DNA of 34,321 bases from Chloroflexota bacterium (GTDB lineage Bacteria > Chloroflexota > Anaerolineae > Aggregatilineales > Phototrophicaceae). Both the position numbers and the translations under genes were made by a program. The notes beneath the pieces were generated by a model. That model saw nothing but the letters and a program-made list of their open reading frames with translations. It had not been told where the DNA came from and did no database searches. Location of the stretch: the NCBI GenBank assembly GCA_028875185.1, contig JAPPFH010000081.1:1-34321 (forward strand). Reading direction: 5' to 3'. Shown piece after piece: positions 1-34,321 of this stretch. Every line of letters begins with the position of its first letter. Position 1 is the stretch's first letter.

Positions 1-1347
1 AAAACCCCCCCCCCCCCCCGAATATATGTTCTAATTTTCTCTTGCTGCTTTCTCGTTTCGCTTAGCCTCTTCGCCCTGCCCGCGCTCGCGCAAAGCGCCC
101 CGTCCATGCCCACCAACGTCTCTACCAGCAACGTCACCAATGACAGCGTCATCCTCACCTGGACCAAATCCAGCGGCGCCACCAGCTACGAAGTCCGCTA
201 CAATCCCAATCCAATTCAGATCTCCGACTGGTTCGATGTCGGCAATGTCGCCACCTATACTTTTACCGGGCTCACCGCCGATAGAGAATACGCCTTTAAC
301 ATCCGCGCCAAGAACGCCAACGGCGTTTCCAGCTTTGTTATTATCCGCGCTACCACGCTAGATGGCCCAAACAAAGCTCCAGACATACCAAACGACTTTG
401 CCGTTAGCAGCGTCACACATAACAGCGTGACCATAACGTGGACCAAAGCCGCTCGCGCCACCAGTTACGAAGTACTTTTGACGGGTCGTGGTATCACAGA
501 TTTTACTGATGTCGGCGATGTCTCCACATTCACCTTTCGAGGTCTCACCCCCAACACCTTGCAAGGTTTCGCTCGAATTCGCTCCAAGAATGCCTTTGGC
601 ATAAGCGCGACATTCAATATTCGAGGAGCAATAACTACCCTTCCCGCGCCACCCGACGATGATGACGGTGGCGATGAGGATGATGAGGAAGATGACCTTC
701 CGCGGCCCACTCCGGCGCCCACACCAACGCCCATCCGCGATACGCTCAATCACCTGCCGCGCGGCATTCTAGTGAACAACTGGGTCGATGGCGCCCAGGG
801 CCAGCGGGTTGGCGCCGCCGGCGTGGGAAGAGCCGATGTCATTGAGCAGGGCATTCTGGACGCGGTCGATGTCTGGGGCTTTGTCACGCCGGGCGTCGAA
901 GTCTGCTTCAATCAGCCGGGGCGCGTCGTCTTCCTCGACGCCGCCTACGCCCCGCGCAAACTCTTTGATTTGCCAGCGTATCAGCGCGATGGCATGACCT
1001 GTACGACCATCGACAGCGCCGGCACTGTCGTGCTTCTGCGGGAGCAAAGCCCGCCGCCGCAACAGCCACAGCAGAGTCAGTCGCAAAGCCAAAATCCCCC
1101 GCCGCATGCCACCGCCGAACCCAGCAGGCCCTACAGCCAGACGCTGAGCGGCTGCGAGGTGCGGCCCTGGGCTGATGTCAAATTCCGCCGGAGCCCGCCC
1201 GGCGGCGAGGTCATCAGCGTGACCGCTATCCGCAAGTGGCTGCCCGCCAGCGAAAAGCGCTACGGTTATTTCAAAGTGCGCCTTTGGGGGCGCGAGGGCT
1301 GGATCAGCGGCCGCTTCGTCTACACCCGCGGCGATTGCGGCGCTTGA
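1..1347 (+). CDS. Secreted fibronectin type III protein, 5'-truncated
   Basis: The first ATG in frame is at 106, but the frame stays open to position 1 and codons 28-93 spell a classical signal peptide: a hydrophobic run ending in LFALPALAQ, with a likely cut after ALA. No ATG, GTG or TTG lies in frame upstream of 106, so the true start is missing beyond the window edge. Counting from 106, two fibronectin III domains occupy about residues 1-85 and 89-180, each with the TWTK and (Y/F)TF(T/R)GLT strands. A very acidic linker (about 184-200) and a Pro/Thr hinge follow. Next comes a region starting ILVNNWVDG, with paired cysteines, then a Gln/Ser linker and a C-terminal SH3-like segment (about 345-410). 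It is probably exported and surface-associated, with a ligand or adhesion role; no catalytic motif is seen. It converges with the oxidoreductase at 1355. Confidence 0.75.
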   Translation, partial: KTPPPPRIYVLIFSCCFLVSLSLFALPALAQSAPSMPTNVSTSNVTNDSVILTWTKSSGATSYEVRYNPNPIQISDWFDVGNVATYTFTGLTADREYAFNIRAKNANGVSSFVIIRATTLDGPNKAPDIPNDFAVSSVTHNSVTITWTKAARATSYEVLLTGRGITDFTDVGDVSTFTFRGLTPNTLQGFARIRSKNAFGISATFNIRGAITTLPAPPDDDDGGDEDDEEDDLPRPTPAPTPTPIRDTLNHLPRGILVNNWVDGAQGQRVGAAGVGRADVIEQGILDAVDVWGFVTPGVEVCFNQPGRVVFLDAAYAPRKLFDLPAYQRDGMTCTTIDSAGTVVLLREQSPPPQQPQQSQSQSQNPPPHATAEPSRPYSQTLSGCEVRPWADVKFRRSPPGGEVISVTAIRKWLPASEKRYGYFKVRLWGREGWISGRFVYTRGDCGA

Positions 1348-1354
1348 GCTTAAT

Positions 1355-2692
1355 TTATGAGACCGCGTCAGCCAGCGCCAGACGGGCCGCCCGCCGGCCA
1401 ATCTCGACGGCGTAATTGGTGCCGCGATCCCAGGGATAAACCTGCGACATGCTCGCCCAATACAGCCCGGGCACGGGCGTCTTGATAGCCGGTATGTTGC
1501 GGCTGTGATTGAGCTCGGGCACGGGCTGGGCGTAGGGCGCGCGCCAAACCCACCACTTGCGAATCCAGTCGCGCTGAAAGGCCGGGTTCACTGTCTTCAG
1601 CGCCGGCAGGAAGCGCTCGACCAGCGCCGCCTCGCTCAGCTGAAAATACTCGTGCGTCGGCTTGACGTAATCGCCGCAGTAGACGATATGATCGCCGCCA
1701 TAGCGCTCGCGCGATATGTAGTTGGTATGCTCCACCAGCGCCAGGAAAGGAAAAGCCGACTGCGACTTATCCGCTGTCGTCGCCGGCAGATTGAGCCAAT
1801 AGGTGTCGTCAGGCATCAGCCCATGCTTCAAGGCGAAGACGACGCACAGCCCGCCGATGCTTTTCAAAGCCGCTACTCGCGCGCCGTAATCCGTGCCCGC
1901 CAAACCGTCGGTCATTTGCAAGAGCAGGCGGGGCGAGGTGGTGCTGAGGACGCGGTCGAAGACGTATTGTTTGCCGTCGATCGTTAGCGCCGGCGCCCCG
2001 TCAACTTGGCTGATGCGCTCGACGCGCGCGTTCAGTTGAATATTGACTTCCTGCGCCCACAGCTGGCGCGCTAGTTCATTGAGGAAGGCTTGAAAGCCGC
2101 CGATGTAGGTCCCGAGTTTGAGACTGCGTTTGACGATGCGCGCCCACATGAAGGACATCGGCACCTGATCGTAGGCTTCGGCGAATTTGCCGATCAACAG
2201 TGGCAGGAAGAATTTCTCGTAGGCTTCGCTTCCCATCCAGCGGCGCATCCACTGATCGGCGGTGACGCGCTCGAATTCCCGCCAGCGCGGCGTCAGCTTG
2301 AGGTACATGCCAGCCAGCGCCATGCGCACTGTCGATGCGAGTGAAAGTGGCAGCATGAGCGCCGATAAGGACATCTCGCTGCGCACTGGCGCGCCGTTCA
2401 TCCAGTAGCTGGTTTTCGGGCGCGGGAAAACGATGCGATCGCGCGCGCCCATCTCCTCGGCGAGTTCGAAGATATCGTTGTCGCTGGCGAACCAGTGGTG
2501 ATAAAACTTCTCCAGGGTCCAATCCCAAGCCTCGTCTTTGAAGCCTGCGGCGAGCCCGCCAACGCGGTCGGAACCTTCGTAGACTGTGACTTGATGGCTT
2601 TGCTTGGCGAAGTCCCAAGCGGCTGCCAGCCCGGTCGCGCCAGCGCCTATGATGGCGATCTTCATTCTGCCCATTGAACCGCTCGGCTTCAT
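1355..2692 (-). CDS. FAD/NAD(P)-dependent oxidoreductase, amine oxidase / protoporphyrinogen oxidase-like
   Basis: The N-terminus carries the dinucleotide-binding motif IGAGATGLAAAWDFA and, downstream, the EGSDRVGGLA segment that binds the FAD ribose. The C-terminal part has the second FAD contact region (residues about 405-440, around PGLYWASMSQVYPWDRGTN). At about 440 residues it matches the flavin amine oxidase superfamily, including the protoporphyrinogen-oxidase-like and UDP-galactopyranose-mutase-like proteins often found near glycosyltransferases; no substrate can be assigned. Either the ATG at 2692 or the one at 2665 could start it. The latter places the GxGxxG motif in the usual position right at the N-terminus, and neither has a strong ribosome binding site. 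It is transcribed in the same direction as tsaD, with a 90-bp gap. Confidence 0.8.
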   Translation of the reverse strand: MKPSGSMGRMKIAIIGAGATGLAAAWDFAKQSHQVTVYEGSDRVGGLAAGFKDEAWDWTLEKFYHHWFASDNDIFELAEEMGARDRIVFPRPKTSYWMNGAPVRSEMSLSALMLPLSLASTVRMALAGMYLKLTPRWREFERVTADQWMRRWMGSEAYEKFFLPLLIGKFAEAYDQVPMSFMWARIVKRSLKLGTYIGGFQAFLNELARQLWAQEVNIQLNARVERISQVDGAPALTIDGKQYVFDRVLSTTSPRLLLQMTDGLAGTDYGARVAALKSIGGLCVVFALKHGLMPDDTYWLNLPATTADKSQSAFPFLALVEHTNYISRERYGGDHIVYCGDYVKPTHEYFQLSEAALVERFLPALKTVNPAFQRDWIRKWWVWRAPYAQPVPELNHSRNIPAIKTPVPGLYWASMSQVYPWDRGTNYAVEIGRRAARLALADAVS

Positions 2693-2782
2693 ACCACGTC
2701 AATAGCTGATTATTGTACAGCCGCCGCGCCAAGTCTGCGCGGTTGGGTCGAGAGCGCGGCGTCGGGATTAACCCACGGTGGG

Positions 2783-3850
2783 TCAATCGGCATATACATC
2801 CTCGCTCAAGCGCCAACTGGCGCGCGCCTCGAAATCCAGCCCGCTGCGATGACCGGCAAGGTAGCGGAAATGCGCGGCCGCGCCGATCATCGCGGCGTTG
2901 TCGGTGCAAAGGAAGAGCGGCGGAAAGCAGAGCGGCACATCTAGCGCCGAAGCCAGCTTATTCCGCAGCATTTGATTTGCGCTGACGCCGCCGGAAAGGT
3001 ACACGGCGTTCACCGCAAAATCTTTAGCCGCGCGACAAGTGGTCGCCGAGAGCGAATCCGTCACCGCGTCCTGAAATGCGGCGGCGACATCGTTGATATT
3101 CACGTCAGCTCGCAATTGCGCCGTTCTTGCAGCGCGGCGTTCACGGCGGCTCCGCGCGCTTGCGCTCGGCTGAATAGCGGCGGCGCGCATCACCGCCGTC
3201 TTCAAGCCGCTGAAGCTGAAGTCGTAATTTCCTGAGGTTTTGGCGCGCGGGAAACTATAGGCGTCGAGCGCGCCAGATTGTGCTGCGCGTTCAATGTTGG
3301 GTCCGCCGGGAAAGGGCAAGCCGAGCAGGCGACCGATCTTGTCAAATGCCTCGCCGGCCGCATCGTCAATCGTGCCGCCGATGCGTTCGTATACGCCGTG
3401 AGCGCGCATGACCAGAAGCTCGCTGTGACCGCCTGAGACAATCAAGGCGAGGATGGGGAATTCGGCTTCGCTGAAGCCAGGCGCCAGCCAAAGCGAGTAG
3501 GCATGCCCTTCCAGATGGTTGATGCCGAGCAGCGGCAGCCCGGTCGCCAGCGCCAGCCCTTTGGCGAAATTGATGCCCACTAGCAGCGAGCCGACCAAAC
3601 CCGGACCCTGCGTCACAGCGATGGCGTCAAGGTCGGCGCAGGTCATCTCCGCTTCATCCAGCGCTCGCCCGGCGACGGCGCTGATCGTTTCGGCGTGGGC
3701 GCGCGAGGCGACCTCGGGGAAGACGCCACCGTACTGGGCGTGCAGGTCAATCTGAGAGGCGACGATGTTGGAGCGGATGGTCGTCCCGCTGCTGACGATG
3801 GCGGCGGCGGTCTCGTCGCAGGAAGTTTCGATGGCGAGGATGGCGGTCAT
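2783..3850 (-). CDS. tsaD: tRNA N6-threonylcarbamoyladenosine biosynthesis protein TsaD
   Basis: TsaD (Kae1/YgjD, ASKHA fold) transfers the threonylcarbamoyl group to A37 of ANN-decoding tRNAs together with TsaB and TsaE in the cytoplasm. The sequence begins with the phosphate-binding strand ILAIETSCDETAAAIV. It has the iron-binding HAQYGGVFPEVASRAH motif with both histidines, then GGHSELL, TIDDAAGEAFDKIGRLLGL, FPGGP, the SGGVSANQMLR motif and the C-terminal CTDNAAMIG motif. The length of 355 aa is typical. There is a basic Arg-rich insert (about residues 231-245) between the FSFSGLKTAV motif and the following helix. No tsaB or tsaE lies nearby. A TACAAT box ends six bases before the ATG, suggesting a leaderless mRNA. 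Confidence 0.96.
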   Translation of the reverse strand: MTAILAIETSCDETAAAIVSSGTTIRSNIVASQIDLHAQYGGVFPEVASRAHAETISAVAGRALDEAEMTCADLDAIAVTQGPGLVGSLLVGINFAKGLALATGLPLLGINHLEGHAYSLWLAPGFSEAEFPILALIVSGGHSELLVMRAHGVYERIGGTIDDAAGEAFDKIGRLLGLPFPGGPNIERAAQSGALDAYSFPRAKTSGNYDFSFSGLKTAVMRAAAIQPSASARSRRERRAARTAQLRADVNINDVAAAFQDAVTDSLSATTCRAAKDFAVNAVYLSGGVSANQMLRNKLASALDVPLCFPPLFLCTDNAAMIGAAAHFRYLAGHRSGLDFEARASWRLSEDVYAD

Positions 3851-3856
3851 GTCCGC

Positions 3857-3862
3857 ATTGTA
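3857..3862 (-). promoter_or_regulatory. Putative leaderless -10 box of tsaD
   Basis: On the minus strand the hexamer TACAAT is followed by only six bases (GCGGAC) before the tsaD ATG at 3850. The usual -10 to +1 distance would place transcription start at or within a base of the ATG. No Shine-Dalgarno fits between. No good -35 is visible. Confidence 0.4.
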
Positions 3863-3865
3863 GCA

Positions 3866-3893
3866 CTGGAATTGGCGCGCGCGGATGTATAAT
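3866..3893 (+). promoter_or_regulatory. Putative sigma-70 promoter of the AAA/DUF3226 pair
   Basis: A perfect TATAAT lies at 3888-3893 with a weak -35 candidate CTGGAA at 3866-3871, spacer 16. The predicted start near 3900 leaves a short leader. GGAGG at 3921-3925 sits six bases before the ATG at 3932. This promoter lies back to back with that of tsaD. Confidence 0.45.
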
Positions 3894-3931
3894 GATGGGC
3901 AGGCTTAGCGCTCTGGGCGAGGAGGCGCGCG

Positions 3932-5035
3932 ATGTACAAGTCGTTTCGGGTCAAGAATTTCCGTTGCTTCAAAGACTTGCAGATCAACGATCTGGGTCGA
4001 GTGAATCTGATTGCGGGGAAGAATAATACTGGCAAGACGGCGCTGCTGGAGGCGGGACTCGTTCTATCGGCGCCACTAACGCCAAATCTCCTTCTGGAAT
4101 TACTAAAGTCGCGTGGATTCATCGACTCTGACAAAAACAGGCGCGACGTTTGGCAGCAAATATTTTATGGGTTGGATACGACATTCGAAATCAACTTGTG
4201 CGGAATTGAGCAGGAGAATGATGGGCGAAGCCGCCGCTTGACCATTTTAGAGTTCGAATCCATGGAAAGTAACCCTGAGCACTTTGCAAACTACATTCAA
4301 AGAGCCAAGGAAATTGGATATTTCCGCGATGGATATATTGATGCCCGAGGCACGTCGTTGCTCGTATATGCATTTTGCTACCAAGATTCTGAGCCGGAAC
4401 TAGATTACATCTACCTGGCTTCAAAACCTGAATTGCCATTCTTTACAAAAAACTATGCTGACATAAAGTATGTATATTTTCCGGCAGAAGCGCGGCGAAA
4501 TCCTCAAGACAGGGCAGACACTTTCAGCGCTTTAGAACGGCATGGTGGATTGCCGAAGTTGATTAAGTACCTAGTTGCTTTCGAACCAGACTTGTCTGAC
4601 GTGCGATTGCAATCGCTATCGGGCAACTTAACAATTTGGGGGCGTGTTAATTCGCGTCAGTTACCACTAAGACTAATGGGAACAGGACTAAATCGATTTG
4701 CCGATATTGCCTTGGCATTTCTTGTTGAAAAGCCTCAAGTCATCTTCATCGACGAAATCGAAAACGGCATCCATCATTCCGTGCAATGCAAAGTATGGCA
4801 GGCCATCGGTAGGCTAGCGCGCGAGTTGGGCATCCAAGTCTTCGCTACCACGCACAGCCTCGAAATGATCCGCGCCGCTTACGAAGCATTCGAAAAATGT
4901 GGCGCTCAGGACGACTTGCGTTTGCATCGCCTGGACAGAGATGCGGAAACTGGCGACATAGAAGCGGTAACATATAAAAGGCGCGGACTAGAAGCCCTTG
5001 CCACCTTCGACTTTGATTTTGAGGTGCGCGGGTGA
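3932..5035 (+). CDS. AAA family ATPase (RecF/OLD-like, AAA_15/AAA_21 type)
   Basis: This 367-aa protein has the SMC/RecF-like N-terminus (SFRVKNFRCFKDLQI) and Walker A AGKNNTGKTALLEA (lysine at 35). A Walker B VIFIDEIENGIHHS lies near residue 270, followed by the switch histidine in FATTHSLEMI. The family includes the ATPase halves of two-gene anti-phage systems such as PARIS and Septu-like pairs, and OLD nucleases, where the ATPase senses or clamps the target and activates a partner effector. The gene overlaps the next one (GTGA at 5032-5035), so the two are translationally coupled and very probably form a complex. The DNA is more A/T-rich than the flanking tsaD and membrane-protein genes, suggesting acquisition. 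It has its own nuclease-less architecture, so catalysis likely resides in the partner. Confidence 0.88.
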   Translation: MYKSFRVKNFRCFKDLQINDLGRVNLIAGKNNTGKTALLEAGLVLSAPLTPNLLLELLKSRGFIDSDKNRRDVWQQIFYGLDTTFEINLCGIEQENDGRSRRLTILEFESMESNPEHFANYIQRAKEIGYFRDGYIDARGTSLLVYAFCYQDSEPELDYIYLASKPELPFFTKNYADIKYVYFPAEARRNPQDRADTFSALERHGGLPKLIKYLVAFEPDLSDVRLQSLSGNLTIWGRVNSRQLPLRLMGTGLNRFADIALAFLVEKPQVIFIDEIENGIHHSVQCKVWQAIGRLARELGIQVFATTHSLEMIRAAYEAFEKCGAQDDLRLHRLDRDAETGDIEAVTYKRRGLEALATFDFDFEVRG

Positions 5036-5709
5036 AGCCGAAAATTCCAGAGGGCAAAACGCGGCTACTTTTGGTCGAAGGCGCGGAAGACCAAGAATTC
5101 TTCATTCAATTGGGCGGCCGCCTCACGTCGACTGATGATTGGCTTGTCCAAATCAACCGATACAGAGGCAGGTCGGAACTTGAAGACTTTTTGATAGCCG
5201 TGGCAGGGCATCCGAGATTTGGACAAGTTGAGACAATTGGCATCGTCCGCGATGCTGACTTCAACACTGACGCATTTCAAAGCGTGCAAGGCGCCGTCCG
5301 CCGCGCCAATGCCGAGATTCAGCAGGCTTTGCCGGTGCCAGAAAAAGTGATGGTCATGGCGGAGGGCAGCAAGAATGTTATCGTAATGATAATGCCCTCT
5401 TATGAGCGTCAAGGCATGCTGGAAGATTTGATCATGGACATCTTCCAAAGCGATCCGATCACGACTTGCGTAGATGCTTACTTCAACTGCATCCGCAAGC
5501 ATGGCATAGCCATCCTCGAGCATAAACTCTCCAAGGGCAGACTACGCGCTTTTGTCACCGGCAAGAACGTCAGCAACCAAGCCAACGGCGATGATTCGGA
5601 AAAGCTCTACTTGTCAGACGTCTTTCACATGAGTTGGTGGAAACCAGAGTTCTGGGACCATGAAGCCTTCCTTGATGCCCGTGAATTCCTTGCACTCCTC
5701 ACCAACTAG
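5032..5709 (+). CDS. DUF3226 / TOPRIM-like effector partner
   Basis: Starts with GTG inside the stop codon of the ATPase. The 225-aa protein begins with the TOPRIM-type first motif LLLVEGAEDQEFF (acidic E in VEG) and has the second acidic motif GIVRDADFNTD (D-x-D). It then shows the MPSYERQGMLEDLIMDIF segment typical of DUF3226 proteins. TOPRIM folds in ATPase-partnered systems (AriB of PARIS, OLD C-terminal domain) are Mg-dependent nucleases; by analogy this could cut DNA or RNA once the ATPase is triggered. Family membership is assigned from these motifs by eye; nuclease activity is inference. There is no signal peptide or membrane segment. No methylase or further gene follows in the operon, as a membrane protein with its own ribosome binding site begins 63 bases later. 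Confidence 0.8.
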   Translation: MKPKIPEGKTRLLLVEGAEDQEFFIQLGGRLTSTDDWLVQINRYRGRSELEDFLIAVAGHPRFGQVETIGIVRDADFNTDAFQSVQGAVRRANAEIQQALPVPEKVMVMAEGSKNVIVMIMPSYERQGMLEDLIMDIFQSDPITTCVDAYFNCIRKHGIAILEHKLSKGRLRAFVTGKNVSNQANGDDSEKLYLSDVFHMSWWKPEFWDHEAFLDAREFLALLTN

Positions 5710-5772
5710 ACCCGCCCTCGCCATCTGTGGTAACCTGATAGCAAGCAGAAACGTTCCCTTAGGAGCGCGCCA

Positions 5773-7140
5773 ATGACCACCCTCAACCACCGCCTCGGCT
5801 GGACGCTGACGGCAATCGCCGGCGTCGTCATATTTGTCGGCTTCGCCGCTTGGGGCGGCATCCCCACCGACGCGCAGTCAAGCGCCTTTTGGGCGCAGGC
5901 CAGCATGTTTTGTCTAGTCATCTGCGCTTTCGTCCTGGCATTCTGGCATCTGCTCGTCCGCCCCTTGGCGCCGAACCTGCGCCAGCCGCAAGCGGTATCA
6001 CTGTCGCGCCGGACGCGCGAGATCCTGGCGTTGATTCTGGCCAGCGGCGGCATCGCCATTTTCGTCGGCGGCGTCTGGGACGAATTGTGGCACCGCAGTT
6101 ACGGCATTCCCTTTGGCGAGGACCTGTTCTGGCGGCCCCATCTGCTCATGTATTTCGGTTTCGCCACCGCGAGCGCCGCCGGCTTTTGGGCGCTGCTCTA
6201 TCTGAATCGCAATTTGCGCGGCAACTTTCAGCAGCGCTTCCGCTCCAATACAGCCGTCGGCTTGCTGATACTGAACGCCGCCTTTCTGCTATACGCCTTG
6301 CCGGCCGATCCCATCTGGCACTGGATTTTCGGCGAAGACATCACCGCCTGGAGCATTCCGCACCTGATCTTGCTGACGAGCTTCGTCCTCACCCAATTGC
6401 TTGCGCTGGACCTTCACGCCTCGACCAGGCAGCGACATGACTGGCATGTTATTTTCAGTCTGCGTCTACGCGACAGTTTATCGCTGCTGATCCTCGCCGG
6501 CATCCAATTGCTGTGGATTCAGCTGATGCTGATCGATTGGGACGCCTCGCTTGCTGGCATCCCGCCAGAATCCATCGGGCTATATCGCCCGGAATGGCTG
6601 CTGGCGGCGAACCTCTTGGCTTGCGTCACCTTCACCGGCGTTATGGCGACGCGCGTATTGCGCTGCGCCGGCGCGGCGACGGCGGCCGGGCTGCTGGCGC
6701 TGGCTATTCGCATCGGACTCATCGAGTTCTTGGATGCGGAAATGCTGCAGTTCGTCGCCTGGGTGGCAGCTTTGCTGCCCTTGCTCGCCATCGACATTTG
6801 GGCGTACTACTGCAGCGCCATCCGCAAACGCGAACCGGATTGGCGCGGGACCGCGGCCGCCGTCATCGCCGCCATGGCGCTGAACGCATTCGTCATTCGC
6901 AGCTTATACAATCTAGGGGATGCCGACAACCTGGCTTACGCCGCGGCGATCATCGTCACCGGGCTTGGAGTGAGCTGGCTCGCTAATCGCTCGGCTGAAG
7001 GCATGCTGCGCCAGCGCGAGGCGACAGTCCCCGCCCGCGGCGAGCGCAACAGCTTAAAGCCGGCGCTGTCCGTCGGTATCGCCTTTGCCTTTTTCGCTTT
7101 TATCTTCGTCTTCATCACGACCGCATCGCCGCCCGTTTGA
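5773..7140 (+). CDS. Multi-pass membrane protein with duplicated Trp-His / Pro-His motif
   Basis: I do not recognise the family. The 455 residues form roughly eleven or twelve hydrophobic segments separated by short charged loops, so it is an integral membrane protein. A striking feature is a motif present twice: W106-H107, then G111, E115-D116 and P122-H123-L; and W182-H183, G187, E188-D189 and P196-H197-L. Four histidines placed this way at membrane edges could bind a metal or heme, which is inference. Start: ATG at 5773 behind TTAGGAG with suitable spacing; a TGGTAACCT box lies at 5728-5736. A lipoprotein gene begins 29 bases after its stop codon, so the two may act together in the envelope. 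Confidence 0.75.
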   Translation: MTTLNHRLGWTLTAIAGVVIFVGFAAWGGIPTDAQSSAFWAQASMFCLVICAFVLAFWHLLVRPLAPNLRQPQAVSLSRRTREILALILASGGIAIFVGGVWDELWHRSYGIPFGEDLFWRPHLLMYFGFATASAAGFWALLYLNRNLRGNFQQRFRSNTAVGLLILNAAFLLYALPADPIWHWIFGEDITAWSIPHLILLTSFVLTQLLALDLHASTRQRHDWHVIFSLRLRDSLSLLILAGIQLLWIQLMLIDWDASLAGIPPESIGLYRPEWLLAANLLACVTFTGVMATRVLRCAGAATAAGLLALAIRIGLIEFLDAEMLQFVAWVAALLPLLAIDIWAYYCSAIRKREPDWRGTAAAVIAAMALNAFVIRSLYNLGDADNLAYAAAIIVTGLGVSWLANRSAEGMLRQREATVPARGERNSLKPALSVGIAFAFFAFIFVFITTASPPV

Positions 7141-7156
7141 GCTTGCGCGGAAGCGG

Positions 7157-7162
7157 TATACT
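7157..7162 (+). promoter_or_regulatory. Putative leaderless -10 box of the lipoprotein gene
   Basis: TATACT is followed by seven bases (CTAGCGT) and then the GTG start codon at 7170. That places transcription start at the GTG, with no room for a ribosome binding site. Same geometry as at tsaD. Confidence 0.4.
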
Positions 7163-7169
7163 CTAGCGT

Positions 7170-7928
7170 GTGATTGCAAACGAACGATTGACGCGCCTGA
7201 TGCGCCTAGCCGCATGCTTGTTTGTCGCAGTGACGACGGCTGGCTGCAGCGCGCTTGAGTTGTATCAGGGCAATGCCAGCGCCACCGCGCGAGTGGAAGC
7301 GGCCACGACAGGGGCCACCGACGATCCGACGGTTGCCGCGCTGGAAGGCGCGCTGACCGCTGCCCAAGCGACCCAAGAATCGCTGATAGCAGGCGCTACA
7401 GAATTGTCCGCCGCTGTCAGCGCTTTGGAAGCGACAGCAACGAGCGCGCCAGCCATCATCGACGCAAAGCCTCCGATTCCCGCATCCGCCGATGCGATCG
7501 TTTATGGCGGCGTGCCGATCGATAGCGACCGCCTGAATATCATCGCCGCGCTGGCATTTGACGCTGACGGGCGGCTGCTGGTCGCCACGCGCGCCGGCGA
7601 AATCTATGCCCTGCCCGACAGCGATGGCGATGGCGCCGCCGATGAGAGGCGACTGATCTTCGCCGACGACGCGCAGGAGCTGAGCCAGGTCGCCGGGCTG
7701 CTCGTCCGAGGCGGGGCGCTGATCCTGCTCAATGGCGAACGGCTCAGCCTGCTGCGCGATGGCGATGGCGATGGCGTCTATGAGACGGTAACGCATCTCA
7801 GCGAGGCGCTGCCAGCCGATCAAAGTCCGCTGCAAGCGAGCAACGGCATCGTCGAGTCGCCGGATGGGCGACTGTTCACGGCTGACATCAACTCGGGCGA
7901 GATCTTGCGCATCGTTTTGCGCGAGTAG
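7170..7928 (+). CDS. Lipoprotein with DxDGDG repeats and beta-propeller-like C-terminus
   Basis: Reads from GTG at 7170; an internal ATG at 7200 is the alternative start. A basic N-region, a hydrophobic stretch and the lipobox TTAGC (cysteine near residue 26) mark a type II signal peptide, so the mature protein is lipid-anchored outside the membrane. An Ala/Thr-rich low-complexity segment (about 30-95) looks like a coiled-coil stalk. Next comes a propeller-blade pattern like NHL/PQQ sugar-dehydrogenase proteins (LAFDADGRLLVATRAGEIYAL, then ESPDGRLFTADINSGEILRI). It is interrupted by two calcium-type loops, DSDGDGAAD and DGDGDGVYE. At 252 aa it holds only a few blades, far fewer than a full six-bladed propeller, so it may be a C-terminally shortened relative. 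Function unknown; it is probably co-expressed with the upstream membrane protein. Confidence 0.75.
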   Translation: MIANERLTRLMRLAACLFVAVTTAGCSALELYQGNASATARVEAATTGATDDPTVAALEGALTAAQATQESLIAGATELSAAVSALEATATSAPAIIDAKPPIPASADAIVYGGVPIDSDRLNIIAALAFDADGRLLVATRAGEIYALPDSDGDGAADERRLIFADDAQELSQVAGLLVRGGALILLNGERLSLLRDGDGDGVYETVTHLSEALPADQSPLQASNGIVESPDGRLFTADINSGEILRIVLRE

Positions 7929-7948
7929 GCGATGCAGCTTGAATATGC

Positions 7949-8134
7949 CTATTGGAGCTCACCATGGACTGAAAGAACGTCTGATGTGAAATTGCTTGAG
8001 CATTGAAGGGTCTGAGCATAAAAATGATAGTGAAGACGCAAGATATGCTTAAACAGGTGAGTGGCGACTTTTGCAATCAGGCGGGTTGTCAAAGCGATCA
8101 TCGTCTTCGCCAGCGGGCTGCCGCTTTCATACAC
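7949..8134 (-). pseudogene. Possible transposase C-terminal fragment
   Basis: A 61-codon frame reads SPLAKTMIALTTRLIAKVA, followed by a THLFKHILRLHY segment. This resembles the C-terminal helices of DDE transposases of the IS4/IS982-like sort (pattern: thr-arg-leu/ile-x-ala-lys plus a hydrophobic helix). There is no catalytic triad and no terminal inverted repeats were found, so it can only be a remnant. Family assignment is by eye. Confidence 0.35.
8029..8050. repeat. 22-bp direct repeat, left copy
   Basis: Begins AGTGAAGACGCAAGATATG and matches 13584-13605 without a mismatch and in the same orientation. The two copies flank the phosphonate genes. The following 11 bases also agree partly, while the outer flanks do not. 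Confidence 0.85.
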
Positions 8135-8357
8135 GCTGCCAATTCACCCAGGATATTTGTCGGGCCACTGCGCCCGAGTGGCGAGAACATGCCGCAGGTT
8201 GCTTTGCCGCCCGCCACTTTGCCAAAGAACTTGACCTGAGCGGCCCCGCGGCAGTCTAAACGCGCGCTACCGCTGATCTTTAACTCCAGACCGTCAGACT
8301 AGGAAATCTACTTCTGTCCACGGGCGCTCCGACCTTATATTAATTGATACCCATACT

Positions 8358-9428
8358 TCAACTATTGGGCTTGATTGCGACTCGGATCGCTTTGCCAGAT
8401 TGCGCAACAGCAAAGGCTGTATTGATTTCATCCAATGAATAGTATTCTGAGACCAACTCTTCAAAAGGAAATTCGAGACGATACCGCGATACGAAGTCCA
8501 CTGCCTGCAATAGATGTTTAGGTTGATAATTGTGAATCCCGTGAAGCGTTAGCATCTTTCGCACAATTATCGCGCCATCAACAGTGAAATTTGCATCAGG
8601 GTAGACAAGTCCCGCAAGGATATAGTGTCCACCAATTTGCAGCGCATCAATTCCGAATGCGACACAAGCGGGGGCGCCACAAACTTCTATCACAATATCG
8701 ACTTGCAATTCATCAGCTAGCGCTTCAAGGTCCGCTTCTTGCAGAGCAATCGTCCGGGTCGCTCCAAATTTCTCAGCGATGGCTAGTCGTTTGGTGTTGA
8801 AATCCGTAACGATAATTTCTGAACATCCGGCTTTACTCAGGACAGCGCAGGCATAGATGCCAAGCATACCGGCGCCCTGTACTAAGGCGCGTTCGACGTT
8901 CTTAAGTTGTATCCGATCCACCGCTTGCATAATTGTCGCCAAAGCGCAGTTTATGGGGGCGGCTTCCGCATCAGTTATGTTGTCCGGTAATCGCAAAATT
9001 TTTGTTCCCGGGCGTAGATAAAGGTGTTGTGCGAAGCCACCATTGAGATGGGGACGCGCTTCTGAATTGGCATGACCATATTTAAAACTATGAATGCATT
9101 TTTGGCTGAGATCACGTTCAGCGCAAAACTCGCAATCGCCACAGGAAGTGGTTAACCCCCAGGTAATGCGGTCACCGATAGACAGTTTTTCGCCATTTAT
9201 ACTTTCTACGGTTTTGGCGCTCATTTGTACGATTTCGCCGACGATTTCATGCCCGAGTATGCTTGGCGCGTCACCGCCACGCCGGCCAAGAACCGTGTGC
9301 AAATCTGATCCGCAGATTGTCGCCAGCCGCACCTTAGCCAGAATAGCGCCACTCTCCAGCGATGGCGTCGGGTATTCACGAATCTGCAGGGGTTGATTCG
9401 GTTCGATAAAGATTGCAGAACGCACCAT
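8358..9428 (-). CDS. Zinc-dependent alcohol dehydrogenase, phosphonate-associated type
   Basis: Medium-chain dehydrogenase. Numbered from the ATG at 9428, it has the catalytic zinc ligands C39 (ICGSDLHT) and the GHEIVGE box at 60-64. The structural-zinc cysteines lie in CGDCEFCAERD (about 96-111), and a Rossmann motif sits at GAGMLGIYACAVL. The ATG at 9428 is preferred over 9467 because AGAGGA lies just upstream and homologues start MxRSAIF-like. A subfamily named for occurring beside phosphonate genes (putative phosphonate catabolism associated alcohol dehydrogenase, TIGR03366) fits well. It would oxidise an alcohol, perhaps a hydroxyalkylphosphonate, with NAD(P); the substrate is not established. 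It is last in the phn operon, 137 bases after phnY, and noticeably more A/T-rich than the genes outside the island. Confidence 0.87.
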   Translation of the reverse strand: MVRSAIFIEPNQPLQIREYPTPSLESGAILAKVRLATICGSDLHTVLGRRGGDAPSILGHEIVGEIVQMSAKTVESINGEKLSIGDRITWGLTTSCGDCEFCAERDLSQKCIHSFKYGHANSEARPHLNGGFAQHLYLRPGTKILRLPDNITDAEAAPINCALATIMQAVDRIQLKNVERALVQGAGMLGIYACAVLSKAGCSEIIVTDFNTKRLAIAEKFGATRTIALQEADLEALADELQVDIVIEVCGAPACVAFGIDALQIGGHYILAGLVYPDANFTVDGAIIVRKMLTLHGIHNYQPKHLLQAVDFVSRYRLEFPFEELVSEYYSLDEINTAFAVAQSGKAIRVAIKPNS

Positions 9429-9565
9429 CGCGCATCCTCTTCTATTTTGCCTCACATGCTGTGTCAATTATACAAACTTCCTAAAAGACTCGGCTAAACC
9501 TTGAAACTAGCCTCAGCATATTATTCCAGGTTAGGGGCTGGACCAAGTAAAGCTGCTGCGTGACC

Positions 9566-11014
9566 CTAAGCTGGCCAGGGCAGCGAATAAGTTTTTACGT
9601 TGGTAAAGAATTTCATTGCCTCCAGCACCCCTTCCTTGACGCCATTGCCCGAATCTTTGATGCCGCCAAAGGGCGACATCTCTATCCGGTAACCCGGCTG
9701 CTCCCAGATATTCACCGTACCGACATTGAGCCCTTCGATATAGTTAGTGGCGCGAATCAGATCATTGGTGCAGACGCCCGCGGAGAGACCGAACGGGGTG
9801 CCGTTCGCAATCTCCATTACCGCCGCGTCATCATCCGGAACGCGTACAATCGGCGCCACGGGGCCAAAGGTCTCCTCGATCACCAGTTCACAGTTATGGG
9901 GAACGTGATCAACCACAATCGGCGGCAGCAGCGCGCCGTCCCGACCGGGGTGGTAGAGAATTTTCGCGCCCAGCTTTTCAGCGTCAAATACGCGGCATTC
10001 GAACAATTCGGCCGCTTTGGCGCTGATTACACAGCCAAGCTGAGTCTCTGGGTCCATGGGGTCGCCATAGCGGATGGTCTTGGCTTTTTCGAGGATCAGC
10101 GGAACAATTGCCTCGGCAACGCTTTCCTGAATCAGAATGCGTTTGACCGCGGTGCAGCGCTGCCCCGAATTGCCGGTCGCGCCGGCCACTGCAATGGCAG
10201 CGGCTTTGTCGAGATCTTCACCACGCAGATCATTCAGAATGATCAGTGCGGAATTCCCGCCTAGCTCTAAGGCAGTGCGCTTGTAGCCCGCTTTTTCCGC
10301 AATCATCTTGCCGACAGGCACACCGCCAGTAAAGGTGACGATGTCAATGTTTGGATTGGTGACCATTTCGTCGCCAATATCCTGGGGCCAGCCGGTGACT
10401 ATCTGGAACATCTCAGGCGGCAAGCCCGCCTCAAAGAGAATGTCGGCCAGCGTGATAGCGGTTAACGGGGTCAGTTCGGTCGGCTTGCAGACCATGCAGT
10501 TATTGGTGGCAATCGCCGGAGCGACTTTATGCGCCACCATGTTGAGCGGGTGGTTAAAGGGCGTGATCGCGGAAATGGCGCGGACCGGTTCACGTTTGGT
10601 GAAGATCTTGCGACTTTTGCCATGTGGCGTCAGATCACATGAAAAGATCTGCCCATCATCCTGAATGGCAAGTTGGCCCGCCAGCGTGAACACATCGTAG
10701 GAGCGGCCCGTTTCGTAGAGAGCGTGTTGCTTGCAGATGCCCAGTTCAAGCGTCAGCCAGTGAGCGATCTCTTCCCGACGTTCCCGGATCAGTTCGGCCG
10801 CGCGAAAGAGGATCTGTTGCCGTTCATACCGCGTGAGCTTGGGCTGATAGGCGGCGGCAATCTCAAAGGCGCGCTGGGCATGTTCCGCCGCGCCTGCCGG
10901 AACCGTAGCAATCACCTCATGGGTTCGCGGATACTCAACCTCAACCACCGCGTCGGCATAGACCTTCTCCCCGCCAATGCGCATGGCTTCATGGCGGATT
11001 TCGTGCTCTGACAT
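9566..11014 (-). CDS. phnY: Phosphonoacetaldehyde dehydrogenase PhnY
   Basis: NAD-dependent aldehyde dehydrogenase that oxidises phosphonoacetaldehyde to phosphonoacetate. Seen in the sequence: the substrate/cofactor loop [39 protein letters not shown] and the general-base glutamate in ALELGGN. The catalytic cysteine is in [12 protein letters not shown], with ETFGPVAPI and [10 protein letters not shown] near the end. Length is about 482 aa, normal for the family. The ATG at 11014 is chosen because GGAG lies eight bases upstream; a longer frame reaches 11044. Substrate is assigned from context: it sits between genes for 2-aminoethylphosphonate transaminase and phosphonoacetate hydrolase, the classical PhnWAY arrangement. 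Related ALDHs (glyceraldehyde-3-phosphate or lactaldehyde types) are the alternative if context is ignored. Confidence 0.92.
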
Positions 11015-11053
11015 ATGAAAACTCCTGGCGCAATTAATATTCAATATTACTGA

Positions 11054-12238
11054 TTACAACTGCCCAGCGGCTTGCGCCGCATAATAGAACGCGTCAAAAT
11101 TGCGCAGTTCGGGCGCGGACTGCAAATCAATCTGGCGGTTGACGATGAAAGGCACCTCTTGCTCGGTCAGCCCGCCATGACTGCGCAAGGGTTCTTTCAG
11201 CGCCGCCAGATCATGCCGCTCTTCCGAGGCGCCAATAGTCATGTTTTCATCTGAGATGATGACAATATCGCCGATACGGTCGGCGGGCAATTCAAATCGG
11301 CGCGCCGCCTCTTCACGGTCGATCACAACCATGATGCCATCAATGGCTGCGAGACGCGCCATGATGCTGGACCCATCAGCGCCATCGGGAAGATATGCGG
11401 TGGCGAACGATCCAAGCGCACCGTGATGCACGACGTACGGATCGGTGATGGGTAAGATGACGCGCGCCTTGGCCGCGCCAACCCACTCATCAAGAAAATC
11501 CTGGAGATAGACCACTGCGGGAGCGCCGTTGGCGTCATGCTTTGGCTTCATCCCGTGATCGGCGGTCAGAACGAGCGCTGCGCCCATCGCGTCCAGTTGA
11601 CCGACATAACCATCGATCATGGTATAAAAATCCTTAGCGCCTTGCTCTTCGGGAGCGAATTTATGCTGAATATAATCGGTCGTTGAGAGATACATCAGAT
11701 CCGGCGTCCACTCTTTGAGCAGCTTCACACCAGCCGCCAAAACAAATTCCGATAGATCGCCTGAATAGACTTCCGGCACTGGACGGCCGAGCCAGGCGCT
11801 GGCGTCATCAATCCCATTGGCTGCTTTGGCGGCGATATCCGCGCGTTCAGATGAAAAGCAGATTGCTCGATCTTCATCAAATGAGAGACCGGCGCCCAAG
11901 AGGGCGCGGAGCTTGTCCTTTGCAGTGACGACAGCGACGCGCGCCCCCGCCTCATAATATTTCGAAAACAATGTCGGGGCGCGTAGAAACCTGACATCGT
12001 TCATCATCACTTCTTGGCCAGTTTCCGCTTCATAGAGGTAGTTGCCGCAGATGCCATGCACGCTCGGCGGGCGACCAGTGGCAATCGACATGTTGTTTGG
12101 ATTGGTAAAGGATGGGATCACCGAATGCGCAATCCGGTCAGTGCCTTTCGCGCGCATTCTAGCGACATTCGGCATTCGTCCGTCGGCAATCGCAACATCA
12201 AGATAGGCCGGCTCGCACCCATCGAGGCAGATGACCAC
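11054..12238 (-). CDS. phnA: Phosphonoacetate hydrolase PhnA
   Basis: Alkaline-phosphatase-superfamily C-P hydrolase that splits phosphonoacetate to acetate and phosphate using two zinc ions. Numbered from the GTG at 12238, the residues are D6 (CLDGCEP), the nucleophile T45 in SFTNPNNMS, D188 and H192 in TTDYIQHKF, D227-H228 in LTADHGM and H354 in RSHGG. All expected metal ligands are present, so it should be active. The GTG start looks too late: the reading frame upstream continues for 21 codons with a family-like N-terminus (ANSRTYAALRTCAVV), preceded by a good ribosome binding site but an ATA codon (see the 12239-12301 entry). It lies 39 bases upstream of phnY. Confidence 0.93.
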   Translation of the reverse strand: MVICLDGCEPAYLDVAIADGRMPNVARMRAKGTDRIAHSVIPSFTNPNNMSIATGRPPSVHGICGNYLYEAETGQEVMMNDVRFLRAPTLFSKYYEAGARVAVVTAKDKLRALLGAGLSFDEDRAICFSSERADIAAKAANGIDDASAWLGRPVPEVYSGDLSEFVLAAGVKLLKEWTPDLMYLSTTDYIQHKFAPEEQGAKDFYTMIDGYVGQLDAMGAALVLTADHGMKPKHDANGAPAVVYLQDFLDEWVGAAKARVILPITDPYVVHHGALGSFATAYLPDGADGSSIMARLAAIDGIMVVIDREEAARRFELPADRIGDIVIISDENMTIGASEERHDLAALKEPLRSHGGLTEQEVPFIVNRQIDLQSAPELRNFDAFYYAAQAAGQL

Positions 12239-12301
12239 GGCACAGGTCCGCAGCGCGGCATAGGTTCGACTATTGGCTTCAACAGGAGATGAGATTGGTA
12301 T
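12239..12301 (-). other. phnA: Probable true N-terminus of PhnA, starting at an ATA codon
   Basis: Frame-continuous with phnA. AAGGA at 12310-12314 (minus strand) is eight bases before ATA at 12299-12301, which is followed by the codons PISSPVEANSRTYAALRTCA and then the annotated GTG. The extension contains the NxRTY segment usual near PhnA N-termini. Either ATA is used as a start, the ATG has mutated, or the base at 12299 is a sequencing error. Confidence 0.6.
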
Positions 12302-12351
12302 GAATCGTTTCCTTCGCGTTATTGTACTGGACTTAATCTTCGCCTAAATAT

Positions 12352-13476
12352 CTATTTCTCCGCTAATTCAATTTCCATTTCAGCGAATGTTGCCGCTACC
12401 GCATCTAACAAACCGCGCATATGCGAGGCATTCATCCGCCCGATATTACCGATACGGAAACAATCTGCCTGAGTCAATTTACCCGGATAAATGACAAAGC
12501 CTTTATCGCTTAAGCTGTTGTAAAAAGTCTCAAAATTGAAATTAGGATGCTCAGGATAAAGGAAGGTCGTGATGATATAGCTCTGGGTGTCTATATCAAG
12601 ATAAGGTTTTAGACCAAGTTTCTTCATGCCCTCAATGATGATTTTGTTGTTTTCAGCATAACGTTTGCCGCGCCCTTCAACACCGCCTTCTGCTTTTATT
12701 TCGACCAGCGCTTGATGGAATGCTAAGATCGCTTGAACCGGGGGGGTGAAGCGAAATTGCCCATTTTTCTCTAGACCTTGCCATTGCGCCAATAAATCAA
12801 GGCTCATACTGCGAGCATAACCTTTTGTTCGCAGAAAAGTTTCTTTGTGAGCAATTACAAAGGAGAAACCCGGAAGACCTTCAATACATTTATTCGCTGA
12901 AGATACCAGAAAATGAATTTGTGAATCGACCATATTAATCGGAACAGCGCCAAAACTACTCATAGCGTCTACAAAGTAAACATGATTGTATTGCGCAACA
13001 AGTTTGCCAATAGCTTCAATTGGATTGAGCAGACCTGTTGTCGTCTCGCAGTGGATCACCGCGACATGCGTAATCGCCTCATTTAAGCGGAGCGTCTCTT
13101 CAATTTCCGTTAAGTCAGGAACGCTATTTTCAGGGTAGCTCAGTTCAATCGTCGGAATATGCAAGGTTTCTGCCATAGCAGCAATACGCCGGCCATAGGC
13201 GCCATTGACAATTACGAGGAGCTTGCCATTTTCTTGTGGAATCACAGAAGAAATGACTGATTCCACACCGAATGTTCCACTGCCTTGCATCAAAATCGCA
13301 GTGTAGTCCTCATTGCCTTGCAAGCCACCCAAATCGAGTAGCATTTGCCGAATTTCGCGTACAACTTGAATAAAGCCGGTATCACGCGAACCCAAGTCAC
13401 GACCTGAAGCCGCTTTTACAGTAGCGCTTGTTGTCAAGGGTCCCGGTGTAAATAGCAATTTATCTTGAGATGCCAA
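12352..13476 (-). CDS. phnW: 2-aminoethylphosphonate:pyruvate transaminase PhnW
   Basis: Class V PLP aminotransferase that converts 2-aminoethylphosphonate plus pyruvate to phosphonoacetaldehyde plus alanine. Diagnostic stretches are LLFTPGPLTTS near the N-terminus, the substrate-loop MQGSGTFGVE, the cofactor aspartate D170 in YFVDAMSSFG and the Schiff-base lysine K196 in SSANKCIEGLPGFSF. The RFTPPVQ loop and the C-terminal FRIGNIGRM also fit. Length is 374 aa, standard. The start codon is TTG at 13476, with GGAGT six bases upstream; no ATG or GTG is available in frame. First gene of the phn operon, 50 bases before the PhnA ATA. Visibly more A/T-rich than the genes outside the island. No phnX (phosphonatase) is present, so its product must go through PhnY and PhnA. 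Confidence 0.95.
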   Translation of the reverse strand: MASQDKLLFTPGPLTTSATVKAASGRDLGSRDTGFIQVVREIRQMLLDLGGLQGNEDYTAILMQGSGTFGVESVISSVIPQENGKLLVIVNGAYGRRIAAMAETLHIPTIELSYPENSVPDLTEIEETLRLNEAITHVAVIHCETTTGLLNPIEAIGKLVAQYNHVYFVDAMSSFGAVPINMVDSQIHFLVSSANKCIEGLPGFSFVIAHKETFLRTKGYARSMSLDLLAQWQGLEKNGQFRFTPPVQAILAFHQALVEIKAEGGVEGRGKRYAENNKIIIEGMKKLGLKPYLDIDTQSYIITTFLYPEHPNFNFETFYNSLSDKGFVIYPGKLTQADCFRIGNIGRMNASHMRGLLDAVAATFAEMEIELAEK

Positions 13477-13516
13477 TGCGCGACTCCAAATATGTAATCA
13501 AATTAACTTTGTACAA

Positions 13517-13545
13517 ATTCTAAGCAAATACGCCTGAATAGTAAA
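13517..13545 (-). promoter_or_regulatory. Putative sigma-70 promoter of phnW
   Basis: Minus strand: -35 TTTACT (13545-13540), a 17-base spacer and -10 TAGAAT (13522-13517). Expected start is near 13510, leaving a leader of about 35 bases with GGAGT before the TTG at 13476. Confidence 0.5.
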
Positions 13546-13583
13546 TATGTCCATTGAAGCTTGACTAATTCCACACCAAAGTA

Positions 13584-13605
13584 AGTGAAGACGCAAGATA
13601 TGCTT
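13584..13605. repeat. 22-bp direct repeat, right copy
   Basis: Identical to 8029-8050, same orientation, 5.56 kb apart; lies just outside the phnW promoter. Confidence 0.85.
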
Positions 13606-13854
13606 TAACGGGCGGGGGAACAAGGCATAATGAATGGCGCGGCTAAGTGACCAGCTTCTAGGGCATCATCGATCTGGCCGCCATCTTTCTATTCTGATCC
13701 ATGCAGCGTCTAGCGTTCGCGTCGTGCGATTGCCGCTCGTGCTGAGCATCAACCGTCTCCTAAAGATCAAGCGTTACAGCGACGCGCTTATCAGTCCAAG
13801 TATCACAAGCATTGCGCCAGCGTTGGCGCCTGTCAACGACTCCATATCCCCCTG

Positions 13855-13863
13855 TGATATACT
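13855..13863 (+). promoter_or_regulatory. Putative extended -10 promoter of the methyltransferase-nuclease gene
   Basis: TGATATACT gives TG, one base and TATACT. The transcript would start near 13870 and carry a 105-base leader, whose arms CACCGACC (13875-13882) and GGTCGGTG (13912-13919) can pair and enclose a smaller ACCCT/AGGGT stem. Confidence 0.45.
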
Positions 13864-13974
13864 GAACGCGCCCCCACCGACCAACACCCTCCCCGAAGGG
13901 TCTGTGCCAGCGGTCGGTGTCTACGCGACCTACGCGCCCCCAAAATGAGGGAGGGACATTCGTAAGGAATACCC

Positions 13975-15726
13975 ATGAAAAACCGACTCTATTACGGCGA
14001 CAACCTGGAAATCCTGCGCAACCGCGAATACTTCCCCGACGAATGCGTCGACCTCATCTACCTCGACCCGCCCTTCAACAGCAACCGCAATTACAACGTG
14101 CTCTTCAAGTCGGAGAGCGGCGCCGACAGCGAAGCGCAGATCACCGCCTTCGAGGACACCTGGCATTGGGGCGAAACCGCCGAAGCGACCTACGACGACA
14201 TCATCATGAACGCGCCGCACAAGGTCGCCACCGCCATTGAGGCGCTGATGAACCTGATCGAGCGCAACCAGATGATGGCGTATTTGGTGATGATGACCGC
14301 GCGGCTGGTCGAGCTGCACCGGGTCTTGAAGCCGACCGGCAGCTTGTATCTGCACTGCGACCCGACCGCGAGTCATTATTTGAAGATTGTGCTGGATGCG
14401 ATTTTTGGGCCTGAAAACTTTCGCAATGAGATTACTTGGCAGCGTACCGGCGCGCACGATTTGGGAGCGAAGCAATGGCCCGCTGTCAGTGACGTGATCT
14501 TGATGTATAGCATGTCAGACAATCGGACTTGGAATAGAGCTTATGCCGACATCAATGGCGGTGAGCGGATAAAGGGCTTCCCTCATATAGATGAACGCGG
14601 CGCATATGCCACTCGTGACATGACAGGCGGTAAAGCTGGCGGCGCAGAGGCTTATCAGGCTTGGCGCGGTAGAGCGCCAAGCAGTGGTCGTGCCTGGGCC
14701 TTACCAGGGTATCATCGATTCCCCGTTTGGTTGCGGGAACTGTTGCCGAGCGAAGATGACTGGATAAGCCTCGGCATTCATGCGAAGATGGACGTATTGG
14801 GCAGTCTAGATGCGATACATTGGCCAGTCAAAGACGATGGTATGCCAAGACTCAAGTACTACTTTGATGATAGTCAAGGTATTCTGATTGGGGATAACTG
14901 GACGGACATTTCACCAATCGGGGCCCACGCCAAAGAACGCCTCGGATACCCGACCCAAAAACCGGAAGCCCTGCTCGAGCGCATCATCCGCGCCTCGTCG
15001 AACGAAGGCGATGTCGTGCTCGATCCCTTCTGCGGCTGCGGCACCGCCATCGCCGCGGCGCACAAGCTGGGACGGGGCTGGATCGGCATCGACATCACCC
15101 ACCTCAGCATCGCCCTGCAAAAGTATCGCCTGCAGGATATGTTCGAGTTGGTCTCGGGGGCCGATTACGCGGTCATCGGCGAGCCGGCGACGGTGGAAGG
15201 CGCGCGCGAGTTGGCGCAAGATTCCGCCAACGAAGGCCGCTACCAATTCGAGTGGTGGGCGCTGTCGCTGCTGCGGGCGAAACCTGTCGGCGGCTCGGCG
15301 GGCTCGCGCAAAGGCAAGAAAGGCGCCGATCAAGGCATTGATGGCGTTATCAACTTCTTTGATGAAGACGAAGCGGGCAAGAAGAAGCCACAGAAAGTGG
15401 TCGCGCAAGTCAAGTCGGGCAAGGTGAATTCGGGGCAGGTGCAGCAATTGAAAGGGGCGATGGAGAATGCGGGCGCGGCGATCGGCGTCTTCATCACGCT
15501 GGAGAATCCGACGGGGGCGATGACAAAAGAGGCGCTGGCGGCGGGTTGGTATGAGTCGCAGGCTTGGGGGAAGAAGTATCGGCGTGTGCAGATATTGACG
15601 ATTGGGGATTTGTTCGCGGGCGCGGGAGTGTCGATGCCGCCGCAGCATGGGACGCTGGCGCGGGCGAGTCGCTGGAAGCGGGGCGGTGTGAGCGAAGATG
15701 GGGAGAGTCAGCGGGATTTGATTTGA
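13975..15726 (+). CDS. DNA methyltransferase fused to an Mrr-type restriction endonuclease domain
   Basis: The N-terminal 400 residues are a beta-group amino-methyltransferase, with catalytic DPPF at 31-34 first and the AdoMet-binding DPFCGCGT (D350 onward) after the target-recognition region. The N6-adenine or N4-cytosine choice is open. The C-terminal part (about 420-530) begins [11 protein letters not shown] and carries [12 protein letters not shown] (D456) followed by VVAQVKSGK (Q478-x-K480). That is the D...QxK form of the PD-(D/E)xK site seen in Mrr. One 583-aa chain therefore appears to modify and cut DNA, or to cut DNA according to its methylation. Start: AAGGA seven bases before the ATG. 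The recognition region (about 14400-14930) is less GC-rich than both ends. An OLD-family nuclease gene follows after 109 bases. Confidence 0.88.
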
Positions 15727-15733
15727 GGGGGGG

Positions 15734-15756
15734 GCTTTTGCTACAGAGGCACAGAG
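15734..15756 (-). repeat. CTCTGTG...CTCTGT intergenic repeat
   Basis: Minus strand reads CTCTGTGCCTCTGTAGCAAA. A member of a small dispersed family also seen at 17776-17807, 25719-25751 and 29401-29440. Confidence 0.5.
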
Positions 15757-15762
15757 TTAGTG

Positions 15763-15790
15763 TTGACAAATACACTATGCAAGATAATGA
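15763..15790 (+). promoter_or_regulatory. Weak putative promoter of the OLD-family gene
   Basis: A consensus -35 TTGACA at 15763-15768 lies upstream of the A/T-rich run GATAATGA (15783-15790). The -10 spacing is imperfect (14 to 16 bases), so the second gene may have its own promoter besides read-through from the methyltransferase. Confidence 0.3.
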
Positions 15791-15835
15791 TTAGCCCATA
15801 TTTTCTAAGTGTTCAATTCCTGACTCAAGAGGCAA

Positions 15836-17752
15836 ATGACGAGCATGATCAAGCTCAAGAATGTAACCATAAACAAGTACAAATGCATCGAGACTGAGCA
15901 GAGCTTTGATGTTGAAGACGATGTCACGGTGCTCGTCGGTAAGAATGAATCAGGGAAGTCCGCCATTCTTGAGGCAATTTCAAAGAGCAACTCATTCTTT
16001 GGTGATCGCTTTGACATTATGACAGATTATCCGCGAAAGGAAGTAACGAGATTCCAAAGACGCCAAGATGATATAACAGTAATTAAATGTGACTACACTT
16101 TGGCCGAGAAACTGGTCAAGCAGATTCAAGAGGATGTCGGAACCGAGTCGTTTGTCAAGTCCGATATTCTCCACGAAACTAGCTATCGAGCTGGAAGCAG
16201 ACACCAGAAAGACATTGACGTCTCCTTGTCCGCCTTTTTGGAGTACAAGTGTGGACAATTCACATTTGAAGATGAAACATTCTGCAAGCGCATAAGGGAA
16301 ATTGAAACGCAACAGGATCTCCAGTCATTGCGCAATGACTTCCAAAGCGACGCACAACAGGAATTTCTAGACAGACTTGCAACGTATTTGCCTAGCGAAA
16401 GCGATGACTTACAAACGGCATTACGAAAATATGTGTTCAACAAATGGATAGATCGTCACCTGCCAAAGTTTCTCTACTACAATGATTACTATAAACTCGA
16501 CTCGGACATAGATATCCGGAAAGTTCAGCGCAATGAAGGTGAAGAGAATAGCCTAAAGACCGCGAAGGCTTTGTTTGATCTCGCGTATATCAAGATTGAC
16601 CGCTTCCTTGAGACCCGAGACTATGAGACATACAAGGCGCAGTTAGAAGCGACAAGCAATGAAATTACTGACATTCTGTTTGAATATTGGCGAACCAACC
16701 AGAATCTCAAAGTAGTATTTGATGTCGAGAGACCGGAAAGCGACTATCACAGTCCGATTCTCAAGATTAGGCTTGAGAATACCAAATACGGTGTCACCTT
16801 GCCTCTCGCCAGCCGAAGCAGAGGCTTTAATTGGTTTTTCTCATTTCTTGTGTGGTTTAGCAAAATTCAAGAGGATAGGAACAACCAATATATCCTATTG
16901 CTGGATGAACCAGGGCTAAATCTCCACGCCTCCGCACAGAAGGATCTTCTACGGTTCATTGAGGACCTTACAAGCAACGAGGAATTCTCAAACAACTTTC
17001 AACTAATCTACACAACTCACTCAGCCGCCATGATTGAGTCAAATAAGCTGCAACGGGTGAGAACTGTTTTCGAAAGTGACGAGGGTACGCGGATATCGGA
17101 TGCCGCAACAGAAACGGATCCGGACACGTTGATTCCCCTGTATGGCGCACTCGGTTACGACATTGCTCAGAATCTGTTCATCTCGACAAATAATCTCCTG
17201 GTGGAAGGTCCATCGGACTTAATATATTTGACAGTCATGTCAGCTCTTTTGGAAAGTAAGAATCGGACGAGTCTCCGCGACGATATTGCAATAGTTCCAG
17301 TGGGAGGTGCGGACAAAGTTGCGACGTTCATTGCACTAATACGAGGTCAAGAGTTGAACATTGTTTGCCTATTGGACACCTTTTCTAATCCGTCCAGCAA
17401 GCAGCGGTTAGATGACATGGTCGAGGGCAAAATCACCGGAACAAGGTACGTAAAGTATTTTCACCAATTCTTGGGCGCGGGCAGACGTGAGGCAGATATT
17501 GAGGACCTGTTCGAACCAGAGGAGTTTCTTTCGCTGTACAACGACACTCTGCATTTCAACCTAGGAGTAAAAGAATTAGATCAGTCTTTAAGCAGAATTG
17601 TTGAACAGATTAGAGCGATTCAAGGTAAGTTCAACGCACATTACCAAGTTTCGAAGAAGTTCGCAGAGCGGGCCGACGACGAAGGTTTCGTTAGCGAAGC
17701 TACATTGGAGCGCTTTGAGAAGATGTTTCAAGCCATCAACAAGCTCTTTTAG
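15836..17752 (+). CDS. OLD-family ATP-dependent endonuclease (AAA ATPase plus TOPRIM)
   Basis: A 638-aa protein with an SMC/RecF-like ATPase. Walker A is VGKNESGKSAILEAI (lysine 41). A long helical insert follows, then the signature-like SRSRGFNWFFSF, Walker B YILLLDEPGLNLHASAQ (about 352-368) and the switch histidine in YTTHSAAMIE. The C-terminal TOPRIM domain starts NLLVEGPSD (about 450), continues with PVGGADKV and has an aspartate in CLLDTFSNPSS (about 511). The second acidic residue of a usual DxD is replaced, so metal binding may differ. OLD nucleases act in anti-phage defence (P2 Old, Gabija GajA). It follows the methyltransferase-nuclease gene in the same direction. Clearly more A/T-rich than its neighbours, suggesting horizontal acquisition. 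ATG at 15836 or 15845; AGAGG lies just upstream. Confidence 0.88.
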   Translation: MTSMIKLKNVTINKYKCIETEQSFDVEDDVTVLVGKNESGKSAILEAISKSNSFFGDRFDIMTDYPRKEVTRFQRRQDDITVIKCDYTLAEKLVKQIQEDVGTESFVKSDILHETSYRAGSRHQKDIDVSLSAFLEYKCGQFTFEDETFCKRIREIETQQDLQSLRNDFQSDAQQEFLDRLATYLPSESDDLQTALRKYVFNKWIDRHLPKFLYYNDYYKLDSDIDIRKVQRNEGEENSLKTAKALFDLAYIKIDRFLETRDYETYKAQLEATSNEITDILFEYWRTNQNLKVVFDVERPESDYHSPILKIRLENTKYGVTLPLASRSRGFNWFFSFLVWFSKIQEDRNNQYILLLDEPGLNLHASAQKDLLRFIEDLTSNEEFSNNFQLIYTTHSAAMIESNKLQRVRTVFESDEGTRISDAATETDPDTLIPLYGALGYDIAQNLFISTNNLLVEGPSDLIYLTVMSALLESKNRTSLRDDIAIVPVGGADKVATFIALIRGQELNIVCLLDTFSNPSSKQRLDDMVEGKITGTRYVKYFHQFLGAGRREADIEDLFEPEEFLSLYNDTLHFNLGVKELDQSLSRIVEQIRAIQGKFNAHYQVSKKFAERADDEGFVSEATLERFEKMFQAINKLF

Positions 17753-17755
17753 ACG

Positions 17756-17779
17756 GAGGGGTAGCTATCACTACCCCTC
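17756..17779 (+). terminator. Hairpin after the OLD-family gene
   Basis: GAGGGGTAG, loop CTATCA, CTACCCCTC: a perfect 9-bp stem starting four bases after the stop codon. There is no T-tract, so termination would not be a textbook intrinsic event. Confidence 0.5.
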
Positions 17780-17807
17780 TGCGCCCTCGGTGAACTCGGT
17801 GGTGAAA
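17776..17807 (+). repeat. CTCTGNG...CTCGGTGGTGAAA intergenic repeat
   Basis: Second member of the dispersed CTCTGTGGTAAA-like family. Confidence 0.45.
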
Positions 17808-17810
17808 TAA

Positions 17811-17838
17811 ACGGGCGAGCCACCGGCTCGCCCCTACA
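17811..17838. repeat. GGGCGA palindromic repeat
   Basis: Perfect arms GGGCGAGCC and GGCTCGCCC around a 3-base loop, followed by CTACA. It lies between the convergent OLD-family and portal genes and could also act as their shared terminator structure. Confidence 0.8.
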
Positions 17839-17844
17839 GCATAC

Positions 17845-19284
17845 TTAGTCCAGCCCCGCCCGCGCCCCAGCGAACACCGACTTCACACTCTCCCGATCGC
17901 GCGCGAACAGCAACCCCGCGCTGACCTCAAACGCCAGCTCGTCCGGCAGCGCCGTCACTTCGAAGGGACGCCCCTGCTCCGCCCGATCCAGCCGATTCAG
18001 CGCGAACCGCTCCCACTGCGCCAGTTCGTTTTCGACGGCTGATTTGTGGGCGGCTTCGGCCGTCGCCGTAGCTGGGCGTTTCAGCGAAACGCCCCTACCG
18101 TTGTCATCAACGGAAAGAGCCGGGGAGTGAGGGCTTACCGCCACATCCCCCCAAGCCACCGGCGGCAGCTGGAAGTAGTTGGCGCGCAGCTCATTGATGC
18201 TCAGCAACGGGTAAGCGGTGCGGATTTCTTCCAGGCGCGCTTTGGCGTCGGTCGGGCGGATGTCATCGTATTCGGCGACCAGGTCGTTGCCGTAGAAGGG
18301 CAGCAGCTCCTGGCTGATCTTCTGGGCGATGCGCACGAGCTTGGGGTAGAGCGTGCGCTCGATGAACTGGCGCTCGGCGACTTTCGCGTTTGCTTCCGTG
18401 GCGTTCTCGCTGACCAAGCCGACCGGGATGCCGAAGATATTGAGGATTTCATCGCGCTGGGCTTGGCGCCCTTGCAAGAAATCGAGATCGCTGTGGCTCA
18501 AGCCGATGTGCTGCCATTCGATGGCGCCGCCGCGCAGGAAAGCCGTCCGCCGCGACGCGCCGCCATAGTTGCTGCGCCATTCGCGTTTGAGGCGCTCGAA
18601 ATCAGTATCGCTGATAAAGTCCTTGATATTGACAATGCCGGCGGGCACGCCATTGTCTTGCCCGAAAGTGTTGCGATTCCAGTCGGCCATGTGCCGGTCG
18701 CTGAGCACGGCGCCGCGCGCGGCCGCGATGGGCGAGAGGCCGTAGAAGTCGTTATCCGGGTGCCAGCGGCGGAAGTGCAGCACTTCGATGGCGTCCAGCG
18801 GGATGCGCTCGCCGCCAATTTCGTAGAGGTATCCGGCGACGATGCGCCGCTCGTGGGGCACGATGGTCACGCGGTCGGGGCGCAGCAGCCAGATTTCGCG
18901 CGGCCGCCCGCGGCCATCGCCGGCGAGAAACCAGTAGGCGTTGCCATGCAGCTCAAGCGAGCCGATAGTCTGCTCGAAGAGTTCGAAGCGGCTGGTCAGC
19001 GGATTTGGGCGGCTCAGCAGCAGTTCCAGCGGGTGATTGTCGATGCCGATGCGTTTTTCGCCTTGGAGGCGATTGACCTTGAGCGGCACCAGCGCGCCCG
19101 CTTCGGCGATGCGGTTGATGGCGACATAAACCCAGGGCGAGCCTTCGTAGACGCGGGCGCTGTGGATATCGAGCGGCGGATTGAGGAAGTGGCTGTTATG
19201 CGCCGCCACCCGTTCGATATGCGGCGCGCGCGGGCGCAGTCGATCGCGGCGGGCGCGGAAAAAGTCGGTGAGCCAGTTGAACAT
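17845..19284 (-). CDS. Orphan phage portal protein, HK97 family
   Basis: A 479-aa protein with the HK97/lambda-like portal layout: an N-terminal basic region, then VYVAINRIAEAGALVPLKV (the WVYxAVNxIA pattern). It continues with NHPLELLLSRPNPLTSRFELFEQTIGSLELHGNAYWF, LRPDRVTIV, a FRRWHPDNDFYGLSPIAAAR segment and IFGIPVGLVSENATEANAKV. Portals form the dodecameric ring through which DNA enters a capsid. No terminase, protease, capsid or tail gene lies next to it; neighbours are cellular genes. Its GC content resembles the host, so it is an old resident, perhaps a gene-transfer-agent-like or co-opted piece, or the sole survivor of a prophage. AAAGGAG precedes the ATG. A palindromic repeat lies in frame within the gene at 18074-18098. 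Confidence 0.88.
   Translation of the reverse strand: MFNWLTDFFRARRDRLRPRAPHIERVAAHNSHFLNPPLDIHSARVYEGSPWVYVAINRIAEAGALVPLKVNRLQGEKRIGIDNHPLELLLSRPNPLTSRFELFEQTIGSLELHGNAYWFLAGDGRGRPREIWLLRPDRVTIVPHERRIVAGYLYEIGGERIPLDAIEVLHFRRWHPDNDFYGLSPIAAARGAVLSDRHMADWNRNTFGQDNGVPAGIVNIKDFISDTDFERLKREWRSNYGGASRRTAFLRGGAIEWQHIGLSHSDLDFLQGRQAQRDEILNIFGIPVGLVSENATEANAKVAERQFIERTLYPKLVRIAQKISQELLPFYGNDLVAEYDDIRPTDAKARLEEIRTAYPLLSINELRANYFQLPPVAWGDVAVSPHSPALSVDDNGRGVSLKRPATATAEAAHKSAVENELAQWERFALNRLDRAEQGRPFEVTALPDELAFEVSAGLLFARDRESVKSVFAGARAGLD
18074..18098. repeat. GGGCG palindrome inside the portal gene
   Basis: Arms GGGCGTTTC and GAAACGCCC with loop AGC, then CTAC as in the intergenic copies. It encodes part of the linker GRGVSLKRP without breaking the frame. 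Confidence 0.75.
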
Positions 19285-19368
19285 AGATCGCTCCTTTGAT
19301 TGGTCTGCGCGCAGGCTAACATCGGGCGCGCTTCAAAGGGCGACTATAGTTTCACGCTAACAACAATC

Positions 19369-19453
19369 TGTAGAGGCATTTCCCCGAAACGCCCTCTTGC
19401 CCATATCATGCCGTCTTTACCAATTGTAGGGGCGCCCTATCAGGTCGCCCGCC
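19369..19453. repeat. Two degraded GGGCG palindromes between portal and FHA genes
   Basis: An imperfect element at about 19369-19398 (GAGGC-TTTC/GAAA-CGCCCTC) is followed by TGTAGGGGCGCCCTATCAGG at 19426-19445, running into TCGCCCG. In the second, one arm base differs from perfect symmetry. Confidence 0.6.
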
Positions 19454-19482
19454 CGACCAATCCAACTGCGATGGTGGAAAGG

Positions 19483-20337
19483 TTAACAGCCAAATCCCAG
19501 CGCCAGCACGACATCGCGCACCACCGGCAGATCGCACCAGAGGTTGAGCACATCTATCAGCGTCAGGGCGATGCCGGCGAAGCAGACGAAGACCAGGATG
19601 AAGAAGACAAAACAGCCGAGTATTAGCCAGGGCGAGGTACCGCTGCTTTCTTCGCGCGCGGCGTAGGGGTCGTAATCATAACCGGGGTAGCCTTGCGGCG
19701 GCGCCGGCGGCATTTGCTGGTAGCCGGGCGCGCCTTGCTGCGGATAGTATCCGGCTGGCTGCTGCTGGGGCGCGGCGCCCGCTTCGGGATAAGCCGGGTA
19801 AGCGGGTGGCTGCTGCCCCACTGGCTCGCCCGCCGGCGGCATATTCGGCGCGTAGGGATCGGCTGGCGTCGGCGGCGCGCCCTGCAATCCGTAATCGACG
19901 GGCTGCGGCGTATAGGTCGGGCTTGGCGCTGGCGGCTCGGGCACGGGCGTCTCGGCCGGGGACGGGATTGCTGGCGGCAGCAGATCGGCCATATTGGAGG
20001 GGGCGCTCGGCGGGACTTCGGCGCCGGCGCTAACGGTCTCCAGCGCCAGGGTGACAGTCTCGCCCAAGCCGATCATGTCGCCATTCTGCAGCGGCGTCAC
20101 GCCTGAGACGCGCTTGCCATTGACGAATGTGCCATTGGTGGAGCCGAGGTCTTCGATGGTCAGGGTATCGCCCGCGCGCATCAGGCGCAGGTGATGGCGG
20201 CTGGTTTCGCGGTCGTTGAGCACGATGTCGTTGCTGATATCGCGCCCCAGAGAGGTGACGTCCTTGCTGACTTCAAAGGCTTGATTGGGCTGCGGGCCGC
20301 GCCGGACAACCAAACGGAAGTTGTCATTCTGCTGCAT
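19483..20337 (-). CDS. FHA-domain membrane protein
   Basis: Residues about 5-95 form a forkhead-associated domain: the motifs TSLGRDISNDIVL, DRETSRHHLRL and LGSTNGTFVNGKRV contain the conserved GR, SRxH and NG residues that bind phosphothreonine. A long Pro/Ala/Gln/Tyr-rich linker (about 100-225) leads to a single strongly hydrophobic segment (about 236-262, LILGCFVFFILVFVCFAG) near the C-terminus. The FHA domain is therefore probably cytoplasmic and tethered to the membrane. It would read Ser/Thr kinase signalling; no kinase gene lies in the window. GAGGAGAG is just upstream of the ATG. The final cysteine-containing tail is short. The 284-aa architecture is common in Chloroflexota and Actinobacteria. 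Confidence 0.88.
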   Translation of the reverse strand: MQQNDNFRLVVRRGPQPNQAFEVSKDVTSLGRDISNDIVLNDRETSRHHLRLMRAGDTLTIEDLGSTNGTFVNGKRVSGVTPLQNGDMIGLGETVTLALETVSAGAEVPPSAPSNMADLLPPAIPSPAETPVPEPPAPSPTYTPQPVDYGLQGAPPTPADPYAPNMPPAGEPVGQQPPAYPAYPEAGAAPQQQPAGYYPQQGAPGYQQMPPAPPQGYPGYDYDPYAAREESSGTSPWLILGCFVFFILVFVCFAGIALTLIDVLNLWCDLPVVRDVVLALGFGC

Positions 20338-20430
20338 GATTCTCTCCTCAGTCAGCGAGAAGCGGCGGTCGGCTGCGAAGTCGCTCTCGCCTGCAAAGGG
20401 CCGGCGCCCAAGAGCGATGATAGAACGATG

Positions 20431-20439
20431 ATTATAACA
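20431..20439 (-). promoter_or_regulatory. Putative extended -10 promoter of the FHA gene
   Basis: The minus strand reads TGTTATAAT: TG, one base, and a perfect TATAAT. It would give a leader of about 85 bases ahead of the ATG at 20337. No clear -35 is needed for this class. Confidence 0.5.
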
Positions 20440-20492
20440 AATGCTAGCGTGATTCTTTGCGCATTATACCTTGATTTCTTCGGCAATGAGAA

Positions 20493-21461
20493 TTATCGCC
20501 CATTGTTCGCGTCCCTGTTCTCGCGGCCAGGCGTGGGCAGCCAATGGTCGAGGAAGACCGCGCCGTCGATCCATTCGCCATGCGCGAGGATTTCCCAATG
20601 CAGATGCGGCGCGCTGCTGCGGCCCGTGTTGCCGCTCAAGCCGATGATCTGTCCGGCTTCGACGAATTGGCCCCGCTCCACCAGTGTTTCGGAGAGATGA
20701 GCGTAATTGGAGAACAAGCTGTAGCCGTGATCGATCATAACGAATTTACCGAAAATACCGGGAGCGAAGTCGGCGCGTACAAAATCGACTACGCCCGATG
20801 CCATCGCGCGAATCGGCGTGCCTTCCGGCGCATTCTGATCCCAGCCCATGTGGCGCGTTTCAAATTCGTCATTGAGCAGGCGGAAGGCGCCGAATGGAGA
20901 CGTCAACTCACTGTCGAGCGGCAGAGCGAAACCAGAAGCGTCCCATTGCGGCTCGGCCAAATGGTCTTCCATGATTGAGCGCAGGAGGGCGACGTGCGTG
21001 CTTTCCGAATTGTTGAAAACCAATTGGTCGGTCAAACCGGGGAGCGAAAAATTCTGAACGATGAAATTGCCGGGCGTCACGCGCAATCGCCGATGGAAGG
21101 TCGTAACGCCGGTGTCGCGTTGCGCGTGGACGAGCAGCTGATGCGTGCCCGGTACGCTGTCAACATTGGCGACGATGAGCGCGTACCAGGCGTCGCCGGC
21201 GATGTGAAAGAAGGGTATGTCTTTACGGCGGAAATCCGCGCGCGCGCCGGCGATGTCCGCGCCACTTAGCCGCAGCGCGCCGACGCCGCCCTGGGTCAAT
21301 GACGTGAAGTAGTATTCCAATTGAAGACCAGCGTCGACCTGCACCGAAGCCGGCATGGGACGCGGCTCGGGCTGAAAGACCGCGGTCCGCTCTGCCTGAG
21401 CCGACGCGCTGAATGCCAGCAGACAGAAGAGCGGAGCGACAATGGCGCGACACAGAATCAT
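20493..21461 (-). CDS. Secreted M23-family (LytM-like) metallopeptidase
   Basis: The ATG at 21461 is chosen because GGAG lies just upstream and the protein then begins with a clean signal peptide (LFCLLAFSASAQAE). The longer frame to 21707 overlaps the DinB-like gene and lacks a plausible N-terminus. The C-terminal third is a Gly-Gly endopeptidase domain: zinc ligands in HMGWD (H-x3-D), followed by GTPIRAMASGVVDFV, IDHGYSLFSNYAHL, and HLHWE with the third ligand. All needed residues are present, so it should cleave peptidoglycan cross-bridges in the cell wall. The N-terminal 150 residues form an extracellular beta-rich region of unknown role. Its start codon follows the DinB-like stop by one base (TGAAATG), so the pair is translationally coupled. 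Confidence 0.87.
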   Translation of the reverse strand: MILCRAIVAPLFCLLAFSASAQAERTAVFQPEPRPMPASVQVDAGLQLEYYFTSLTQGGVGALRLSGADIAGARADFRRKDIPFFHIAGDAWYALIVANVDSVPGTHQLLVHAQRDTGVTTFHRRLRVTPGNFIVQNFSLPGLTDQLVFNNSESTHVALLRSIMEDHLAEPQWDASGFALPLDSELTSPFGAFRLLNDEFETRHMGWDQNAPEGTPIRAMASGVVDFVRADFAPGIFGKFVMIDHGYSLFSNYAHLSETLVERGQFVEAGQIIGLSGNTGRSSAPHLHWEILAHGEWIDGAVFLDHWLPTPGRENRDANNGR

Positions 21462-21462
21462 T

Positions 21463-21978
21463 TCACTCTCCGCCCTCTGGCTCCTCGGCGGGCAATTGCC
21501 CTTCCAGCGCCGCGCGCATCTCGGCCAGATGGCGCTGCTCGTGGGCGATGCAAGCGCCGGCCACGCCTGCCAGGTCGTAATCAACGAAAAAGGGTGTGCT
21601 GAAAGTCGCCCCCATCTGATCGCCGGGAAAAGCCAATACCAAGCCGCGCAGTTGATCGCGGATGCGCGCCCACTCGCGCAACAGCTCGTCCCAGTTGCGG
21701 TCGGCATGATCGCGCCGACGCAATTCGTAGAGGGCGGTCGCGTCCATTTGTCCGCGAAGATCGACTGCGAAATTGTCGCCGCTTGCAGCGCGCTGCATCG
21801 CGGTGATCGTGTCGGCTTCGAGGGCGGTCAGGTGAATGATGAGATCGCGCGCGGTCCAATCCGAGTCGGCGTGCACCGGTAAATCCGGCGGCAGCGTCTC
21901 GACGAAGGCGCGCGCCGCCGCCCGCCCCGCATCCAGCGCGGCGATCAATTCTTGTTTGACTGGCGTAAAGTCCTTCAT
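21463..21978 (-). CDS. DinB/maleylpyruvate-isomerase-like four-helix protein
   Basis: A 171-aa protein from the ATG at 21978 (AGGCG upstream). The layout is that of the DinB/YfiT metal-binding superfamily: helix 2 contains DWTARDLIIHL, and near the C-terminus HEQRHLAEM supplies two more histidines. Such proteins bind one divalent metal through three histidines and often act as thiol-dependent S-transferases or isomerases; the actual substrate is unknown. It is the first gene of a coupled pair with the M23 peptidase. Confidence 0.8.
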   Translation of the reverse strand: MKDFTPVKQELIAALDAGRAAARAFVETLPPDLPVHADSDWTARDLIIHLTALEADTITAMQRAASGDNFAVDLRGQMDATALYELRRRDHADRNWDELLREWARIRDQLRGLVLAFPGDQMGATFSTPFFVDYDLAGVAGACIAHEQRHLAEMRAALEGQLPAEEPEGGE

Positions 21979-22150
21979 AAGGCGCCTCTCATGCGTATCA
22001 TAACGCAAAGTCGTGGCAAGTGGGGTTGTTGCGGGAGATTGGGCGGAACAATGTATCAATCTACGGGCGTCTTGACGACAGAACAGGTTTAATCCGATTG
22101 GCTAAGGATGCTTCGATGTGCCAATCACAAGCAACTCCAACTGCGAAAAT

Positions 22151-22480
22151 TGTAGGGGCGACTGACCCGCTGTGTCTACGCGCGGCGGTGAGTCGCCCGA
22201 CGGAGCGCAATAGATGTAGGGGCGACCCAGTGGGTCGCCCGAAAAGCCCAAGAAAACACGAAATATGCGACGATATTCTGCTCGCTGCAAAACTGTCCTG
22301 TCGTCAGCCATAAAGCGGGAGGGGCTTTAATTGCGCGAAGACGCTGGAAAACTCCCCTTCCTTCATTGTGGCGCGCGCGTTGACCCTGCACTATGGCAAG
22401 GGGCGGGTCACGTAGACTTTGACCTTCGGGGATCGGGGCGGCAATGCGCGCCCAACGTCGAGTAGCGGACAAGCCTTACA
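22151..22480. repeat. Long dispersed repeat, copy A
   Basis: Starts TGTAGGGGCGACTGACCCGC and contains a perfect palindrome GGGCGACCC-AGT-GGGTCGCCC (22220-22240), then ATATTCTGCTCGCT, ACTGTCCTGTC, CGGGTCACGTAGAC, GACCTTCGG and CGGACAAGCCTTAC (22466-22479). The same blocks occur in inverted orientation and the same relative order at 33837-34090. Confidence 0.7.
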
Positions 22481-22531
22481 TTTTCGCGCCTGCGCCGACA
22501 AGGATCCGCGCCCTGCGATTCGCCACCGAAG

Positions 22532-22540
22532 TGTTATACT
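22532..22540 (+). promoter_or_regulatory. Putative extended -10 promoter of the M20-SDR-SWIM-EEP run
   Basis: TGTTATACT: TG, one base, TATACT. Expected start near 22547; AGGACGAGG then precedes the ATG at 22577. Confidence 0.5.
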
Positions 22541-22576
22541 CACCCTACCCATTCAGCGAACAAGGACGAGGCTCGC

Positions 22577-23719
22577 ATGACCGCCAACGACAATCGACGC
22601 ATCCTAGCATATTTGCGCGAACATACTGAAGACATGGTCGAAGACTTGAAGCGGCTGATCGCGCTGGAATCGCCCACAACCAACAAGGCGGCTGTCGATG
22701 CGCTGGGGGCGGCGCTGGCGGCTGAATTGCGCCGGCTGGGCGCCGCGGTCGAAGTCATCCCCAAAGACGCGGTCGGCGATGTCTTGCAAGCGCGCTGGAA
22801 CGCGGGCGAAGGCGGCATCGTGATCATGAGCCATATGGACACGGTTTGGGATGTGGGCACGGTGGCCGGTCGCCCCACGCGCGTTGATGGCGACCGCCTC
22901 TACGGCGTCGGCGCTATGGATATGAAAGGCGGCATCGTCATCGCGCTTTGGGCGCTGCGAGCGCTACGGCAACTAGACCTCTTCCCCGCGCAGCCAATCA
23001 CATACCAACTGAATTCAGATGAGGAGACCGGCAGTCGCCATTCGGCCGCGGAGATCGAGAGTGAGGCGCTGGCGCATAATGTCGTTTTCGTGACCGAGCC
23101 GCCTCAGGATGGCGCGTACAAAACGCAGCGCAAGGGCGTCAGCCAATATACCATCACGGCGACGGGGCGGGCGGCGCATTCGGGCGCGGATCATGAGAAT
23201 GGCGTCAACGCGATTGAAGAGATCGCGCATCAGGTAATCGCGGTGGAAGCGATGACGGATTACAACATCGGCACGACCGCCAATGTCGGCGTCATCAGCG
23301 GCGGCACGCGCCCGAACGTCGTGCCGGCGGAAGCGCGGGTCGAGATCAACGTGCGCGCTTGGACCAAGGTCAATCAGGCGGTGATTCACGAGCGAATGAT
23401 GAGCCTGAAAGCCGTGCATCCGGAAGCGGACATCGTGGTTGAAGGCGGCGTCGGCGTGCCGCCGATGGAGCGCACACCCGAGATAGCGGCGCTGTTCAAG
23501 CGGGCGCAGGCGCTGGCGGCGGAAATGGGCGTCACGCTGGAAGAAGGGCGAACCGGCGGCGGCTCCGATGGCAACAAGACGGCGGCGCTGGGCGTGCCCA
23601 CATTGGATGGCATGGGCATGGTCGGCGAAGGCGGCCACGCGGTCACCGAATACGGCGAGATTTCGTCGCTGCCGGAGCGGGCGGCGATCATGGCGGCGAT
23701 GCTGCGGGAGCGGCTGTGA
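22577..23719 (+). CDS. M20-family metallopeptidase (carboxypeptidase G2-like)
   Basis: A 380-aa di-zinc amidohydrolase. H86 and D88 sit in SHMDTVWD, the bridging D115 in GAMDMKGG and the catalytic E149 with E150 in NSDEETGS. The dimerisation-domain histidine lies in TGRAAHSGADHENGVNAIEE, and the last part contains EEGRTGGGSDGN and GEGGHAVTEYGE. No signal peptide, so it is cytoplasmic. The family removes C-terminal residues from peptides or hydrolyses N-acyl amino acids; the substrate is not readable. First gene of a four-gene run with short gaps (SDR 23 bases on). Confidence 0.92.
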   Translation: MTANDNRRILAYLREHTEDMVEDLKRLIALESPTTNKAAVDALGAALAAELRRLGAAVEVIPKDAVGDVLQARWNAGEGGIVIMSHMDTVWDVGTVAGRPTRVDGDRLYGVGAMDMKGGIVIALWALRALRQLDLFPAQPITYQLNSDEETGSRHSAAEIESEALAHNVVFVTEPPQDGAYKTQRKGVSQYTITATGRAAHSGADHENGVNAIEEIAHQVIAVEAMTDYNIGTTANVGVISGGTRPNVVPAEARVEINVRAWTKVNQAVIHERMMSLKAVHPEADIVVEGGVGVPPMERTPEIAALFKRAQALAAEMGVTLEEGRTGGGSDGNKTAALGVPTLDGMGMVGEGGHAVTEYGEISSLPERAAIMAAMLRERL

Positions 23720-23742
23720 GTCGAACAGTGAAGGAGAGACCG

Positions 23743-24432
23743 ATGAGAGGGAACGCGCTAGTCACGGGCGCAAATCGCGGGATTGGGCTAGAGGTCTGTC
23801 GGCAGTTGGCGCGGAAGGATTACCGCGTAATGCTGACAGCGCGCGACTTGAGGAAAGCGGAAGCGGCCGTCAATGATCTTGGCCACGACCGTATCCATCC
23901 GTTGCAGCTTGACGTCACCGATGAGGCGAGCGTCAGACGAGCCCGCGATGCCGTGGCGCGGCAATATGGCGTGCTGGATGTGCTGGTGAATAACGCGGGT
24001 GGGCACTATGACTACTGGCAGACGGCGCTGGCGGCAGATCATAGCGCCGTTCGGGAAGCGGCCGAAACCAACCTGTACGGACCCTGGCGCGTAACGCAGG
24101 CTCTCGTGCAATTGCTCAAGCAGAGCGCGCAGCCGCGCATCGTCAACGTCAGCAGCGGCGCGGCCGCCCTCAACAGCCTGGGCGCCGGTCCGCCGGCCTA
24201 CATAGCCAGCAAAGCGGCGCTCAATGCCTTGACGCGGATGCTGGCGGCTGAGCTGAAAGAGGACGGCGTGCTGGTCAACGCCGTTTGCCCGGGCTGGGTG
24301 GCGACGGACCCGAACAATCCCGGCGGGCGACCGATACCGGAGGGCGCGGCCGGCATCGTCTGGGCGGCGACCTTGCCCGATGATGGACCAACGGGTGGTT
24401 CCTTCCGTGACGAGCAGCCGCTGGCGTGGTGA
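23743..24432 (+). CDS. SDR-family NAD(P)-dependent oxidoreductase
   Basis: The ATG at 23743 follows GAAGGAG and places the cofactor motif TGANRGIGLEV right at the N-terminus; an in-frame GTG at 23716 is less likely. The NNAGG motif, the serine in VNVSSGAA and the YIASK catalytic pair are all present, so it is an active classical short-chain dehydrogenase of 229 aa. The fold resembles the carbonyl-reductase type (LDVTDEASV and an asymmetric active site). Substrate unknown. It sits 23 bases after the M20 gene and is followed 28 bases later by a SWIM protein. Confidence 0.9.
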   Translation: MRGNALVTGANRGIGLEVCRQLARKDYRVMLTARDLRKAEAAVNDLGHDRIHPLQLDVTDEASVRRARDAVARQYGVLDVLVNNAGGHYDYWQTALAADHSAVREAAETNLYGPWRVTQALVQLLKQSAQPRIVNVSSGAAALNSLGAGPPAYIASKAALNALTRMLAAELKEDGVLVNAVCPGWVATDPNNPGGRPIPEGAAGIVWAATLPDDGPTGGSFRDEQPLAW

Positions 24433-24460
24433 GCGAAAGAAAGAATGCGATGGAGAAACT

Positions 24461-24898
24461 GTGTCTGTTGAAATCAGCTTAGAGCTTCACCAGATTGAAG
24501 AGCGCGCCCTTGATCAAAGTTTCTATCGCGGCCTATCGCTTTATGAGAGCGACGCGATTTTCCTGCCCGCGCGCCGCGGCAATCAATTGAGCGCTATGTG
24601 CGTCGGCACGTCTTCCGCAGCCTATCATGTAACAGCCAGTTTCGATACTTCCGGCATTGAGCGGACAAGCTGTACTTGTCCCTATGATTGGGGCGGCGAT
24701 TGCAAGCATATCATCGCCTTGCTGCTCACTTATTTGTTGCAGCCGGAATTGTTCAGGACGGGCGCGGCTCTGCGCGAAGAGCTTATGTCCCTGGACAAGG
24801 AAGACCTGGCCGATATCGTTGAACAGATGGTCACTCGATATTTGGGACTCGAAGATATTATCGAGAGCATGATTAACGAAGCCCAGAAAGACTGCTGA
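24461..24898 (+). CDS. Small SWIM zinc-finger protein
   Basis: Begins at GTG 24461 with GGAG just upstream; an ATG at 24380 in the same frame would overlap the SDR gene and has no binding site. The 145-aa protein holds the SWIM signature CTCPYDWGGDCKH (C-x-C-x(n)-C-x-H). After it comes a helical tail (KEDLADIVEQMVTRYLGLED). SWIM domains bind zinc and DNA or proteins, most often at the N-terminus of SNF2/HepA helicases or in transposon-related proteins. Here the domain stands alone, with no helicase nearby, so its role is unknown. The EEP-fold gene starts three bases after its stop. Confidence 0.83.
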   Translation: MSVEISLELHQIEERALDQSFYRGLSLYESDAIFLPARRGNQLSAMCVGTSSAAYHVTASFDTSGIERTSCTCPYDWGGDCKHIIALLLTYLLQPELFRTGAALREELMSLDKEDLADIVEQMVTRYLGLEDIIESMINEAQKDC

Positions 24899-24901
24899 GC
24901 G

Positions 24902-25651
24902 ATGCGAATATTGAATTGGAATACGGAATTCGTAAGTCCGCGCGCCAAATCGGACAAGTTTGAACGTATCCGCGCGACGATTGCAGCTTATGACGCGGAT
25001 ATCATCTGCCTGACCGAAGCTTATCCTGAGGCACTGCCCGATGGCGGTTATCTGATCAAGAGCAACGAATCGGGGCGGGTGCGAGCGGAAGCGGGCGGCG
25101 CGCGCAAGGTGATTCTATGGAGCCGCAACGACTGGTCAGATGTTGACGTTATTGGGTCGCCCGAAATGCCGGTGGGCCGTTTCGTCAGCGCGAAAACAAA
25201 GGGCGCGCAAGGCATCGAGTGGACATTCGTCGGCATGTGCGTCCCATACTTCGGCTATCGCGTCAACAAGAAAACTTGGGGCGATGAGGCGATGCGACCC
25301 TGGCAAGGCGCGGAGATCTATTTGGATTGTCTGGCTAGCGTGGTTTTGCCGCAAAATCGCTTCGGTAAGCGTGCGATTCTATTAGGCGATTACAATATGC
25401 ATATTCCGCCGGGCAACAGTTCGCGCCAGACGAAGGCGGTGAGCCAGAAATGCGCGGCGGCATTCGCTGGATGGGAGATGCCAACCGCGGGAGAAATAAA
25501 CGATCCAGCGCTGGACAAGCGCTTCATTGACCATGTCGCATTGACCAATGACATTGAGTTGAGATCAATTCGCTTCATCAGCCGTTTTGCACGAGACGGC
25601 ACGCGTCTTAGCGATCACAACGGCGTCTGCTTGGATGTCGCGCCCCTATGA
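24902..25651 (+). CDS. Endonuclease/exonuclease/phosphatase (EEP) family protein
   Basis: A 249-aa DNase-I-fold hydrolase: NWNTEF at the start supplies the first metal-site asparagine, ICLTEAY the glutamate, LLGDYNMHIP the D-x-N pair and LSDHNGVCLDV the catalytic SDH near the end. All are present, so it should cleave phosphodiesters or phosphomonoesters. There is no signal peptide. It begins three bases after the SWIM stop codon, implying translational coupling. A SWIM/EEP pair suggests a nucleic-acid role, but this is inference. Confidence 0.87.
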   Translation: MRILNWNTEFVSPRAKSDKFERIRATIAAYDADIICLTEAYPEALPDGGYLIKSNESGRVRAEAGGARKVILWSRNDWSDVDVIGSPEMPVGRFVSAKTKGAQGIEWTFVGMCVPYFGYRVNKKTWGDEAMRPWQGAEIYLDCLASVVLPQNRFGKRAILLGDYNMHIPPGNSSRQTKAVSQKCAAAFAGWEMPTAGEINDPALDKRFIDHVALTNDIELRSIRFISRFARDGTRLSDHNGVCLDVAPL

Positions 25652-25663
25652 CGAGTTTTGCAC

Positions 25664-25684
25664 GGGCGATCCGGTGGCTCGCCC
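25664..25684. repeat. GGGCGA palindromic repeat
   Basis: Arms GGGCGATCC and GGCTCGCCC, one mismatch, 3-base loop. It lies 12 bases after the EEP stop and may terminate that transcript. Confidence 0.7.
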
Positions 25685-25718
25685 GTTCGCGCAATAAAGG
25701 GGATCTTGGGTGTGCGAG

Positions 25719-25751
25719 CCTCTCAACTCTCGGCGCTCTCGGTGGTAAAAT
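25719..25751 (+). repeat. CTCTNNG...CTCGGTGGTAAAAT repeat, possible promoter
   Basis: Ends TGGTAAAAT (25743-25751), which fits an extended -10 box about 45 bases before the aminotransferase ATG. A member of the dispersed CTCTGTGGTAAA family. Confidence 0.45.
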
Positions 25752-25796
25752 TGTCCTCGCGTCCAGACTGTTGCTTACACGCGATTTGGAGAAATC

Positions 25797-26918
25797 ATGA
25801 AATTCGCCCCATTCAAAATCGAGAACTTCTTCCGCCAGCACGAATTCAGCGCGCCTTATGGCATCAGCCAATCGGACGCCGAGCCACTGACGCTGGATGA
25901 ATTGCTTGGCTATGCCAGCCCCGAACGGCGCGAGCAATTCGAGAAGCTCTGGCTGGGTTATACCGAGACACAGGGGCATCCCGAATTGCGCGCCGGCATC
26001 GCTGGATTACACGAGGGCATCGGCGCGGGCGATGTCATCGAAGTGGTGCCCGAAGAAGGCGTCTTCCTGCCGATGAACAGCCTGCTCAATGCGGGCGATC
26101 ATGTGGTGGTGATGCATCCGAGCTTTCAATCGCTCTGGGAGATCGCTCGCGCGACCGGCTGCGAGCTTTCGTTCTGGCGTCAGCGGCGGACGGATGCTGG
26201 CTGGCATTTTGATGTCGACGAGCTGGAACGATTGATCCGCGGCGACACCAGGATGCTGATCATCAACTTCCCGCATAACCCGACCGGTTATCTGCCGCGC
26301 CGCGCCGATTTCGAACGCATCATTGAGCTGGCGCGGGAGCGCAATCTGATTTTGTTTTCGGACGAGATTTACCGCTTCACCGAGCATGACGAGCGCCGGC
26401 GTTTGCCATCGGCTTGCGAGCTTTACGAACGGGCGATTGTGCTTGGCGGTTTGTCGAAATGCTTCGGCTTGCCCGGTTTGCGCGTCGGCTGGTTGATCAC
26501 GCGGGACGCTGGGTTGAGCCATGAGCTGCAAGAGATGAAGAGTTATACGACGATCTGCGGCAGCGCCCCCAGCGAAATCCTGGCTTTGATCGCGCTGGAG
26601 AATTGGCGAGCGCTGACGGCGCGCAGCCTCGAAATCGTCAAGGGCAACATTGACTATTGCCGCGATTTCTTCGGACGATACCGCGACCTGTTCTGGATCG
26701 CTTATCCCGATTGCGGCACGATTACGCTGGCTGAGCTGAATGACGATATGCCGGTCAGCGAATTCGCCGAGGCGGTCGTGGCTGAGCAGGGGGTGATGGT
26801 GCTGCCGGCCGATGTCATGCTCTTTGAGGGGAATTATTTCCGGCTGGGCTTGGGACGGACCAGCCTGCCCCATGCGCTGGAGCCCTTCGAGCAATTCATC
26901 ATTGATCGCTTCAACTAG
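25797..26918 (+). CDS. PLP-dependent aminotransferase, class I/II fold
   Basis: A 373-aa fold-type I enzyme: HPSFQSLWEIA, the cofactor asparagine in INFPHNPTGYL, the aspartate and tyrosine in LFSDEIYRF, and the Schiff-base lysine in LGGLSKCFGLPGLRVGW (about residue 220). The C-terminal arginine that binds the substrate carboxylate is in YFRLGLGR. TTGGAG precedes the ATG. The amino-acid substrate is unclear; a capreomycidine-synthase-like enzyme or a general aminotransferase is possible. A phytanoyl-CoA dioxygenase-like gene follows after 99 bases, a pairing also seen in amino-acid modification pathways, but no biosynthetic genes are present here. Confidence 0.9.
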   Translation: MKFAPFKIENFFRQHEFSAPYGISQSDAEPLTLDELLGYASPERREQFEKLWLGYTETQGHPELRAGIAGLHEGIGAGDVIEVVPEEGVFLPMNSLLNAGDHVVVMHPSFQSLWEIARATGCELSFWRQRRTDAGWHFDVDELERLIRGDTRMLIINFPHNPTGYLPRRADFERIIELARERNLILFSDEIYRFTEHDERRRLPSACELYERAIVLGGLSKCFGLPGLRVGWLITRDAGLSHELQEMKSYTTICGSAPSEILALIALENWRALTARSLEIVKGNIDYCRDFFGRYRDLFWIAYPDCGTITLAELNDDMPVSEFAEAVVAEQGVMVLPADVMLFEGNYFRLGLGRTSLPHALEPFEQFIIDRFN

Positions 26919-26954
26919 CGCTAATCGGCGGCGCCCGCAGCGAAAGGTCGTGTT

Positions 26955-27000
26955 TAGGGGCGAGCGGCGGTTGGCGCCTGCGCAGCCCGGTGGCTCGCCA
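26955..27000. repeat. Degraded GGGCGA repeat
   Basis: TAGGGGCGAGC... and ...GGTGGCTCGCC at the ends, with unrelated bases between. It fills the gap between the aminotransferase and dioxygenase genes. Confidence 0.45.
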
Positions 27001-27017
27001 ATAAGACTGGAAAATTC

Positions 27018-27854
27018 ATGACCTCCAAGTACAGAAAAAAGCGCGAAGAACTTGACCGCGACGGTTTTTGCCTGCTGGAAGGCATCATTGAAGACGCCAT
27101 GCTGGAGCGGCTGCGCCAGGTCACTGATAGCGTGATCGCGCGGCAGGAGGCGGCGCATTTCGAGCGCAACCGGGCGCAGGGCAGTTTGATCCGCGCAACC
27201 GAGCATCCCTTCATGGCGCGGCTCGTCGCTTATCCGCCGATGCTGGCGGCGCTGGCGGCGCTCGGATTTCCCGATCCCAAATGGGGCAGCGGTTTCATCA
27301 TCAGCAAGCCGCCCAAGAGCCCGCCGCTATTCTGGCATCAAGACGCGCGCTTCTGGAACGACCCTGTCAGTTATACGCCGCGGACGATCCAGTGTTTTCT
27401 GATGATTTATCTGGTGGATACGACGCCGCAAAATGGCTGCCTGCGCTTGATCCCGGGATCGCATATGAAGCGTCATCGGCTGCATGACGCCCTGCCGGAC
27501 GCGCATGAAGCGGATCTGAGCCGCGCAGACGATACAGCGCAATTGGCTTTTCGGCAGGCTGAGGGTGAGGTGGATGTACCGGTGAAAGCCGGCGATGTGG
27601 TGATGGGCAGCGCCCGACTGCTGCACGCGGCGCATGGCAACCAGAGCGATCAGCGGCGCACCAATATCACGCTCTGGTATTATCCCGAATACGCGAGACT
27701 GCCGGAGCCGATCCAAGCTTACCTGGCCGATACCGATTGGCCCGCCGACTGGCACGCTGAGAATCGCGACTTGTTGGCGCCACTGAAGCCGGTTTACGAG
27801 GGCGATGCCGAGCCGATCATGCTCAATCGGACGCCGGGACCGCAACTGCGTTGA
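27018..27854 (+). CDS. Phytanoyl-CoA dioxygenase (PhyH) family Fe(II)/2-oxoglutarate oxygenase
   Basis: A 278-aa double-stranded beta-helix oxygenase. The iron site H107-x-D109 is in FWHQDARFWND, and the distal histidine in LLHAAHGNQS is followed by the 2-oxoglutarate-binding arginine (about 213). The middle has the LRLIPGSHMKRH segment typical of the family. It would hydroxylate a small molecule using O2; the substrate is unknown. A weak GGA lies before the ATG. Its last 32 bases overlap the end of the convergent propeller gene. Confidence 0.9.
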   Translation: MTSKYRKKREELDRDGFCLLEGIIEDAMLERLRQVTDSVIARQEAAHFERNRAQGSLIRATEHPFMARLVAYPPMLAALAALGFPDPKWGSGFIISKPPKSPPLFWHQDARFWNDPVSYTPRTIQCFLMIYLVDTTPQNGCLRLIPGSHMKRHRLHDALPDAHEADLSRADDTAQLAFRQAEGEVDVPVKAGDVVMGSARLLHAAHGNQSDQRRTNITLWYYPEYARLPEPIQAYLADTDWPADWHAENRDLLAPLKPVYEGDAEPIMLNRTPGPQLR

Positions 27855-29238
27855 TGGCGTAAAGCTTCGCCTGCTGAAACTCGAATACTAGCCGAACTTG
27901 CTGGCCCGCGAGTGCGGTTGGGTCGCGCTCGCGCCAGCGCAAGTCGCATTGCGCGCCGCCCTGCTTTATTGGCAGGCAATCATCCAGTGTGAAGCCGCGC
28001 ATAGCGCCGCCGTATTCGTCAAGGATGGCCGCGCGAATCGAACCGCTTGGCTCAAGCTCGGCGTTGAGCGTCAAGCGCTGGCTCGTGAGCCTTAACGCTT
28101 TCGACTCCAAGGTCGCCGTGCCGCTCGCCGCGGTGGGCACATAGCCAGCGAAGCGATCGATATCCAGCGTCGCCAAATTGAGCGAGCCCTCGCGCCAATT
28201 GTTGTGGGGTCCGTTGCTTCCGCCGTAGTAGATCAGAATCGCGCCATCGTGAACAAGGGGTGCCGCCGCGTATACGCAGCCGCAATCGCAGGCGCCATCG
28301 GGGTATTCGCCTTCGCCGCGCGGGATGAGCGCGTCGCCCGGGCAGATCCGCCCCCAGTGGATGCTATCGGCGCTGATCGCCAATTCGGTGTCGACCGTGT
28401 CCCAATCAGACGCTGCTTCGTCGCCTTTGTGGAATACGGATGGCAGGCCGATAAAGATGTCGCCATAGCGGCAGACTGGCATGGAATAGATCTGGTCGTG
28501 AAAATCGGCGCCGCGCAAGATCTCGACCGGCATCGACCAATGGACGAAATCGGGGCTTTCGCTGCGCAAGACGGTGCGGATGCCAGCCGACCAGCCGCGC
28601 GTGATGCAGATGTAGCGCTCCAACTCCGGCGACCAGATGGCGTTGTTGTGGCAATCGCCGACGGCGTCGTATTCCGACCATAGCAGCGGCTGCGACCAAT
28701 GCAAGCCATCGGCGGAGAAGCAGGTCGCCATTCCGCCAGCGCTGGCGTTGCGATGGATGAATTTGTATCGCCGCGCCGGATCAGGGTCGCGCCCGTCTTT
28801 CAAGACGCCGCCGGCATGGAGCCCGTGGGTCGCCCGGCGCATGACGAGGTTGTTGGCTGATGAGCCCTCGAAGTCGATGATGCCGAGCGCCGGCTTCTCC
28901 CAACGGATGCCGTCGGCGGAGACAGCGTAGAGCAAGCCCTCTTCGCGCTTGGTTTCACCGTAGGGCTGCTGTGGACGTTGCGCCAGCGGCGTTCGGTTGG
29001 ACAAACCATCATAGATGAAGGACTTGTACCAACACTTGAATATTCCATCTTCACGGTCGTAGATGACGTTGGGGTAGACGTTGTCGAGCCGCGCTTCCCA
29101 GCGTTTGGGCGGGTCGGCGAAGTATTCTTCGACGAAAAGGGGATTGGCGGGGTGCTTCCGCGCCTTGCCGAGCTCGAGCTTGGCGTTGGCAGTGGAGGCT
29201 ATGATGCGGGGATCCAGGAGCAAATGTGAAGCTGACAT
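27823..29238 (-). CDS. Five-bladed beta-propeller glycosidase-like protein
   Basis: Begins at ATG 29238, with GGAGT close upstream (an ATG at 29256 is alternative). It has repeated blade motifs of the form S-x-DG-x-x-W: AVSADGIRWEKP, FSADGLHWSQP, RSESPDFVHWSMP and AISADSIHWG, together with NVYPNVIYD and HNNAIWSPEL. This pattern is that of GH43/GH32/GH130-like five-bladed propellers acting on glycans or glycosyl phosphates. The acidic catalytic residues cannot be confirmed by eye, so catalysis is uncertain. After the propeller comes a short beta-rich C-terminal domain (about 375-470). At about 471 aa with no signal peptide it is probably cytoplasmic. It converges with the PhyH gene, sharing 32 bases of coding DNA. 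Confidence 0.83.
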   Translation of the reverse strand: MSASHLLLDPRIIASTANAKLELGKARKHPANPLFVEEYFADPPKRWEARLDNVYPNVIYDREDGIFKCWYKSFIYDGLSNRTPLAQRPQQPYGETKREEGLLYAVSADGIRWEKPALGIIDFEGSSANNLVMRRATHGLHAGGVLKDGRDPDPARRYKFIHRNASAGGMATCFSADGLHWSQPLLWSEYDAVGDCHNNAIWSPELERYICITRGWSAGIRTVLRSESPDFVHWSMPVEILRGADFHDQIYSMPVCRYGDIFIGLPSVFHKGDEAASDWDTVDTELAISADSIHWGRICPGDALIPRGEGEYPDGACDCGCVYAAAPLVHDGAILIYYGGSNGPHNNWREGSLNLATLDIDRFAGYVPTAASGTATLESKALRLTSQRLTLNAELEPSGSIRAAILDEYGGAMRGFTLDDCLPIKQGGAQCDLRWRERDPTALAGQQVRLVFEFQQAKLYAINAVAVPASD

Positions 29239-29272
29239 GCGACTCCATGATAGCAACTATTCATCACAAAAT

Positions 29273-29302
29273 GGTGGGGCGGCCTATCAGGTCGCCCGTA
29301 CA
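29273..29302. repeat. GGGCG palindromic repeat
   Basis: GTGGGGCGGCCTATCAGG then TCGCCCG: nearly the same sequence as 19426-19453, including the CCTATCAGG centre. Confidence 0.65.
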
Positions 29303-29400
29303 CACGGCAAATGTGCAACAGAACAAACACATTCTACGGCATTAGCCTGCAATTCATCGATTCGCGCATACAGCGTGGTCTGTGGTGCAACGGTATTCTT

Positions 29401-29440
29401 CTCTGAGCCCTCTGTGTTGCCTCGCTTCCTCTGTGGTAAA
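29401..29440 (+). repeat. CTCTGTG repeat
   Basis: Member of the second dispersed family, reading CTCTGAG, CTCTGTG and CTCTGTGGTAAA. The short block CGGACAAGCCCTACA at 29492-29506 resembles the end of the long repeat. Confidence 0.5.
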
Positions 29441-29528
29441 GCATCAGAAGTCTCCCGCAAATTGAAGCATCAACAATTTGCAAACAGGATTCGGACAAGC
29501 CCTACAGCATTGGCTTTGTGCGATTCGC

Positions 29529-30833
29529 CTAGTCCCCGGCGTGCACCTTTGCCGCCAGCGCGGTGAAGCGATCGACCATGTCGTCGATGGCGAATTCCGG
29601 CTGCCCGATGATGAAAGAATGCGCCTTGTTGTTGAAGTTGCGCGTCCAGTGATCGGGGATGGCGTCTAAGCCGTAGGCGGCGCCGAAGATGCTGCCGGCG
29701 CTGGCGGCGGTGCAGTCGTTGTCCAAACCCATCGCCACCGTCTCGCCGATGACCTTGGTGAAATCTTCCCCGCCGATGCGCAGCCCCCAAATGGTCAGGG
29801 CGACATTGTTGATCGTATGCACCGGGTGCATGCCGGCGTAGCGCTCATCGGCAGCCGCGCGGGCCGCTCTATAGTCCTTTATGCCGTCTGCGGCATCCAA
29901 TGCCCAGCGCGCTTCGCGGGCCAAGACGCAATCGGCTGGTATCTCCGCCAAGCCCGCTTCTAGCGCTTTCATCGGATCGCCCAGGGCAAATGCGGCGGCG
30001 ATGACGGCGGAGAAATACATGGCGCCGTAGATGCCGTTGCGGCGGCTGCAGATGCTGGCGTTGCGCCAGGAAAATTCAGCCGCTTTCTCGGGATAACCGG
30101 GCGCGGCGTATCCCCAGGGGTCTGATTGGATATCACCGATGATCCAGAACTGGGTGGGATTGTCGACTACCGCCGCTTCCCGCGCTGGCACACCGGCTTG
30201 CAGATTGGGGAGCACGGGCGATGCTGGCGAGACGGGCAGGTATTTGATCCAGGCGGCGCCGACATCGTCGAGCGTGAAGTCAATGCCGTAATCCTCCAGG
30301 ATCAGCATGCCGACTTGGGTATAGATGAGGTCGTCATCGGTGGGTACGCCATCCATGTTTGCCGGTGTGAAGGCGTCGCGTCGGCTGGTTTCGTACTTGA
30401 ATTCGAAGGGACGTTCGGCTTCACGCCAGTAATCGGTCGGCGGGAAGGCATCACCGAGATAGGCGGCCCAGCCTTCCATTTTGTCGGGCGTCCAGAGTTC
30501 TACTATCGAGCCGAGCACATTGCCGGCGCAGCGCCCGAGCCAGGCGCCCTCGAGCCGATCGCGGTAGGTCGCCTCGGGCAATTCGGTCCAATAGCGGCGT
30601 TCGCCAGGGGGCCGCAGCGCGCGAATCGCGTCCAGATCGTCCGGCTCGGCGGCGCGCAGGTCCGCGTCTTCGGGCAGGGCGCGCAACTCGGCCAGCTTGC
30701 CAGCGAGCAACGTCTTGATTTCAGCCATCTTCTCGTCCAAGCCGGCGGCGCCGGTCTCGGCTTTGTGCTGCGCCCAGTAGTTGATGGTGCTTTCAAAGTC
30801 TTGCAGGGGTTCAGGGTAGCTATAGGGTTTCAT
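29529..30833 (-). CDS. ADP-ribosylglycohydrolase family protein, copy 1
   Basis: The ATG at 30833 follows AAGGAAA, and the 434-aa product then starts MKPYSYPEPL like its two neighbours. Metal/catalytic motifs of the ARH fold are present: EGAWLGRCAGNVLG (96-108), PTDDD (T165-D168) and DNDCTAAS (D371, D373, T375). Two Mg ions sit between these and hydrolyse an ADP-ribosyl or related N-glycosidic bond. The first 90 residues are a helical extension rich in Glu/Ala/Leu. There is no signal peptide, so it should be cytoplasmic. It is the last of three paralogues in the array. No ART, DraT or NAD-linked partner lies near. Confidence 0.9.
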   Translation of the reverse strand: MKPYSYPEPLQDFESTINYWAQHKAETGAAGLDEKMAEIKTLLAGKLAELRALPEDADLRAAEPDDLDAIRALRPPGERRYWTELPEATYRDRLEGAWLGRCAGNVLGSIVELWTPDKMEGWAAYLGDAFPPTDYWREAERPFEFKYETSRRDAFTPANMDGVPTDDDLIYTQVGMLILEDYGIDFTLDDVGAAWIKYLPVSPASPVLPNLQAGVPAREAAVVDNPTQFWIIGDIQSDPWGYAAPGYPEKAAEFSWRNASICSRRNGIYGAMYFSAVIAAAFALGDPMKALEAGLAEIPADCVLAREARWALDAADGIKDYRAARAAADERYAGMHPVHTINNVALTIWGLRIGGEDFTKVIGETVAMGLDNDCTAASAGSIFGAAYGLDAIPDHWTRNFNNKAHSFIIGQPEFAIDDMVDRFTALAAKVHAGD

Positions 30834-30849
30834 GGGATTTTCCTTAGTA

Positions 30850-30979
30850 TACGGGCGAGCCGCCGCCGCTCCTCTACAACGTTTCAATTGAGTGTTGCCT
30901 GTAGGGGTCAGACGGTGGCTGACTCGATACCCAACGAAATTCAGTGGATCGGCGGGCGACATGATATGTCGCCCCTACA
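30850..30979. repeat. Cluster of GGGCGA palindromes between ADP-ribosylglycohydrolase copies 1 and 2
   Basis: A degraded copy at 30850-30880 and a perfect one at 30954-30974 (GGGCGACAT-GAT-ATGTCGCCC, then CTACA), with another half-copy (GTAGGGGTCAG...) at 30901. Confidence 0.7.
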
Positions 30980-31002
30980 GCGATTGGCCACGGGCGGATC
31001 GC

Positions 31003-32310
31003 CTAATCCCCCGCATGTACCTGCCGCGCCAGCGCGGTATAGCGCGCGATCATATCATCCAGAGCGAATTCCGGATGCCCGATGATGTAGGAATAGACTT
31101 TGTTGTTGAAGTTCCGCGTCCAATGTTCGGGTATGGCGTCTATCCCGTAAGCGGCGCCGAAGATGCTGCCAGCGGTGGCGGCGGTGCAGTCGTTGTCCAG
31201 CCCCATCGCCACGGTTTCGCTGATGACTTTGGTGAAATCATCACCGCCGATGGTCAAACCCCAGATAGTCAGCGCGGCGTTGTTGATGGTGTGGATGCGG
31301 TGCATGCCGCTGAAGCGCTCATCGACGGCGGCGCGCGCCCCGCGGTAGTCCTTGATATCGCCGGCCGCATCCAACGCCCAGCGGACTTCACGCGCCAGCA
31401 GGCTATCGGCAGGGATTTCGGCCAAGCCCAGCTCGAGCGCCTCGACCGGATCGCCGGTGGCGAAGGCGGCCGCAATAGCGGTGGAGAAGTACATGGCGCC
31501 GTAGATGCCGTTGCGCCGATGGCTGATCGTGGCATCGCGCCAGGCGAATTCAGCCGCCTTCTCGGGATAGCCAGGCGCGGCATAACCCCAGGGGTCGGAG
31601 CGGATATCAGCGCCGATCCAGAACATGAAGGGGTTGTCGACGATCGCCGCATCCATTGGCGGGACGCCGGCATGCAAATTGCGCAGGGCGACGCCTTCCG
31701 CCGTTGCGGCGTGGGGCAGGTATTTCATCCAAGCGGCGCCCACATCGGCGACGGTGAAATCGGGACCATAATCTTCCAGGATAAGCAAGCCCAGCTGCGT
31801 GTAGATGATGTCGTCATCGGTAGGCACCCCGTCCATCCGAGAGCGCGTGAAGGTGTCGCGAAGGCGCGTCCGGTATTTGAGCTCGTTGGGGCGCTCCGCT
31901 TCTTTCCAATAATCCACCGGCGGGAAAGCCTCGCCATTGTAAGCAGCCCACCGCTCCATCTTGTCGATCTCCCAGCATTCGACGATTGAGCCCAGGATGC
32001 ATCCGGCGAAGCGCCCATTGATCGCGCCGGTGATTCGGTCGCGGTAGGTCGCCTCCGGCAGCGTCTTCCATTGGCGGCGAGCGCCAGCCGGACGCAGGGC
32101 GCGTATGCCCGCCAGGTCGTCCGGCTCTTGCTGCAAGGCGGCGTCATCGGGCAGGGCGCGCAGCTCAGCCAACTTCTCGGCGATCAGGCCGCTGATTTCG
32201 GCGACTTTGTCGGCGACGCCGGGCGCGCCGGTTTCGGTTTTAAGCTGCGCCCAGAGATTGATTTGTCGGTCAATGTTTTGGAGTTCGTCGGGGTAGTTGT
32301 AGGATGGCAT
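31003..32310 (-). CDS. ADP-ribosylglycohydrolase family protein, copy 2
   Basis: A 435-aa paralogue of copies 1 and 3 through its whole length, with GAINGRFAGCILGSIVE in the first motif, VPTDDDIIYT, and GLDNDCTAATAGSIFGA. In the first motif it has GAINGRFAG where copies 1 and 3 have G(A/S)WLGRCAG, so substrate access may differ. ATAGGAG is upstream of the ATG at 32310. Its highest local similarity is with copy 1 (for instance FTKVIxETVAMGLDNDCTAA, HWTRNFNNK and PEFAxDDM are shared), suggesting a more recent duplication of that pair. Confidence 0.9.
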   Translation of the reverse strand: MPSYNYPDELQNIDRQINLWAQLKTETGAPGVADKVAEISGLIAEKLAELRALPDDAALQQEPDDLAGIRALRPAGARRQWKTLPEATYRDRITGAINGRFAGCILGSIVECWEIDKMERWAAYNGEAFPPVDYWKEAERPNELKYRTRLRDTFTRSRMDGVPTDDDIIYTQLGLLILEDYGPDFTVADVGAAWMKYLPHAATAEGVALRNLHAGVPPMDAAIVDNPFMFWIGADIRSDPWGYAAPGYPEKAAEFAWRDATISHRRNGIYGAMYFSTAIAAAFATGDPVEALELGLAEIPADSLLAREVRWALDAAGDIKDYRGARAAVDERFSGMHRIHTINNAALTIWGLTIGGDDFTKVISETVAMGLDNDCTAATAGSIFGAAYGIDAIPEHWTRNFNNKVYSYIIGHPEFALDDMIARYTALARQVHAGD

Positions 32311-32330
32311 GGGGGTCTCCTATAGACGTG

Positions 32331-32461
32331 CACGGTTAAGCGGGCGACCCAATGGGTAGCCCCTACAGTTTCGCACGGTTAAGCGGGCGACCCGGCGGGT
32401 AGCCCCTACAGTTTCGCGCGCGGTTAAGCGGGCTACCCAATGGGTAGCCCCTACAGTCTCG
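32331..32461. repeat. Three tandem 43-45-bp palindromic units between ADP-ribosylglycohydrolase copies 2 and 3
   Basis: Units at 32331-32373, 32374-32416 and 32417-32461, each CGGTTAAGCGGG(C), a palindrome and TAGCCCCTACAGT. The third has perfect arms GGGCTACCC and GGGTAGCCC; the first two have one mismatch. No spacers, so not a CRISPR. Confidence 0.85.
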
Positions 32462-32469
32462 GGCGACGA

Positions 32470-33783
32470 CTAGCTGCCAGCGTGCGCCTGCTCCGCCAGG
32501 GCGATGAAGCGGTCTATGGTGTCGTCAATGGCGAAGGGCGTCTGGTGATACAAGAAGGTATGCACCTTGTTGTTAAAGTTCTTGTACCAATGTTTCGGGA
32601 TGGCGCTCTTACCGTAGACGGCGCCCCAGATGCTGCCGGCGGTGGCGGCGGTGCAGTCATTGTCCTTGCCCATAGCCACCGTCTCGCCGATGACCTTGCT
32701 ATAATCGTCGCCGCCGACGGTCAAACCCCAGACCGTCAGCACGGTGTTGTTGATGGCATGCGCCCCGCCCATGACGGTGTAGCGCTCTTCGATGGCAGCG
32801 GCGGCATCGCGGTAATTCGCGATTTGCGGCGCCATATCCAGCGCCCAGCGCGTTTCGCGCGCCAGGGTGCAATCGGCGGGTATCTCTTCCAGCCCGATTT
32901 CCAGCGCCTCAACCGTGCTGTCCACAGCGAAGGCGGCTGATATCGCGGCGGAGAAGAACATCGCGGCGTAGATGCCGTTGCGCCGGTGGCTGACGTAGGC
33001 GTCGCGGTAGGCGATCTCAGCCGCTTTCTCGGGCCAGCCGGGCGCCGCGTATCCCCAGGGGTCGGAGCGGATATCAGCGCCGATCCAGTTCAGAAAGCAA
33101 TTGTCGACCTCAGCCGCTTGCATCGGCGGCACGCCCTTGCGCAGATTGTCCAGGGCGATGCCCTCGGCGGTGAAAGCGAAAGGCAGGTATTTGATCCAGG
33201 CTTCGCCCAACTGGTCGGTGGTGAAATTGAGCCCGTATTCCTCCATGATCATCAAGCCGAGCAGCGTGTAGTTGAGGTCGTCATCGGTGGGCACGCCGTC
33301 CATCTTGGCGGCTGTGAAGTCTTCGCGCAGGCTGGTTTGATACTTTTTCAGGTGCGGCTGTTCGGCTACGCTCCAATAATCGACTAGCGGGTATTCATCG
33401 CCGAGGTAAGCCGCCCACTCCTCCATGCGCTCGACAGTCCAGCCTTCGACGATGGAGCCGAGCGTGCAGCCGGCGCAGCGTCCCAGCCACGAGCCTTCCA
33501 GGCGCTCGCGAAAGTTGTCCGGCAGGGAGGTCCATTGGCGGCGCACCCCGGCTGGGCGCAGGCTGAGGATGGTAGCGAGATCGTCGGGCTCGGTTGCCGC
33601 CAGCGCTGTGTCGTTGGGCAGCGCGTCAAGCTCAGCAATCTTTTCGGCGATCACGGCTTCGATTTCAGCCACTTTTTCGGCGACCACGTTGGCGCTGACG
33701 CCGAACTCGATTTTTTGTTGGGCATAGGCGTTGATCTTGCGCTCCAACATACCGACCTTTTCTGGGTATTCATACAGACGCAT
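32470..33783 (-). CDS. ADP-ribosylglycohydrolase family protein, copy 3
   Basis: A 437-aa paralogue, first of the array in transcription order. AGGAGAG precedes the ATG at 33783. The N-terminus starts MRLYEYPEKV; the motifs are EGSWLGRCAGCTLGSIVEG, VPTDDDLNYT and GKDNDCTAATAGSIWGA, with all acidic ligands kept. The C-terminus ends DRFIALAEQAHAGS, as in the other two. It differs more from copies 1 and 2 than they do from each other. The family comprises ARH1/3, DraG and less-studied bacterial members; the substrate could be ADP-ribosylated protein, ADP-ribose-1''-phosphate or a nucleoside-like compound, and context does not decide. Confidence 0.9.
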   Translation of the reverse strand: MRLYEYPEKVGMLERKINAYAQQKIEFGVSANVVAEKVAEIEAVIAEKIAELDALPNDTALAATEPDDLATILSLRPAGVRRQWTSLPDNFRERLEGSWLGRCAGCTLGSIVEGWTVERMEEWAAYLGDEYPLVDYWSVAEQPHLKKYQTSLREDFTAAKMDGVPTDDDLNYTLLGLMIMEEYGLNFTTDQLGEAWIKYLPFAFTAEGIALDNLRKGVPPMQAAEVDNCFLNWIGADIRSDPWGYAAPGWPEKAAEIAYRDAYVSHRRNGIYAAMFFSAAISAAFAVDSTVEALEIGLEEIPADCTLARETRWALDMAPQIANYRDAAAAIEERYTVMGGAHAINNTVLTVWGLTVGGDDYSKVIGETVAMGKDNDCTAATAGSIWGAVYGKSAIPKHWYKNFNNKVHTFLYHQTPFAIDDTIDRFIALAEQAHAGS

Positions 33784-33836
33784 GGTTCTCTCCTGTTTTT
33801 AATTGGATTACTGATGCTATAACACTAGGGCCGGTT

Positions 33837-34090
33837 GTAAGGCTTGTCCGATATTGGGTGATTGACCCGCGATTTTACCCCCCATCACCGAAGGTCTATG
33901 TCTGCGTGACCCGGCCCCCTCCCCCATGAAGACTGAGGACAGGACAGTTTTTGAGCGAGCAAAATATCGTCCCGAATTCTACAACTTCTAGGGCTATTTC
34001 GGGCGACTCATTGCCGCGCGTAGACACCGCGGGTCAGTCGCCCCTACATCTTTTGCGCTCCGTCGGGCGACTCACCGAGTCGCCCCTACA
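33837..34090. repeat. Long dispersed repeat, copy B (inverted relative to 22.2 kb)
   Basis: Contains GTAAGGCTTGTCCG (33837-33850), GACCTTCGG in reverse, GTGACCCGG, AGGACAGT, the GAGCGAGCAAAATATCGTCC block and, at 34065-34085, GGGCGACTC-ACC-GAGTCGCCC. Each has a counterpart in 22151-22480 in inverted order. Confidence 0.7.
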
Positions 34091-34266
34091 AGGCTTGATT
34101 GGTATTAGCGAAAATCGCCTGATTTTCTGCCCCCATCCCCCAGCCCCTTACCCCAAAATGAGGGAAGGGGAGCTTAGCCCAGTGCGAAACAGTACACAGA
34201 TTGCGATTTCGTCTCGTTATTAGGATCTGTCATGCAGTATTCTGCCCATTTTTCATGCCGGTCTTG

Positions 34267-34304
34267 TAATACCAATCAAGCCTTACAAGGCTTGATTGGT
34301 ATTA
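34267..34304. repeat. 38-bp near-perfect palindrome at the right end
   Basis: Arms of 18 bases (TAATACCAATCAAGCCTT and its reverse complement) around AC. The right arm alone, with flanking bases, also occurs at 34089-34109. Confidence 0.85.
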
Positions 34305-34321
34305 GCAGATGAGCGTCTCCA

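Follow-up and report, generated by a model that had tools for sequence, protein, structure and literature searches.

The methyltransferase–Mrr fusion encoded in this stretch of DNA is likely to be a self-sufficient restriction-modification (R-M) enzyme, and the OLD-family gene that follows it appears to be one of several genes, some of them predicted to be antiviral, that occupy a slot beside a portal gene; we give this reading a probability of roughly 0.7. The OLD gene is probably an interchangeable occupant of the slot and not a fixed partner of the fusion. The window, meaning the whole stretch analyzed, comprises 34,321 nt (Chloroflexota bacterium contig JAPPFH010000081.1, assembly GCA_028875185.1, positions 1 to 34,321, forward strand). 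The original prediction had joined the two genes in a candidate two-gene defense module. Of the 34 genus genomes, 25 or more carry a full-length close fusion and 2 a close OLD; the two genes adjoin each other at 2 of 18 site-1 loci. The outcome named in advance as speaking against the module, that homologues of the fusion normally occur without OLD, is what is seen at 16 of the 18 comparable loci.

Table 1. Features of the locus, in window coordinates
Feature	Position	Strand	Basis
Methyltransferase–Mrr fusion, 583 aa, predicted single-chain R-M enzyme	13975..15726	+	ORF, Pfam, invariant residues
Variable central region, residues ~165-320, predicted target-recognition domain (TRD)	14467..14934	+	Conservation profile of 52 fusions; segment identities
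Mrr-type nuclease domain, residues 423-546, D456/Q478/K480	15241..15612	+	Mrr_cat, invariance, Foldseek and VIA matches
Short junction repeat, C-A-C-A-G-A-G type, after fusion stop codon	15741..15756	+	
Promoter-like TTGACA-N17-AATGAT 5' of OLD gene	15763..15791	+	Consensus match only
OLD-family protein, 638 aa, AAA_15 and OLD-like TOPRIM with incomplete motif; slot gene	15836..17752	+	
Perfect 9-bp inverted repeat (hairpin)	17756..17779	.	
Junction repeat after portal stop codon, inverted relative to 15741-15756	17777..17811	-	
HK97-type portal protein gene, conserved slot border	17845..19284	-	Present in 33/34 genus genomes

The expectation that a methylase and a nuclease share one 583-aa chain is borne out by two Pfam domains in a single ORF, N6_N4_Mtase at residues 25-375 (2.9e-39) and Mrr_cat at residues 423-516 (2.8e-10). 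The motif residues named at the outset were right and are not chance resemblances: D31-P-P-F34, D350, P351, F352, G354, C355, G356, D456, Q478, and K480 are invariant in 52/52 full-length genus fusions, and C353 is kept in 51/52. Domain architecture and catalytic residues are retained throughout this set, which was drawn from 76 matching segments by retaining those of at least 500 aa that cover query residues 1-582 (25 of the 34 genus genomes); it excludes the remnant L083 and includes L205, which at 507 aa may be incomplete. Foldseek and VIA match the Mrr domain to MspJI and AspBHI. One earlier impression has to be corrected, since the fusion is not alone in its own genome, where it has 35 matches, many of them to the methyltransferase part only.

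It is likely, judging from these sequence features, that the fusion is a self-contained R-M enzyme. The beta-class methyltransferase, probably N6-adenine-specific given its DPPF motif, would mark the host's own sites, the C-terminal Mrr domain (D...QxK) would cut DNA whose sites are unmarked, and one TRD would serve both activities. A role mainly as an orphan methyltransferase, with an Mrr domain that is inactive or kept for DNA binding, is improbable. The Mrr region does match PF22722, "inactive restriction endonuclease" (9.6e-08), and eight distant phage or plasmid copies carry Ser in place of the QxK glutamine (Gln478). Nevertheless, Mrr_cat outscores PF22722 for the window's protein, D456, Q478, and K480 never vary in the 52 genus fusions, and PD-QxK is catalytic in active Mrr/MspJI nucleases (PMC12707154).

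Methyltransferase and nuclease are joined in one polypeptide in Type IIC systems (PMC12707154), and the fusion has both domains in a single chain. In Type IIG enzymes the order is nuclease, methyltransferase, and C-terminal specificity region (PMC4389544); the fusion instead starts with its beta-class methyltransferase, inside which the variable region lies, and ends with the Mrr-type nuclease, an order that rules out Type IIG. Its likeness to the single-chain Type IIC and IIG enzymes, of which BpuSI, TspGWI, and MmeI are examples, lies in the joining of the two activities. The fusion also resembles Type III Mod subunits such as EcoP15I Mod, which supplies its first Foldseek match (4zcf_A), and shares with them an internal TRD. 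Unlike a Type III system, it has a fused nuclease and lacks a Res/helicase subunit; a scan of the fusion and the six neighboring proteins gave no ResIII or helicase match. The Mrr_cat fold and PD-QxK motif are shared with Mrr and MspJI-family nucleases, but DNA reading falls to a methyltransferase and its TRD, where Mrr uses a winged helix and MspJI an SRA-like domain. Assignment to Mrr (Type IV), which calls for an N-terminal winged helix, was rejected because the N-terminal part is a methyltransferase.

The sharpest variation among the fusions lies in the central region. Identities for the 19 fusions at site 1 versus the rest of the 52, the latter including loci whose site is not determined (L011, L195, L196, L198-L209, and L211), are 90.6 versus 84.1% in the N-part, 85.0 versus 77.3% in the C-part, and on average 86.2 versus 70.4% in the nuclease domain, with a mean of only 32.7 versus 31.5% in the TRD. 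Omitting two loci placed across contig breaks leaves the site-1 picture the same. For the nuclease domain of the window's fusion the closest counterparts are site-1 fusions; for its TRD they belong to two other sites (83% and 77%). Since its C-part is closest to L066, a fusion at another site (92%), the exchanged tract may extend past the TRD. In these sequence comparisons the central region is unrelated among fusions of the same site and alike across sites, and both catalytic modules are constant.

This central region is likely to be the target-recognition domain. It is predicted to be swapped among fusions of different sites, presumably by recombination, and each exchange would shift the specificity of methylation and of cutting together. 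Movement of TRDs between non-orthologous genes has been described for Type III systems of H. pylori (PMC3983042). Fusions of one genome do not significantly avoid sharing a TRD (P 0.115), a point against our preferred explanation. The kinds of slot gene do not follow a single TRD class, in that FRG genes occur with classes 0 and 4, RmrA with 0 and 2, and CapP-like genes with 0 and 2; both OLD slots have the same TRD class, which also counts against it.

The slot between fusion and portal gene was surveyed in the 18 genomes that have both genes on one contig; G026 and G015, with the two on different contigs, were left out, and L280, a fusion cut by a contig end, enters this count and not the TRD set. 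The slot holds different genes: OLD in 2 genomes, FRG in 3, RmrA in 3, CapP-like plus HTH in 2, TIR in 2, a GHKL ATPase in 1, an Ntn-hydrolase-like protein in 1, and nothing recognized in 4. The slot genes of L089, L094, L077, L279, L095, and L270 take their names from similar, scanned proteins of the same clusters, and in G021, G008, and G031 the scan covered part of the ORFs. The recognized content amounts to at least seven kinds. Fusion–portal intervals span 1231-2894 nt at 17 loci, within the 1-5 kb, high-turnover pattern between two conserved genes expected of a hotspot. Of the borders, the portal gene is found in 33/34 genus genomes and the fusion only in part of them. Slot genes also occur without an intact fusion, as with the CapP-like genes of G001 and G003, which have no fusion, and RmrA in G017 and HEPN in G029, which stand beside fusion remnants. 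Turnover may proceed through homologous recombination, with the portal gene and the conserved backbone of the fusion as the regions of exchange.

P2/P4 hotspots of antiviral systems offer a parallel: the P2 slot, which lies next to the portal gene gpQ, is able to house old-tin (PMC9122126). Common to both are a small slot, high gene turnover, and conserved flanking genes. The present slot differs in being chromosomal in a Chloroflexota genus and in having an R-M enzyme of exchangeable specificity as one border; near the portal gene, no other phage genes were recognized.

The mobility of slot genes might instead be that of cassettes bounded by inverted copies of the junction repeat, an idea to which we give little credence. 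Repeat arms are present at both slot ends in 8 of 17 loci (5' arm in 11, 3' arm in 12), and a 15-mer of the repeat has 12 copies at up to one mismatch in the 4.37-Mb genome, against none for the reversed control. The repeat follows 8/18 site-1 fusions and 9/16 portal genes versus 10/270 other genes, an enrichment that is partly circular because these same loci were used to draw up the consensus by eye. However, the portal-side repeat is also present in G024, G031, G022, and G007, which have no fusion, and so is no marker of where a cassette ends. Each copy simply follows a stop codon in the sense direction, and no recombinase was recognized among the slot genes scanned.

A dedicated two-gene system, in which the fusion restricts and OLD cooperates, perhaps through attack on DNA already cut or through cell death once restriction is blocked, is unlikely, though somewhat less so than the other alternatives. 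In its favor, the two genus genomes that have a close OLD both place it next to the fusion, on the same strand and at a distance of about 110 nt, the pair being kept in G020. G529, a genome from a different family of the same class, has a distant OLD homologue (31% identical) upstream of a fusion of 54% identity, with 166 nt between them. Beta-class methyltransferase genes are enriched beside OLD, accounting for 5/149 adjacent genes versus 2/785 others at 80 loci (P 0.0016), so that a looser link may exist; in two more OLD/fusion pairs the longest contigs are of equal size (84,211 or 29,398 bp), and more linked pairs therefore probably exist than the two counted. Against it stand the 16 comparable loci without OLD, the reversed gene order in G529, and the placement of the OLDs of G000 and G020 on different branches. 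Besides the two close OLDs, the 34 genomes include a third OLD in G001 that is 32% identical. Moreover, 76/80 OLD loci have no beta-class methyltransferase by BLAST, and among 13 further loci a fusion is adjacent in 1 and 12 have no such methyltransferase by profile (the 76-aa piece L122 was dropped from the neighborhood set, and L155 and L215, the same record, are in both sets). Phages and plasmids also carry relatives of the fusion; eight such regions were inspected, and none has an annotated OLD. Among the hits listed from open-licence PubMed Central papers none dealt with this gene pair, which is weak evidence of absence.

It is conceivable, if improbable, that slot genes serve as exchangeable back-up guards. 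The fusion would restrict first, OLD, FRG, TIR, RmrA, or HEPN would fire when a phage anti-restriction protein blocks restriction, in a PARIS-like manner, and one site would recombine both recognition, through the TRD, and the mode of cell death, through the slot gene.

If the preferred reading of a self-sufficient enzyme beside an exchangeable slot is correct, immunity at one chromosomal site varies along two independent lines, the target specificity of the one-protein R-M enzyme and the adjoining effector gene, and the genus would hold natural, ready-made combinations for testing the coupling of restriction and abortive defense. The same reading also suggests that proteins of temperate actinophages and plasmids annotated only as "methyltransferase" bear a C-terminal Mrr-like domain.

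Family matches uphold the defense-like character of both genes. For the OLD protein they are AAA_15 (1.2e-26) and OLD-like_TOPRIM (3.5e-07), and its first Foldseek match is TsOLD (6p74). The metal-A ligands of TsOLD are E377, D431, and D433, and those of metal B are D381, S478, and E480 (PMC7049728). Matching by motif order, without residue-level superposition, places E457 and D514 at metal A in 27/27 homologues and an Asp two residues past D514 in 0/27. In the metal-B region, D461 and D554-x-E556 are invariant in 27/27, with Asp where TsOLD has Ser. Membership in the AAA/TOPRIM OLD family stands, and the label of nuclease is unproven because the TOPRIM motif is incomplete; DNA cutting by this domain is doubtful on the residues present. 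The protein may act alone, with transcription perhaps driven by a promoter of its own, and its action on the phage or the infected cell would be powered by its ATPase.

Like the Class 1 OLD proteins (P2 Old, TsOLD, and YbjD), this one combines an ABC ATPase and TOPRIM in a single gene with no adjoining UvrD-like helicase or reverse transcriptase; its neighbors are the fusion and the portal gene, with no GajB-like helicase. It departs from Class 1 in the missing metal-A Asp and in standing within a slot of defense-type genes rather than in isolation. Class 3 (retron) OLD was rejected, there being no reverse transcriptase match in the neighbors scanned and no Rfam match within 10000-22000.

The predicted 109-base gap between fusion and OLD is exact, as are both ORFs. 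The distinct base composition ascribed to the OLD gene is also confirmed, with GC in 500-base windows of 0.42-0.48 inside OLD versus 0.54-0.63 in the fusion, and 0.62-0.66 around the convergent portal gene that follows. The hairpin said to close the locus exists (17756-17764 and 17771-17779, 6 nt between arms) but is not among the plus-strand sites of the terminator scan, which gave 2 versus a shuffle mean of 4.2 and hence no excess. The promoter-like site matches the consensus at 10/12 positions, in a region with 5 such sites versus 3.7 in shuffles; its TTGACA and most of its second hexamer are kept in the G020 alignment.

The methyltransferase-Mrr fusion of the window lies at a site whose contents change from genome to genome. 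In gene neighbourhoods of the genus the next conserved gene after it is an HK97-type portal gene in convergent orientation. This portal gene is present in 33 of 34 genomes; 18 carry fusion and portal gene on one contig, among them G028, whose fusion is truncated by the contig end. The slot between the two holds an OLD gene in G000 (the genome of the window) and G020, FRG (PADLOC PDC-S15) in G002, G011 and G009, RmrA in G023, G012 and G006, TIR in G028, TIR-WD40 in G030 and, in antisense, a CapP-like peptidase with HTH (G019, G010), a GHKL ATPase (G032) or a proteasome-like Ntn hydrolase (G013). No recognised content was found in the slots of G014, G021, G025 and G008. Fusion remnants occur in G016, in G029 with a HEPN gene and in G017 with RmrA; G001 and G003 have the CapP-like gene and no fusion, and G024, G031, G022 and G007 have the portal gene with neither fusion nor recognised cargo. 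The neighbourhood differs in G033, the locus ends at contig breaks in G004, G005 and G027, fusion and portal gene are split over contigs in G026 and G015 (RmrA in both), and G018 has no portal match.

The portal gene adjoins FHA and M23 genes. No other phage gene was recognised in the neighbours scanned, and it is perhaps a domesticated or relic element. The RmrA-like HTH-peptidase gene has a 194-197-aa protein (cluster c79) upstream at L076, L093, L270, L274 and L279; the one copy scanned has no Pfam or PADLOC match, and the protein is a candidate toxin partner.

The fusions at the portal site are more alike than fusions in general everywhere except in the predicted target-recognition domain (TRD). 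When the 19 placed there are compared with the rest of the 52 full-length fusions collected from the genus, identity is 90.6% among themselves versus 84.1% to the rest in the N-part, 85.0% versus 77.3% in the C-part and 86.2% versus 70.4% in the nuclease, whereas the TRD shows no higher likeness (32.7% versus 31.5%). Omitting two loci placed across contig breaks gives 90.8/84.1, 85.0/77.2, 86.4/70.4 and 33.5/31.6, respectively. The TRD of the window's fusion most resembles those of L067 (83%) and L066 (77%), which lie at two other sites. For its nuclease the closest matches are portal-site fusions (91, 89 and 88%), but for its C-part the closest is again L066 (92%), so the exchanged tract may reach past the TRD. 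Single linkage at 45% gives six TRD classes among 17 portal-site fusions, untied to the kind of slot gene: FRG occurs with classes 0 and 4, RmrA with 0 and 2, and the CapP-like gene with 0 and 2. Class 1 accompanies both OLD slots and is found at five portal-site loci. All functions named here, from recognition and methylation to cutting and cell killing, are inferred.

Both the slot and the TRD exchange have known parallels. In P2 phages old-tin occupies a small hotspot adjoining the portal gene (PMC9122126); here OLD likewise lies in a slot beside a portal gene, in a chromosome. TRDs of Type III systems transfer between non-orthologous genes (PMC3983042). Here a single chromosomal site unites a P2-like portal-side hotspot with Type III-like TRD exchange.

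Of 17 portal-site loci, 11 have a CACAGAG-type repeat no more than 40 nt from the fusion stop, and 12 have one before the portal stop. At a fixed threshold it stands behind 8/18 portal-site fusions (P 1e-6), 2/18 fusions elsewhere (P 0.17), 9/16 portal genes (P 3e-8) and 10/270 other genes, an enrichment that is partly circular because the consensus was built from these same loci. Since the portal-side copy is also present in genomes that lack the fusion, we take the repeat to be a feature of the site, and it is possibly a homology patch.

Both genes, the gap between them and the named residues match the original prediction in ORFs, Pfam domains and residue conservation, and windowed GC bears out the lower GC of the OLD gene. 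The hairpin said to close the locus is present, and perfect, 3' of that gene, but is absent from the plus-strand terminator list. The OLD protein has AAA_15 and OLD-like_TOPRIM domains (Pfam), and its top Foldseek match is T. scotoductus OLD (E 4.5e-15). Measured against the TsOLD metal ligands (PMC7049728), it keeps E457, D461, D514 and D554-x-E556 in a comparison of 27 homologues, none of which (0/27) has Asp two residues past D514. An ATPase-driven role is plausible by analogy, because the phage phenotype of E. coli YbjD is reported to require the ATPase and not the TOPRIM domain (PMC13261556).

The two genes had been proposed to form a two-gene defence module. The OLD family is widespread (of 8000 candidates scored, 7336 proteins reach 1e-3 or better), with named loci from many phyla, and BLAST with the fusion finds a match in 4 of 80 of these. 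Methyltransferase profiles match 5/149 genes adjacent to OLD versus 2/785 others (P 0.0016). Of 50 neighbours that lie upstream on the same strand, no more than 400 nt away, four match N6_N4_Mtase and three match Type ISP R-M, the latter probably three Acinetobacter loci with 1456-1672-aa genes. OLD matches at 1e-20 occur in 6/400 class-sample and 9/396 phylum-sample genomes, own genome included; a fusion adjoins OLD at one of 13 loci from these samples, in G529 of another family, where a distant OLD is followed after 166 nt by a 54% identical fusion. For two OLD/fusion pairs the longest contig is the same size for both proteins (84,211 and 29,398 bp); one of these fusions is of TRD class 2 and the other has no class. 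The G000 and G020 OLD genes fall on different branches of the tree and were therefore probably acquired separately. In our reading, OLD and methyltransferase genes come together repeatedly in defence regions, but the association falls short of a conserved module.

Features of the window and of two other fusion-derived loci
Location	Positions	Strand	Feature
window	3932-5709	+	ATPase (PADLOC PDC-M38A, AbiLi-like) overlapping DUF3226 protein (PDC-M38B); candidate second defence locus
window	8358-13476	-	phosphonate catabolism cluster: HpnZ-like alcohol dehydrogenase, phosphonoacetaldehyde dehydrogenase, phosphonoacetate hydrolase PhnA, 2-aminoethylphosphonate transaminase
window	13975-15726	+	fusion
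window	15836-17752	+	OLD gene
window	17845-19284	-	HK97-type portal gene
window	29529-33783	-	tandem array of three ADP-ribosylglycohydrolase paralogues
L083 (G016:C69)	6013-6564		in-frame fusion remnant, residues 1-97 joined in genome to 483-583
L010 (G000:C65)	6376-8050		own-genome fusion paralogue in two frames, 172 + 407 aa

The broken frame of the paralogue reflects either decay or an assembly error. Full-length relatives of the fusion also occur in phages (L290-L293) and plasmids (L294-L297), under the annotation DNA methyltransferase; they end in an Mrr-like domain that has SxK in place of QxK. PhnA and PhnW have no cluster mate among the neighbourhood regions compared. The ATPase/DUF3226 locus recurs at the same place in five relatives, about 76% identical in two and 38-42% in three.
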